Source: Actinomycetes bacterium
GTDB lineage: Bacteria > Actinomycetota > Acidimicrobiia > Spongiisociales > UBA5794
Assembly: GCA_023336815.1 (NCBI GenBank)
Contig: JAMBLJ010000054.1
Span: 1-52,849, forward strand
DNA: 52,849 nucleotides
Reading direction: 5' to 3'
Below, piece by piece: positions 1-52,849 of this stretch. The translations under genes and the position numbers were made by a program. Below the pieces are notes generated by a model. The model was not told where the DNA came from. It did not search any database and saw only the letters and a program-made list of their open reading frames with translations. Every line of letters starts with the position of its first letter. Position 1 is the first letter of the stretch.

Positions 1-16
1 ATCACTCCTGCATCGT

Positions 17-57
17 GGAGTTGCGTAGCAACACCGAAGGAACGCTCTTGGCGTTCC
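17..57. repeat. Dispersed double palindrome, copy 1
   Basis: This stretch holds GGAGTTGCGTAGCAAC followed by GGAACGCTCTTGGCGTTCC. It is a diverged copy of the two-hairpin repeat seen best at 573-613. It ends 4 bases before the -10 hexamer of the next gene. The bases before it (ATCACTCCTGCATCG) resemble those at 673-688, so the window may begin inside another copy of the larger element at 499-720. Confidence 0.7.
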
Positions 58-61
58 CGGT

Positions 62-67
62 TACGCT
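62..67 (+). promoter_or_regulatory. -10 hexamer TACGCT, leaderless promoter
   Basis: TACGCT lies 6 bases before the ATG at 74. The same TANNNT-to-start spacing recurs at about ten genes in the window, so the transcript probably starts at or next to the start codon. No clear -35 is seen. Confidence 0.6.
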
Positions 68-73
68 GGGCTC

Positions 74-496
74 ATGAGACGGACACTGGACGGACATCTC
101 GGTGACTGGGTAGGTACGTGGTCGACCTGGCTGCAGCCAGACGTTCTCTACGACGTGTCTTCCCTGGAACTGTCGGTCGTTGAACAAGACGACGGATGGA
201 TGTTGTCGTACGAGGGCCACATTGCTTCAGATCACGCAGCCGGATCTATGCACTACCGCTTCGATGTGTCATCGAGTCGGATCACCTGGATCGATTCGTG
301 GCACACCGATGGTCAAAAGAGCGAACTCATCGGTATCGGAGACGATCCTGCGTTCTATGCCTACACCGACGGGTCCGATCCCTGGGGTTGGACGATCGAT
401 GTCGAACCCCGTGAGGATCGCCTGCTCATCACACACAGCAACATCCCACCAGGTGGTCGTCCGACGCGAGCGGTATCAGCGCGCCTCCGCCGCTGA
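74..496 (+). CDS. Small DUF1579-like protein
   Basis: This 140-residue protein has no signal peptide or membrane segment. It opens with DGHLGDWVGTWSTW and alternates short strands rich in Trp, Asp and Tyr (for example the DSWHTDG and GWTIDVE regions). That pattern resembles the beta-barrel DUF1579/THAP4-like hypothetical proteins. No catalytic motif is visible and I do not assign a function. The ATG is supported by TACGCT placed 6 bases upstream with no ribosome-binding site, which fits a leaderless message. The gene is followed directly by the inverted-repeat element at 499-720 and is convergent with the MFS gene. The family assignment rests on fold-like pattern only. Confidence 0.55.
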   Translation: MRRTLDGHLGDWVGTWSTWLQPDVLYDVSSLELSVVEQDDGWMLSYEGHIASDHAAGSMHYRFDVSSSRITWIDSWHTDGQKSELIGIGDDPAFYAYTDGSDPWGWTIDVEPREDRLLITHSNIPPGGRPTRAVSARLRR

Positions 497-498
497 CG

Positions 499-720
499 CC
501 AGTCCGCCTTTCAAGGGGGACTGGCGAGTCTTCGAGTGAGGGGGATGGGAACCCGCGTTGGTCCAAGTTCTCGGAGTTGCGCAGCAACTCCCGAGGAACG
601 CCCTTGGCGTTCCCGCTCTGTCTTTCGAGCGCAACCAGCCTTAGCCGGATGGCGCGAGTTCCCATCCCCCTGCGTCACTCCTGCGTCGTTCTGCTGTCCC
701 CCTTGAAAGGGGGACTGGGG
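499..720. repeat. Nested inverted-repeat (MITE-like) element
   Basis: The outer arms are hairpins at 499-524 (imperfect) and 696-715 (GTCCCCCTTGAAAGGGGGAC, perfect). The inner arms are 541-557 (GGGGATGGGAACCCGCG) and 653-670 (its inverted complement with one mismatch). A double palindrome sits in the centre at 573-613. Each arm as a whole is an imperfect inverted copy of the other over about 60 bases. The element lies between two convergent genes and includes the stop codon of the MFS gene. It could act as a bidirectional terminator, but no U-tract follows the hairpins. It encodes no transposase. Confidence 0.75.
573..613. repeat. Dispersed double palindrome, copy 2 (best copy)
   Basis: Two perfect 8-bp-stem palindromes follow each other: GGAGTTGCGCAGCAACTCC at 573-591 and GGAACGCCCTTGGCGTTCC at 595-613. 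Related copies lie at 17-57, 7594-7636 and 20715-20757. The layout resembles REP/BIME-type intergenic repeats. Confidence 0.8.
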
Positions 721-2144
721 TTGTTCGCTCGATTGCGCAGAGTTGATCGCACGTCTGTGATGTCCGCAGGACACGTCTTTGATGCCTTCCAGTAGCACCA
801 GCCGGTTGGAAGAAAGAACACCTGGAACAACGAGAGGCCAACTGCGAGGTTGTATGGAGCAGGGATCGATCGGTTGAGGACCTGGGCTGTGACCGTCGTG
901 AGGCCGGCACCGGTCGCTCGACCAACACCGTTCACGAGGTACCCAACTCCAAAAACGGTACCCCTGTGTTCGGGTACGTTCACATCAGAGATCAGAGCGA
1001 ACCAGTTGGGAGAGTCTGCGGAGGTCAGCGCGAGTGCGACGATCGCGGACAGGAACGCAGCAGCTACCCATGGATTCGTCGCGATCGACGATAGGACCTC
1101 GCCGAGGAAAGTCAACGTGCTCGCACCTTCCGTGACTTCGAGTCCACGGAGAGGGATCCAGAAGAAGATGAGAAAGAAGGGGATGGCTCCGAGAATTCCG
1201 ATGGCAGAAACGTATGCCCGACCTGACAGATTGCGGTGCTGCCACCGATCCCCGATATGTCCAGCCAGAATGGAGAACAGCGCACCGATCGAGAACATCG
1301 CAGCGAACAGGCCACCAACCTGTTGCCCGGTTGCTTGTGAATATCCCTCCGCGATGACCTTCTCCTGATAGAGAAGCGGAACCCAGATGAGCGATCCGTA
1401 TGCGATCTGCGCTGTGAGACCCTGAAGGACGAGCCACCGATTGGTCCGAACATCCGCGAGTTCGTGCAGCTGTGACGGATCGATGTCATAGTCGTAGGTC
1501 TCGCCGTCGGCGTAGAGATCGGCGAGTTCGGGTTCGCTGAATCCCCTTGGCGGATCGAAGGCGAGAAGGAACAAGATCGAGAATGAGAATCCTGACACTG
1601 CGATGATCAAGAAGGGAGCACGTGAATTGACGGCACCTGTCTGGGATGCAAGCAGGCTGCCGATAAGCGTGCCGATTCCCTGTGAGAGACCCCAGAACGA
1701 CATGGCGAGCCCTCGCCTCTTCGGCGCAACGAAGTCTGAGACGACCGAGAACCCCACAGCAGCGATGGATCCGAGACCGATCCCTGCGACCACCTGCAGA
1801 GCGAACAACACGCCGAATGAAGTCGTGAACGCACTCATCGCCATCGCTATCGACCAGATGAGCGTGCCCCATAACAGCAGTCGCTTGCGGTCCCGTTGAT
1901 CAGCCAGGTATCCCCAGCCGACGGCGGTGACCGCCGTCATCAGCACCTGTGCACCGGTGAGCGCACCGAGTGCAGCGGTGCCGACACCATACGACTCGCG
2001 GAGCTGTGGGATCATCGAAGGGATGAGCGCAATGGCAGCGTTGTCGAGCGACGCAAGCACGATGAACACAACGATCGTGTACACAACGTGGACTGGACCT
2101 CCCCACCACGACGTGCGGCGCGTATTCGCCCTGCTCGATGTCAC
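675..2144 (-). CDS. MFS transporter
   Basis: This 489-residue polytopic protein is a major facilitator. The first helix carries the DNAAIALIPSMIPQL region. The loop between helices 2 and 3 has DQRDRKR, matching the MFS motif A (GxLaDrxGRkr), and the later AGHIGDRWQHR is its second-half counterpart. About 12 helices can be read. The substrate is unknown. The GTG start lies 15 bases after the preceding gene, and a GGAG sits only one base before it, so the exact start is uncertain. The gene probably forms an operon with 2160-2477 and 2474-3046. Its last roughly 15 codons (PSPPFKGDSRTTQE) are read from the repeat element at 499-720, so the natural C-terminus was probably shorter before the element inserted. 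Confidence 0.85.
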   Translation of the reverse strand: MTSSRANTRRTSWWGGPVHVVYTIVVFIVLASLDNAAIALIPSMIPQLRESYGVGTAALGALTGAQVLMTAVTAVGWGYLADQRDRKRLLLWGTLIWSIAMAMSAFTTSFGVLFALQVVAGIGLGSIAAVGFSVVSDFVAPKRRGLAMSFWGLSQGIGTLIGSLLASQTGAVNSRAPFLIIAVSGFSFSILFLLAFDPPRGFSEPELADLYADGETYDYDIDPSQLHELADVRTNRWLVLQGLTAQIAYGSLIWVPLLYQEKVIAEGYSQATGQQVGGLFAAMFSIGALFSILAGHIGDRWQHRNLSGRAYVSAIGILGAIPFFLIFFWIPLRGLEVTEGASTLTFLGEVLSSIATNPWVAAAFLSAIVALALTSADSPNWFALISDVNVPEHRGTVFGVGYLVNGVGRATGAGLTTVTAQVLNRSIPAPYNLAVGLSLFQVFFLPTGWCYWKASKTCPADITDVRSTLRNRANNPSPPFKGDSRTTQE

Positions 2145-2159
2145 GCTCCGTCGGATCGA

Positions 2160-2477
2160 CTAGGTATTGGAGGGCGTCGGTGGCTCCTCGCCTGGATCGG
2201 GATCCGTTGCCGGCTCCTCCGTGAGGGTTGCGGACGAGTCGGCGTCTCCGGCGCTTGCGTAGGTGACACCGGCAGTTGTCTCTGCGGTAGGTGATGTTGA
2301 GCTTCCGAACGGTGCGAGTGTCGCCATGAAAAGGCCGAAAACGATGCCGAGGATCGGGAGGATCCAGAGCAGATGCGAATCAAGAGGGATCACACCAAAG
2401 AGAAAAAGCGCAACACCTCCGAAGAGCCCGAAGAAGAAGCCACTGATGACACCGAGGAATGGTTTGCCCTGCATCAC
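2160..2477 (-). CDS. Small two-helix membrane protein
   Basis: This 105-residue protein has two hydrophobic helices (about residues 7-28 and 35-57). A Thr/Ala/Glu/Pro-rich tail follows (TDPDPGEEPPTPSNT) and is probably disordered. Its ATG overlaps the stop of the upstream gene as ATGA, so the two are translationally coupled. The MFS gene follows 15 bases later. I do not recognise a family. Context suggests an accessory envelope protein of this three-gene operon, but that is inference only. Confidence 0.6.
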   Translation of the reverse strand: MMQGKPFLGVISGFFFGLFGGVALFLFGVIPLDSHLLWILPILGIVFGLFMATLAPFGSSTSPTAETTAGVTYASAGDADSSATLTEEPATDPDPGEEPPTPSNT

Positions 2478-3046
2478 GCAACTACCTTTCGCTTGAATCC
2501 TGCTCCGATGGTTCCAGCTCCGAACACGAGTGTTCCCGTGGCAGCGATGATGGCTGCTGCGCCTGGACTACCGTCGAGTGTGACGTTCACTTCGGCGACA
2601 CAGGTCGTTCCGCCTTGCTGGTGGGTAGCCGTTACAAGGATCTCGCCTGTTCCACGAGGTACCCATCCAGGCACGTCGTACGTTTCGTTGCCTTCTGCAA
2701 ATATCTCGACTGTCTCGCCGTTCCAATCAAACATGTTGATACTTCCAACGCCCGCAACATTGGCCGAAATTCCTCCAACGAAACTCACAGGGTCGCTTGG
2801 TTCAGGCATGTCGATCGCACCGATGTAGTCGACGCTCGCCTTGTCGGGTACAACCGTCACGATTGAGAGTGATTGTGTGGCATCGATCTCAGCAACCGTC
2901 GGTCCGCCGGCCTCTGTCGAGAAGAATGCGAAACCCGTACAGGGGCCATCGACGACCGCACCGGCTGGTGATGCCAGCACCCCAACACTGAGCATGATCA
3001 TCGTTGCGAGTACTCCAACGGCACCGAACTTACGCTTTCGCGTCAT
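2474..3046 (-). CDS. Exported protein with C-terminal anchor
   Basis: This 190-residue protein begins MTRKRKFGAVGV, followed by a hydrophobic stretch ending ASPAGA, which is a clear Sec signal peptide (cut near residue 30). The middle is an Ig- or beta-sandwich-like segment with two separated cysteines (PCTGF and TTCVAEV) that could form a disulfide. A hydrophobic stretch near residues 163-182, followed by FKRK, resembles a C-terminal anchor. GAGGAGGAGA lies just before the ATG, and TACAGT (3075-3070 on the minus strand) is a plausible -10. No specific function is recognised. It is coupled to the next gene by an ATGA overlap. Confidence 0.65.
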   Translation of the reverse strand: MTRKRKFGAVGVLATMIMLSVGVLASPAGAVVDGPCTGFAFFSTEAGGPTVAEIDATQSLSIVTVVPDKASVDYIGAIDMPEPSDPVSFVGGISANVAGVGSINMFDWNGETVEIFAEGNETYDVPGWVPRGTGEILVTATHQQGGTTCVAEVNVTLDGSPGAAAIIAATGTLVFGAGTIGAGFKRKVVA

Positions 3047-3114
3047 ACGTCTCCTCCTCTTCCGACACCACTGTACGCGAGAGCGGAACCCGTTTGTCGG
3101 AAATGTCCTGCCGC

Positions 3115-3120
3115 TACGCT
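3115..3120 (+). promoter_or_regulatory. -10 hexamer TACGCT, leaderless promoter
   Basis: TACGCT lies 6 bases before the ATG at 3127. It supports that start over in-frame upstream codons, which would run into the divergent gene's promoter. Confidence 0.6.
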
Positions 3121-3126
3121 GCTGTC

Positions 3127-4956
3127 ATGTCTCATATGTATGCCACTCCAGATCCAGTGTGGGTTCCGAACGAGGTGACAACAGCGCACGCGAACCTCGT
3201 CGAACTCATCCGGAGACGAGGACTGTCGACCTACGAGGAACTCCATGCGTGGAGTGTCGATGAACCGGACGAGTTCTGGGACATGGTCATCGAAGATCTG
3301 GATATCGAGTTCGTGGAGCCACCGACGTCGACCAGGGGGTCTCGAGATCCATTCGATCCAGCCTGGCTCCCTGGAGCGCGCCTCAACATCGTTGCCTCGT
3401 GTCTGGATCATGATCCCTCATCGGTGGCGATCATCTTCGGGACCTCGAGCGGTATCACAACCGTGACTGTCAGCGAACTGGCGTCTCGCGTGGGAGCGTT
3501 CTCTGCTGGATACGCCGCTGCTGGCTTCGACCACGGCGCAACGGTGGCGATCGTCATGCCCATGAACATCGAGGCAGTTGTTGCCTATCTCGGCATCATC
3601 GCAGCCGGTGGCATCGTCGTGTCGATCGCCGACTCGTTCGCATCTGATGAGATCGCGATGCGGCTTGAAATCTCCAAGGCCGTTGCTGTCGTGACTCAGG
3701 CAGATGTGGTGCGATTGGGCAAGAACCTGCCCATGTACGACAAGTGCGTCGAAGCTCAAGCTCCTCGATGCATCGTGGTCCACGGTGAGGATCTCAGACG
3801 TGGCGACATCCGGTGGGACGACTTCGTCGTCGAGAATGCTGCTTTCGATCCCGTGATCGCATCGGCCGGTACATACACGAACATCTTGTTCTCCTCAGGG
3901 ACGACAGGCAATCCAAAGGCGGTCCCGTGGTCCCAGACCACACCGTTGAAGGCTGCGATGGATGCCAGGTACCACCAGGACGTCCACGCAGGAGATGTCG
4001 TGGCCTGGCCTACGAACCTGGGGTGGATGATGGGTCCCTGGCTCATCTACGCCTCGCTACTCAACGGCGCGGCTATGGCGCTGTACGACGATGCACCGAC
4101 GACTCGAGGCTTCGTTGAATTCGTCGAGGACGCCGGCGTCACCATGCTTGGACTTGTTCCCTCGATCGTCTCATCGTGGCGGGCGAACGGAACGCTCCGC
4201 CCAGGGGATTGGACGTCGGTTCGTGTTCTGTCATCGACCGGTGAAGCCTCGAAGGAAGTTGACTATCGGTGGCTCATCGGCACTGCCGGCGGTGTACCGA
4301 TGATCGAATACTGCGGGGGAACGGAGATCGGGGGTGGGTATGTCACCTCGACTGTGCTCCATCCGTCTATCCCTGGCCGCTTCACGACTCCAACGCTCGG
4401 TCTCGACCTCGTGCTGATCGACGATGACGGCAACGAAGCGGAATCGGGTGAGGTGTTCCTCGTCCCGCCATCGATCGGTCTCTCGACAGAACTCATCAAC
4501 CGAGACCATGACGACGTTTACTACAACGGTGTCCCCGACATAGGACGTCCGCTTCGGCGACACGGGGATCAGATGGAGAGGGACGCCGAAGGTCGTCTGC
4601 GCGCTCTTGGACGTGTCGACGACACGATGAATCTCGGCGGCATCAAGGTCTCTTCCGCCGATCTTGAAGATGCGATCAGTGCCACCCGTGGCGTTGTCGA
4701 GTGTGCGGCCGTTGCAGTGCCGCCACCGGGGGGTGGGCCGGACCGGCTCATCGTGTTCGTGGTGCTCGACGGCGGGGAACACCGATCGTTCGACGACATC
4801 CGAAGCGAGTTCCAGGAGCATATTTCCAGCAGGCTCAATCCGTTGTTCCGAGTGCACGACGTCGTTGCGATCGATGCCCTGCCAAGAACAGCGTCGCATA
4901 AAGTTATGCGCCGCACGTTGCGATCGCACTATGACCCCTCGGACGGGTCCGTCTGA
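3127..4956 (+). CDS. Acyl-CoA synthetase (AMP-forming, acetyl/acetoacetyl-CoA type)
   Basis: This 609-residue ANL-family ligase activates a carboxylic acid through an acyl-adenylate and then forms the CoA thioester. The N-terminal ~95 residues resemble the acetyl-CoA synthetase N-domain. The adenylation P-loop reads ILFSSGTTGNPKAVPW. Further core motifs are STGEAS, YCGGTEIGGGY and RHGDQMERD...GRVDDTMNLGG. The C-terminal LPRTASHKVMRR carries the catalytic lysine (normally PRTxSGK, here S-H-K). The closest known style is the medium-chain or plant ACN1-like branch rather than strict Acs. The start at 3127 is preferred because TACGCT lies 6 bases upstream. The next gene overlaps the stop by one base (TGATG). 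The substrate cannot be told from sequence. Confidence 0.88.
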   Translation: MSHMYATPDPVWVPNEVTTAHANLVELIRRRGLSTYEELHAWSVDEPDEFWDMVIEDLDIEFVEPPTSTRGSRDPFDPAWLPGARLNIVASCLDHDPSSVAIIFGTSSGITTVTVSELASRVGAFSAGYAAAGFDHGATVAIVMPMNIEAVVAYLGIIAAGGIVVSIADSFASDEIAMRLEISKAVAVVTQADVVRLGKNLPMYDKCVEAQAPRCIVVHGEDLRRGDIRWDDFVVENAAFDPVIASAGTYTNILFSSGTTGNPKAVPWSQTTPLKAAMDARYHQDVHAGDVVAWPTNLGWMMGPWLIYASLLNGAAMALYDDAPTTRGFVEFVEDAGVTMLGLVPSIVSSWRANGTLRPGDWTSVRVLSSTGEASKEVDYRWLIGTAGGVPMIEYCGGTEIGGGYVTSTVLHPSIPGRFTTPTLGLDLVLIDDDGNEAESGEVFLVPPSIGLSTELINRDHDDVYYNGVPDIGRPLRRHGDQMERDAEGRLRALGRVDDTMNLGGIKVSSADLEDAISATRGVVECAAVAVPPPGGGPDRLIVFVVLDGGEHRSFDDIRSEFQEHISSRLNPLFRVHDVVAIDALPRTASHKVMRRTLRSHYDPSDGSV

Positions 4957-6047
4957 TGGAACAGGCTCTATCACTCGCGGCGTTTCTCGTCGGTTTCTTG
5001 ACAGTCATCTATGTCATCCAGGCTGCGGTCCGCACCGTCGTGCTTCCGCGCTCCGCGAAGGTGACGCTGACCTCAGTCGTCTTCGGCGCGGTTGTCGTCG
5101 TATTTCGATGGTTGGCTGACCGGAAGAGAACGTATGAGGATCAGGACAGCATCCTCGCAGTTATCGCCCCCGTTGGCATGATCGTCATCCCCGCCTCGTG
5201 GCTGGTGTTGTTGCTCGTAGGATTCGAGTTCATGTTCTGGTCGACCGATCCCGACCTGGGCCTAGGGGGCGCCTTCAACCTGGCGGGATCGTCGATCACG
5301 ACGCTCGGTTTCGCGCCGGCGATCGGGGGAGGTCAGCGCGCCCTTGCGTTCACGGCTGCTCTTCTGGGACTGCTAGTGCTCACACTCTTCATCGCGTATC
5401 TCCCTTCTATCTACTCGGCATTCCAGAGACGCGAGAACCGTGTCGCGCTGCTCGAAGTTCGGGCAGGATCGCCAGCAAACGCTCCCGAGATGTTGGTCAG
5501 ATTCCACCGTATTGGCTGGGTGGACGAGCTTACATTCGAGTGGCTTGCATGGGAGCCCTGGTTCATGGAGCTCGAGGAGACACATACGACATATGCGGCG
5601 CTGCCATGGTTCCGTTCGGCAGACGCCCATCGGTCATGGGTGACCGCCTCAGGTGCGATGATGGATGCAGCGGCTCTGTGGATATCGGCAACCAACGTCC
5701 CTGCCGGGCCGGATCATGCCGCCGCTGGACTGATGATCCGGTCCGGTTACGTCGCCATGCAACGCATCGCCGAAAGTTTCAACATTCCGTTCGATCCTGA
5801 CCCACAAGCGGGTGATCCGATAGCGTTGGAGCGATCAGAGTTCGAAGATGCGGTTGATCGCCTTGCGGTTGCAGGGATCAGTGTGCGCGAGGATCGAGAC
5901 CAGGCATGGCTTGACTTTGCGGGTTGGCGGGTCAACTACGAGGCCCCGCTCCTGGGCATGGCCCAGATGTTGAGGGCTCCCTATGCCCCGTGGACATCAG
6001 ATCGCTCACCCGTCCAGTCTGGAGCGCGAGGACACAGGGCGACCTGA
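4956..6047 (+). CDS. Ion-channel-like membrane protein
   Basis: This 363-residue protein has about four hydrophobic segments in its first 155 residues (near 4-26, 36-52, 66-91 and 128-152) and a soluble, tryptophan-rich C-terminal half. Between segments 3 and 4 the sequence GSSITTLGFA (111-120) resembles the pore helix and filter of two-TM potassium channels (TTxTTxGYG). The last glycine and aspartate of the usual filter are missing, so ion selectivity is doubtful. It is coupled to the acyl-CoA synthetase gene by a TGATG overlap and followed 33 bases later by a Clp1-like gene. A related name would be 'two-pore-domain potassium channel family protein', but this is tentative. Confidence 0.6.
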   Translation: MEQALSLAAFLVGFLTVIYVIQAAVRTVVLPRSAKVTLTSVVFGAVVVVFRWLADRKRTYEDQDSILAVIAPVGMIVIPASWLVLLLVGFEFMFWSTDPDLGLGGAFNLAGSSITTLGFAPAIGGGQRALAFTAALLGLLVLTLFIAYLPSIYSAFQRRENRVALLEVRAGSPANAPEMLVRFHRIGWVDELTFEWLAWEPWFMELEETHTTYAALPWFRSADAHRSWVTASGAMMDAAALWISATNVPAGPDHAAAGLMIRSGYVAMQRIAESFNIPFDPDPQAGDPIALERSEFEDAVDRLAVAGISVREDRDQAWLDFAGWRVNYEAPLLGMAQMLRAPYAPWTSDRSPVQSGARGHRAT

Positions 6048-6080
6048 CCGTAGAATCCGCTCAACGATGGGAGCATCTCC

Positions 6081-6968
6081 TTGCCAACCGAAACGCAGTA
6101 CACACAACTCCGCGAGCGAATCTCGGGGTTGAGCGGGGTCATCATGATCATCGGCGATGTCGATACGGGAAAGACCTCCCTCGCCAGGAAGCTCATCGCT
6201 GACGCTGTGGCCGCGGACCGTAGCGTCGCCTTTGTCGATGCCGACATAGCGGCGTCGACCGTCGGTCCGGCGGGCTGTGTTGGTCTTCGCGTTGTGACAT
6301 CCACAGCGGACCTCGACACGTTGTCACAGCCCGACGATCTGAGATTCGTGGGTGCGGTTGAACCAGGCGGCGTGGTGTTGCCCCATGTGGTCGCTGTCGC
6401 TGCCCTCGTGGATATTGCCAGGGAACGTGCGGACCTCGTGATCGTGGATACGACCGGTGTGATCTCGGGTGTTGTTGGTCAGACTTTGAAGTACCACATT
6501 GCAGAGCTGACGAAACCTGCGATGGTCGTGGCGATCGAACGCGGGAGCGATCTTGACCCTGTCGTTGCGATGCTGCGAAGATTCCTTTCTGTCCGTATCG
6601 CCGAGATAGACCCCCCTGGCGACTTGATCCCCATGTCCCCGGTCGAGCGCCAGCTCGCCCGCGCAGCGGCATTCCATCACGATCTTGGAGATGACCCGCC
6701 GCGGTGGCGAGTCCAGACCACCGTGTTCGCTCCAACGCTGCCGCTCGGGTTCGACGTATCGCGTCTCGATGGCATGCTCGTTGGGGTACAGGACGAGCTC
6801 GGACGATGTCTGGGTCTCGGGGTTCTCGAACACAGCGACGGCGCGGTTCGTGTCGCGACTCGCCACGGTGAGCAGATGCGCGGTCTGCGCCTTGGTTCGA
6901 TCCGCGTCGATCTCGAAACCTTCGCTACCAGCCGTGTACGTCTGAGGGAGCTCATCTTTGGGGTGTGA
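6081..6968 (+). CDS. Clp1/Grc3-like P-loop protein (possible 5'-OH polynucleotide kinase)
   Basis: This 295-residue protein has the domain pattern of the Clp1/NOL9/Grc3 family, whose members phosphorylate 5'-hydroxyl RNA or DNA ends. The Walker A variant GDVDTGKTS (25-33) matches the family's GxxDxGKS. VDADIAASTVGPAG (52-65) corresponds to the DxDxGQ...PPG segment, but the usual Gln is Ala. IVDTTGVISGVVGQ (121-134) matches the Walker B/lid region. No zinc finger or extra N-domain is present, and it is shorter than archaeal kinases. The start is TTG with GGGAG 7 bases upstream. Family membership is fairly clear. Kinase activity is not shown, given the replaced Gln. Confidence 0.7.
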   Translation: MPTETQYTQLRERISGLSGVIMIIGDVDTGKTSLARKLIADAVAADRSVAFVDADIAASTVGPAGCVGLRVVTSTADLDTLSQPDDLRFVGAVEPGGVVLPHVVAVAALVDIARERADLVIVDTTGVISGVVGQTLKYHIAELTKPAMVVAIERGSDLDPVVAMLRRFLSVRIAEIDPPGDLIPMSPVERQLARAAAFHHDLGDDPPRWRVQTTVFAPTLPLGFDVSRLDGMLVGVQDELGRCLGLGVLEHSDGAVRVATRHGEQMRGLRLGSIRVDLETFATSRVRLRELIFGV

Positions 6969-6971
6969 AGA

Positions 6972-7000
6972 TGGAGCCACAAGCCGACAGCTGACAGCCT
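6972..7000. repeat. Short repeat, CGACAGCTGACAGC type
   Basis: The bases AAGCCGACAGCTGACAGCC resemble low-complexity tracts at 18500-18523, 19390-19402 and 20838-20859. These are built from permutations of GCTGTCGGCTGT. They sit just after genes. No function is visible. Confidence 0.4.
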
Positions 7001-7003
7001 CAA

Positions 7004-7564
7004 ATGACGGGGGTTGAGGGTGGGCCGGTGCTCCGTGGTCTTCAGATGCCGATCGACTGGACGATCTTTGGATGGCCTGACGTGCCGCGCCTTGGTGGCG
7101 TGACGTGTACAACCGGCGATCCGATGTGGGCATGGGATGCCGGAGCGCCAGCATTCGGCATCAACGTGTTCGACCCACCCCATGGCATCGATGTCGGGTC
7201 ATTCCGTATCGACCATGTCGTGCTCCTGGTACCCGAACTGTCCGGTGCGATCGCAACACTCGCTCGAGTCGGATTGGATGTTCGTCTCAGGATGAAAGTC
7301 AACGAACGGCCAGCCGCATTCTTTCGGGTCGGCCCGGTTCTTGAGGTGATCGAGTCGCCCGTTCGGGAGGCGGTGATCTACGGTGTGGCGCTCACTACCG
7401 AACTGTCCCTGGAAACGCTTGCGCTTGAATGGCGAGGAAGGGGTCTCAACGTCGGAAATCCGAAGGCTGCGATGCAACCGGGACGACGCATCATGACGAT
7501 CCACGGTCTTGACGCAGGTTGCGCCGTCATGTCCAACGACCGCGCCGTCGACCCCCGGACCTGA
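7004..7564 (+). CDS. Glyoxalase/VOC-superfamily protein
   Basis: This 186-residue protein has one clear VOC half from about residue 65: FRIDHVVLLVPELSGAIATL, then LDVRLRMKVNERPAAFFRVGPVLEVIE. This is the beta-alpha-beta-beta-beta unit with the conserved His (in DHVV) and Glu (in VLEVIE) that often bind a metal. The second half is less clear. The true start may be the ATG at 7046 (MPIDWTIFGWP) instead of 7004, because the bases around 7004 are repeat-like and carry no ribosome-binding site. The gene stands downstream of the Clp1-like gene on the same strand. Substrate unknown. Confidence 0.7.
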   Translation: MTGVEGGPVLRGLQMPIDWTIFGWPDVPRLGGVTCTTGDPMWAWDAGAPAFGINVFDPPHGIDVGSFRIDHVVLLVPELSGAIATLARVGLDVRLRMKVNERPAAFFRVGPVLEVIESPVREAVIYGVALTTELSLETLALEWRGRGLNVGNPKAAMQPGRRIMTIHGLDAGCAVMSNDRAVDPRT

Positions 7565-7593
7565 CCCCAGCCGTCCGCCATCTGCTATCTGCG

Positions 7594-7636
7594 GGAACGC
7601 CAGGGGTGTTCCTGGAGCGTTTTGCTCCGCAACTCC
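7594..7636. repeat. Dispersed double palindrome, copy 3 (inverted)
   Basis: GGAACGCCAGGGGTGTTCC (7594-7612) is followed by GGAGCGTTTTGCTCC (7614-7628) and GCAACTCC. In reverse orientation it matches the order of copy 2, with a few base changes and a small insertion between the hairpins. Confidence 0.7.
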
Positions 7637-7675
7637 GCCGTCTGACGTCTGCCGTCTGACATCTGCTATCTGATA

Positions 7676-7751
7676 TAAGGCCCGACGAACCTGAATGGTA
7701 CTCCCCGCACTTCCCCGAACGAGGTTGTCCAATCTGGCACATCGGGCCTTA
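7676..7751. repeat. 76-base element with 10-bp perfect inverted ends
   Basis: TAAGGCCCGA (7676-7685) and TCGGGCCTTA (7742-7751) are exact reverse complements. Inside them AACCT (7689-7693) can pair with AGGTT (7722-7726). The length is tRNA-like, but no T-loop, D-arm or anticodon arm can be fitted on either strand. It may be a structured RNA, a terminator-like hairpin or a small mobile repeat. Confidence 0.45.
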
Positions 7752-7878
7752 CCCACTGCAATGTACGCGGGATCGAGCAGCCATTCAAGACGAGTGATAG
7801 CCCCTGTTTTCCCGTTCTCAGGCGTTCGAGCCGCGCAGTTCGGCACAACTGACGCCAGCTATGCAAGCGTTTACGAGG

Positions 7879-7920
7879 TTGTCCACATATCCCCAGCTAT
7901 CCACAGGGGGTTGTGCACAA
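7879..7920. promoter_or_regulatory. DnaA-box-like cluster
   Basis: TTGTCCACA (7879-7887) is a perfect actinobacterial DnaA box. CTATCCACA (7897-7905) is one base off TTATCCACA. TTGTGCACAA (7911-7920) gives a one-mismatch box on both strands. Three to four boxes in 42 bases is more than expected by chance. No dnaA, dnaN or rpmH gene is nearby, so a chromosomal origin is not claimed. A DnaA-titrating site is possible. Confidence 0.4.
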
Positions 7921-7997
7921 CGTGTTGTGTGAAAGTTCCCCGTGGGATGTTTTCGCGGCCCGACGACCGACGGGCACTCCATAGACCAGCGCTTCGG

Positions 7998-9233
7998 TCA
8001 CGGCTGGGATGTGATCCCCTCGTAGAGCTCGAGAAGCCGCATCGTCGTGGTGTGCCACGAGAACTTCTGACTGTACGCAACGCCCCCTTGCCCGAGACGC
8101 TCGGCGAATGATCCGTGTTCGAGTATCGCCGCTATCGCCGACGCGAACGCTTGAGGATCGTGGTCATCGACGAGCAATCCTGACTCGGATGCGTTGATGA
8201 CGTAAGGAAGCCCTCCCGCATTCGCTGCCACGACCGGGATACCACAGGCTTGTGCTTCGGCGGCGACGAGTCCAAAGGACTCGCTACGCGATGGAACGAT
8301 GACAACCTCGCTCGCGCGGTAGTGATCCGCGAGCGAGCTGTGTGGCACGGGTTCGAAGTACCTGATCCGATCGGCTACTCCAAGCCGTTCGGCGGATATG
8401 TGACATCGTGCGAGTTCTGCCTCGCCGTCTGGTCCGCTAGCGCCACCGATGATATGCAGGGTCGTTGGTCCCGTGTCATCGGCGAGTATCGCCGGTATCT
8501 TTCCGAATGAACGAACGGCGAGATCGGTGCCCTTGTGGGACTGGATCCTCCCAGCGAACAGGATTATCCGCTCGTCCCCGAAACCGAGTTTGGTCTTGGC
8601 GTCGGATCTGCTCCCTGGCGAGAAAACGGAGTGATCAACACCGGGTGGAGACACACAAAGGCGCTCGGGTGAGGCGCCATAGTGTTCAAGGAGGTCATCG
8701 AACTCGTAGGGCGTTGATGCGATAACGCAGTCGCTGCGCTCGATCACCTCCTGCTCTGTCAAGAGTCGGTGTGAGCTCGAAAGGGGCTCGTCCGTGCCAC
8801 GTGTCGCATCCTTGACCTTGCCCAGAGTATGGAATGAATTCGCGAGCGGAATTCCGAGGGCATCTTTGAGCCGCACACCGCAGCGACCGGACAGCCAGTA
8901 GTGGCTATGGACAAGGTCGTACGTTCGACCGTGGGACCTGATCCACTTCTCGACCTCGCGAGCGAATTCAGCGGCGTACAGCCTCATTTCTGTGAGCGAT
9001 ATCCGTTCAGCGGGACCCGTCTCGATCTGGACGACGCGGTAGCCAGGCATGACCTCGGTGACGGTGTCTGATTCGGATTCCGATCGTCGGGTGAACACGG
9101 TCACGTCGACGTTCGACGCAGCCATCGTCCGGCTGAGTCGATCGAGGTACACGTTCATACCGCCCGCGTTACCTATTCCTGGTTGGATCAGAGGTGATGT
9201 GTGCATGGCGATATAGGCCACCGAAGAGATCAT
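7998..9233 (-). CDS. mshA: D-inositol-3-phosphate glycosyltransferase
   Basis: This 411-residue GT-B (GT4 family) enzyme is predicted to transfer N-acetylglucosamine from UDP-GlcNAc to inositol-3-phosphate, the first step of mycothiol synthesis. The N-terminus reads AMHTSPLIQPGIGNAGGMNVY, diagnostic of MshA. The C-terminal donor site reads PSRSESFGLVAAEAQACGIP followed by ANAGGLPYVI. HSHYWLSG in the N-domain is also typical. The ATG overlaps the stop of the upstream GNAT-like gene as ATGA. Mycothiol use supports an actinobacterial host. Other mycothiol genes are not in this window. A related GT4 function (sucrose or trehalose type) is less likely given the N-terminal signature. Confidence 0.85.
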   Translation of the reverse strand: MISSVAYIAMHTSPLIQPGIGNAGGMNVYLDRLSRTMAASNVDVTVFTRRSESESDTVTEVMPGYRVVQIETGPAERISLTEMRLYAAEFAREVEKWIRSHGRTYDLVHSHYWLSGRCGVRLKDALGIPLANSFHTLGKVKDATRGTDEPLSSSHRLLTEQEVIERSDCVIASTPYEFDDLLEHYGASPERLCVSPPGVDHSVFSPGSRSDAKTKLGFGDERIILFAGRIQSHKGTDLAVRSFGKIPAILADDTGPTTLHIIGGASGPDGEAELARCHISAERLGVADRIRYFEPVPHSSLADHYRASEVVIVPSRSESFGLVAAEAQACGIPVVAANAGGLPYVINASESGLLVDDHDPQAFASAIAAILEHGSFAERLGQGGVAYSQKFSWHTTTMRLLELYEGITSQP

Positions 9234-10132
9234 GGGACACGACCTTCGATCGCGAACAGGGGTCGAGGGGTCGCGCCGTGTTTGAACTTGTATCGCTCAT
9301 CACCCTTCAGGAAGTCGAACACTGTTGCCCCGCGATCGATCTGTGCTTCGACAAGCGAGGCGAGGAGCACGATTCCCGGGGACGCCATTGCAGCGTCGAT
9401 GTCGTAGGCGGAGTTGTAGTAGTAGTACCCATCATCTGTCTCGAATCCGAATGCGTTGGCACGCGGGATCCCGTCACAGACAAGTGTGTGGATGCTCGCC
9501 CCACCGTTGCCGAGGAGGTCGGTGAAATAGCTCTGCATGCCCCCTGTCATGAACATGCCCTTGTCCCCTTGTGATGTGCGGTGCATCGCACAGAACATGT
9601 CGATGGCCTCTGGTCCTTGGGGCACGATCTCGATCTCTCCGAACTCCGCCTCAAAGCGTCTTCTCTTTCGGCGTACCTCGTGTCGTTCCTTCTTGCCGAT
9701 GGAGGCGAGCCAGCCTTCGTACGACGAGGGAAGCGACAGCACCGCGGCGACTTCATGTTGTGTGGATGAAGCTACGAGACCGGCTTGTTCGAGGCCGACC
9801 TTGATCGCCGTAGCTGCTGTTTCAGGGAGTGAGTCGAGACGAAACGAGAGATCGGTTTGCGCCGTGACCGCCGTCACCACAGCATCAACTCCTGATGGTC
9901 CGAGGGGGCTGTGGTAGTCGGTGAGGTTCTCCTGGCCTGCGAACTCGACGAGGTGCTCGGTGAGAGCCAGAGCGACAGCGCCGTCAGGCACCGTATGGAT
10001 CTCGAGCCTGGTGTCGCTATCGTCGCGATGGTTCCACACCGTCTCAAGGAACGATCGCGTCGCGAAGGGTCCGGTTGCGGGCTCCAGTGGCTTGAGGTCG
10101 TCGGGGTATGCATCCCAATCGGTACTGCTCAT
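9230..10132 (-). CDS. GNAT-like (BioF2/CelD-type) acyltransferase
   Basis: This 300-residue soluble protein matches the FemAB/CelD-like GNAT_6 pattern. The middle has SYEGWLASIGKKERHEVRRKRRRFE, the conserved basic segment. It is followed by FCAMHRTSQGDKGMF and, near the end, YYYYNSAYDIDAAMASPGIVL and FDFLKGDERYKFKHG, which are typical of acyl-CoA or aminoacyl-tRNA-dependent transferases. The acceptor is unknown. The start is the ATG at 10132, which overlaps the asparaginase stop as ATGA. A longer upstream frame is only a shadow of that gene. Its coupling to mshA on the other side hints at a thiol or envelope role, by context only. Confidence 0.75.
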   Translation of the reverse strand: MSSTDWDAYPDDLKPLEPATGPFATRSFLETVWNHRDDSDTRLEIHTVPDGAVALALTEHLVEFAGQENLTDYHSPLGPSGVDAVVTAVTAQTDLSFRLDSLPETAATAIKVGLEQAGLVASSTQHEVAAVLSLPSSYEGWLASIGKKERHEVRRKRRRFEAEFGEIEIVPQGPEAIDMFCAMHRTSQGDKGMFMTGGMQSYFTDLLGNGGASIHTLVCDGIPRANAFGFETDDGYYYYNSAYDIDAAMASPGIVLLASLVEAQIDRGATVFDFLKGDERYKFKHGATPRPLFAIEGRVP

Positions 10133-11061
10133 GATTCCACCACAACGGTTCGCCCGACCTTCCGCCCGCCCCCGATGACGGGAGGAGAGATCTGGTCGGC
10201 AAGGATGTCCTGCGTTCCCTCTGGCAGGAGACCAAGTTTGGTCGCAACTTCGAGCGCCGCGGCAACTGCGCCATCGGACCATCCGGAACGCGACTTCGTC
10301 GCGATGGCGATCCCGTGACGTGCCATTGCGAAAGCCCCTTCGGCACCCACCTTCTGCGGCCCGCCCCATGTGACGCCCACCCGGCCGTCGGCGCGTACGT
10401 TGTCTGCGACAAGTGCGCCGTAGGCAGTCATCGCGGTGACGATCGGCGCGGCTTCGGGATCTCGCGAGAGCCGAGCGAATGCCCGAGCGAGGGTGGTGAC
10501 AGAACCGCGAAGCGTCGGCGCCCCACACCCGTCGACGCCGACGGGTCGCGGATCGGCGCCGCTGAACTCTCGCATCACATCGAGAATCGATTCCTGGAGC
10601 GCGTGGTGGGGATCGATGTAGGACTCGGTGTCCCAACCTGCAACCACACATGCGGCCAGCCAGCCAGCATGTTTGCCTGAGCAGTTGTGGAATCGTGGTT
10701 CCGGTCCTTGATTGCCACGGGCCACCTGGAGGACGTTGGCGCCGTAGGCGAGAGGACGACCCGGCGCGCACTTGAGAGCTCCGCGTGTGAGGCCTTTGTC
10801 CCGGAGAATCTGATCGACGATGGCGAGGTGCGCAGGGAAACCGCCGTGGCTGGCACATGTGAGAGCCAGATGTTCCGGTGGCAGAACCATGCCGGTGCGA
10901 GCCGCAGCGATCGCCTGAAACGGCTTGATCGCCGAGCGATAGAACAGAGGTTGGCTCACCGTGCCCGACGAATACAATGTTGTACCCGTGTCATCGATGG
11001 CGATGGCGGCAACCTCATCGAAGGACTCTGCGAGTCCCGACCGGACCCTTGCAAGGAGCAT
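10129..11061 (-). CDS. L-asparaginase II family protein
   Basis: This 310-residue protein fits the Rhizobium-type asparaginase II family (Pfam Asparaginase_II), which hydrolyses L-asparagine to aspartate and ammonia. Recognisable segments are RSAIKPFQAIAA, ASHGGFPAHL, HNCSGKHAGWLAAC and VDGCGAPTLRGSVTTLARAFARL. These include the Ser/Lys pairs and the zinc-associated Cys of the family. The length is close to the usual 330-340. The ATG lies 3 bases after the RsiG-like gene's stop, and the downstream GNAT-like gene overlaps by 4 bases. It is unrelated in sequence to E. coli AnsA/AnsB. Soluble cytoplasmic location is expected. Confidence 0.83.
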   Translation of the reverse strand: MLLARVRSGLAESFDEVAAIAIDDTGTTLYSSGTVSQPLFYRSAIKPFQAIAAARTGMVLPPEHLALTCASHGGFPAHLAIVDQILRDKGLTRGALKCAPGRPLAYGANVLQVARGNQGPEPRFHNCSGKHAGWLAACVVAGWDTESYIDPHHALQESILDVMREFSGADPRPVGVDGCGAPTLRGSVTTLARAFARLSRDPEAAPIVTAMTAYGALVADNVRADGRVGVTWGGPQKVGAEGAFAMARHGIAIATKSRSGWSDGAVAAALEVATKLGLLPEGTQDILADQISPPVIGGGRKVGRTVVVES

Positions 11062-11064
11062 CGG

Positions 11065-11607
11065 CTAGGACGTTGTTAGGAGTTCGTCCGGGCTGGCAGA
11101 TCCGTCGCGATATCGTCGTGTGAGTTCTGCCGTGATCAGATCATGTGCGTCGTAGACGGCTCTGCGCTGGTCCGAAACCGCTGCTTCGGTAGTAGTCAGA
11201 GAGTCACGGATACGTGTCAGATCATCGGTGTCAAGCATCGGGAGCTTCGCGAGAAAATTGTCGTCGAGTGCCTGGTCGATCTCCCGTCTCCCCGTCCCTG
11301 CAAGTTCCGGGAGATCGAGCGAGAGCGCTTTGTCGAGAGGATTCGTTGTCTTTCCCGATGGAGTGTCCGCGAGGATTTCGGGGAGAGCCTCGAGAATCGA
11401 CCTTGTTTCTGCACCGGACCTGCGTCGCAATTCGAAATCGAGAAGATCGAGTCGGCCGTGAAGGATCCGGCGGTAGTACGAGAGTTCGGTGTCGAGATCG
11501 TCAAGCATCTCACGTCGTGCCCTGAGGTCATCGAGGGCGATGGAATCGAGAGCGGATGTGAAATCCGTGTCCATTACCTGGTCTATACGTCTGCGGTGTT
11601 GTGTCAT
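11065..11607 (-). CDS. RsiG-like c-di-GMP-binding anti-sigma protein
   Basis: This 180-residue, mostly helical protein carries two copies of the RsiG helical c-di-GMP motif, E(X)3S(X)2R(X)3Q(X)3D. Copy 1 is D39-S43-R46-H50-D54. Copy 2 is E141-S145-R148-Y152-D156. The spacing is exact in both, with Asp for Glu and His or Tyr for the Gln. In Streptomyces, RsiG with c-di-GMP sequesters sigma WhiG. Here the partner could be a WhiG/FliA-type sigma factor, which is not in the window. AAGGAGCAAGGT precedes the ATG. It lies between a LytM gene (24 bases) and an asparaginase gene (3 bases). Often annotated as 'aerial mycelium formation protein'. Confidence 0.72.
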   Translation of the reverse strand: MTQHRRRIDQVMDTDFTSALDSIALDDLRARREMLDDLDTELSYYRRILHGRLDLLDFELRRRSGAETRSILEALPEILADTPSGKTTNPLDKALSLDLPELAGTGRREIDQALDDNFLAKLPMLDTDDLTRIRDSLTTTEAAVSDQRRAVYDAHDLITAELTRRYRDGSASPDELLTTS

Positions 11608-11631
11608 ACCTTGCTCCTTGATGCCGTCAAT

Positions 11632-12777
11632 TTAGCAAGCGGAGCGCACCGTCGGGTACGGGTTCACAGCTTTGCCGTTCGGTCGTATCTCGAAGTGCAC
11701 GTGTGTTGATGTATATCTGGCGTTGCCGGAGTTACCGACGAATCCAACAACGGTTCCTTTGGTAACCCGTTGACCCGACCTCAATTCCGCAGCCTGCGAC
11801 TCGAGATGGGCGTAGTAGTAGACGGTTCCGTTGTCCGAGTAGAGGTGCACCGTGAAGCCTCCAAGGGAGTTGGAACTCAACTTGATCCTGCCATCGACAA
11901 CAGCCTGAAGAGGGCGATTTCGTGGTGCGAACATGTCGACCCCCTTGTGCCGGCGTCCCCCGGATCGTGCGAATCCCCACGAGTCGATGAAGGATGTACC
12001 ACCCTGGACCGGGCAGACGAAACCAGGGGTCGTCGCCACAGGCGCTCCACCTGCGGCGCCAGGGCGTGCCGATGATTTCTCGGCCTGCTGGCGTTTGACG
12101 CGTTCGTCTTCGATCTTCTTTTCCTTCATCTCCCGATTGAGGTTGTCAATCGCTGTACGCAGGTTCGCATCGGCTTTCGCGAGGATGCTCTCCTGCTGTT
12201 CCTGGAGTTCGGTGATCTCATCGACGACAACCTCGGCTTCATCCTGGTTGGCGGCGACGTCGATCCTGCGAATTGCCAATTCGGCAGAGCTTCGGTCCGC
12301 CTGACGAGATACGGCCTCGAGATTGTCGAGAGCCGCTAGATCGGCCGAGGCCGCTCGAGCCCGCAACGCGGATGTCGTAACGAGGTCCTGGATGTTCGAA
12401 GCGTTGAATGCAGTCCCGATAAGGTTCGATTGGCCGGATGTATAGGCGTTGATGAGCAGGTCCCTGGCCGTGAGTTCGAGCTGATCGGCTTCTGACTCGT
12501 ACCGCTTGACAGTCGCCTCCATCCGGGAGATCCGATACAGCAGATCCTCATGTTGAGCGTTCAGGATCTCGTATCGATGGACAGCGTCGTCGAGCTGGGT
12601 AGTTGCATCACGATACGCCTTGAACGCCTCGGACTGGCGAGCCTCTGCCACCGACTTGTTGCGTTGCGCTCTGTCGACGTCCGTCTGACTCTGTGCGGAC
12701 GCGCTCACGGGAACGAGCACCACCAGGGCGAGGCTGAGAACGAAGGAGAACCAGCGCGGGCTTTGTTTTCGCGACAT
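11632..12777 (-). CDS. Secreted coiled-coil M23 (LytM) peptidase
   Basis: This 381-residue protein has a Sec signal peptide (1-28, ending VSASAQ), a long coiled coil (about 33-235) and a C-terminal LytM domain. Zinc ligands and active-site residues are present: H277 and D281 in HKGVD, H324 in YAHL, and H359/H361 in THVHFEI. M23 enzymes cut peptidoglycan cross-links, or act as amidase activators (EnvC-like) when metal ligands are missing. The ligands are intact here, so an active endopeptidase is likely. TAACCT (12792-12787) lies 9 bases before the ATG, so the leader would be almost absent. It appears to head the operon that continues with the RsiG-like gene. Confidence 0.85.
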   Translation of the reverse strand: MSRKQSPRWFSFVLSLALVVLVPVSASAQSQTDVDRAQRNKSVAEARQSEAFKAYRDATTQLDDAVHRYEILNAQHEDLLYRISRMEATVKRYESEADQLELTARDLLINAYTSGQSNLIGTAFNASNIQDLVTTSALRARAASADLAALDNLEAVSRQADRSSAELAIRRIDVAANQDEAEVVVDEITELQEQQESILAKADANLRTAIDNLNREMKEKKIEDERVKRQQAEKSSARPGAAGGAPVATTPGFVCPVQGGTSFIDSWGFARSGGRRHKGVDMFAPRNRPLQAVVDGRIKLSSNSLGGFTVHLYSDNGTVYYYAHLESQAAELRSGQRVTKGTVVGFVGNSGNARYTSTHVHFEIRPNGKAVNPYPTVRSAC

Positions 12778-12786
12778 GGAACTGTC

Positions 12787-12792
12787 AGGTTA
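12787..12792 (-). promoter_or_regulatory. -10 hexamer TAACCT, near-leaderless promoter
   Basis: TAACCT on the minus strand lies 9 bases before the LytM start at 12777. This leaves at most 2-3 untranslated bases. It probably drives the LytM-RsiG-asparaginase-GNAT-mshA operon. Confidence 0.5.
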
Positions 12793-12836
12793 GGCGAGGA
12801 TCCAGGAAATCGACCAAGTTCCTTCGGAGATCGGTG

Positions 12837-13826
12837 CTAGCCGATCAGCCAGAGGGCGAGCCAGAAGAGGGGCGCTGCCATGACGGCACCATCGAACATG
12901 GCGAGTGAGCCAGGGGCGTCTTCTGTGTGGACGACGGTACCGGTCCTCAGCATCGAACCAAGGGCGCGTCCTGAGATGACGCCCGCAGATGCGGCTACGC
13001 CACCAAGGAGACCGGCAGCGATGTCGAGTTGATCGATAACGAGTCCTGCCAACAGACCTGCGATGAGAGCTCCCAGAAGAGCACCGACGTTGGCGTCGAT
13101 CGACTGGATCTGGGCACCATAGGCTCCTGCGATCCACGCTCCAACGAGAGCGAAAACGGTGATGAGTACGAAGGCTACGACGGCGTACGACCCGAGCAGT
13201 CTGATGAGCACCAGACCAGCACCTGCTGACCCGGCTATCAACGTAACGAGCGTGGTCGAGGCGGTCATCCGAAAGTCACGACTGGAGGCGAAGAACACGG
13301 GCCAACTCACTGAGAGGATGATCCCAATCGCGATACCCGCTGCGAAACCTTCAAACCCCCAGGCGTAGGCACCTGTAGCTGCGGTCACGGTTCCGATAAG
13401 GGCGGGGTAGACAACGAATGCATCCCGTAGTCTCGTTGCTGTTTCCGACAGATCCCACACCCAGGCAAGGACCGCGCCGACGGCAACGAATACGTACCAG
13501 GCCTCGTCTGCCCAAGCCACTGCGAGCAGAGATACTACGAGAGCGACGGATAGCAGGTTCGGGGCCACGTCGAAGCTGGTCATCGAGAGCGCTCCGCCTG
13601 AGACCGGCGGGATCAGGGCGACCTCGTCCGACGGCCCGATCGGTGTGTCCGCGTTAGCTTGTTCACCGTTGACCCACACTCTGGCCGATCCAAGCCCGGC
13701 GCTGAACTGGATCCCGAACCGGTCGGACGCCTGACCGAGCAGCTCGTCGACCGTTCCGGCCTCGAACTGCGCTGAGTCGGTTCCAGCCGATTCCCGTAGA
13801 TTGGCGAACAATCGCAACGTTGCCAT
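12837..13826 (-). CDS. MoaD/ThiS domain fused to CdsA-like membrane domain
   Basis: Residues 1-78 form a ubiquitin-fold MoaD domain (MATLRLFANLRESAG at the start, IPPVSGG at 72-78). MoaD normally ends at that Gly-Gly so it can be thiocarboxylated, but here the frame continues without a stop. From about Met82 follows a membrane domain of some 8 helices. Its end (GRALGSMLRTG, then APGSLAMFDGAVMAAP) resembles the C-terminal signature of phosphatidate cytidylyltransferase (PGHGGxLDRxDSxxxAAP), with several catalytic residues changed. A separate start at Met82 with re-initiation is possible. TACGCT lies 6 bases before the ATG. Function is unknown. Either the Gly-Gly is released by a protease or the MoaD fold is used only structurally. 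Confidence 0.65.
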   Translation of the reverse strand: MATLRLFANLRESAGTDSAQFEAGTVDELLGQASDRFGIQFSAGLGSARVWVNGEQANADTPIGPSDEVALIPPVSGGALSMTSFDVAPNLLSVALVVSLLAVAWADEAWYVFVAVGAVLAWVWDLSETATRLRDAFVVYPALIGTVTAATGAYAWGFEGFAAGIAIGIILSVSWPVFFASSRDFRMTASTTLVTLIAGSAGAGLVLIRLLGSYAVVAFVLITVFALVGAWIAGAYGAQIQSIDANVGALLGALIAGLLAGLVIDQLDIAAGLLGGVAASAGVISGRALGSMLRTGTVVHTEDAPGSLAMFDGAVMAAPLFWLALWLIG

Positions 13827-13832
13827 GGTGCC

Positions 13833-13838
13833 AGCGTA
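13833..13838 (-). promoter_or_regulatory. -10 hexamer TACGCT, leaderless promoter
   Basis: TACGCT on the minus strand ends 6 bases before the ATG at 13826 of the MoaD-CdsA fusion gene. This spacing matches other leaderless starts in the window. Confidence 0.6.
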
Positions 13839-13913
13839 GTGCGATTGGCAGACGAGGGTATGCCGCGTGCGTTGCGGACAAAACGCATCTGAGGCTGATG
13901 CGGCGCTGGGCTC

Positions 13914-15161
13914 CTAGCCGGCGACGGTTCCCTTGCACTCGCCGAAGCCGATGGGTACTGCGCCTTCGATATCGCATCGTGCGCTGATCCGGATCGTGTC
14001 GCCATCCTCAAGATAGGTGCGTGTCGATCCGTCGGATAGGGTGAGATCGCGTGTGCCATTCCATGACTGTTCGAGGAGCGATCCGAACTGGTCGGGTGTT
14101 GGCCCTGACACCGTGCCCGACGCGTACAGGTCGCCTGGCCGCGTTGTTGCACCGTTGATCGTGGCGTGGGCAAGTTGTTGGGCCATCGTCCAGTACATGT
14201 TGGTGAACGACGTAGCGATGATCGTGGTGGGCGGCGAGCCGACAGGAGATAGATCGACCGTGAGATCGATGGCTACACCTTGACGTTTCTGCTCCTGCAG
14301 ATAGGGCAACGGCACAGGATCCTGCGCAGTTCCCGACACACGGAAAGGTTCGAGCGCCTCGAGTGGCACGATCCATGGAGATATGGATGTGGCGAACGAC
14401 TTACCGAGAAACGGTCCGAGCGGTACGTACTCCCAGGCCTGGATATCCCGTGCTGACCAATCGTTGACGAGACACATGCCGAAAATGTGATGTTCGGCCT
14501 CGTCTACAGGGATGGGTGTCCCGAGCTGCGGTCCTGCACCGGTGATGAACCCCACTTCGAGTTCGATGTCGAGCTTCTCCGATGCTCCGAACAGCGGTCC
14601 GGTCGGTCCCCGCATCTGCCCGTGTGGACGCTTGATCGGAGTGCCAGAGGGAATGATCGTGCCAGCCCTGCCGTGGTAGCCGACCGGAAGGCGCTTCCAG
14701 TTGGGCAGCAACGGGTCCCCATCTGGCCGGAACATACGCCCGACGTTGATCGCATGCTGCTGGGACGAGTAGAAGTCGACGTAGTCGCCGATCGTGACAG
14801 GGAGTCTGAGGCGAACCGGGTGATCGATCATGACATTGTGTGCCCTGGCGAACGCGATTCCTTGTTCGTTGCCCGCCGTCAACATCTCCGTGACACGACC
14901 ACGTACCGCGCTCCAGACGCCACGTGAGTGGCCAAGAAAGGTGTTGAGCGAGTTCTGGCGAAACGTGCCATGACGGAGTCCGGTGCTTGTGAACAACCCC
15001 GCAGCCTCCGCTCTGGCGAGGTCGACGATGACCTCGCCGATCGCTACCCCGCATCGTTCACCCTCTGCGTCTGCGAAGACGCCGTACGGCAGATTCTGAA
15101 TCGGAAAATCAGACCCGAAGCCAACAGGTACCCACGATTCGAGGTGCGTGGCAGTGGTCAC
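13914..15161 (-). CDS. fahA: Fumarylacetoacetase
   Basis: This 415-residue enzyme hydrolyses fumarylacetoacetate to fumarate and acetoacetate, the last step of tyrosine/homogentisate breakdown. Family landmarks are the N-terminal NLPYGVFADAEGERCGVAIG, the catalytic-site YVDFYSSQQHA with its His, YHGRAG, the metal ligands in DIELEVGFITG, and MCLVNDWSARDIQAWEYVPLGPF followed by GKSFATSISPW. The length matches the family (about 420). The start is GTG and overlaps the stop of the upstream unknown gene as GTGA, so translation is coupled. It is the last gene of the hmgA-unknown-fahA operon. Confidence 0.93.
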   Translation of the reverse strand: MTTATHLESWVPVGFGSDFPIQNLPYGVFADAEGERCGVAIGEVIVDLARAEAAGLFTSTGLRHGTFRQNSLNTFLGHSRGVWSAVRGRVTEMLTAGNEQGIAFARAHNVMIDHPVRLRLPVTIGDYVDFYSSQQHAINVGRMFRPDGDPLLPNWKRLPVGYHGRAGTIIPSGTPIKRPHGQMRGPTGPLFGASEKLDIELEVGFITGAGPQLGTPIPVDEAEHHIFGMCLVNDWSARDIQAWEYVPLGPFLGKSFATSISPWIVPLEALEPFRVSGTAQDPVPLPYLQEQKRQGVAIDLTVDLSPVGSPPTTIIATSFTNMYWTMAQQLAHATINGATTRPGDLYASGTVSGPTPDQFGSLLEQSWNGTRDLTLSDGSTRTYLEDGDTIRISARCDIEGAVPIGFGECKGTVAG

Positions 15162-16078
15162 GATCCCTCCCCGAGGAACGTGAGCTCGGTGAGTGCCTCG
15201 ATCGGTTCGTCGAAGTCACACGAACCGTAGGCGACGAATCCGCTCGTGCGGACACGCCGAATAGCGCTACCGGTGATCGTGATCTCACGCCACGTTGCGA
15301 ACGCTGGCCCGATTGCAAAGGCCCCAGGGATCGTTTCAGCGATGATCGCCTGGACCGTAGTGCGATCCTCTCCTGCAGCAGCCGCAGCTGATGCAAAGAG
15401 AAGGTTGACGAACCCATGCAGCCACACATCCAGGTCGTGATCGAAGTGTCGGAGCGGCCGGTGAAGCCCTGCGGTTGCCTTGAAGGGCATGCGGACGTCA
15501 GTCGCCGACGTGATGAACTCAGTGACCTCTTCAGAGGTCGGGAACATGTCAGCGGTGAGCCCTCCGCATCGTAATTTCGCTCCACCTACGCGAGTTCGTT
15601 CGGCGAGTGCTGATGCAATGGATGAGACCTGTCCCTGGATCGACGCAGAGCGTGCAACCTCAAGGAACGGGACGACTTCAGGTTGGATCGACAGTACGGC
15701 GTCGATCGTCGCATCGACGCCGTCGCGAGTTGGTATGGCGATCTTCGTCTCGGCGGAGGCGATCACGGCGGCAGGCTGCATCTCGGTGTGGAAGCTCTGT
15801 GCAACAGATGCAGAGGCACCCAGTTCCTCGTCGAGGATCACCGCGATTTCCCACGGATCTTCGCCGGGCAGAATCGACCGCGTCAGTTCACCTGCAAGTT
15901 CGATCAGTCTGGACGCCGGACACAGGAAGCGTCCAGCCACCCAGGAGGCCTCGGATGAGCGGGCTGCCCGATACCCCTCAACGGCGCCAGCCATGTCATG
16001 TGATGCTGGAGGGAACAGGCCGGCGTAGTCGATGAGGGCGGCGAAGGATGCCGTCCGAGCATCGAGGACGAGTCTCAT
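15158..16078 (-). CDS. Conserved unknown protein between hmgA and fahA
   Basis: This 306-residue soluble protein has alternating helices and strands that suggest an alpha/beta barrel. Landmark segments are YAGLFPPASHDM near the start, GAKLRCGG, PFKATAGLHRPLRH and EPIEALTELTFLG at the end. No Rossmann, thioredoxin or glutathione-transferase motif is seen. The start is taken at 16078 because that ATG overlaps the hmgA stop as ATGA. Two upstream in-frame ATGs would overlap hmgA further. It is coupled on both sides to homogentisate-pathway genes. That pathway also needs a maleylacetoacetate isomerase, and none is seen here, so this protein is a candidate for that step or for another accessory role. 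Not proven. Confidence 0.65.
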   Translation of the reverse strand: MRLVLDARTASFAALIDYAGLFPPASHDMAGAVEGYRAARSSEASWVAGRFLCPASRLIELAGELTRSILPGEDPWEIAVILDEELGASASVAQSFHTEMQPAAVIASAETKIAIPTRDGVDATIDAVLSIQPEVVPFLEVARSASIQGQVSSIASALAERTRVGGAKLRCGGLTADMFPTSEEVTEFITSATDVRMPFKATAGLHRPLRHFDHDLDVWLHGFVNLLFASAAAAAGEDRTTVQAIIAETIPGAFAIGPAFATWREITITGSAIRRVRTSGFVAYGSCDFDEPIEALTELTFLGEGS

Positions 16079-17241
16079 CGACCCTCGAGCCATGTCCACG
16101 CGTACCCGTCATCTTCGGAGTCCTTTGCACCTGGCCCCATATCGAGCGGCCGGAACGTGTCGATCATGACAGCGAGCTCTTCCGTGCCCTTCTTGCCGAT
16201 ACTTGCCTCCACGGAACCTGGCTGGGGACCATGGGTGTGGCCAGCGGGGTGGAGGGAAACCGATCCTTGTTCGATACCGGCACCCTTGCGCGACATGAAA
16301 TTGCCTTCGACGTAGAACAGAACCTCATCGCTGTCGACGTTGGCATGGTTGTACGGAGCCGGTATTGCATCGGGGTGATAGTCGAAGAGCCTTGGAACGA
16401 ATGAGCAAACCACGACTCCTGGTGCCTCGAAGGTCTGGTGGACGGGCGGTGGCTGATGTACGCGGCCTGTGATGGGCTCGAAGTCGTGGATCGAGAACTT
16501 GTGCGGGTAGAGACAACCATCCCAACCGATGACATCGAACGGATGGTTGCCGTAGACGAACTGCGTCATCCCTCCGCGGTGTTTCACCAGAACCTCGACG
16601 TTCGTGCCATCGCGTATGAGTGGCGTCTCCGGCCCATGAAAGTCCCGTTCACAGAACGGGGCATGTTCGAGGAGTTGCCCGTTGCGCGAGAGGTAGCGGC
16701 GGGGCGGACCGATATGTCCGCGGGTCTCGAGGATGAGTGCTCGAACGGGCTCGGCCGATGGATCGACCTCGTATCGATGGATCACCGATGCGGGGATGAT
16801 GAGGTAGTCGCCCGCCTCGAATCGAATCGCTCCGAACACCGTCTCAAGTGTTCCCGTGCCTTGCTCGATGAACACCATCTCGTCCCCTGTGGCGTTCTTG
16901 TACAAACCCGAACTATCCGAGCCGACGAAATACGAGACGGTGCAATCCTCGTTTGCGAGGAGTACTGCCCTGGCCGTAACGACATCACCTCCTGCCTTGA
17001 GTTGGTGCGTCTTGAAATGGCGAGGGCGGAGGGGGTGGTTCGGCGATGTGTCTTGGACTTCAGCCTCCACGGCCTCGATCGAGCGAAGCGCGGTGGGGGA
17101 GTGTGCGTGATATAGCAGTGCTGAGTCGAAGGAGAATCCTTCCTCACCCATCAGTTCTTCGGCGTAGAGGCTGCCGTCTGGTTGGCGAAACTGGGTATGG
17201 CGCTTCGGCGGGACCTCCCCAACGGTGCGGTAGTACGGCAT
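16075..17241 (-). CDS. hmgA: Homogentisate 1,2-dioxygenase (short form)
   Basis: This 388-residue cupin-type non-heme iron enzyme opens the homogentisate ring to give maleylacetoacetate. The iron-binding region is readable: YNHANVDSDEVLFYVEGNF (His299 and Glu306), then LHPAGHTHGPQPG with the third His. YRTVGEVPPKRHTQFR at the start is typical of the shorter bacterial/actinobacterial HGD group. AAGGAGACAC lies before the ATG. TAGCAT some 30 bases upstream on the minus strand is a plausible -10. It is divergent from hpd, with 138 bases between the starts that must hold both promoters, and it heads the operon with the unknown gene and fahA. Confidence 0.92.
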   Translation of the reverse strand: MPYYRTVGEVPPKRHTQFRQPDGSLYAEELMGEEGFSFDSALLYHAHSPTALRSIEAVEAEVQDTSPNHPLRPRHFKTHQLKAGGDVVTARAVLLANEDCTVSYFVGSDSSGLYKNATGDEMVFIEQGTGTLETVFGAIRFEAGDYLIIPASVIHRYEVDPSAEPVRALILETRGHIGPPRRYLSRNGQLLEHAPFCERDFHGPETPLIRDGTNVEVLVKHRGGMTQFVYGNHPFDVIGWDGCLYPHKFSIHDFEPITGRVHQPPPVHQTFEAPGVVVCSFVPRLFDYHPDAIPAPYNHANVDSDEVLFYVEGNFMSRKGAGIEQGSVSLHPAGHTHGPQPGSVEASIGKKGTEELAVMIDTFRPLDMGPGAKDSEDDGYAWTWLEGR

Positions 17242-17379
17242 GTGTCTCCTTGCGAGTGCGGTTCCATGCTACGCGGTCGCGTCGTGTTCAGTTCGGTTCC
17301 GATTTTCGTACGGCTCGAAGGCGTGCCTCCGCGCGTGGTGCGATACTACGGGTACCGACGTCGAACACAGGAGAGAGCA

Positions 17380-18495
17380 GTGGACGCCGATCTCACGTTG
17401 CGGGCGAAAGAGTTCGCATCCCAGGACCCGTTTCCGATGAAAGGGTTCGGACCGGCCGAGTGGTGGGTGGGGAACGCATTCATGACCGCACAGGCATTCC
17501 GAGCCTTGCTTGGCATGCAGATCGTCGGGTATCGGGGACCCGAGACTGGAGTATCAGACAGGTCCTCGTACCTCCTTGTCTCGGACCAGATCCAGTTCAT
17601 CGTGACCGGCGCACAGGATGGTGACCACGAGATCGCGGAGCATGTGAAGTTGCATGGTCCCGGCGTCAAGGATGTTGGATTTCTTGTCCCGGATGCGAAG
17701 GCCGCGTTCGCCATGGCGGTTGATAACGGTGCGCTACCCGAGCGGTCCCCCGAGGTCATCGAGAACGCCGATGGTCGGATGGTCATCGGTGCTATCCATG
17801 CATATGGAGACACAGTTCACTCTCTGATCGAGATCGAGGGTGCCGATCCACGGTTTGAGATCCGTACGGACACCGTCGCGCGATCGGCCGGGCTCCACGC
17901 GATCGATCACGTCGTTGCGAATGTCGAACTCGGCAAGATGAACTACTGGGTTGAGTTCTATGAGCGGATCTTCGCGTTCACGATGCTCAAGCACTTCGAC
18001 GATGACGCGATCTCGACGGAGTACACGGCCCTCATGTCGAAGGTGATGGCCGGCGGCAGTGGCGTGATCAAGCTGCCGATAAACGAGCCAGCTCACGGCA
18101 AGAAGAAGAGCCAGATCGAGGAATACCTCGACTTCTACAAGACGCCGGGTGTACAGCACCTAGCGTTGTCAACGGATGATCTTCAGACGACCATCGCTGA
18201 CATTCACGGTCGTGGCATCGAGACGATTTACGTGCCTAGCGAGTACTACCCGGAAGCCAGGGAACGTCTGTCGGATGTCGAGCTTGACTGGGAGAGGATC
18301 GAGCAGCTCAGCATCCTCGTCGATCAGGATGATGACGGATACCTTCTCCAGACGTTCACGAAGATGCTCCAGGATCGACCCACCGTCTTCTTCGAATTTA
18401 TCGAACGACGTGGAGCAACAGGGTTCGGCATCGGAAACTTCAAGGCGCTGTTCGAATCGATCGAGCGAGAACAGGCGAAACGCGGCAACCTGTAG
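17380..18495 (+). CDS. hpd: 4-hydroxyphenylpyruvate dioxygenase
   Basis: This 371-residue two-domain VOC enzyme converts 4-hydroxyphenylpyruvate to homogentisate with Fe(II) and O2, feeding HmgA encoded divergently. Iron ligands are in HAIDHVVANV (first His), GVQHLALSTDD (second His) and VFFEFIERRG (Glu). The C-terminal GATGFGIGNFKALFESIEREQ is the conserved helix closing the active site. The GTG at 17380 is chosen because AGGAG lies 6 bases upstream and the protein then begins at the usual position. A longer frame to 17182 would overlap hmgA. It forms with the opposite operon a tyrosine-degradation cluster. No dedicated regulator is visible. Confidence 0.93.
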   Translation: MDADLTLRAKEFASQDPFPMKGFGPAEWWVGNAFMTAQAFRALLGMQIVGYRGPETGVSDRSSYLLVSDQIQFIVTGAQDGDHEIAEHVKLHGPGVKDVGFLVPDAKAAFAMAVDNGALPERSPEVIENADGRMVIGAIHAYGDTVHSLIEIEGADPRFEIRTDTVARSAGLHAIDHVVANVELGKMNYWVEFYERIFAFTMLKHFDDDAISTEYTALMSKVMAGGSGVIKLPINEPAHGKKKSQIEEYLDFYKTPGVQHLALSTDDLQTTIADIHGRGIETIYVPSEYYPEARERLSDVELDWERIEQLSILVDQDDDGYLLQTFTKMLQDRPTVFFEFIERRGATGFGIGNFKALFESIEREQAKRGNL

Positions 18496-18527
18496 CCATA
18501 GTCGGCTGTTAGATGTCAGCCATCTTC

Positions 18528-19373
18528 TCAGTACTTCTCGGGTACGAAGGTTTGTTCGGAGATCGGTGGTCTGATGTAGGCGGTGTCCTGCTGGCGAGGT
18601 GGCAGATCGACGGGCCCCAGCGTCCGATCTTCATACGGGATGACTGAAAGGAGATGGCTGATGCAGTTCAGCCTCGCGCGTTTCTTGTCCTCGGCGTTCA
18701 CCACGTACCACGGAGCCTGCTTGATATCCGTGTGGTCGAACATGATGTCCTTCGCCTTTGAGAACTCAACCCATCTCGCGCGAGATTCGAGGTCCATTGG
18801 AGACAACTTCCAGCGTTTCGTCGTGTCGTCGATTCGGGCCTGGAAGCGACGTTCCTGCTCCTCGTCGCTCACCGAGAACCAGTACTTGATGAGGATGATT
18901 CCGCTGCGGACGAGCATCCGCTCGAACTCAGGGCACGAGCGGAGGAACTCCTTGTACTCCTCTTCGGTGCAGAACCCCATAACGGGTTCGACGAGAGCGC
19001 GGTTGTACCAGGACCGATCGAACAGCACCATCTCGCCCGCTGCTGGCAGGCGATTCACATACCGCTGGAACCACCACTGGGTCTTCTGTCTTTCCGTCGC
19101 TGTTCCGAGGGCTTCAACGCGACAGATCCTCGGGTTCAGTCGTTCCGTTATCCGTTTGATCACACCACCCTTGCCCGCGGCGTCACGTCCTTCGAATACG
19201 ATGACGACTTTGAGCCCCTCATCCTTGACGAAACTTTGGAGCTTGACGAGTTCCGACTGAAGGCGTTCCAGTTCGTCCTCGTAGAAATGCTTCTTGAGCT
19301 TGGGTTTCTTGACGCTCGCCTGCGGTTCGATCGTGTCGAATACGGATTCTGTAGGTGCGTTGCTATCAGGCAT
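18528..19373 (-). CDS. ppk2: Polyphosphate kinase 2
   Basis: This 281-residue PPK2-family enzyme transfers phosphate between polyphosphate and nucleoside phosphates. Walker A is EGRDAAGKGG. The lid and Walker B region reads FDRSWYNRALVEPVMGF, and KYWFSVSDEEQERRFQAR follows. The pattern is that of one-domain class I enzymes, usually polyP-dependent NDP phosphorylation. The start is the ATG at 19373 rather than the GTG 9 bases upstream, because TACTGT lies 7 bases before it. The N-terminal 30 residues are variable and the core begins near LKKHFYEDELERLQ. It is convergent with hpd, separated by 32 bases of repeat-like DNA. Cytoplasmic. Confidence 0.92.
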   Translation of the reverse strand: MPDSNAPTESVFDTIEPQASVKKPKLKKHFYEDELERLQSELVKLQSFVKDEGLKVVIVFEGRDAAGKGGVIKRITERLNPRICRVEALGTATERQKTQWWFQRYVNRLPAAGEMVLFDRSWYNRALVEPVMGFCTEEEYKEFLRSCPEFERMLVRSGIILIKYWFSVSDEEQERRFQARIDDTTKRWKLSPMDLESRARWVEFSKAKDIMFDHTDIKQAPWYVVNAEDKKRARLNCISHLLSVIPYEDRTLGPVDLPPRQQDTAYIRPPISEQTFVPEKY

Positions 19374-19380
19374 GCGACAC

Positions 19381-19386
19381 ACAGTA
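19381..19386 (-). promoter_or_regulatory. -10 hexamer TACTGT, leaderless promoter of ppk2
   Basis: TACTGT on the minus strand lies 7 bases before the ATG at 19373. It decides between that start and the GTG at 19382. Confidence 0.55.
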
Positions 19387-19499
19387 CTCCCTGGCTGACA
19401 GCTGGTACTTGGAAGATCAACGAACAGGGGCTGATTGGGGATTGCCCATCTTCGACCGGTTAGGCGATTTCACATTCGTGTGGTTGCTCCGCATGACCG

Positions 19500-19540
19500 T
19501 AGGTGTACGAAGTACGAAGTAGGTATGACGTAGTTCGACT
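19500..19540. repeat. TACG-type repeat tract
   Basis: GTACGAAGTACGAAGTAGG followed by TATGACGTAGTTCG belongs to the same loose family as the arrays at 32693-32957. A second short piece, GTACTGCGTACTACG, lies at 19661-19675. Confidence 0.5.
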
Positions 19541-19728
19541 CGGAGGGAATATGCAACGAGAAACGATGAGTGACTCCCCGACATTGCGTGCTGCGAAGAC
19601 CAGCGCCTGTCGACCGATCGGGGCTGCATCTGGTTCGCCAGCTCACGCCCCTGGCCGTTGGTACTGCGTACTACGTTCTACAAGGCGTTGCTAAGCGCTC
19701 TGTTTCACCTGTCCGAGCGCCTTGTTGG

Positions 19729-19734
19729 TACCCT
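19729..19734 (+). promoter_or_regulatory. -10 hexamer TACCCT, leaderless promoter
   Basis: TACCCT lies 7 bases before the ATG at 19742. It supports that start over an upstream in-frame codon that lies inside repeat DNA. Confidence 0.55.
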
Positions 19735-19741
19735 TTGCGCT

Positions 19742-20593
19742 ATGTCTGTTCCCATCTCCTTTTTGAGCGACTTCGGCCACACCGACGAGTTCGTTGGTGT
19801 TGTTCACGGTGTGATCGCTCGTATCGCACCAACAGCCAGGGTGATCGATGTCACGCACGGAATCGGGCGAGGAGACGTTCATGGTGGTGCGATGGCATTG
19901 ACCCGTGCGGTGCAGTTCATGCCAGACGGTGTGTTCCTTGCTGTTGTTGATCCAGGTGTCGGCACCGAACGTCAGGCGATCGCTGCGCGGACATCGATTG
20001 GTTATTTTGTGGGTCCGAACAACGGCTTGCTCGCCCCTGCAGTTGCAATGGTCGGAGGCTCCGATCTCATCGTTTCCCTTGAGGACCAGCGATTCCAGCT
20101 CCCCTCGTCGGGAGCGACTTTCCATGGTCGAGACATTTTTGGGCCGGTCGCCGCTGTTCTCGCCACGGGTCAGGCGGAGATCACGGATCTTGGACCCGAG
20201 CTACCGGCGGATGCCGTGACTCCCTTGCTCATTCCCCTGGCCGAGCCGGATGGAAGGGGAGCCATCAAGGCGACCATCTTGTGGATCGACACGTTCGGCA
20301 ACATCCAGTTCAACATCGGCCCAGATGACTTGACCGGTCTTGGTCTGTCAACCGGAGATGATGTCACGGTGGCGTTCGCGATGATGGAGCATCGGATCAC
20401 GTGGGGTGGTGCATATGGCGATGTCGACGAAGGCGAGGCCGTCGTCCACGTGGATTCCCACGGCCAGATCGCGCTCGGTGTCAATGGTGGCCACGCTGCA
20501 GACGATTTCGATGCCAGAGTCGGAGACTCCATGGTCCTTGGGAGACCAGGCGGTGGGAATCGCCTCGAGATCACCGGTGTCGCGACCACCTGA
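19742..20593 (+). CDS. SAM hydroxide adenosyltransferase (SAM hydrolase, DUF62)
   Basis: This 283-residue protein belongs to the fluorinase/chlorinase-like family that uses hydroxide to split S-adenosylmethionine into adenosine and methionine. Motifs in order are ISFLSDFGHTDEFVGVVHG, RVIDVTHGIGRGDVHGGA, AVVDPGVGTERQ, FVGPNNGL, FHGRDIFGPVAAVL and WIDTFGNIQFNI. The N- and C-terminal domains are both complete. The aromatic and glycine-rich loops specific to fluorinases are not seen, so the hydrolase reaction is favoured. The ATG at 19742 starts directly at the conserved N-terminus. Its stop is 7 bases from the stop of the small convergent ORF at 20601. Confidence 0.88.
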   Translation: MSVPISFLSDFGHTDEFVGVVHGVIARIAPTARVIDVTHGIGRGDVHGGAMALTRAVQFMPDGVFLAVVDPGVGTERQAIAARTSIGYFVGPNNGLLAPAVAMVGGSDLIVSLEDQRFQLPSSGATFHGRDIFGPVAAVLATGQAEITDLGPELPADAVTPLLIPLAEPDGRGAIKATILWIDTFGNIQFNIGPDDLTGLGLSTGDDVTVAFAMMEHRITWGGAYGDVDEGEAVVHVDSHGQIALGVNGGHAADDFDARVGDSMVLGRPGGGNRLEITGVATT

Positions 20594-20600
20594 TCGCCCG

Positions 20601-20696
20601 CTACGGGGTGAGCCCGCCCGTGAGCAACTTCGCCACGAATGCGACCACGATGAACGCAAGCAGGATCGCAACGGCGATTGACGTAACGGGGCGCAT
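20601..20696 (-). CDS. 31-residue membrane peptide
   Basis: This short frame encodes a peptide beginning MRPVTSIAVAILLAF, with one hydrophobic helix (about residues 6-23), then AKLLTGGLTP. The charge pattern (Arg near the N-terminus, Lys after the helix) suits a single-span membrane peptide. TAGCTT on the minus strand lies exactly 7 bases before the ATG, the same leaderless geometry as at established genes nearby. It is convergent with the SAM hydroxide adenosyltransferase gene. I do not recognise a family. The promoter match makes a real gene more likely than chance, but only comparative data would settle it. Confidence 0.5.
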   Translation of the reverse strand: MRPVTSIAVAILLAFIVVAFVAKLLTGGLTP

Positions 20697-20703
20697 GAAT
20701 AGG

Positions 20704-20709
20704 AAGCTA
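20704..20709 (-). promoter_or_regulatory. -10 hexamer TAGCTT, leaderless promoter
   Basis: TAGCTT on the minus strand lies 7 bases before the ATG at 20696 of the 31-residue membrane peptide. Confidence 0.45.
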
Positions 20710-20714
20710 ACAGC

Positions 20715-20757
20715 GGAAACGCCCGAGGCGTTCCTTGGGAGTTGCTATGCAAAGTCC
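20715..20757. repeat. Dispersed double palindrome, copy 4
   Basis: GGAAACGCCCGAGGCGTTCC (20715-20734) and GGGAGTTGCTATGCAAAGTCC-like bases (20737-20757) form the inverted order of copy 2, with diverged stems. Confidence 0.6.
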
Positions 20758-20816
20758 GGGGTGACAGTGGAAGAAGCGGTCGGCTGTTGGTATACCGAGT
20801 CCGAACTTTCCGATCC

Positions 20817-20859
20817 GGTAAACGGTAAACGGTAAACGGCTGTCGGCTGTGAGCTGTCC
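20817..20859. repeat. GGTAAAC triplicate plus GCTGTCGGCTGT tract
   Basis: Three direct copies of GGTAAAC (20817-20837) run into GGCTGTCGGCTGTGAGCTGT (20838-20857). They lie 5 bases past the end of the glutaredoxin-like gene. Related GCTGTC tracts occur at 6972-7000 and 18500-18523. No function is visible. Confidence 0.55.
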
Positions 20860-20863
20860 CGCC

Positions 20864-21094
20864 CTAGCTCTCCCGGAACGGTCTGAGCTTCTCGATGTCG
20901 ATGATGCCCTCGTCGATCACGACACCATTGCGGGACTCGATCACGGGTACCCGGTCGCTGTAGCGCTCCAGGAGCGCAAGGTCGAGGTCTACATCGATGA
21001 GTGTCACGGCGTCATCTCCGTACACGTCTCTTGCACGGGCAATGCCCTTCTCACACAAAGGACAACCCTGGCGTGTGTACACGATGACATCCAT
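20864..21094 (-). CDS. Glutaredoxin-like thiol protein
   Basis: This 76-residue protein begins MDVIVYTRQGCPLCEKG, a thioredoxin-fold first strand followed by a CPLC active site. RVPVIESRNGVVIDEGIID contains the cis-proline (VPV) and the glycine-rich end of the fold. It fits the short glutaredoxin-like (DUF836-type) group that reduces disulfides or serves as a mycothiol/thiol partner. The ATG at 21094 is chosen over a longer frame because TACCAT lies 6 bases upstream and the protein then starts directly at the first strand. It stands alone, divergent from the hemolysin III gene. Cytoplasmic. Confidence 0.82.
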   Translation of the reverse strand: MDVIVYTRQGCPLCEKGIARARDVYGDDAVTLIDVDLDLALLERYSDRVPVIESRNGVVIDEGIIDIEKLRPFRES

Positions 21095-21100
21095 GGCGCC

Positions 21101-21106
21101 ATGGTA
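21101..21106 (-). promoter_or_regulatory. -10 hexamer TACCAT, leaderless promoter
   Basis: TACCAT on the minus strand lies 6 bases before the ATG at 21094. It supports the short start of the glutaredoxin-like gene. Confidence 0.55.
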
Positions 21107-21210
21107 GAAGACAAAGAAGCCGACATCGGACGGAGAACGTTGCCAGCATGTGTAGCTCGACACCGCGTCAGGACAAGCTGTAGCCTCTCTCCGCCACTCT
21201 AGATTCGGAG

Positions 21211-21876
21211 GTGGCGAAAACGATGCACGAAACTGTTGCCGCACCTCCGGTGAAGCCGTCTTGGCGAGGCTGGCAACACGCTGCCATGTTCCCGGTCGCC
21301 CTCGTCGCTGGGCTGGTCCTCGTCGCTACTGCGCCAACCTCGGCGGGTCGTGTCAGTTCGGTCATCTTCGCCTCGACCGCCCTGCTGTTATTTGGAGTGA
21401 GTGCCCTTCTTCACCGTGGCACATGGTCAACGAATGTTGAGGCAGTGCTTCGCCGGTTGGATCACTCGAACATCTATCTGATCATCGCAGGGACGTACAC
21501 ACCGTTTGCCGTGCTTGGGCTGCCGCAGAGTTCGGGAAAACTGTTGCTGTCCATCGTTTGGACTGGTGCGCTCGTTGGCGTCGTGCTCACGGTGTTCTGG
21601 ATCGGCGTACCTCGATGGCTGTCCACATCGCTCTATGTTGTTGTCGGGTGGGTTGTCGTGTTTTTCTTGCCGGCGTTGGTCGATGGAGCAGGCCTGGGAG
21701 TGGTTGCATTGATTGCCATCGGCGGTGTCCTCTACACATTCGGCGCTGTTGTGTATGCCGTCAAGTGGCCGAACCCATCTCAACACACGTTCGGGTTCCA
21801 TGAGGTTTTCCACTTGCTCACCATCGTTGCCTTCGCAGTCCACTACATCGCGGTGTGGGTCGTCGTTCACCAGTAG
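21211..21876 (+). CDS. Hemolysin III / PAQR-family membrane protein
   Basis: This 221-residue seven-helix protein matches the HlyIII/YqfA branch of the PAQR family. Conserved segments are GVSALLHRGTWS with its His, RRLDHSNIYLIIAGTYTPF (the Asp-His pair), and FGFHEVFHLLTIVAFAVHYIAVW, whose histidines complete the predicted zinc site. Members are thought to act in lipid homeostasis; the name comes from a weak hemolysin report and does not imply virulence. The GTG at 21211 is taken as the start, with TAGATT five bases upstream. An ATG at 21223 is the alternative. Confidence 0.88.
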   Translation: MAKTMHETVAAPPVKPSWRGWQHAAMFPVALVAGLVLVATAPTSAGRVSSVIFASTALLLFGVSALLHRGTWSTNVEAVLRRLDHSNIYLIIAGTYTPFAVLGLPQSSGKLLLSIVWTGALVGVVLTVFWIGVPRWLSTSLYVVVGWVVVFFLPALVDGAGLGVVALIAIGGVLYTFGAVVYAVKWPNPSQHTFGFHEVFHLLTIVAFAVHYIAVWVVVHQ

Positions 21877-21941
21877 GAAAACTGGACGAGCAGCGTGACA
21901 TGTCAGGCGTGATCGCGGGTGGAGCGCGGTCGAGTCGTGAG

Positions 21942-23165
21942 CTACTTCCTCACATTCACCGTGCGTTCGATGGCGTTGTAGATGTGTTCGGACATCCTTG
22001 CCTCGTCGGGATCGAGCAGGTTCGCCATCACCTTGAGCGTCCACTCCATCAACGACTGCGAGCGGAGCCCGACGGTGGTGAGTGAACGCATGACCATCGG
22101 GTTTCCGATGGCCTTGACGAACACACGAGCCACGCGGTGGTAGTCCCCATACGCGTCGTCCAGGGCTGTCACGTAATTTGCCAGTGCATCTTCGTTTCCC
22201 GTGGCCGCATCGGCGAGATGGGTCGCAGCCATTCTTCCCGTCTCATAGGCGTAGTCGATGCCCTCTCCGTTGAATGGATTCACGGCACCGGATGCATCAC
22301 CGACAAGCATCCAGTTGCGGCCGACCTTCGGTCCGACGGAGAGCGACATGGGAAGTTTGCCACCGATCGGTTTGGTGTGCGGTGTCACATCCGTGACCTT
22401 CCAGTGGTCAGGGAGAGAGTGGATGTAGGCATCGAGGATGTGCGATGTGTTGACATCCTTCCACCCTTTGAACGTGGAGACGAGCCCGGCTCCGATGTTG
22501 ATCTCACCATCACCGAGGGGAAATACCCAACCGTACCCTGGCATTGCGTTGCCTTCTTTGTCCCTGATATCGAGTTGGCTCTCAATGAACGGGTCCATTG
22601 AAAGCGGACTTGTGTAGTACGCGCGAACTGCGAGACCGTAGGGGTAATCCTTGCGCCGTGATGCGCCAACGCCGCGACCGAATCGTGAATTCGATCCGTC
22701 TGCGATGACGACGAAGTCGGGGTGAACAGTCCGTTCTTCGTCATCCCTGGAAAGTGTCACGCCAACCACTTTGTCGTCCTCGAGAATAGGCATTGCGGTT
22801 GTGCCTTGTTCCACAGTGGCACCCTCGGTCTCTGCTAGACCGGCGACGATCCCGTCGAGATCCGCCCTGCGCATCGTCGCTCCCCAATTGGGATAGATCG
22901 AATGTTCGGGCCATGGCATTTCGATCTTGAGATCTCCTGCATAGGCTCGGAGGCCGTCCACGCGGTGCAGATCGAGGCTGTCGAAGTCGAAGCCCATGTC
23001 GAGCAGCTGTTTGATAGCTCGGGGAGTCAGCCCGTCGCCGCACGCTTTCTCACGTGGGTAGGTCTTCTTCTCCACGAGGTGAACATCAAGGCCATTACGA
23101 GCAAGCCAGTATGCACATGAGGCACCGCCTGGTCCGCCACCGACGACGAGGATATTTGCTGCCAT
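21942..23165 (-). CDS. Geranylgeranyl / menaquinone reductase family flavoprotein
   Basis: This 407-residue FAD oxidoreductase starts with a dinucleotide site, NILVVGGGPGGASCAYWLAR, then KTYPREKACGDGLTPRA, the PxxKxCG motif of geranylgeranyl reductases. MLVGDASGAVNPFNGEGIDYA is the second FAD motif. Such enzymes saturate isoprenoid double bonds of lipids or of the menaquinone tail (MenJ). The position between respiratory genes favours menaquinone, whose reduced form would feed the quinol-using complexes here, but the substrate is inference. TACCCT lies 6 bases before the ATG, so it can be transcribed apart from the cytochrome gene 32 bases upstream. Confidence 0.82.
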   Translation of the reverse strand: MAANILVVGGGPGGASCAYWLARNGLDVHLVEKKTYPREKACGDGLTPRAIKQLLDMGFDFDSLDLHRVDGLRAYAGDLKIEMPWPEHSIYPNWGATMRRADLDGIVAGLAETEGATVEQGTTAMPILEDDKVVGVTLSRDDEERTVHPDFVVIADGSNSRFGRGVGASRRKDYPYGLAVRAYYTSPLSMDPFIESQLDIRDKEGNAMPGYGWVFPLGDGEINIGAGLVSTFKGWKDVNTSHILDAYIHSLPDHWKVTDVTPHTKPIGGKLPMSLSVGPKVGRNWMLVGDASGAVNPFNGEGIDYAYETGRMAATHLADAATGNEDALANYVTALDDAYGDYHRVARVFVKAIGNPMVMRSLTTVGLRSQSLMEWTLKVMANLLDPDEARMSEHIYNAIERTVNVRK

Positions 23166-23171
23166 GCCGCG

Positions 23172-23177
23172 AGGGTA
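23172..23177 (-). promoter_or_regulatory. -10 hexamer TACCCT, leaderless promoter
   Basis: TACCCT on the minus strand lies 6 bases before the ATG at 23165 of the menaquinone-reductase-like gene. Confidence 0.55.
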
Positions 23178-23197
23178 CCGGCGAGGCGGGTTGCTGG

Positions 23198-24817
23198 TCA
23201 GCCTTCGTTCGAAGCTTCGACGAGGCCACAGTCGATCTCGGCGTCAACGAGGTCCTGACCACCGAACTGGACACGTTCATAGAGAGACACAGCGGCGAGT
23301 TGTTCCTCTGAGAGAGATGCCGCGAAACCAGGCATCAATCCGACGCCACCCACGGGTTTCTGGTTCTCTCCATAGGTCGGGTCTGGCCATCCGGCTGTTC
23401 CGATGCCTACCCATTCGATCTGTGTTGCGCATTGACCGGCGGGGAAGGTCTCGAGGACCGCTCCTGCCGTGAACGCTGGGCCTACACCACCTGTACCGTC
23501 AGCATTGTGACACGCAACGCACTGTGCGTAGATGGCACCGCCGGAGGCGAAATAGTCAGCGGTCGTCTCCCCGTACGGGCTCCCGTCACAGTTGACGGCC
23601 TCGCCGGTCGCAGGATCGACGAGAAGTTGTCCGCCCGATCCGCAGTCGGGTCCGTTCGGTGAGACGAGGATGTAACCAACGGCGAGCAGTGGGATGAGGA
23701 GGAACGCTGCGAGAAGCCACTTCGGATACCCGCCCTGTGCCGGTGCAGCCTCGTCGGCTTCATCGCCAGTCGGACCCTGAGCTCTATCCGTCGTGGGTTC
23801 GATCACTTCGACGTCATCCCCGGTGTTCGGGTCCGGTTCTTCATCTGACGGTCCAGACGTATCCTCTGTTGCTGGTTCTGGCGCAGATGGGGGTGCTGTC
23901 GAAACGGCTCCCGGATCCACTCCTGCCCACTCCGCAAGTACGGCTTCGACGGATTCACCCGTCTTCTTAGATCGTGCTTCTGCTGAGCGTTGGGCGAGTG
24001 AGGCTGGCATGCCTTTGACTTCCGCGACCTGTGCGAGCAATTCGTCCATGCTCATCGCTCCAACGGCAACAGCTGCAGCGGCCGCTACTGGAGCGGGTGC
24101 GACGGCATCTGGTTCGACTGGCGGTTCAGTGGCCGCTCCTGGGTCCACTCCTGCCCACTCCGCAAGTACGGCTTCGACGGATTCACCGGTCTTCTTGGAT
24201 CGTGCTTCTGCTGAGCGTTGGGCGAGTGAGGCTGGCATGCCTTTGACTTCCGCGACCTGTGTGAGCAGTTCGTCCATGCTCATCGCACCTACGGCGACGG
24301 CGGCAGCAGCCGCAGTGGCGACGGGGGCGGGTGTGGCCTCCTCCGGCTCGGCTGGTGGCTCGTCCTCCTTCACAACGTCTGGTTCCCCGGATGCAACGGG
24401 TGCTGGAGTCCTTGCTGACACGAGTTCATCGAGATCGATACCCGCCCAATCCGCGAGAACTGAGTCGAGGGTCTCTCCGGCATGGGTGGCTCGAGCCTGT
24501 GCTGACGAGAGGATGAGTTTTGGAGGCATGCGCTTTGCCTCGGATGCGAGTTGGACGAGCTCATCTGTGGTTACACCGGTCGGTACCGACGCAGTGGCGA
24601 GAGCGGGTGTGTCAGGTGTAACCGGTGGTTCGGGTTCAGCTACTGGAGCGGTTGTCACTTCAGGCTTGGACGCCGATGTGGACCCTTCGCCAAGCCATTC
24701 CTGGAGAACCTGTTCGATGGTCGAACCCGTCTTGTCGGCTCTGGCCTGTGCAGATCGCTCGACGAGGGACGCTGGCATCCCTCGCATCTCAGCGACCTGT
24801 TGGAGAAGTTCGTCCAT
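23198..24817 (-). CDS. Membrane-anchored cytochrome c with four helical modules
   Basis: This 539-residue protein has three parts. The N-terminal part holds four copies of a 44-residue helical module (1-44, 84-127, 181-224, 257-300). The modules share the core MPASLxxRSAxARxxKTG, then an E-xx-VLAEWAG end, and are joined by Pro/Ala/Glu-rich linkers. A single membrane helix follows (366-386). The C-terminal part is a class I-like cytochrome c with one CVACH site (433-437) and a likely Met ligand in GLMPGF (M495). With no signal peptide, the modules should face the cytoplasm and the heme the outside. Modules 3 and 4 are almost identical in DNA. It lies 4 bases after the CcoN-CcoO fusion gene. 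I know no named family for the module. Confidence 0.8.
   Translation of the reverse strand: MDELLQQVAEMRGMPASLVERSAQARADKTGSTIEQVLQEWLGEGSTSASKPEVTTAPVAEPEPPVTPDTPALATASVPTGVTTDELVQLASEAKRMPPKLILSSAQARATHAGETLDSVLADWAGIDLDELVSARTPAPVASGEPDVVKEDEPPAEPEEATPAPVATAAAAAVAVGAMSMDELLTQVAEVKGMPASLAQRSAEARSKKTGESVEAVLAEWAGVDPGAATEPPVEPDAVAPAPVAAAAAVAVGAMSMDELLAQVAEVKGMPASLAQRSAEARSKKTGESVEAVLAEWAGVDPGAVSTAPPSAPEPATEDTSGPSDEEPDPNTGDDVEVIEPTTDRAQGPTGDEADEAAPAQGGYPKWLLAAFLLIPLLAVGYILVSPNGPDCGSGGQLLVDPATGEAVNCDGSPYGETTADYFASGGAIYAQCVACHNADGTGGVGPAFTAGAVLETFPAGQCATQIEWVGIGTAGWPDPTYGENQKPVGGVGLMPGFAASLSEEQLAAVSLYERVQFGGQDLVDAEIDCGLVEASNEG
23918..24060. repeat. Direct DNA repeat, unit A (module 4)
   Basis: About 143 bases here are nearly identical (roughly five mismatches by eye) to 24146-24288. 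The two encode modules 4 and 3 of the cytochrome c protein and start 228 bases apart. This points to a recent internal duplication. Confidence 0.8.
24146..24288. repeat. Direct DNA repeat, unit B (module 3)
   Basis: This is the partner of 23918-24060. The near identity also makes this gene prone to changes in module number by recombination, and to assembly collapse. Confidence 0.8.
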
Positions 24818-24821
24818 TGCG

Positions 24822-26720
24822 CTACCTCAGCGTCTCGATGTAGGTGACAAGTGCGTCGATATCCGAATCCGATAGGTACGAGTACGACGGCATGGTCGAC
24901 CACGAACGTGCGGCCCTGGGATTGATCAGATGTGGCCCGATCGCATCGACGTTGAAACCCTCACGGGAAGCAAGATGCATCAGGTCCGGTCCGAGACGGT
25001 AGGCGCCGAGTAGCACCGGATTCTCATGGGCATAGTCGCCAGCGAGCGATACCGCGCCGAGACCAACGTCGCTCGCAACGGGTCGCACCTGTTGCGTATG
25101 ACACTCGGCGCAGCCCTCGGAAACGTAGAGGTCGCGACCGATCGATGCTGCAGAACCATCGGCGTACGTTCGCTCGGTGTCAGCCAGCAAGGTCGACTCT
25201 GCGTCCGTGCTGTCGACCATCGGAAGAATGGCCGTGAACATTGCGGCGAAGAGCCACACCGCAACGACACCTCTGGTCAATCGTTTCCACGTTGCATATC
25301 GTTGCTTGCCGGAGAACTCGAGGTCATAGGCGGCGTGTCCGTCCGGGACCGCAAGGTCTTCGTCGTTGCGGCTTCCCACGCGAACGAGGAAGATGATCTG
25401 GGCGACCGTGAAGACCGCAATCGATGCAGCCGTGACCCATAGAAATGGGTACACCGTGTCAGCGGTGACCTTCCAAGCCGGACCCCAGTTCGCGAAGTTC
25501 TGGCTTGTAGGACCAGCGGCCCAGGAAAATCCGACGGCGACTCCACCCATGAGGAGTGCTGCGACAGCACCAGTGAGCCCGGTGAGCGACCACGCGAAGT
25601 GGAAGCTCGACCCGGAGGATGACCCTCCGCTGAGCACTCGATGTCCTGCGAATATCGCAAAGGACACGCCACCCAGTACCACGAGCAACTGCAGCGCCCG
25701 TACCCAGGGGGAGAATTGCACGATGCTGCTCGTCGCTGGCCACGTCAGGAGCAGATTCACGGCAGTCGTGGCGACGAAAGCGAGACCGCCTACGGTCGCG
25801 TAGCGCAAGGATGCCTTGTCGCCGACACTCGCAATGCGACCCTTGAGGAGCAGTCCAAGGTCCGTGACGATCACGAGAGTCGGAACGATCGCTCCGATCG
25901 CAAAGGCAATACCGATACTTTCGAACCAGTTCGGTGCCGGTGAGAAGATCAAACGGGTCGCACTCATGAATGACCACACCAGGATCAGTGACCAGAAACC
26001 CAGGGCCGCCAGTGGGCCAGCTTCGGTTGGGTCGGACCCGCTGATGTGTCCGAATACAAAGTACAACAGTCCGACGGCCGCCGTGATCATGAACAGTGTG
26101 AGTCCTGCACTGCCGAACGCCCCAACAACAGCCCCCGATGTACCTGCTGGTGCGGGCAGGATCGCTGCAAGTGCGGTGAGTGTGAGCAGAATCGGTGCAG
26201 CTGTTAGGTACCAGCCAGCTGTACCAAGTCGATCACGGTTGGACCGTGCGGTCGCTGTGATCGACATCGTGGCGAGCAATGCTCCGATGGCAAGAAGCGC
26301 ACGTGACCATATCGGTGCCTCAAGACCGGTGATCCCGCTGTTGAGACCGAACAGGATGCCGGCGGCGCCGCCTGCGCTCGCGATAACAAGGGCGACGAGG
26401 GAGGCCAGAGCGAGGGCGCTCCTCTCAAGGGGGTTGTTCGTGATCTTTGAAAGGGCGAAATAGCTGACTCCGAGAAGCCCGATGACTGCCCAGCCATACG
26501 TGAGAAGTAGACGACTTGCAGGGGCGATTCGACCGTAGCTCGTAAAGGCGTACGTTGACGCAAGATCCGGAAGTGCGATCTGGAACAGGGCCAGTGACGA
26601 TCCGGCGAGACCGGTGACAAGGAGTATCGCAGCCACGACGAGATGTGTACGCGCTGTCCGTGTGCTTGTCTCTTCCACTTCGGCACTCTGTACGTCGTTG
26701 GGTGAAGTTTCAGCCGTCAC
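24822..26720 (-). CDS. Ligand-less CcoN-like domain fused to CcoO-type cytochrome c
   Basis: This 632-residue protein joins a multi-helix domain aligning with cbb3 oxidase subunit I (CcoN) to a C-terminal CcoO domain. The CcoO part is clear: GRDLYVSEGCAECHTQQVRP (CAECH 537-541), GDYAHENPVLLGAYRLGPDL and WSTMPSYSYLSD with the Met ligand (M610). In the CcoN part every metal-ligand position is replaced when aligned by eye: the low-spin heme His by Ser69 (in APASR), the CuB His by Gly203, the His-His pair by Thr255-Arg256 (before LIFSPAPNW), and the two late His by Leu343 and Leu345. It therefore should bind no heme b, b3 or CuB. The start is GTG, preceded by AGGAGG. A -10-like TAGAGT lies at 26780-26775. 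Confidence 0.8.
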   Translation of the reverse strand: MTAETSPNDVQSAEVEETSTRTARTHLVVAAILLVTGLAGSSLALFQIALPDLASTYAFTSYGRIAPASRLLLTYGWAVIGLLGVSYFALSKITNNPLERSALALASLVALVIASAGGAAGILFGLNSGITGLEAPIWSRALLAIGALLATMSITATARSNRDRLGTAGWYLTAAPILLTLTALAAILPAPAGTSGAVVGAFGSAGLTLFMITAAVGLLYFVFGHISGSDPTEAGPLAALGFWSLILVWSFMSATRLIFSPAPNWFESIGIAFAIGAIVPTLVIVTDLGLLLKGRIASVGDKASLRYATVGGLAFVATTAVNLLLTWPATSSIVQFSPWVRALQLLVVLGGVSFAIFAGHRVLSGGSSSGSSFHFAWSLTGLTGAVAALLMGGVAVGFSWAAGPTSQNFANWGPAWKVTADTVYPFLWVTAASIAVFTVAQIIFLVRVGSRNDEDLAVPDGHAAYDLEFSGKQRYATWKRLTRGVVAVWLFAAMFTAILPMVDSTDAESTLLADTERTYADGSAASIGRDLYVSEGCAECHTQQVRPVASDVGLGAVSLAGDYAHENPVLLGAYRLGPDLMHLASREGFNVDAIGPHLINPRAARSWSTMPSYSYLSDSDIDALVTYIETLR

Positions 26721-26905
26721 GAGCCGGCGTCCTCCTGGTGCGGTTGTCTTCCGTCGTCCTGTGCAGGCGGTGAAACTCTAGCCGCGACGTTGGAGTCAGC
26801 AGTCATCTGCGCTGGAGTTTCTGGCGTGTGCGCGAGAATTGTTGCCGAGATGCCGACAAACTGTCGCGACTCCGACTTGAATAATCGGAGACAACGTACA
26901 CGGCG

Positions 26906-26911
26906 TACAAT
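26906..26911 (+). promoter_or_regulatory. -10 hexamer TACAAT
   Basis: TACAAT lies 27 bases before the GTG at 26939, leaving a leader of about 20 bases with a GGGAAG ribosome-binding site. It probably drives the ferredoxin-cytochrome b-Rieske operon. The 218-base gap from 26721 to 26938 also holds the divergent promoter. Confidence 0.45.
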
Positions 26912-26938
26912 GCACGCCCAACATGCAAGGGAAGATTC

Positions 26939-27523
26939 GTGAACGGACGTAGACAGATCATCGCGGGCGTCGCTTTGATCCTGATCGGCCTTGTTGTAAC
27001 CATTGGTGCATCGGTTGTAGTGCACATGGCGGAGGCCCCCGAATTCGACGACCTTGGCCGCGAGCTGTTCGCGGGTGTTCCCAGGGGATGGCAGGTCGCG
27101 ACGCTTGCTCAGATCGTCGCCCTCGGCGGTGTGATCATCTCGCTTGCCGGTGCTACATACGGGTTCTTGTGGCAACAACCTCTGACATGGGCGCGGGCAA
27201 TGCTCGGTGCGCTGCTTTTCGCTTCCCTGATGTTCGTTATCTTTGCGATTGTCCCGAATCAGTTCCTGACGCTGACACAGGCGACGCTGGAATGGACACC
27301 ACAGAAAACGTTCCTTGTGGTCCCTCCCATCGTGGCGTTGAACAACGAGATCTCGCTTTCCTATGCAGCGCTCAAGGACATGATCTCGGCCGGGTATGCG
27401 ACAACGATGCTGATCCTCATTCCGGTCATCATGTACAAGTGGCAGGAGCGTGCGAAAACTCAGGACGCCCCGAAACCAGATCCCGTATCTGACTACGGCA
27501 GACCCCTGCGCGTGGATCGCTGA
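26939..27523 (+). CDS. Four-helix membrane protein heading the bc operon
   Basis: This 194-residue protein has about four membrane helices (near 7-30, 55-80, 86-108 and 143-166) and a short polar tail. It has no cofactor motif. A gene in this position could be a small integral subunit or an assembly factor of the complex that follows. The start is GTG with GGGAAG upstream. The ferredoxin gene overlaps its stop by one base (TGATG), so the two are co-translated. I do not recognise a family and assign no function. Confidence 0.65.
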   Translation: MNGRRQIIAGVALILIGLVVTIGASVVVHMAEAPEFDDLGRELFAGVPRGWQVATLAQIVALGGVIISLAGATYGFLWQQPLTWARAMLGALLFASLMFVIFAIVPNQFLTLTQATLEWTPQKTFLVVPPIVALNNEISLSYAALKDMISAGYATTMLILIPVIMYKWQERAKTQDAPKPDPVSDYGRPLRVDR

Positions 27524-27966
27524 TGGCGAAGGAAGTCTGGCTCGAAACGCCACCGATGCGGGATGACTATCAACTCGCGCTCGTGGACACGGAGTACATG
27601 AACGCGGCTGTGAAACCCAAGCAGTTCATCCACATCAATGAATCCGAATGCATTCTGTGTGCCGGATGCGTCGACATCTGCCCCTGGAAATGCATTCAAC
27701 TTCTCTCGCCAGATATCGTCACCGAAGCGATTGGTGTTGACGACCCGAACGACAACGAGGAGAACGGCGCCGTGTTCGTCATCGACGACACCGAGTGCAC
27801 CAGATGCAAGTTGTGCGTCGATCGATGTCCCACCAACGTCATAACCATCGGTAAATTCGGTGGTTCATTGGTAGCCAGTTCTGATGCGTTCGACGCTGCA
27901 CCGTGGGAATACGATTCTGGCACAAGAGATACCAAGAGTGGCGTCGCGTATGGCGTGCGCTGGTAG
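27523..27966 (+). CDS. 2[4Fe-4S] ferredoxin-like protein
   Basis: This 147-residue soluble protein carries two 4Fe-4S binding sites: CILCAGCVDICPWKC (Cys43, 46, 49 and 53, with an extra Cys57) and CTRCKLCVDRCPTNV (Cys92, 95, 98 and 102). The cysteine of each cluster is followed by Pro as usual. A 25-residue acidic insert separates the clusters and is longer than in small ferredoxins. It has N- and C-terminal extensions of about 40 residues. It sits between a membrane protein gene and the cytochrome b gene, so it may dock on the cytoplasmic side of the b subunit. A ferredoxin inside a bc operon is unusual, and its electron partner is unknown. Confidence 0.85.
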   Translation: MAKEVWLETPPMRDDYQLALVDTEYMNAAVKPKQFIHINESECILCAGCVDICPWKCIQLLSPDIVTEAIGVDDPNDNEENGAVFVIDDTECTRCKLCVDRCPTNVITIGKFGGSLVASSDAFDAAPWEYDSGTRDTKSGVAYGVRW

Positions 27967-27981
27967 GAAGAGGAGAACGAG

Positions 27982-28758
27982 TTGGTAGACGGCAACGGCA
28001 GGACGAGCGTCAAGGACGCTGTCACCGGAATGGGAGACCATGTCCGGAACTCTCAGGTGTGGAACTCGATCTTCCGCCCTGGTTCGCCGATGCGTGCGGA
28101 TGGGGGAGACTCGCCGAGGAACCGTGCCTACGTTGTCATGAACAACGTTCTCTACCACCTGCATCCAGTCAAGGTAAAGCGACATGGCGTCCGCCTGTCC
28201 TACACGCTGTGTCTCGGAGGGCTGAGCTTCTTCCTCTTCATCCTTCTGACGGTCACAGGGATCTTCCTGATGTTCTACTACCGACCGACGTCACCCCAGG
28301 CGTACTTCGATCTTCAGGCTCTTGCAACAGATGTAGCGTTCGGGCAACTCGTTCGCAATATGCACAGGTGGGGCGCACACATCATGGTGCTGACTGTGTT
28401 CCTGCACATGGCTCGTGTGTTCTACCACGGTGCGTACAAGCCACCACGGGAATTCAACTGGGTTGTTGGCATCGTTCTGTTGCTGTTGACGCTTCTGCTG
28501 TCGTTCACCGGCTACCTACTCCCATGGGACCAACTCGCTCTTTGGGCTGTCACTGTTGGTTCGAATATGGCTGCGTATACCCCCGTATTCGGCAACCAGG
28601 TGACGTTCGCGCTCATCGGGGGTATACAGATCACCGCGGACACCCTTCTGCGCTGGTACGTGCTTCACGTGTTGTTCCTCCCGTTCATCATCACCATCTT
28701 TATGGCCGTCCATTTCTGGCGGGTCCGTAAAGATGGCGGCATCTCAGGTCCGCTGTAA
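27982..28758 (+). CDS. Cytochrome b, N-terminal half (b6-like)
   Basis: This 258-residue protein contains the four-helix, two-heme part of cytochrome b. The heme ligands are in [20 protein letters not shown] (two His, 14 residues apart) and [22 protein letters not shown] (second pair). [17 protein letters not shown] is the conserved Qo-side segment. It ends after helix 4, so the protein is split as in b6f rather than full-length as in the usual actinobacterial QcrB. The start is TTG with AGAGGAGA six bases upstream. About 60 polar residues precede the first helix. It acts in quinol oxidation with the subunit encoded next and the Rieske protein. Confidence 0.9.
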
Positions 28759-28767
28759 GGAGACACC

Positions 28768-29625
28768 GTGGCACAGCTTCCAGATCATCTCCTCAAACGG
28801 GCCGCCGAGGCCAGAGCGAAAGCAGAAGGCCGAACGGTCGACGACGTCATGGCTGAGATGAAGGGCGAACCGGCCGCAGCTTCGCCGTCGCCTGCAGCCG
28901 CCGTGACATCGGGTCCTGGCAGGGATCTCGATGCTGAGGCTGCAACGTACGGTGTTCCCCGACCGCTCCTCGAACGATCGATGTTCGCCCGTGCAAGAAT
29001 GGACGGCACGGCCGTACCCGCAATGGCCGGCGCACCTGCAGCCGCACCTGCAGCCACGGCATCCGCAGCAGCGGCTCCCGCGGCCGCTGCGCCGACAGGT
29101 CCGCCACCGGGTGTGAGAACACAACGTCTCCTCACTGTGGTCAAAGCAGGGGCGATTCAGGGCACCACCAAGGAACCCGCAGACAAGGTCAACGTGTGGC
29201 CGCACCTGCTGGCAATCGAATTCGTGGCGTTGTTGGCTATGTCCGCTTTCCTCTTCTTGCTGTCAGCGCTGATGGATGCACCGCTTCTCGAGTTCGCAAA
29301 CTTCAACGAGCAGCCGAACCCATCCAAGGCGCCGTGGTACTTCCTGGGACTCCAGGAGCTGCTCGCGTACTTCGATCCTCAGGTCGCCGGTGTGATCATT
29401 CCTGGGTTCGGTATTGCCGCACTAGCATTTATCCCGTACATCGATCGAAACCCGTCGGTGCGTCCTTCGAATCGCAAACTTGCGATCTCGTTGTTCACGG
29501 TGTTCTTTATGGGTGCAGCTGTGTTGACGATCTTCGGCTCGTTCTTTCGCGGACCGGGCTTTAACTTCGTATTTCCCTGGACCGATGGGATATTCTTTGA
29601 CGACCTGCTAGCGATTCTCGAATGA
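28768..29625 (+). CDS. Cytochrome b C-terminal half (subunit IV-like) with helical modules
   Basis: This 285-residue protein ends in the three-helix Qo-site half of cytochrome b: KAPWYFLGLQELLAYFDP is the PEWY-type loop, here APWY, followed by helices near 206-225, 238-258 and the end. In front of it are about 115 cytoplasmic residues not found in known subunit IV. They hold LPDHLLKRAAEARAKAEGRT (4-23, continuing to Gly33), matching the module of the cytochrome c at 23198-24817, and a weaker copy at about 59-88 (GVPRPLLERSMFARARMDG). An Ala/Pro linker follows. Start GTG with AAGGAG upstream. The shared module suggests that the two proteins touch or share a partner. Confidence 0.82.
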   Translation: MAQLPDHLLKRAAEARAKAEGRTVDDVMAEMKGEPAAASPSPAAAVTSGPGRDLDAEAATYGVPRPLLERSMFARARMDGTAVPAMAGAPAAAPAATASAAAAPAAAAPTGPPPGVRTQRLLTVVKAGAIQGTTKEPADKVNVWPHLLAIEFVALLAMSAFLFLLSALMDAPLLEFANFNEQPNPSKAPWYFLGLQELLAYFDPQVAGVIIPGFGIAALAFIPYIDRNPSVRPSNRKLAISLFTVFFMGAAVLTIFGSFFRGPGFNFVFPWTDGIFFDDLLAILE

Positions 29626-29632
29626 GGCACCC

Positions 29633-30493
29633 ATGAGCGCCACTGCAATCTTCGTTCTCATCATCCTCGCAGCTGCTGCCATGGTCGTTGTAGCGATCGT
29701 TGCTGTTGCCAGCAGTCGGTCGGACACCGATGGTGCCGCGACGGCAGGCGAGCTGGATCGCAAGGCTGCCAGGGCCGACAAGGCGCGACGCAAGGCCAAG
29801 ATCGAAGTCGCCGCCGCATCCGGCGGTCCCGGCCGAGAGACGACCGTGATGTTGGTCGATCCCGCTGCGGAGTACGAGACCGCAGTACCGCTCGAGGAGA
29901 TCTCCGCCGTGGAATACGGTGTGACAAGACGCAAGTTCTTCAATCGGGCGATAGGTGCCGTTTTCGGTCTTTTCATGTTGCAGTTCGCCCTTGCCGGATT
30001 GGCGTTTTTCTGGCCGAAGCTCAAAGGCGGTTTCGGGACACCGATCAAAGCTGGCGATGTGAGCACCCTCAAGTCAGAGGTGCTCGTTGCTGGAAAGATC
30101 GTGCCCAAGTTCGTTCCGGCTGCCCAAGCCTGGATCGTTCCCTTCGACATGAGCAACCTGGAGGGTTCGTCCTATGAGGAGGTGCCCTTCGTTGTTGTTG
30201 GTGGCGAATCAGACGGCATCGGTCTTATGGCGCTGTGGCAGCGATGTGTCCATCTTGGATGCCGTGTGCCGTCCTGCGAGTCGTCACAGGGGTTCGAATG
30301 CCCGTGCCATGGTTCGAAGTACAACGGCCATGGCGAATATGCGGCTGGCCCCGCACCGCGGAACCTGGATCGGTTCGGCGTATCGATCGACAGCGCGGGT
30401 GAGCTCGTGATCGACACGGGAACGGTTGTGCAGACAGCACGTGCGAAGGTGTACACAGTTGCGTATCCACAGGGTCCGTTCTGTGTTGGTTGA
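29633..30493 (+). CDS. Rieske [2Fe-2S] protein
   Basis: This 286-residue protein carries the Rieske cluster motifs CVHLGC and CPCHGSKYNGHGEY, so it takes electrons from quinol at the Qo site. An N-terminal membrane helix (5-27) is followed by a charged cytoplasmic stretch of about 75 residues and a second helix preceded by RRKFFNRA, which could serve as a Tat signal for the folded cluster domain. Two helices instead of the three of typical actinobacterial QcrA is a difference. The C-terminal DTGTVVQTARAKVYT region is the usual end of the domain. It lies 7 bases after the subunit-IV gene and 24 before the diheme cytochrome gene. Confidence 0.9.
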   Translation: MSATAIFVLIILAAAAMVVVAIVAVASSRSDTDGAATAGELDRKAARADKARRKAKIEVAAASGGPGRETTVMLVDPAAEYETAVPLEEISAVEYGVTRRKFFNRAIGAVFGLFMLQFALAGLAFFWPKLKGGFGTPIKAGDVSTLKSEVLVAGKIVPKFVPAAQAWIVPFDMSNLEGSSYEEVPFVVVGGESDGIGLMALWQRCVHLGCRVPSCESSQGFECPCHGSKYNGHGEYAAGPAPRNLDRFGVSIDSAGELVIDTGTVVQTARAKVYTVAYPQGPFCVG

Positions 30494-30517
30494 TGGACTG
30501 AAAAAGGTGATGGGTCA

Positions 30518-32149
30518 GTGATTTCAACAGGTATACATCTAGCGGCACTCGTGCTCGCAACCGGCGAGGACGCCGGAGTGGTGTCGAGCGGTTCAGGGCT
30601 TGGTGTTGGTGCTCTGGCCCTCATGGCCGTGGTCGTTCTTCTCCTCGGTTGGATGGCGTATCTTTACATCAACTCCCGTCGCAGCGCCGCGGCCGCTCAG
30701 GATCCAGCTCCGCCGAACCTGTCTCCCCCTGCCTCGGACGATGAACTCGAGAACCGCAAACTGACACGAGTCCTGCGTGCGGCTCTCTTCGGCAGCGCAT
30801 TGCTTGCTATCGCTCTCCCCTGGTACGCCATCAACGAACCGGATCGTCAAGACACCGCGGCCGAGTCGATCCTCGAAGAAGATGTCGAGGCTGGTGCCCA
30901 CTGGTTCAGTGTCGACGGGTTCGCATGTGCCCAGTGTCACGGTCCTACCGCGGGTGGTGGAGCCGCCCCCTTCACGGAAGCTCGGAGCGGCGTTGATGTC
31001 TCCTGGGCGGTTCCGTCTCTGGACGATGTGCTGTTCCGATACTCCGAAGAAGAAGTGAAGTTCTGGATCGTCTTCGGTCGCGATGGAACCCCGATGCCGG
31101 CCAATGGCCTTGAAGGGGGAGGGGCGATGACGGTCCAGGAGGTCGATCAGACCATCGAGTATCTGAAGTCCATCCAACTCAGTCAGGTTGATGCCTTTGC
31201 TAAGTCAGAGTCGACCGTCGATCTTGCCCTGAAAGCGATCGAAGGCGGAGAAGCTAGGGCACGATCCCTCATCAACCTTCAGCAAGCGGATATCGATGCG
31301 GTGAACGCCGCACCTGACAAGCTCGCGGTGACCGGTTCCTTCGCAGATGATGTCAAGGATCTCCTTCAGGCGCCGGGAACGTGTACAGCTGCATCAGCGA
31401 AGCTCGTGGACACAACGTGCGAAGATCCCGGCGAAGACAGTGATCGGGATGGCCTGACAGATGACGCTGAGAAGGCACTGACAGAAATCGCATCGGTTTC
31501 CATGGAGACTCTCGTTGTTCCCGTCGCATCACAGAACGACGAAGGGATCACCGAATACTCGTTCGAAGCCAATGAGCAGTACGCGTTGAGGTACGACCCC
31601 TTCGTAGCATTCACGAACATCGACCCGGATTCGAGGAACCCCGCACCGGATCTCGACATGGCGGCGGTACTGCTCGAGCACCTCGAGACCGATCTCCTGC
31701 TCGTCGGCGTGACGGCCGATCGTCAGGATCAGTTCCTCGAGGGGTTGAATTCCGGTATGGCCTTTCTCGAGCAGTCTCTCGCTGACCAGCTCTGGAATAT
31801 CGACTACGCGACCGTCGCCACCAACATGGATGTTTCGGAGGCCGATGCACAACGCGGTGTTGGACTCTTCAACTCATATTGTGCGCGGTGTCACACCGGT
31901 GGCTATTCCGCAGGAGCTCCATTCGAACAAGGGGCTGGCACCGGTGCGTGGGGACCGTCACTTCTCGATGGGCGGGCCGAAGGCCAGTTTCCTACCATCG
32001 ATGACCAGGTTGCATTCGTCATGACAGGATCTGACAACGGCGAACGGTACGGCGTCAACGGTCTCGGTACGGGCCGGATGCCCGGATTCGGCCAGGTGCT
32101 GTCCGTCTCAGACATCGAGCTCATCGTGAAGTACGAAAGGACACTCTGA
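30518..32149 (+). CDS. Membrane-anchored diheme cytochrome c with calcium-loop motif
   Basis: This 543-residue protein has two membrane helices (about 28-50 and 85-104) and two widely separated c-type heme sites: CAQCH (137-141) and CARCH (455-459), with candidate Met ligands in GTPMPANG and GRMPGFG. Between the heme domains lies a helical region with DSDRDGLTDDAE (307-318), an EF-hand or thrombospondin-type calcium loop, near two cysteines (289 and 301). It takes the place of QcrC in this operon but does not resemble actinobacterial QcrC, whose two heme sites are close together. The likely role is carrying electrons from Rieske to an oxidase. Start GTG. The next gene overlaps by one base. 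Confidence 0.8.
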   Translation: MISTGIHLAALVLATGEDAGVVSSGSGLGVGALALMAVVVLLLGWMAYLYINSRRSAAAAQDPAPPNLSPPASDDELENRKLTRVLRAALFGSALLAIALPWYAINEPDRQDTAAESILEEDVEAGAHWFSVDGFACAQCHGPTAGGGAAPFTEARSGVDVSWAVPSLDDVLFRYSEEEVKFWIVFGRDGTPMPANGLEGGGAMTVQEVDQTIEYLKSIQLSQVDAFAKSESTVDLALKAIEGGEARARSLINLQQADIDAVNAAPDKLAVTGSFADDVKDLLQAPGTCTAASAKLVDTTCEDPGEDSDRDGLTDDAEKALTEIASVSMETLVVPVASQNDEGITEYSFEANEQYALRYDPFVAFTNIDPDSRNPAPDLDMAAVLLEHLETDLLLVGVTADRQDQFLEGLNSGMAFLEQSLADQLWNIDYATVATNMDVSEADAQRGVGLFNSYCARCHTGGYSAGAPFEQGAGTGAWGPSLLDGRAEGQFPTIDDQVAFVMTGSDNGERYGVNGLGTGRMPGFGQVLSVSDIELIVKYERTL

Positions 32150-32670
32150 TGGGGTACCTCCGCACACGCACCCGACGTCTGGGTTCCCAGGAATCCGGAA
32201 TCTCGAAGCTCGAGACTCTTGGTCTGATCGCGTTCATCCTCGCCCTCCTCGCAATGGTCCCCTTTATTCGCAACTGGGTGATCAACGCTATCGGTGTTGT
32301 CTTTGGTCAGGTCGACGAAGATACGGGCGAGATCAACGACTTCTCGACTGCAATGCGTGGTTTCGCCATCGTGGGCGGTGCCGTGATCGTGTTCATCGGC
32401 TCGGGTGCTTTGCTGTTGTGGACGAACCTTGGAAAACGTCTTGCTTTCCTGATCACAGGCGCTGCGACGTTCGGTTGGCTCACGATCAACGGAGTTCTCT
32501 TCGTTGTGTACGCACCCCGAGGAATTCGTCCCACGAACCTCGAGGGACTCAACTCGATTCAGGTGCGCCTTCCCGCTCTCGCCATGACCCTGGGATCGTT
32601 CGTCCTGTTCTTGATGTTCACCCTCGCCCTCGCACGCTACGAATCGGACATGAGCGCCGAAGAGGCGTAG
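32149..32670 (+). CDS. Four-helix membrane protein ending the bc operon
   Basis: This 173-residue protein has about four membrane helices (near 22-45, 62-85, 96-117 and 141-164) and no cofactor motif. Its ATG overlaps the stop of the diheme cytochrome gene (TGATG), which ties it to the complex. It could be a small structural subunit. It differs clearly from the operon's first membrane protein at 26939. No family is recognised. It is followed by repeat-rich DNA. Confidence 0.65.
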   Translation: MGYLRTRTRRLGSQESGISKLETLGLIAFILALLAMVPFIRNWVINAIGVVFGQVDEDTGEINDFSTAMRGFAIVGGAVIVFIGSGALLLWTNLGKRLAFLITGAATFGWLTINGVLFVVYAPRGIRPTNLEGLNSIQVRLPALAMTLGSFVLFLMFTLALARYESDMSAEEA

Positions 32671-32966
32671 GCAGGGAAGAAGGGGAAGAGGTATTCCGTA
32701 ATACGTATTACGTAGTAGGTACGACGACTCGGACACCAATGCAGGCCGCTTCGCGGATCGCACTATGTCGCGTGTCATACGTGAAATAGGTCCGTCGTAA
32801 GAGACTCGAGGTGGCGGCAGTGCCAGCTGTCCGGCCGTTCGCACTTCGTCATACGTACTACGTAATACGAATCCACCACGAGTGCTCACCTGGCTACACG
32901 CCTCACCAGTCCGAGTTACGTCATTCGTACTACGTCATACGTATTGCGCAATACCTCCGCCTCGCA
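32671..32966. repeat. TACGTA-type palindrome array
   Basis: This gene-free stretch between convergent genes contains CGTAATACGTATTACG (32697-32712, a perfect 16-bp palindrome), ATACGTACTACGTAATACGA (32851-32870), TCATTCGTACTACGTCATAC (32921-32940) and GTATTGCGCAATAC (32941-32954, a perfect 14-bp palindrome). The units are loosely related and separated by 60-130 bases. No protein or RNA gene is recognised. Related bits occur at 19500-19540 and 19661-19675. Confidence 0.7.
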
Positions 32967-33587
32967 TCAACCTGAGTTGCGATGGAAGGCGAGGATGCCG
33001 AGTTCCGTCGACAGATCAACCCTTCGAATGAATACCTCGTCGGATGTCTGAAGTATCGTCGGTGCGAGATTCAAGATGGATGTGACCCCCGCCTCCGCGA
33101 GTCTGTTCGCGACGGACTGTGCTGCGCTTGCGGGTGTGGCGATGATGCCGATCTCTATGCCCCGCTCCTTGACGATATCGGCAAGTCGATTGGCTGATTC
33201 GATCTTCAGACCATCTACCGGGTCTCCGATCTTGTCGTTGTCAATGTCGACCACTGCAACGACGTCGAACCCCCACGCATCGAAACCTTTGTAGTTCGTC
33301 AGGGCGGAACCAAGGTTCCCGGCACCAACGATCACGACCGGGTACGTACGTGTCAGGCCAAGCACCTTGCGGATCTGGCTTCGTAGCTCGCGAATGTCAT
33401 ACCCGACACCACGTGTTCCATAGCTACCGAGATACGAAAAGTCCTTGCGGACCTGTGCGCTGTTGACCCCGGCGGCGATGGCGAGTTGCTCTGACGAACA
33501 CTTGGCCTCACTGTCGACCATGTCTGTGAGACAGTGCAAGTACCTGGGTAGGCGGGCCACCGTGGCTTGGGGAATCGTACCCTTCAT
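32967..33587 (-). CDS. rex: Redox-sensing transcriptional repressor Rex
   Basis: This 206-residue repressor senses the NADH/NAD+ ratio. Its N-terminal winged helix (ATVARLPRYLHCL, then SAQVRKDFSYLGSYGTRGVGY) binds DNA, and the Rossmann domain has VVIVGAGNLGSAL for NADH. SILNLAPTIL and the C-terminal swapped helix are present. The ATG at 33587 is chosen over a longer frame because TAGGCT lies 7 bases upstream and the protein begins with the normal Rex N-terminus. It is divergent from nuoA, with 112 bases between starts. A clear Rex operator (TTGTGAA...TTCACAA) is not seen there. Regulation of the neighbouring respiratory operons is likely by context. Confidence 0.92.
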   Translation of the reverse strand: MKGTIPQATVARLPRYLHCLTDMVDSEAKCSSEQLAIAAGVNSAQVRKDFSYLGSYGTRGVGYDIRELRSQIRKVLGLTRTYPVVIVGAGNLGSALTNYKGFDAWGFDVVAVVDIDNDKIGDPVDGLKIESANRLADIVKERGIEIGIIATPASAAQSVANRLAEAGVTSILNLAPTILQTSDEVFIRRVDLSTELGILAFHRNSG

Positions 33588-33594
33588 CGCAATA

Positions 33595-33600
33595 AGCCTA
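33595..33600 (-). promoter_or_regulatory. -10 hexamer TAGGCT, leaderless promoter of rex
   Basis: TAGGCT on the minus strand lies 7 bases before the ATG at 33587. It supports the short start. Confidence 0.6.
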
Positions 33601-33686
33601 CGAAGCGCGGTGTGTTGACGTGTATCGGGAAGCCCTTCGTTCCTGACTTTGGTACTGCGTGATTTCTGATGGGTCCAGAGGGTCGG

Positions 33687-33692
33687 TAACCT
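33687..33692 (+). promoter_or_regulatory. -10 hexamer TAACCT, leaderless promoter of the nuo operon
   Basis: TAACCT lies 7 bases before the ATG of nuoA at 33700. No further promoter-like site is evident in the tightly packed genes that follow, so it may drive the whole 14-gene operon. Confidence 0.6.
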
Positions 33693-33699
33693 CACAACC

Positions 33700-34122
33700 A
33701 TGGAGCTTGTCGACTATCTGCCTATTGCTCTTCTCACGTTGCTCGGCATTGCGTTTGCTGGAGTTTCACTCGTTCTCGCCCGAGTGCTTGCACCTTCGAA
33801 CCCGACACCTGAGAAGCTGGCTCCGTACGAGTGCGGTATCGTTCCGCTTCAGGAACCAGTGCAGCGTTTCCCCGTCAAGTTCTACCTCGTTGCGATGTTG
33901 TTCGTCATTTTCGATGTTGAGATCATCTTCCTTTTCCTATGGGCTGTTCGCATGGATCAGTTCGGCTGGGCGGGGATCGCGACGGTGGTGGCGTTCATGC
34001 TCATGCTCATCGAAACGCTTGCATACGCCTGGAAACGTGGCGCGTTGGACTGGAACGTCTCACATCGGACGCGTACACGTCGGGTTGTTGCGCCTGAGGC
34101 CACGATCGAGAAGGCCGCCTGA
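33700..34122 (+). CDS. nuoA: NADH-quinone oxidoreductase subunit A
   Basis: This 140-residue membrane subunit of complex I has three helices. The loop after helix 1 carries [12 protein letters not shown], with the conserved ECG, and [24 protein letters not shown] is the signature of helix 2. The C-terminal 30 residues form a basic and then acidic tail longer than usual. It lacks a ribosome-binding site but has TAACCT 7 bases before the ATG. nuoB overlaps the stop by one base. Confidence 0.95.
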
Positions 34123-34607
34123 TGGCTGGCGTGGCCTCTGATCCCGGATTCCTCATGTCCACGATGGAAAAAGGTGTCAACTGGGCCAGGACACGCTCCA
34201 TGTGGCCTGCGACGTTCGGTCTGGCGTGTTGTGCCATTGAGATGATGGGGACTGGCGCTGCGCACAACGACCTCTCGAGATTCGGCATGGAGGTGTTTCG
34301 CGCCTCACCCCGCCAGGCCGATCTCATGATCGTTGCTGGCCGCGTGTCCCAGAAGATGGCACCCGTTCTGCGGCAGGTGTACGACCAGATGGCGGAACCG
34401 AAGTGGGTCATCTCGATGGGCGCCTGTGCTTCCTCTGGTGGGATGTTCAACAACTACGCCCTCGTTCAGGGTGTCGATGAGGTAGTACCTGTCGATATCT
34501 ATGTTCCCGGATGCCCGCCAGGACCACAGTCGCTGATGCACGGCATTCTCACCCTCCACGAGAAGATCATGTCCGGGGAGATCCAGCGATCGACCGGTCT
34601 GGTATGA
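34122..34607 (+). CDS. nuoB: NADH-quinone oxidoreductase subunit B
   Basis: This 161-residue peripheral subunit holds the terminal N2 [4Fe-4S] cluster that passes electrons to quinone. Cluster cysteines are in [10 protein letters not shown] (adjacent Cys pair), MGACASSGG and [19 protein letters not shown]. The length is normal. The ATG overlaps nuoA's stop as TGATG. Confidence 0.96.
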
Positions 34608-34608
34608 C

Positions 34609-35169
34609 ATGACAGACGAGATCATGCCTCCCGAAGAATCAGCTGCAGAGGAGCGCGACTCGGTTCGGCGCGCTCTACCCGAAGTTGCGAGCATCGCGAG
34701 CCTGTTCGCCGCGTTCGAGGACGCAACCTTCGAGGTACGGTCGTATGCGTCGAGCGATGTGAGATATCACACGATCGATGTGCCCGTCGACGACTGGGTA
34801 GCGTTCGCGCGATCGGCAAAGGATGTTGGATTCGATACGTTCGTGGATCTTGCTGCGGTGGATCACTTCGCTGACGCTCCACGTTTCGAGGTAGCTCTGA
34901 ACCTGATCTCGATGGTCGAGAAGGAACGCATCATCATCTCCACTCGCGTCGCGTACGACGTTGCTTCGGTTCCAACCGTGACCGACGTGTTCGTTGGTGC
35001 GAACTTCTACGAACGCGAGGCGTACGACCTCTTTGGAATCGATTTTCCGGGACATCCGGACCTGACTCGAATCCTGATGCCTGACGACTGGGAGGGTCAC
35101 CCGCTTCGCAAGGATTACGACATTGGTGCCGTGCCGGTGGAGTTCAAGGCCGGGAGTCTCGATCTGTGA
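34609..35169 (+). CDS. nuoC: NADH-quinone oxidoreductase subunit C
   Basis: This 186-residue peripheral-arm subunit is recognised by the 30-kDa subunit signature ERAYDLFGI-like region [20 protein letters not shown] and by [16 protein letters not shown]. Its first 40 residues are variable and acidic. It is separate from NuoD, not fused as in E. coli. The ATG lies one base after nuoB's stop, and nuoD overlaps as GTGA. Confidence 0.95.
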
Positions 35170-36593
35170 CGGACACACCAGACACAACAGCCCCCGTGGA
35201 GGACCCGGCACCTATCGGTCCGGATGCATCGGTTGCCTTTAGCGTGGAAGACGAACGGCGAAAGCAGCACGAGATCTGGGTTTCGGGCACAGAGGAACGG
35301 ATGCCGTTCGCCAGTGCTACCAATGAAGGTGCTCAGGAGCTCTTGCCTCGCGACCAGGATCCGGCTCTTGCACTCCAAACCGGCACCGCTGTCGAGGATG
35401 ATTTCATCTCGTTTGTTCCGGCGATCGACGAGGAACGGCAGATCATCAACATGGGCCCACAACACCCATCGACCCACGGCGTGCTGCGGCTTCAAGTGGA
35501 GCTCGAAGGCGAGACCGTGCGCAGGGTCAAACCCATCATCGGGTATCTGCACACTGGCATGGAGAAGACCGCAGAGACGCTGACCTACGCCCAGGGTTCG
35601 ACGAACGTCACACGTATGGACTACCTCTCACCGTTCCACAACGAACTTGCGTACTCGCTGACCGTTGAACAGCTCCTCGGTATCGATGTTCCTGCACGCG
35701 CTGATGCCATCAGGATCCTCATGACCGAGCTGAACAGGGTGTCGAGCCATCTGCTGTCAACGGCAACGATGGGTATGGACATCGGTGCTCTTTCGATGAT
35801 GATCTACGGGTGGCGTGAACGCGAACTCTGTCTCGACTTCTTCGAGAAGACAACCGGTCTCCGCATGAACCACAACTACATCCGGCCAGGGGGAGTAGCA
35901 GCCGAACTTCCTGACGGTTGGGAGGACGACATCGTCAGCATCATCGAGGGTGTCAACGCCGGTGTCGACGAGTACGAAGAGTTGCTCAACGAAAATCCGA
36001 TCTTTCTCGACCGCACGATTGGTGTTGGGGTGCTGACTCCTGAAGAAGTCAAACAGTACGGCATCACAGGACCGGTGGCTCGTGCATCTGGCATCGACTG
36101 GGATCTGCGCAAGGCGATGCCCTACAGCGGGATCGAAAAGTACGAGTTCGATGTCCCGACGGGTCTTCACGGTGACGTGAATGATCGATATCACCTTCGG
36201 ATCAAGGAGATCCGCGAGTCACTCAAGATCGTCCACCAGGTGCTCGAATCGATCCCTGCCGGTGACTATCGAAATCCGGACCCAAAGGTCACGCCACCCC
36301 CTCGCAAGCGCATCGATGAATCGATGGAGGCGCTGATCCACCACTTCAAGCTCTTCACATCAGGTATCGAGGTCCCACCGGGTACGGCGTACCAGTCCGT
36401 CGAGGGACCACGCGGCGAGATCGGTTGCTACCTCGTATCCAAAGGTGGAACCAAGCCGTGGCGAATGCACTGGAGGGCCCCCTCCTTTGCCGTTGTGCAG
36501 TCGTTACCTGCGATGATGTCTGACTCGCTTATCGCTGACCTGATCTCGGCGCTTGCCTCGACGGATCCTGTCCTTGGGGATGTGGACCGATGA
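35166..36593 (+). CDS. nuoD: NADH-quinone oxidoreductase subunit D
   Basis: This 475-residue subunit contributes to the quinone-binding site next to NuoB. The core begins at [20 protein letters not shown] (from about residue 94) and includes [26 protein letters not shown] and the C-terminal DPVLGDVDR. The roughly 93 residues before the core are acidic and not part of the usual subunit, so this N-terminal extension is some 60-80 residues longer than normal. No earlier break or frameshift explains it, and GTG overlap with nuoC (GTGA) supports the start. The Qo-like His and Tyr region of NuoD is intact. Confidence 0.95.
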
Positions 36594-37219
36594 GTTCCCC
36601 GATATCTGCATGGTCGCATGCCAGCCAGGAAAGGGTGCAGACGATCCTTGACTCGTACCCCGAGCCTCGTTCGGCGATCATGCCCCTCCTCTATATTGCG
36701 AGCCTCGAACATGATCGTGTTTCCCCAGAGGCGATGCGGCAAGTCGCTGAATTGACCGGTGTGACCCCGGCACAGGTTGCCTCGGTCGCATCCTTCTACA
36801 CGATGTTCAAACGCGACGGTGTCGGCGAGTATCTCGTGTCTGTATGCACATCGATCTCTTGCTTCTTGCGGGGAGCCGACGATGTCCTGGAAGTTGTGGA
36901 AGATGCAACCGGTGCCAGGCGTGGTGAGACATCGTCCGACGGCACATTCACAGTTGAACACGTCGAATGTATCGGCTCGTGTGGTGGAGCGCCGGCGGTA
37001 CAGGTGAACTACGAACTCATCGAGGGTGTATCCACAGACAACGGCCGAAAGCTGGTTGCGTGGCTGAAGGATACCAAACCACAGGTCGTTCTGGCTGACG
37101 AGATGCAGCAGCTGTTTGGCGGTAGTCGTTCTTTCGACTGGGGCGGTCCCGAACCGGAAGGTGCTATTGCGCCTGTTCCTGCGTTCGGTCCGTACGGATC
37201 CTCAGGGGAGGGACGTTGA
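36590..37219 (+). CDS. nuoE: NADH-quinone oxidoreductase subunit E
   Basis: This 209-residue thioredoxin-fold subunit carries the [2Fe-2S] cluster N1a. Its ligands are in CTSISCFLRGADDVLE and VECIGSCGGAPAVQVN. SYPEPRSAIMPLLYIASLEH and ASVASFYTMFKR are typical N-terminal segments. About 40 extra residues at the C-terminus (Gly/Pro-rich) are not part of the core. The ATG overlaps nuoD's stop as ATGA. Confidence 0.94.
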   Translation: MSSPISAWSHASQERVQTILDSYPEPRSAIMPLLYIASLEHDRVSPEAMRQVAELTGVTPAQVASVASFYTMFKRDGVGEYLVSVCTSISCFLRGADDVLEVVEDATGARRGETSSDGTFTVEHVECIGSCGGAPAVQVNYELIEGVSTDNGRKLVAWLKDTKPQVVLADEMQQLFGGSRSFDWGGPEPEGAIAPVPAFGPYGSSGEGR

Positions 37220-38508
37220 CAGACTTGATCCTGACCGCACGTATGACCGCGCACCCTGCTGATAGCCATATGATCGATCGTTTCGTTGCTACCGGTGGGT
37301 ACAGCGCTCTCCGGAAGGCTCTCACCGAGTTGACGCCAGAAGAAGTCAAGGATGAGGTCAAGGCATCGAATATGAGAGGTAGAGGTGGGGCAGGGTTCCC
37401 AACGGGTGTCAAGTGGGGGTTCCTCGCCGCTTCAGAACCGCGGTATCTGGTCGTCAACGGTGACGAATCTGAACCGGGTACGTTCAACGATCGTCAGCTC
37501 ATGGAGCGTGACCCTCATCAGCTCGTTGAGGGCATAGCCATCTCAAGCTACGCACTCGGGATAGGCCACGCGTTCGTGTACATCCGTGGTGAGTACCCGC
37601 GATCGGCACGGCGTGTGCAACGAGCTATCGAGGAGGCCTACGCGGCCGGTTACCTTGGAGACGGAATCCTCGGCACCGACTTTTCCCTCGACGTGACCGT
37701 CCATCTCGGTGGTGGTGCATACATCTGTGGCGAGGAAACAGCACTGCTCAACAGTCTCGAGGGGCGACGAGGTGAACCGAGGCTCAAACCGCCGTTCCCC
37801 GCTGTCGAGGGTCTGTATGCGAAACCCACGATCGTCAACAACGTGGAGTCCATCTCGAACGTTCCGTGGATCGTCAACAACTCCGGAACGTCCTATGCCG
37901 CCATCGGTCCTGAGCGCTCCGCCGGAACCAAGATGTTGAGTATCTCCGGCCATATAAACAAGCCTGGCAACCACGAGATCATCATGGGAATGACCTGGCG
38001 AGATATGATCTACGACCTTGGCGGAGGCATCCCTGACGACAGGGCGCTCAAGACCTGGATTCCGGGAGGAGCATCCGCTCCCTGGTTCGTCCCCGAGGAA
38101 CATCTCGACACGATCCTGTCGATCGATGATGTTGCTGCCAACGGTTCGATGATCGGTGCTGGTGCCGTTGTCGTGATGGATGAAACGACGAATGTCGTTG
38201 CAGCAGCGCATCGAATCGTTCGCTTCTTCGCACACGAGTCGTGTGGACAGTGCACACCATGCCGTGAAGGGACTCGTTGGCTTGAAGACGTGCTGAAGAG
38301 GATTCTCGACGGTCGCGGACGCCCCGAAGATATCGACCTGCTCCTCGACATCTCGGACAATATTTCCCCAGGTCTCTCCTGGCCGCCGGCGATGACAACG
38401 ATCTGCCCGCTCGGACCGTCAGCGGTTTCTCCTGTGACCTCGATTACACGGTGGTTCCTCCCCGAGATCGAGGCGATGATCGCCGGAGGTGGTGATTCCG
38501 ATGGCTGA
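37216..38508 (+). CDS. nuoF: NADH-quinone oxidoreductase subunit F
   Basis: This 430-residue subunit holds the NADH site, FMN and cluster N3. Features are MRGRGGAGFPTGVKW (NADH loop), GDESEPGTFNDRQLM (FMN site), GAYICGEETALLNSLEGRRGEPR, and SCGQCTPCREGTRW with the fourth Cys in TICPLGPSAVSP. The annotated start is TTG, overlapping nuoE as TTGA. An ATG nine codons later is the alternative. Complete length. Confidence 0.95.
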   Translation: MTDLILTARMTAHPADSHMIDRFVATGGYSALRKALTELTPEEVKDEVKASNMRGRGGAGFPTGVKWGFLAASEPRYLVVNGDESEPGTFNDRQLMERDPHQLVEGIAISSYALGIGHAFVYIRGEYPRSARRVQRAIEEAYAAGYLGDGILGTDFSLDVTVHLGGGAYICGEETALLNSLEGRRGEPRLKPPFPAVEGLYAKPTIVNNVESISNVPWIVNNSGTSYAAIGPERSAGTKMLSISGHINKPGNHEIIMGMTWRDMIYDLGGGIPDDRALKTWIPGGASAPWFVPEEHLDTILSIDDVAANGSMIGAGAVVVMDETTNVVAAAHRIVRFFAHESCGQCTPCREGTRWLEDVLKRILDGRGRPEDIDLLLDISDNISPGLSWPPAMTTICPLGPSAVSPVTSITRWFLPEIEAMIAGGGDSDG

Positions 38509-40924
38509 TGCCGATCAGGTCACGATCACGATCAACGGCATCGACCACGTCGTTGCGGCAGGTCAACTCCTGATCACCGCGGCCGAGAACATCGGTGAGA
38601 TCATCCCGAGATTCTGTCACCACGACAAACTCGAGCCCGTCGCCAAGTGCCGGATGTGTCTCGTTGAGGTCGAGGGTCCAAGAGGGAAAGCCCTCGTGCC
38701 CTCATGCACGATGCCGGTGAGCAATGGGATGGTCGTCGACACCAAGTCAGCTGTGGTCACAAAGGCGCATGAAGGCGTCCTTGAGTTCTTGCTCATCAAT
38801 CATCCACTTGATTGCCCTATCTGTGACAAAGGAGGGGAATGCCCTCTCCAGGATCAGGCGTATGCCCATGGTCCTGGCGAGAGCCGGTTCGTCGAGGAGA
38901 AGCGCACCTATCTCAAGCCGCTGCCGGTCTCGGACCTCGTCCTGCTTGATCGTGAACGATGTGTACTGTGCGACCGCTGTGTGCGGGTCGCTGACGATAT
39001 CGCTGGCGATCCCCTTCTCGTCTTCACCGAGCGTGGGAACGCCGTTCAGATCCAGACCTTCCCTGACGAGCCGTTCGCCTCCTATTTCTCAGGTAACACC
39101 GTTCAACTCTGTCCTGTTGGGGCGTTGACCTCTGTCGACTATCGGTTCAAGGCTCGGCCGTGGGACCTCCACCATGTCACGTCCGTGTCTCTTGTCGACA
39201 CCGTGCAATCGACTGTTGATGTCCAGACATCCCGGGGCAAGATCGTCCGCGTCTACGGTGTGGAGAACGATGCAGTCAACGAAGGATGGTTGTCCGACAA
39301 GGACCGTTTCGTGTTCCCTGCCATCCATGCGGATACCAGGGTCGTCCAGCCCTTGGTGCGCAACGGTGAGCGATTCGACAAGGCGACGTGGGGTGAGGCG
39401 CTCGAGATCGTCGCTTCACGACTGGGGTCGTGCAAAGGCGCAGAGGTTGCTGCGATCGGTGGCGCACACAACACGAACGAGGATGCGTTCGCCCTAGGGA
39501 AGTTCATGCGGTCGGTCATCGGCTCCGCACACATCGACGCTCAGATCGGTGATGGTCTCGACGCCCGACTCGCCGCAGCTGTTACATCGCGCGCACGTCT
39601 CGGCGATCTCGATGCAGCGTCAACGATCCTCGTTTGGGGCCCGGACCTCAAGGAGGTCCTGCCTGTTCTCTATCTCAGGGTGCGCAAAGCTACTCGCAAC
39701 GGGGCGACACTCGTTGTCGTAAGTCCAGTGGCCACGGGGCTCGACTCTGTTGCTGACCATGTCGTCAGGTATCGTGCAGGGACGGGTTCCGAACTTCTTC
39801 GCAAGCTCGGGGCAGGTGACGGGGATCTCGTGGGAGCCAGGTCTGCGCTCCGTGAGGGTCCGGTTGTTGCACTTGTCGGCCGGACGTCGCTTGCGGAAGA
39901 TCCGAATCTCGCCGAATCGATCGCTGCCTTTGCGTTGTCATTGCCTGAAGCGAAGATCCTTCCCCTTCTCGAGCGAGGCAACGTGTTCGGGGCTCTTGAC
40001 ATGGGCCTCGCTCCTGGCCTCCTGCCCGGCCGTGTTTCTGTGGATTCACAAGAAGGTGTCGACGCCATCGAGGATGCGTGGGGACCGTTGCCGGACCACG
40101 AAGGACTCGACGCGATGTCGATCCTGGCGGACCTCGTGGAAGGTGATATGTCGGCCCTCGTGATGGTCGGATCGGATCCGGTAAGCGACTGTCCCGATCC
40201 CCAACTCGCACGTGCTGCGATTGAGGCAGCGGACTTTGTCGTTGCGATCGACGCGTTTATCACGGACTCGTCTGTGCTAGCCGACGTGATTCTTCCTGCC
40301 GCCGTGTGGGGAGAGGTGGACGGGACGGTGACGAACCTCGAAGGCAGGGTGCAGCGGATTCGGCCATCGTTGTTGCCTGCCGGTCAGTCGAGAGCCTTGC
40401 ACGGATTGCTGGATGACATCGCCAGTCAGATGGGTGCCGATCTCGGTACCTCGGATCTCGCGATGATCTCGAAGGAGATTGCTTCCGTCGCTCCGAGTTA
40501 CGCCGGTATCACGATCGACTACCTGACCTTTGCTGGTGACCCCGATGGTGTTGTTGTGCCCATCGAGGATGCTCAACAGCCGCTCGTTTACACACCGGTC
40601 GACCGACCCGTTCCGGTTGTCACTGGCGAGTTCACTCTGCACCTCGCTGCATCGCTGTACGACGCTGGCGTGTGGCTGAGCAACGCCGCAGCGCTCGGAG
40701 ATCTTGCGAGAAGCGCATACGTACGACTCCATCCTTCGGATGCGGCGCGGAGGGCTATCACACCTGGGGAAACGATCGTTGTCTCTGGCTCGCACCAGCT
40801 ACCCGTTGCTCTCGACGATACGGTGTCGCGCGGGACGCTCGTTGTCCCTCACAATCTGGAGGAGACGAAGGGGTTCGTTGCGACACCAACCGTGACTGTC
40901 GATACCGTGCGAGGTGAGGAATGA
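38501..40924 (+). CDS. nuoG: NADH-quinone oxidoreductase subunit G
   Basis: This 807-residue subunit carries several clusters. The N-terminal ferredoxin domain has RFCHHDKLEPVAKCRMCLVEV (2Fe-2S) and the His-Cys ligands of N5 in NHPLDCPICDKGGECPLQDQ. CVLCDRCVRVADD with QLCPVGAL holds N4. The rest is a molybdopterin-oxidoreductase-like domain without molybdenum function. The ATG at 38501 overlaps nuoF by 8 bases and is preferred over the GTG at 38489. GGAGG lies upstream. Confidence 0.94.
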   Translation: MADADQVTITINGIDHVVAAGQLLITAAENIGEIIPRFCHHDKLEPVAKCRMCLVEVEGPRGKALVPSCTMPVSNGMVVDTKSAVVTKAHEGVLEFLLINHPLDCPICDKGGECPLQDQAYAHGPGESRFVEEKRTYLKPLPVSDLVLLDRERCVLCDRCVRVADDIAGDPLLVFTERGNAVQIQTFPDEPFASYFSGNTVQLCPVGALTSVDYRFKARPWDLHHVTSVSLVDTVQSTVDVQTSRGKIVRVYGVENDAVNEGWLSDKDRFVFPAIHADTRVVQPLVRNGERFDKATWGEALEIVASRLGSCKGAEVAAIGGAHNTNEDAFALGKFMRSVIGSAHIDAQIGDGLDARLAAAVTSRARLGDLDAASTILVWGPDLKEVLPVLYLRVRKATRNGATLVVVSPVATGLDSVADHVVRYRAGTGSELLRKLGAGDGDLVGARSALREGPVVALVGRTSLAEDPNLAESIAAFALSLPEAKILPLLERGNVFGALDMGLAPGLLPGRVSVDSQEGVDAIEDAWGPLPDHEGLDAMSILADLVEGDMSALVMVGSDPVSDCPDPQLARAAIEAADFVVAIDAFITDSSVLADVILPAAVWGEVDGTVTNLEGRVQRIRPSLLPAGQSRALHGLLDDIASQMGADLGTSDLAMISKEIASVAPSYAGITIDYLTFAGDPDGVVVPIEDAQQPLVYTPVDRPVPVVTGEFTLHLAASLYDAGVWLSNAAALGDLARSAYVRLHPSDAARRAITPGETIVVSGSHQLPVALDDTVSRGTLVVPHNLEETKGFVATPTVTVDTVRGEE

Positions 40925-41961
40925 GTATCTTCATCGAGGCTGCAATCCGTGCCGTGTTCGTGTTCGGTTTCCTGCTCGTCACCGTGATCCTTCTCGTGTG
41001 GGTGGAACGAAAGTTCGTTTCCGATCTTCAGAACCGTGTTGGCCCGGATCGTGCCGGACCATGGGGGATCCTCCAGACCCTCGCCGACGGGATGAAGAGC
41101 TTCTTCAAGGAATCGATTCGACCGACCAACGTCGAAGTGGCTCTGTTCGTAGCAGCACCCATCATCGCTCTCATGACAGCACTACTCATCTTCATGGTTG
41201 TTCCCATTGGAGCACCGGTGGAGATCAACGGCACTGAATACGCCCTCGTCGGAGCGGATCTCAACGTCGGCCTGCTGTACGTTCTTGCTCTGTCGTCCAT
41301 GGCCGTGTACGCAATCGTGTTCGCTGGCTGGGCGTCGGGGTCGAAGTACCCACTTCTTGGCTCGGTGAGAGCATCGGCCCAGATGATCTCGTACGAGGCT
41401 GCGATGGGTCTCTCGCTGGTCCCCGTCGTTCTCTTCGCTGGTTCGACGTCGATAACGACCATCGTCGAACAGCAGCAGGGCACGTTCCTTGGTGTATTCC
41501 CTGCGTGGAACATCGTGCTGTTGCCGTCGTTCGTGATCTTCCTCATCTCCGGATTCGCAGAGACCAACCGAGCGCCTTTCGATCTCGTCGAGGCTGAACA
41601 GGAGATCGTCGGTGGCTATCACACCGAATACTCCGGTTTCCAGTTCGCGCTCTTCTTCCTTGCTGAGTACATAGCGGTCTTCAACATCTCTGCGCTTACC
41701 GCAGTCTTATTCCTCGGTGGTTGGTCCGGGCCGGTCTTCGGACCTGCATGGATCGCGTGGGTCTGGCCTATCGGTTGGTTCCTGCTCAAGACATGGGCCA
41801 TCGTTCTGTTCTTCGTATGGGTACGCGCGTCCCTTCCCAGAATGCGGTACGACCATTTGATGAGCTTTGGATGGAAGAAACTGATTCCTGTCTCGTTGGC
41901 GTGGATCATCCTTGTGGCGATCGCAATCGGTATCAGAGACTTCGGGTTGCCATGGTCATGA
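40921..41961 (+). CDS. nuoH: NADH-quinone oxidoreductase subunit H
   Basis: This 346-residue membrane subunit forms part of the quinone channel. LVWVERKFVSDLQNRVGPDRAGPWG is read in the first loop, with later segments SYEAAMGLSLVPV, FAETNRAPFDLVEAEQEIVGGYHTEYSG and WVRASLPRMRYDHLM. About eight helices. The ATG overlaps nuoG's stop as ATGA. Confidence 0.96.
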   Translation: MSIFIEAAIRAVFVFGFLLVTVILLVWVERKFVSDLQNRVGPDRAGPWGILQTLADGMKSFFKESIRPTNVEVALFVAAPIIALMTALLIFMVVPIGAPVEINGTEYALVGADLNVGLLYVLALSSMAVYAIVFAGWASGSKYPLLGSVRASAQMISYEAAMGLSLVPVVLFAGSTSITTIVEQQQGTFLGVFPAWNIVLLPSFVIFLISGFAETNRAPFDLVEAEQEIVGGYHTEYSGFQFALFFLAEYIAVFNISALTAVLFLGGWSGPVFGPAWIAWVWPIGWFLLKTWAIVLFFVWVRASLPRMRYDHLMSFGWKKLIPVSLAWIILVAIAIGIRDFGLPWS

Positions 41962-41971
41962 GGAGGCATCG

Positions 41972-42637
41972 ATGAGCTGGTTCGCAGACCTTCTCGGTCC
42001 ATTCAGGGGCTTTGCCGTGACTATGCGTCAGGTGGGAAAGCCACGGCTGACGATCAAGTACCCCGCACAGAAACGGGTCAAACCGGAGCGTTTTCATGGG
42101 CGACACGTTCTCAACCGGTACCCCGACGGCATGGAGAAGTGCATTGGATGTGAATTGTGTGCGGGTGTGTGCCCTGCGAACTGCATCTATGTGCGTGGCG
42201 CGGATAACCCACCGGAGGAGCCTGTCAGCCCAGGCGAACGATTCGGTTTCGTGTACGAGATCAACATGCTGCGGTGCATCTTCTGTGCGATGTGTGTCGA
42301 AGCTTGTCCCACACAGGCGATCACGATGACCCATCTGTTCGAGATGTCAGTGACCGAACGTGCTGACGGCATCTACACGAAAGATGAACTTCTTGTTGAG
42401 CCCGATGGGACGCCGAACCATCCGCAGCCACCATCGGAACTTATCGACCTCGACGAACTCACGGCCGGCGACGGGTGGATGCGAGCCACATCACCAGCGG
42501 GTCATGCCGCATATGAAGGCGTCGTAGCTTGGACGCCCTCTGCGAGAACCGGAGACCTCCCGGCTGAACGAGGTCAGATGAGCGATCCGCAGCTGGATGC
42601 CGGTGTCTCCGAAGAGAAGGAAGCCGACGATGGGTGA
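41972..42637 (+). CDS. nuoI: NADH-quinone oxidoreductase subunit I
   Basis: This 221-residue subunit carries two [4Fe-4S] clusters (N6a and N6b): CIGCELCAGVCPANCIYV and CIFCAMCVEACPTQAITM. The start is the ATG at 41972, preceded by AGGAGG, rather than the longer frame into nuoH. The C-terminal 60-70 residues, ending in an acidic EEKEADDG tail, are longer than in E. coli NuoI. nuoJ starts 8 bases before its stop. Confidence 0.95.
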   Translation: MSWFADLLGPFRGFAVTMRQVGKPRLTIKYPAQKRVKPERFHGRHVLNRYPDGMEKCIGCELCAGVCPANCIYVRGADNPPEEPVSPGERFGFVYEINMLRCIFCAMCVEACPTQAITMTHLFEMSVTERADGIYTKDELLVEPDGTPNHPQPPSELIDLDELTAGDGWMRATSPAGHAAYEGVVAWTPSARTGDLPAERGQMSDPQLDAGVSEEKEADDG

Positions 42638-43160
42638 GTTGATCGTGTTCATCATCTTCGCCACCGTTGCGCTCGTGAGCGCCATCGGGATGGTCTTGGC
42701 GAAGAACCCTGTGTACTCAGCTATCGGACTGCTCGGTGCGATGTTCTCGATCGCTGTGCTGTACGTACTCCTTGATGCCCACTTCGTTGCGGCGGTGCAG
42801 GTGATCGTGTATGCGGGAGCTGTGATGACACTGTTCCTCTTCGTCATCATGCTCATCGGGGTCGATAACCGAGAGGCGTACGGGCCTGCGGTTCCCGCAC
42901 AAAGGATCATGACGGCGGTTGTCTCCATCGGGCTCTTCGCAGCGATCGTCCTTGCTGGCCGTGCTGCATGGATCACAGGGAGCAATGCTTTCGGAACACC
43001 GGATCTGAACGGGACCATCGAGAACGTGTCCGATGAGCTCTTCGGTACCTGGACCGTTGTCTTCCTCTCGACCGTGATGCTGCTCACCATCGCTGCGCTT
43101 GGAACGATCGCTCTCGCCTACTTCGGGACCGATGTTCCCGATGAGGAGGCGACGCTGTGA
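42630..43160 (+). CDS. nuoJ: NADH-quinone oxidoreductase subunit J
   Basis: This 176-residue membrane subunit has five helices. Typical segments are [43 protein letters not shown]-type helix 2-3 (only landmarks [12 protein letters not shown] and [17 protein letters not shown] are cited) and the final [12 protein letters not shown]. The ATG at 42630 overlaps nuoI by 8 bases. nuoK follows as GTGA overlap. Confidence 0.94.
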
Positions 43161-43462
43161 CGCTTACCATCTCGTGGTTCCTCATCCTCGCAGCAGCACT
43201 GTTCTCTATCGGTGTAGCTGGTGTTCTCATCCGTCGCAACGCCCTCGTGATGTTCATGTCGATCGAGCTCATGCTCAACTCTGTCAACCTCACCTTCGTA
43301 GCGGTCAGCAGAGAACTCGGTCTGATCGAGGGGCAGGTCGCTGCCCTGTTCGTGATGGTTGTCGCCGCAGCCGAAGTCACCATCGGGTTGGCGATCATCG
43401 TCGCGGTCTTCCGACGCAAGGCAAGCGCGAACGTCGATGAACTCGCGGAATTGAGGGGGTAA
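43157..43462 (+). CDS. nuoK: NADH-quinone oxidoreductase subunit K
   Basis: This 101-residue three-helix antiporter-like subunit shows the conserved glutamates in [16 protein letters not shown] and in the [18 protein letters not shown] helix, which take part in proton transfer. Start GTG, overlapping nuoJ. nuoL begins 2 bases after its stop. Confidence 0.95.
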
Positions 43463-43464
43463 CG

Positions 43465-45339
43465 ATGACAGACCTTCTGTGGATCCTCATCGCACTGCCT
43501 CTCACAGGGGCGTTCATCAATATCGTATTCGGCAAGAGGATCGGGGAACCCCTTGCCGGGTGGCTCGGGTTCGTTCTCGTCGGTAGCGCCTGGGCGATCG
43601 CTGTTGTACCGACGCTGGGTCTCCTCACCGGATCCGGCACACCTGAAACGATCTATCTCTTCTCCTGGATCCCTGTCGTTGGCGCCGATGCTGCGATCCT
43701 GTGGGATCCTCTTTCGGCGCTACTCACGATGATCGTGACGGGTGTTGGTGCGCTGATTCATCTGTATTCCATCGGTTACATGCACGGAGATGAGCGATTC
43801 GCCCGGTTCTTCGGGTATCTCAACTTGTTCATCGCTTCGATGCTGATCCTCGTCCTCGCTTCGAACTACGCGGTCATGTTCATCGGTTGGGAACTTGTTG
43901 GATTGTCGTCCTATCTCCTGATCTCCTTCTGGTTCAAGAAGCCGTCGGCTGCCGCTGCAGGCAAGAAGGCGTTCATTGTTAACCGGATAGGAGATTGGGG
44001 ATTCCTTGTAGCCCTGATGATCATCTTCGCGTCGTTCGGCACTTTCGATTTCGGTGTGATCTTCACTACGGCGCCCGTCGTATTGACGACCGGTGCGGCA
44101 ACCGCGATCACGTTGCTGCTTTTCCTTGGTGCCACAGGGAAGTCCGCCCAGATCCCTCTGTACATCTGGTTGCCTGACGCGATGGAGGGACCAACTCCGG
44201 TTTCCGCGCTCATCCATGCGGCAACGATGGTTACTGCCGGGGTGTTCATGATGGCCCGCTCAGCGGTTCTGTTCGAGCTCGCTCCGATCTCGGGTGTGAC
44301 CATTGCCGTTATCGGTGGCGCAACTGCACTCCTTGCAGCGGTCATCGCCGTGACCCAGATGGATATCAAGAAGGTTCTCGCCTATTCGACCATCAGCCAG
44401 CTTGGCTACATGGTTATGGGTGTGGGCGTCGGTGCCTACTCAGCGGGTGTGTTCCACCTGTCAACCCATGCGTTCTTCAAGGCGCTGCTGTTCCTCGGTG
44501 CGGGTTCTGTGATTCACGGCATGGCGGACGAACAGGACATGCGAAAGATGGGTGGCCTCCGTAAGGCGATGCCGGTGACGTTCGTCACGATGACCGTTGG
44601 CTGGTTGGCCATATCGGGTATCTTCCCGTTCTCGGGGTTCTGGTCGAAAGATGAGATCCTCGCCGCAACCTTCCAAAGGGGCGGTCCGTGGCTGATCCTG
44701 TGGGCGGTCGGGATTCTCGCTGCGTTGCTCACCGCCTTCTACATGACGCGTCTCTACGTACTGACTTTCCTCGGCAAACCCCGGTGGGCGGAAGGAACCG
44801 AGCCGCACGAGTCGCCATGGACGATGACGTTGCCCCTCGCCGTTCTCGCCGTCGCCGCTGTGATATTCGGTGTGTTCAACACTCCGGCGAGGCTCGCTTT
44901 CGAGCACTTCCTCGAGCCGTCCTTTGCGTTGATCTCTCATGCCGAGCCACTGGATCTCCCGCTGGCAGCAGTGCTTGCCCTTTTCGCTCTCGTTGTCGCC
45001 ATCGGTGGGATCGCATGGTCATGGTTCCGATACAACCGCGATGAGCTCCCGGTCGAAGAGGGCGGCTTCTGGCAACGGGGACTGAACGGATTCGCGGTAG
45101 ATGATCTGTATGGCCGCGTCATCGTTGAACCAGGCAAGAAGGTCTGCGAGTGGTTCGCCGATTCCGTCGATCCGAAGGGGATCGATGGCGTGAGCCACGG
45201 CATTGCCCAGGGTGTGCGGACGGCTGGCGACGGGCTGAAGACGCTCCAATCTGGCCAGGTTCGCAGCTATGCCGGTGGGATCGCGATCGGTGCCGTAGTG
45301 CTCATCCTGGCCGTCCTCGCCTTAGGAGGAGGGTTCTGA
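43465..45339 (+). CDS. nuoL: NADH-quinone oxidoreductase subunit L
   Basis: This 624-residue antiporter-like subunit is the most distal proton-pumping unit. WDPLSALLTMIVTGVGALIHLYS, GWELVGLSSYLLISFWF (with the key Glu), QIPLYIWLPDAMEGPTPVSALIHAATMVTAG and LAYSTISQLGYMVMG carry the conserved Lys/His/Glu pattern. The long lateral helix is in the C-terminal 100 residues. nuoM overlaps by one base (TGATG). Confidence 0.96.
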   Translation: MTDLLWILIALPLTGAFINIVFGKRIGEPLAGWLGFVLVGSAWAIAVVPTLGLLTGSGTPETIYLFSWIPVVGADAAILWDPLSALLTMIVTGVGALIHLYSIGYMHGDERFARFFGYLNLFIASMLILVLASNYAVMFIGWELVGLSSYLLISFWFKKPSAAAAGKKAFIVNRIGDWGFLVALMIIFASFGTFDFGVIFTTAPVVLTTGAATAITLLLFLGATGKSAQIPLYIWLPDAMEGPTPVSALIHAATMVTAGVFMMARSAVLFELAPISGVTIAVIGGATALLAAVIAVTQMDIKKVLAYSTISQLGYMVMGVGVGAYSAGVFHLSTHAFFKALLFLGAGSVIHGMADEQDMRKMGGLRKAMPVTFVTMTVGWLAISGIFPFSGFWSKDEILAATFQRGGPWLILWAVGILAALLTAFYMTRLYVLTFLGKPRWAEGTEPHESPWTMTLPLAVLAVAAVIFGVFNTPARLAFEHFLEPSFALISHAEPLDLPLAAVLALFALVVAIGGIAWSWFRYNRDELPVEEGGFWQRGLNGFAVDDLYGRVIVEPGKKVCEWFADSVDPKGIDGVSHGIAQGVRTAGDGLKTLQSGQVRSYAGGIAIGAVVLILAVLALGGGF

Positions 45340-46913
45340 TGCCAGTGCTCACCATCTTGCTTGTTCTCCCGATCGTCGGAGCGCTGGTCGTTGCGGTCCT
45401 GCCGAAGCGACGACCAGAACTCATCTATCCGATCTCCCTCGTCGTATCGATCCTGCCACTTGCCGTAGCCGGATACATCCTGTGGAACTTCACGGTCGGT
45501 GACGCATCGTTCCAGTTCACGGAAGACATCTCATTCAACGAGACCATCGGCTTCGGATGGCGTGTTGCCGTCGATGGTGTGTCGTTGTTCATGGTCGTCC
45601 TCACTGCGCTCCTGTTTCCCATAGCGATCGCCGCATCACATGCGGTGACCGACCGACTCAAAACATACATGATCTTGATGCTCGTTCTCGAGACGGGCGT
45701 CCTCGGCGTGTTCCTTTCACTGGACCTCCTCCTCTTCTTCGCATTCTTCGAGATCGTGCTCATCCCGATGTACATGCTCATTGCCATGTGGGGCTCCGAG
45801 AATCGTGCGTACGCTTCAATGAAGTTCGTTCTCTTCACTGCTGCAGGTTCCGCATTCTTGTTTGCATCGATCATCGCTCTTGGGCTTCTCGCTGGCGAGC
45901 AGATCGGAACACTTGCCTCGTTCGACTTCAGAACGATGCTCGACGTCGAACTGACGCGGACCACACAGATCCTTCTGTTCTCAGGGTTCGCGATCGCCTT
46001 TGCGATCAAGGTTCCCCTGTTCCCCTTCCACACGTGGCTCCCCGACGCGCACACCGAGGCACCAACCGCAGGATCGGTGCTGTTAGCAGGCGTTCTGTTG
46101 AAGATGGGTACCTACGGGTTGTTGCGATTCAACGTGACGCTGTTCCCTGAGATCACCGTCGACTTCGGCTTCTGGCTTGCCCTGCTCGGTGTCGTCGGCA
46201 TCGTGTACGGGGCTGCTGTTGCGATCGTGCAGCCGGATATCAAACGACTGGTTGCCTACTCGTCTGTGTCACACATGGGATTCATCGTGCTTGGCATCTT
46301 CGCCCTCACCAGCCAGGCACTCCAGGGATCGATCTTTCAGATGATCAGCCACGGTCTCACCACGGGGGCGCTGTTCCTGTTGATCGGGATGGTGTACGAC
46401 AGAACGCATACGCGCAAGATCGCCGACTACGGAGGCCTCGCCAAGGTGATGCCCGTGTTCGCAGGGCTGTTCCTCTTCTCTGCGTTTGCGAGCGCCGGCC
46501 TGCCAGGCCTCTCAGGATTCGTTGGTGAATTCACGATCCTCATCGGGTCATATCTCACGTTCCCCACACTTGCGATCATCTCCGCTTCGGGTGTGATCCT
46601 CGCTGCCATCTATCTGCTGTGGGCGTATGAGCGAGTATTCACCGGGCCGATCACGAATTCGAAGCTCGAGGCCCTCAAGGATCTCAACGTCAGAGAGATA
46701 GCGATTCTTTTGCCGCTCGTAATTCTCATCATCGGCCTTGGTGTGTATCCCAAGCCGGTCATGGATCGGATCGAGCCATCAGTCAACCTGATGCTTGACA
46801 GGATCGAGGCGGTCACCGACTACCAGGTGCCAGAGTTTGGCGGGTCGGATGACACCGTCGACATCGAATATGGCGAGATCGAGTACGAGGAACACGAAGG
46901 GGGCGACGGCTGA
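45339..46913 (+). CDS. nuoM: NADH-quinone oxidoreductase subunit M
   Basis: This 524-residue antiporter-like subunit has FFAFFEIVLIPMYMLIAMWG (conserved Glu), FAIKVPLFPFHTWLPDAHTEAPTAGSVLLAG and LVAYSSVSHMGFIVLG. The start is the ATG at 45339 that overlaps nuoL. A longer frame reaches back into nuoL and is not used. An acidic tail of about 30 residues (DDTVDIEYGEIEYEEHEGG) ends the protein and is unusual for NuoM. Confidence 0.95.
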   Translation: MPVLTILLVLPIVGALVVAVLPKRRPELIYPISLVVSILPLAVAGYILWNFTVGDASFQFTEDISFNETIGFGWRVAVDGVSLFMVVLTALLFPIAIAASHAVTDRLKTYMILMLVLETGVLGVFLSLDLLLFFAFFEIVLIPMYMLIAMWGSENRAYASMKFVLFTAAGSAFLFASIIALGLLAGEQIGTLASFDFRTMLDVELTRTTQILLFSGFAIAFAIKVPLFPFHTWLPDAHTEAPTAGSVLLAGVLLKMGTYGLLRFNVTLFPEITVDFGFWLALLGVVGIVYGAAVAIVQPDIKRLVAYSSVSHMGFIVLGIFALTSQALQGSIFQMISHGLTTGALFLLIGMVYDRTHTRKIADYGGLAKVMPVFAGLFLFSAFASAGLPGLSGFVGEFTILIGSYLTFPTLAIISASGVILAAIYLLWAYERVFTGPITNSKLEALKDLNVREIAILLPLVILIIGLGVYPKPVMDRIEPSVNLMLDRIEAVTDYQVPEFGGSDDTVDIEYGEIEYEEHEGGDG

Positions 46914-48391
46914 TGGGAAATGCATCGTATCTTGCCGTGGCATTCGAGGGCATCCTTCTCATCGGTGCACTGGTCGTCCTCCTCGTCGCTGTAGTAGCCG
47001 GACGAAGCCGTGCAGTGTGGGCTCCAATAGCTGGAGCATCCTTCTTGCTCGCAGCCCTTGCCGGCGTGCTTCAGTGGATCGAGGTGGAGAACGGCGGGGG
47101 AGGCATGTTCTTCTCAGCCCAGAATCTCCAGGTCATCAAGTCCCCGATGGTGGTCCTTGATGGCTTCTCCGCGATGGCTTCCATCGTTCTGGGTCTTGTT
47201 GGTTTCACTGCGATGCTGGGATCCTGGGATCTCGTAGCGAAGGTCGGAAAACGGTCTGCCGAGTTCGTTGCTTTGTCGCTACTCGCCTTCGCGGGTCTTC
47301 ACATGATGGCTGCAACACCGAACCTGGTTGTGATTTTCATCGGTCTCGAGACAGCCTCTATCAGCTTCTACGTTCTCGCCGGTTTCATCAGGGCTGACGT
47401 CAAGTCCGACGAGTCAGCCCTCAAGTACTTCCTTCTGGGCAGCCTTGCATCGGCGCTGTTCCTCTACGGAATCGCCTTGACGTTCGCTGCGACCGGATCG
47501 TTGACGATCTACGGCGTCAACTCGATCAGGGACTTCTTCTCCGAGACTGTCGTCAGCGACCCAGGCATCTTGCTCGTTGGCATGGCTCTGATGCTCGTTG
47601 GGTTGATGTTCAAGATATCGGCCGCTCCGTTTCACCAATGGGCGCCCGATGTCTATCAAGGGGCTCCGAGCGGCGCCGTTGGACTGATGGCAGCAGGTGT
47701 CAAGATCGCTGGCTTCGCTGCCCTCGGTCGGATCTTCGTAGGCGGTTTCATTTCACAGATCGACACGTGGGGTCCGATCGTCGCTGTGATAGCGGCGCTT
47801 TCGATGGTGATCGGCACGACCATGGCTCTTGTTCAAACAGATATGAAGCGTCTCGTTGCCTATTCAGGTGTTGCCCACTCGGGGTATCTTCTGTTGACAC
47901 TCCTCGCCGGTGTCGAGGGAATGTCGGCAATGTGGTTCTATCTCGCGACCTACCCGTTCATGATCGTAGGAACATTCGCCATCATCTCCACCGTCTCGGG
48001 TCCTACATCGACATCCTCGCCGATAGAGGCGATGCGCGGTCTGTCCCGCCGCTCGCCTGAGATGGGTTGGTTGCTTGCAATATTCATGTTTGGCATGTCT
48101 GGTATGCCATTCTTTGCGGGGTTCGTTGGGAAGATCCTCGCGTTCATCGCCGCTGGAGACGCTGGCTATATCTGGCTCGTCGTCGTCGCAACCCTCACCA
48201 CTGTGATCGGCTTCGCCTTCTACCTCAGAGTTGTCGCGACGGTCTTTTCCGGGGAGGACGACGACACCACCATGATCGATCCGACGTTGTCTTCACGGTT
48301 CGCCGTCGTGATCGGTGCGACTGTCACCGTAGTTTTCGGTATCGTCCCATGGATACTCATAGACGTGGTACGTGACGCCCTTCCCCTCTAA
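46913..48391 (+). CDS. nuoN: NADH-quinone oxidoreductase subunit N
   Basis: This 492-residue antiporter-like subunit completes complex I. GLETASISFYVLAGF (conserved Glu), APFHQWAPDVYQGAPSGAVGLMAAG and LVAYSGVAHSGYLLL are the family landmarks. It is the last of the 14 genes, in the standard order A-N. The ATG overlaps nuoM's stop. The next gene begins inside its last 20 bases. Confidence 0.95.
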   Translation: MGNASYLAVAFEGILLIGALVVLLVAVVAGRSRAVWAPIAGASFLLAALAGVLQWIEVENGGGGMFFSAQNLQVIKSPMVVLDGFSAMASIVLGLVGFTAMLGSWDLVAKVGKRSAEFVALSLLAFAGLHMMAATPNLVVIFIGLETASISFYVLAGFIRADVKSDESALKYFLLGSLASALFLYGIALTFAATGSLTIYGVNSIRDFFSETVVSDPGILLVGMALMLVGLMFKISAAPFHQWAPDVYQGAPSGAVGLMAAGVKIAGFAALGRIFVGGFISQIDTWGPIVAVIAALSMVIGTTMALVQTDMKRLVAYSGVAHSGYLLLTLLAGVEGMSAMWFYLATYPFMIVGTFAIISTVSGPTSTSSPIEAMRGLSRRSPEMGWLLAIFMFGMSGMPFFAGFVGKILAFIAAGDAGYIWLVVVATLTTVIGFAFYLRVVATVFSGEDDDTTMIDPTLSSRFAVVIGATVTVVFGIVPWILIDVVRDALPL

Positions 48392-49925
48392 ACACAAATC
48401 GGTAGCTCTCCCAAGGCGATTCGCCATTGGGTTCATCGCCATAGTCGCTATCGCCGTGCCGTCGATGAGTACGCTCGCCTCGATCGTTACGACCGACATC
48501 TTTATTGTGCGCGAAGAACAACCGCTTGGCGAGGATGTGTACGTCACATCAGTTTCGGGGAGGGTCGAGGGGGTGATTGATGGGGACCTGACCATCTTCA
48601 CCGGCAACCTCGTTATCACGGGAAGAGTGACTGGGTCGGTGACTGTGTTCTCGTCGGGATCAGTTGTCGTTGAGCCGACCGGACGCGTCGACGGGTCACT
48701 TCGAGGGGCTGCAGCGAGCGTCACGATCGATGGCAGAGTTGGGGACGACGTCTTTCTTACGGCACCCTCGGTTGTGATCGAAGAGATAGGCTCGATCGGA
48801 CGCGATGCCGTGATCTTTGGAGGGACCGGTCGTATCGAAGGTTCGGTCGGTCGCGATGTGCGCGGACGAACGATTCGGCTCGTGGTCGATGGTTCAGTAG
48901 GTGGTGACCTGGACGTAGCAACCCAGAAACTGGAGTTCGGACCCCAAGCCGACATCGACAAGGATGTTCTGTACCGGTCGCCTGTGGAGGCGAGCATTGC
49001 TGAGGATGCGCGCATCGGGGGTACGGTCACCCGGCTACCGACCCAGAGCAACTTCGTGTACGGGATCATGCTCGCTCTTGCGAACGTCGTTGGGTTTCTC
49101 GGATTCGTGGTTGCGGGCCTGGCCCTGCTCTGGGCGATGCGTCGGACTGGTTCACGCGCAGTCGGAGCCGTGCTGACACGCCCTGTCCGGTCGTTTCTTG
49201 TCGGCGTACTCGCTGTCGTTGTTCTCCCAGTCCTCATCGCAGTGCTTGGGATCACGCTCGTTGGGCTTCCGCTCGCGTTCATTGGAGTTCTTCTTGGTGC
49301 CGCGCTGTTCGTCGTTGGCCCAGTTCCAGCGATCACGGCTCTCGGCAACCGGGTGCTGCTCCGCAGGGGTGGCTTGTTCGGAGCGTTCCTTGCGGGGGCG
49401 ATACTGTGGCGCCTCGGGATCTGGTTCGTTCCCGTTGTTGGGGGATTCCTCTACGCCATCGGTCTTGTGTGGGGTGTTGGCGGGTGGGTCCTTGGCGCTA
49501 TTGCCGCACGAAGAGGAGATCCCATACCTGTGGAGCTGTTGCCGCAGGCGATGATCGCCGAATCGGAGATCCCCCCGGACTGGGACCCCCCACGTGCACC
49601 TGGTCGAGCCGTGGCTGTTGCAACTCACGCCGGGTTGCCTCAGGATGATCAGACGCTCGAGGAGGACATCGAACTCGAAGAGGTCGCCGACGGTTCTTCC
49701 GACCCATCGGAGGAATCGATCGCCTTCTTCCGCGATGCCGAGGGTGACAACACACCCGAATCAGTGGATGACGAGGCCGATGTCAGCGACATCGCAGAGG
49801 GTGATGTCGTGACGAACACGGCTGAGGAGGATGTCGTGATCGACGACGAGGTTCGGGGTCAGGATGAAGAAGGCGATGATGATCGACCGCCACCCTCAGC
49901 TGATTCGTGGGGTCTCCCCGGCTGA
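48372..49925 (+). CDS. Bactofilin-like polymer-forming membrane protein
   Basis: This 517-residue protein starts with a signal or anchor helix (about 15-38). A domain of short beta repeats follows (GDLTIFTGNLVITGRVTGSV, DGSLRGAAASVTIDGRVGDD and others, about 50-230), rich in G-V-x-G-D steps as in bactofilins. Four or so membrane helices lie at about 233-370. The last 120 residues are strongly acidic (LEEDIELEEVADG, EDVVIDDEVRGQDEEGDDD). Members with this layout are called polymer-forming or DUF-type proteins; function unknown. Start GTG, overlapping nuoN by 20 bases, so it may be co-translated with complex I. Convergent with fbpC after 13 bases. Confidence 0.65.
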   Translation: MTPFPSKHKSVALPRRFAIGFIAIVAIAVPSMSTLASIVTTDIFIVREEQPLGEDVYVTSVSGRVEGVIDGDLTIFTGNLVITGRVTGSVTVFSSGSVVVEPTGRVDGSLRGAAASVTIDGRVGDDVFLTAPSVVIEEIGSIGRDAVIFGGTGRIEGSVGRDVRGRTIRLVVDGSVGGDLDVATQKLEFGPQADIDKDVLYRSPVEASIAEDARIGGTVTRLPTQSNFVYGIMLALANVVGFLGFVVAGLALLWAMRRTGSRAVGAVLTRPVRSFLVGVLAVVVLPVLIAVLGITLVGLPLAFIGVLLGAALFVVGPVPAITALGNRVLLRRGGLFGAFLAGAILWRLGIWFVPVVGGFLYAIGLVWGVGGWVLGAIAARRGDPIPVELLPQAMIAESEIPPDWDPPRAPGRAVAVATHAGLPQDDQTLEEDIELEEVADGSSDPSEESIAFFRDAEGDNTPESVDDEADVSDIAEGDVVTNTAEEDVVIDDEVRGQDEEGDDDRPPPSADSWGLPG

Positions 49926-49938
49926 ACCGGCAACAACC

Positions 49939-50970
49939 TCAGTGGAGACCCGATGCCGTCTCGTACACGATCGAATCCACGACCTCGACATCGACCCTGT
50001 CGCCTATCAATATGCGGTTCGCTGTTGGCACAAGGGCTTCGATCCGTTCTCCGCCTGCAAGTTCGATCTCGACGAGCTGATCATGTCCGTAGAACTCTCG
50101 ATCGGTAATACATCCGGCCCCGTCATCTGAGACCCTGGGAGCGATCCATTCCGGCCGGATCATGACCTCGGCATGGGAGCCTGCTGGAAGCGATGTTGTG
50201 ATCGGTCCCAGAACGGTTGCCACCGATCCGTTTTCAACCACGCCGGGAAGGAGGATCGCGTCACCCAGGAATCGTGCCACCCATGGGTTGATCGGCTGTG
50301 CGTACACATCATCAGGAATCCCTGATTGCACGATTCTGCCATCGCTCATGATCGCTATGACATCCGCTATAGCAAGTGCCTCTGCTTGATCATGGGTGAC
50401 GAATACAGCTGTGGCACCGGCACCTCGGAGAATACGTCTGAGCTCCCGCCGCATCCGCTCGCGTTGGGGTGCGTCGAGGTTGGAGAACGGTTCGTCGAGC
50501 AGCACGACATCCGGCGCCGGTGCGAGCGCACGGGCGAGAGCGACTCGTTGTTGCTCGCCGCCTGAGAGTTCATGGGGAAAACGAGAGCCATGGTCTTCGA
50601 GACCCACGAGTTTGAGGACATCGTGAACGCGTTGGACGCGGTCTGCGCCGCGTACGCCGTAACCGACGTTCTCAGCAACAGAGACGTGTGGAAACAACGC
50701 GTATTCCTGGAACACCATGCCGACATTGCGCTTCTCCGGTGGGATGTCCTTGCCGGCCCCTACGACGATCGTGTCCCTGATCGCGACAGTTCCGGAATCA
50801 GGGTGCTCGAAACCAGCGATCACACGCAACGCGGTGGTCTTGCCGCATCCCGACGGGCCGACGAGTGCAACAAGAGACCCCTGTGGGACGTCGAGCGAGA
50901 AATCATCGAGCGCGACGGCATCACCAAACGAAACCGATACACCTGTGACCGAGATCAGCGGACCTGTCAT
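49939..50970 (-). CDS. fbpC: Ferric iron ABC transporter ATP-binding protein
   Basis: This 343-residue ATPase powers uptake through the FbpB permease. Walker A GPSGCGKTT (38-46), the Q-loop in VGMVFQEYALFPH, the signature LSGGEQQRVALARAL, Walker B VVLLDEPFSNLD and the switch His in FVTHDQAEA are all present. The C-terminal ~110 residues form a TOBE-type regulatory domain. The ATG overlaps fbpB's stop as ATGA. The iron assignment comes from the whole fbpABC arrangement. Other substrates such as thiamine or sulfate use similar ATPases. Confidence 0.88.
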   Translation of the reverse strand: MTGPLISVTGVSVSFGDAVALDDFSLDVPQGSLVALVGPSGCGKTTALRVIAGFEHPDSGTVAIRDTIVVGAGKDIPPEKRNVGMVFQEYALFPHVSVAENVGYGVRGADRVQRVHDVLKLVGLEDHGSRFPHELSGGEQQRVALARALAPAPDVVLLDEPFSNLDAPQRERMRRELRRILRGAGATAVFVTHDQAEALAIADVIAIMSDGRIVQSGIPDDVYAQPINPWVARFLGDAILLPGVVENGSVATVLGPITTSLPAGSHAEVMIRPEWIAPRVSDDGAGCITDREFYGHDQLVEIELAGGERIEALVPTANRILIGDRVDVEVVDSIVYETASGLH

Positions 50971-52604
50971 ACCTCCACCACATCCTTGGATCGAATGGAA
51001 AGGTAATAGACCGGGACAACTGAGACAGCGATAAGGAGCAAGGACGATGTCGCAGCTCGTGCGTAGAGCAATTCATCTGCGGCGGACCATATGCGAACCG
51101 CGAGGGTCGTGAACCCCGGGGGACTCAAGAGGAGTGTTGCGGGAAGTTCCTTGATCGTCGTAACGAATACAAGGGCACCGCCCGCCAACAGACCGCGAGA
51201 TATAAGCGGAAGGGTGACCTTGACGTAGGTCATGATCGGGCCGTGCCCGAGCGAACGCGACGCGTCTTCGAGTGCAGGGTTTACCTGGAGCAGCGAGGCC
51301 TTGGCTGATGATGTTGCCTGTGCGAGGAACATCGCTGCATACACGAGAGCCAGAACGAGGATCGACTGATATACGGGCCGGGCGTAGCGAATCGTGAAAG
51401 CTACGACGGCGATGGCGATCGTGATGTGTGGCAGGGAGAAGATGGTGAACACCACTCGTTCGAGCCAGTGGGTGGAACGAGAAGCGAATCGAACGGTGAG
51501 AACTGTTATCGGGATCGCCGCCGCCATTGCAAGACCGGCAGCGAACGTACCCGCCGTGAGGGACCCCATCACCGCTCGCCACGACACAGCGATGTTGGTG
51601 CCCGCAGCGAGGCCACGCACGACCCAGATGCTGAGCACGCTGACAGGAACGAAGATGCCGATCGCGGTGACGGTGGTCAGACTGAGGATGGCCGTTGTGC
51701 GTTGGGGCGGGGTCAAGCGGTAGATCGATGGTGGCCGCGACGTTGAGCGTGAGAAGTATGTGCCCTTTCCCCGTGTGCGTTGCTCGCCCCAGATGAAGAC
51801 TCCCGCAATCATGATGAGAACGATGGATAGAACGATTGCTGGTGTTCTGTCGAGTCGACCCGAGTATTGGGCGTAGATCACACGCGTGAACGCGTCGAAC
51901 CGCATCAGGGACACTGCTCCAAAATCTGAGAGTGTGTAGAGCGCAGCGAGCAGAGCTCCTGCACCGATCGCGGGACGTAATTGAGGCAAAACGACGGTCC
52001 AAAAAACACGGCCGGGTGAGGCTCCCAGCCCTCGTGCGGCCTCCTCGAGGGAAGGATCCACTTTGCGGATCGCGGCGGCAGTGATGAGATACACATACGG
52101 GTATGTGGTGATCGTCAGTGCGAGCCATGCCCCCGGAAGACCGATCAGGTGAGGAATTTCCAACCCTGTGATGTCGGCGAATACCCCTCTGGGGCCCGTC
52201 CCTGAGATGAAGGCAAGCGCAACGACATAGGAAGGGATGACAAGTGGGAGCGCAAAGGCAACCCCCCAGATCCGTTTGAAGGCGATGTCGGTGCGTGCGA
52301 GGACCCAGGCTCCACCGACGCCGATCACGATCGCTGAGAACGTCACGACTCCGGTCAACAGGAAGCTACGACCTGCGAGACGCAGCGTTCTGAACGAGAA
52401 CAGGGTGGCCCACGCTGCATCAGTAGCGCCGGCCGCCCTTCCAAACAGGAAGAGGACAGGAAGTGCAACAGGGACGAGCACCGCAAGGGCGGCGGCCCAC
52501 AGCCACCACGGAGGTCGCCTCCGTGACTCCTTGACTCTTCCCGGTGATGCCGCTGGTGTCCCTGCAACAACGTGTACCTCAATGACCGGGTCGCGTCCGT
52601 TCAC
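50967..52604 (-). CDS. fbpB: Ferric iron ABC transporter permease (two-domain)
   Basis: This 545-residue inner membrane permease contains two fused permease halves, about 12 helices in all, as in FbpB/AfuB. Each half has an ATPase-contacting EAA loop: LEEAARGLGASPGRVFWTVV in the first and LEDASRSLGHGPIMTYVKV in the second. The start is GTG, overlapping the fbpA stop (GTGA). ATGA overlap joins it to fbpC, so the three genes form one operon. No operator, for example an iron-responsive box, can be seen because the operon's promoter lies outside the window. Confidence 0.9.
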   Translation of the reverse strand: MNGRDPVIEVHVVAGTPAASPGRVKESRRRPPWWLWAAALAVLVPVALPVLFLFGRAAGATDAAWATLFSFRTLRLAGRSFLLTGVVTFSAIVIGVGGAWVLARTDIAFKRIWGVAFALPLVIPSYVVALAFISGTGPRGVFADITGLEIPHLIGLPGAWLALTITTYPYVYLITAAAIRKVDPSLEEAARGLGASPGRVFWTVVLPQLRPAIGAGALLAALYTLSDFGAVSLMRFDAFTRVIYAQYSGRLDRTPAIVLSIVLIMIAGVFIWGEQRTRGKGTYFSRSTSRPPSIYRLTPPQRTTAILSLTTVTAIGIFVPVSVLSIWVVRGLAAGTNIAVSWRAVMGSLTAGTFAAGLAMAAAIPITVLTVRFASRSTHWLERVVFTIFSLPHITIAIAVVAFTIRYARPVYQSILVLALVYAAMFLAQATSSAKASLLQVNPALEDASRSLGHGPIMTYVKVTLPLISRGLLAGGALVFVTTIKELPATLLLSPPGFTTLAVRIWSAADELLYARAATSSLLLIAVSVVPVYYLSIRSKDVVEV

Positions 52605-52849
52605 AGAAGCCCGGCTCGAGCGACGAGGTCTGTTGCGGTGTCGAGAACCGACGCGAGGTCCGAGAGATCGATGGCTGGTGTCGGGATCGTATCTATTGGT
52701 GGAAGTCGGGGATCGGCAGCGATGCCGGGCACGAGGGGATACTCGAACGTTTCATCTGCGAAGTAGGTCTGAGCATCGTTGTTGAGGAGAAAAGCGACGA
52801 AACGTGTTGCGGCCTCAATGTTGCTTGAGCTGGCGAGAACGCCCGCTCC
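52601..52849 (-). CDS. fbpA: Ferric iron ABC transporter substrate-binding protein (3' end only)
   Basis: The last 82 residues of an extracellular iron-binding protein are present, and the gene continues past the window edge. FVAFLLNNDAQTYFADETFE and EYPLVPGIAAD are the conserved end of the FbpA/AfuA family, followed by DLSDLASVLDTATDLVARAGLL at the C-terminus. The stop overlaps fbpB's GTG. The iron-binding tyrosines and signal peptide would lie in the missing part. Confidence 0.85.
   Translation of the reverse strand, partial: GAGVLASSSNIEAATRFVAFLLNNDAQTYFADETFEYPLVPGIAADPRLPPIDTIPTPAIDLSDLASVLDTATDLVARAGLL

Follow-up and report, generated by a model that had tools for sequence, protein, structure and literature searches.

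The window considered here (52,849 nucleotides, positions 1 to 52,849 of contig JAMBLJ010000054.1 in assembly GCA_023336815.1, from an actinomycete of the class Acidimicrobiia, order Spongiisociales, family UBA5794) carries on its minus strand a gene that fuses homologues of two cbb3 oxidase subunits, CcoN and CcoO. It is accompanied by a cytochrome c gene 4 bp downstream and by a divergent operon (26939-32670) that faces away from it. The features of this region are:

23198..24817, minus strand: membrane-anchored monoheme cytochrome c (Cytochrom_C match; TM segment 362-390, CVACH at 433)
23918..24049, minus strand: tag repeat copy 4 (repeat HMM)
24146..24277, minus strand: tag repeat copy 3 (repeat HMM)
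24437..24568, minus strand: tag repeat copy 2 (repeat HMM)
24686..24817, minus strand: tag repeat copy 1, a three-helix mini-domain (HMM; AlphaFold2 pLDDT 93.5)
24822..26720, minus strand: ligand-less CcoN-CcoO fusion, 632 aa (Pfam COX1 and FixO, PDB profile alignment, ligand table)
24825..25151, minus strand: CcoO-type heme-c domain, aa 524-632 (CAECH 537-541, axial Met610; FixO match)
25482..26654, minus strand: CcoN-like multi-TM domain without heme or CuB ligands, aa 23-413 core (COX1 match, ligand-column residues)
26939..27523, plus strand: 4-TM membrane protein of no known family, first gene of the divergent operon, co-occurring with the fusion
27523..27966, plus strand: 2x[4Fe-4S] ferredoxin-like subunit (Pfam Fer4; conserved position)
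27982..28758, plus strand: cytochrome b6-type subunit (PF00033, E=7.6e-48)
28768..29625, plus strand: subunit IV, PetD-like (PF00032, E=4.1e-9), with an N-terminal tag repeat at 28768-28869
29633..30493, plus strand: Rieske iron-sulfur subunit (PF00355, E=3e-9)
30518..32149, plus strand: diheme cytochrome c subunit (CXXCH at 137 and 455; PF13442, PF00034)
32149..32670, plus strand: small 4-TM protein, often conserved as the last gene of the operon

The fusion gene begins with a GTG at 26720, which is preceded by an AGGAGG box and opens a protein start (MTAE) conserved in the relatives; the coordinates, strand and length assigned to it in an earlier sequence-only reading are correct. Pfam recovered COX1 over residues 23-413 (E=3.5e-16) and FixO, the CcoO family, over residues 524-624 (E=2.4e-21), and a family profile built from 19 relatives matched residues 4-465 of P. 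stutzeri CcoN (3mk7_A) with E=8.7e-40, so that membership of the fusion in this fold family is secure by sequence. The closest curated NCBI model is that of the bifunctional cbb3 subunit I/II, with a score far under the cut-off of the model, and an AlphaFold2 model of the full-length fusion from a five-sequence input had a mean pLDDT of 43.6. The CcoO part combines the FixO profile match with a TM anchor (481-505), the CXXCH motif at 537 and the axial Met610; with C537, C540, H541 and M610 all retained, the earlier observation that CAECH and the Met ligand are intact is borne out.

In the CcoN part the profile alignment places Ser69 and Leu345 at the low-spin heme b ligands of the P. stutzeri protein (H60 and H347), Leu343 at the heme b3 ligand (H345), and Ala205, Thr255 and Arg256 at the CuB ligands (H207, H257 and H258). 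The active-site tyrosine Y251 is replaced by a tryptophan (W249), and the position of E323 holds a residue other than glutamate. The sequence-only reading had proposed the same residues by eye for Ser69, Thr255-Arg256, Leu343 and Leu345, but had put the first CuB histidine at Gly203 rather than Ala205, a correction that leaves the conclusion that all ligands are lost unaltered; its pairing of LIFSPAPNW with LHYTALPDW likewise agrees with the alignment. It had also asked whether the loss is common to homologues, and this is the case: 57 of 61 homologues have no histidine at any of the six ligand columns and the remaining four have one. In the same alignment all six ligand histidines are found in each of eight true CcoN rows, which stem from P. 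stutzeri and from five genomes of the window's phylum, two of these genomes appearing twice. As a single alignment returns six of six in the controls and none in 57/61 relatives, the ligand-less result exceeds chance. We infer from these replacements that the CcoN domain binds no heme b.

The COX1 homology would in principle allow an oxidase or NO reductase with shifted or unusual ligands, a reading to which the lone ligand-column histidine in 4/61 relatives, and three histidines in a verrucomicrobial relative (L150, see below), lend some colour. Frequent histidine columns in the CcoN domain are limited to His374 of helix XI and two minority columns, none of which is a ligand column, and a histidine within two residues of columns 257, 258, 345 or 347 occurs in just 1/61 sequences each. 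Furthermore, a true COX1 lies elsewhere in every genome checked. We therefore regard retention of such a catalytic activity as very improbable. Somewhat less improbable, if still unlikely, is that the CcoN barrel has taken on new non-heme chemistry, such as menaquinone binding or proton movement, in the manner of NrfD-type subunits. Non-ligand residues R64, W243, W265, G393 and W400 are kept, D287 is invariant in the nearer set of relatives and His374 is present in many, and alternative complex III already includes cofactor-free (NrfD-type) membrane subunits. Against such chemistry, the best-kept positions (G, P, W and F) are mostly common to true CcoN and structural in appearance, and the glutamate of the E323 position is absent.

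Relatives of the fusion were found in 39 of the 50 genomes of the family, and matches in 109/130 genomes of the order, in some families of which the CcoN-like protein and CcoO are encoded by two genes. The class holds more relatives, including some in genomes of about 1.0-1.1 Mb, and others occur in further classes of the phylum. In the CcoN domain dN/dS amounts to about 0.05-0.17 over 14 pairs, in several of which dS is close to saturation, and the fused pairs tested have a lower dN here than in the C-terminal part. A ratio this far below 1 means that the fusion gene is not decaying. One might still view the domain as a decaying cbb3 remnant that has lost its ligands and is dragged along through fusion to a useful CcoO, but it is under purifying selection and changes less than the part that would be dragging it. 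Moreover, the ligand-less CcoN-like protein (pseudo-CcoN) persists as a separate gene in the families that we designate f2, f3, f5, f7 and f8, in the genomes of 1.0-1.1 Mb and in Verrucomicrobiales, all of which makes the remnant explanation hardly credible. The sequence-only reading held that the protein survived although its chemistry was lost, and this view is well supported by the shared loss, the purifying selection and the wide conservation.

The heme-c site of the CcoO part is kept with its axial methionine in 36/37 fused homologues. Among unfused CcoO proteins the methionine is replaced by histidine in 10 cases and by Gln, Val or Gly in a few (loci with replacements: L055, L057, L058, L059, L068-L071, L075 and L079). 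With so variable a ligand the heme potential must differ between members, and the route of the electrons perhaps differs too, which counts against the relay proposed below; a change from methionine to histidine would be expected to lower the potential and could reflect a different role there.

The divergent operon, with genes for b6, subunit IV, Rieske and cytochrome c together, qualifies as encoding a cytochrome b6f/bc-type complex III. Linkage of the pseudo-CcoN to such genes is general: at least one recognizable complex III subunit is encoded in all 30 large loci of the class that were compared (20/20 from the order, 10/10 from the wider class). When strong matches alone are counted, the fusion and the 4-TM first gene of the operon occur together in 93 of 394 class genomes, each occurs singly in 3, and neither in 295; G138 and G143 have a pseudo-CcoN and no strong match to the 4-TM gene. 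In class members without a pseudo-CcoN a related complex III operon stands opposite a cytochrome c gene alone (L116, L117), so that the module looks inserted into a complex III locus that already existed. G083, G142 and G143, the three relatives tested, each have a single cytochrome b of this kind, and it lies at this locus. The genome of the window has two further PF00033 cytochrome b genes, G000:C284:5588-6115 and G000:C134:23453-24025. As the ligand histidines are lost and the gene is yet kept beside complex III across many lineages, its product is probably a docking and wiring part and not an oxidase.

An additional connection is provided by a repeat of about 44 residues, four copies of which a repeat HMM detects in the cytochrome c, N-terminal to its TM segment. 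Over about 95 loci, duplicates included in the counts and Verrucomicrobiales outside the search, this tag was recovered solely in 70 ORFs of the cytochrome c family, in 29 of the PetD family and at the N-terminus of unfused CcoO, where 12 hits fall in 11 distinct loci (L054-L059, L068-L070, L075 and L079). All five copies in the window's genome fall in this locus, four in the cytochrome c and one in the PetD-like protein. Four of nine whole genomes encode an extra carrier, a multi-TM protein, and in the Actinomarina-like genome G142 a tagged membrane protein (L108, 6568-7683) directly follows the caa3 genes COX2-COX1-COX3-CtaG. The repeat is confidently predicted to form three helices, and no significant relative of it was found in the PDB, by sequence or by fold, or in Pfam. 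Most economically, the tag can be read as a cytoplasmic assembly domain that the subunits of a single assembly have in common. Where CcoO is fused, the CcoN domain occupies the place that the tag has in unfused CcoO.

A link to complex IV is seen in G143. Here the pseudo-CcoN gene (L073:9090-11219) lies directly upstream of COX2-COX1-COX3-CtaG, on a strand that codes for the pseudo-CcoN, COX2 with a cytochrome c domain, COX1, COX3, CtaG, CcoO and cytochrome c, and that lies opposite the complex III genes. This pseudo-CcoN ends in a C-terminal cupredoxin domain; with the CcoO heme c of the window's protein, two kinds of carrier are thus attached to one ligand-less barrel. Conservation in the complex III locus, together with the position of the G143 copy among COX, CtaG, ResB and cytochrome c assembly genes, might also suggest that the protein acts in the assembly or biogenesis of complex III or of the aa3/caa3 oxidase and is no stoichiometric subunit. 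A heme-c site that keeps its axial methionine in nearly all fused forms, and a tag common to cytochrome c, PetD and unfused CcoO, suit a wiring subunit better, and we give the assembly-factor explanation a small share of the probability.

Based on these observations we propose, as the fairly probable explanation, that the fusion combines a redox-inert CcoN scaffold with a heme-c relay, and that it is a subunit or tight partner of complex III that serves as a wire in a III-IV assembly. Its ancestor would have been a cbb3-type CcoN-CcoO pair, the CcoN part of which lost the heme b, heme b3 and CuB sites and became an inert membrane scaffold. Gene linkage, co-occurrence and the shared tag domains suggest that the fusion is physically assembled, as a subunit or tightly bound partner, with the b6/Rieske/diheme-c complex III encoded on the opposite strand. 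The CcoN barrel may dock to this complex and keep the heme c of CcoO (CAECH/Met610) in place at the outer face. Electrons would then pass from the diheme cytochrome c through the CcoO heme c and the tagged monoheme cytochrome c to the CuA site of an aa3/caa3 oxidase, with the CcoO heme and the tagged cytochrome c forming a fixed wire within the assembly. The suggestion of the sequence-only reading that the domain is a scaffold or docking subunit fits all of this evidence and can be sharpened to a module tied to complex III, the grounds for which are gene order, co-occurrence, shared tags and domain swaps.

A comparable arrangement was recovered in Verrucomicrobiales, where genes for a ligand-poor CcoN, CcoO and cytochrome c follow the Act genes of alternative complex III in 11/11 loci (L005, L006 and nine others). 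Alternative complex III is unrelated to b6f. The separate fused CcoNO genes of Verrucomicrobiales have all ligands present. At the same place in such an operon, L155:8583-10082 encodes a CcoN with all six ligands and L150:8760-10211 one with three of the six histidines, which are apparently the ancestral and an intermediate state. The intact verrucomicrobial CcoN sequences are sister to the ligand-poor ones, and their inclusion in the tree (from a rapid search, with SH-aLRT as the sole support measure and an unknown root) makes two independent losses necessary; a tree with a single loss was dropped after this addition, as well-supported branches force two changes. This raises a broader proposal, to which we attach about even chances. 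Complex III assemblies would include, as a structural and wiring subunit, a heme-copper-oxidase fold devoid of cofactors, which was recruited through loss of all metal ligands at least twice: alongside a b6/Rieske complex in the phylum of the window and alongside alternative complex III in Verrucomicrobiota. The former assembly would be built with the help of a new three-helix tag on several subunits.

The fusion resembles cbb3 oxidases, including the bifunctional CcoNO (NCBIfam PRK14485), in the alignment along the length of CcoN, the CcoO heme c and the order and fusion of CcoN and CcoO. It differs from them in lacking the six histidines and the active-site tyrosine and in its location in a complex III locus, and no CcoP-type diheme partner of the fusion was identified. 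The neighbouring operon is like those of b6f/bc complexes in coding for b6, PetD-like, Rieske and diheme-c subunits, to which the locus adds the ferredoxin-like subunit, the 4-TM protein, the tag domains and the pseudo-CcoNO; we know of no CcoN-fold subunit in canonical b6f/bc complexes. Nor, to our knowledge, is there a CcoN-like gene among the described Act subunits, whereas the verrucomicrobial operon ends in ligand-poor CcoN, CcoO and cytochrome c. In the actinobacterial bc1-aa3 supercomplex (QcrCAB and CtaCDEF), complexes III and IV are wired via a membrane-bound diheme cytochrome c and no soluble carrier. That supercomplex is not known to have a CcoN-like subunit, and the link proposed for the fusion would instead run through the heme of CcoO and an additional, monoheme cytochrome c. 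Core proteins 1 and 2 of mitochondrial complex III, former enzymes kept as structural parts, provide an analogy in the way they work; they have a peptidase fold and no homology to the CcoN domain.

The heme-copper oxidase superfamily is defined by the ligands of its catalytic subunit. The pseudo-CcoN is a homologue of the cbb3 catalytic subunit that lacks these defining ligands, and for this reason the fusion should not be filed as an oxidase. A broad, selected-for clade without ligands indicates that the oxidase fold can be retained for a use other than redox catalysis, and intact relatives in the same operon place allow a comparison with this clade. Annotation by homology would label the pseudo-CcoN "cbb3 oxidase subunit I", crediting organisms with a high-affinity oxidase that they may lack; if the Actinomarina-like identification is right, this misannotation reaches abundant streamlined marine organisms. 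The pseudo-CcoN further suggests an assembly of complexes III and IV that is open to test and that includes a tag domain of no known family. We found no earlier description of a ligand-less CcoN in the open literature, a weak negative that covers neither subscription journals nor preprints, and neither cbb3 nor CcoN is mentioned in the main text of a survey of UBA5794 genomes. A candidate precedent (PMC8756737) was set aside, as it concerns eNOR, in which the active site is kept.

Several further observations pertain to the surroundings of the cluster. A Rex-type redox regulator (32967-33701; Put_DNA-bind_N and CoA_binding) adjoins the cluster in many loci. A Rex operator search of the window gave two matches, which equals chance expectation, and no sigma-70 promoter was found in the divergent intergenic region. 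Directly past the complex III operon lie complex I (nuo)-like ORFs (33700-49925), recognized from order and context and, for the NuoI-like ferredoxin ORF, from a match. The ferredoxin-like gene 27523-27966 is conserved inside the complex III operon, and a low-potential branch is a possible role for its product. On the other side, 21942-23165 encodes a geranylgeranyl-reductase-type FAD protein that is conserved beside the cluster and perhaps reduces menaquinone tails.
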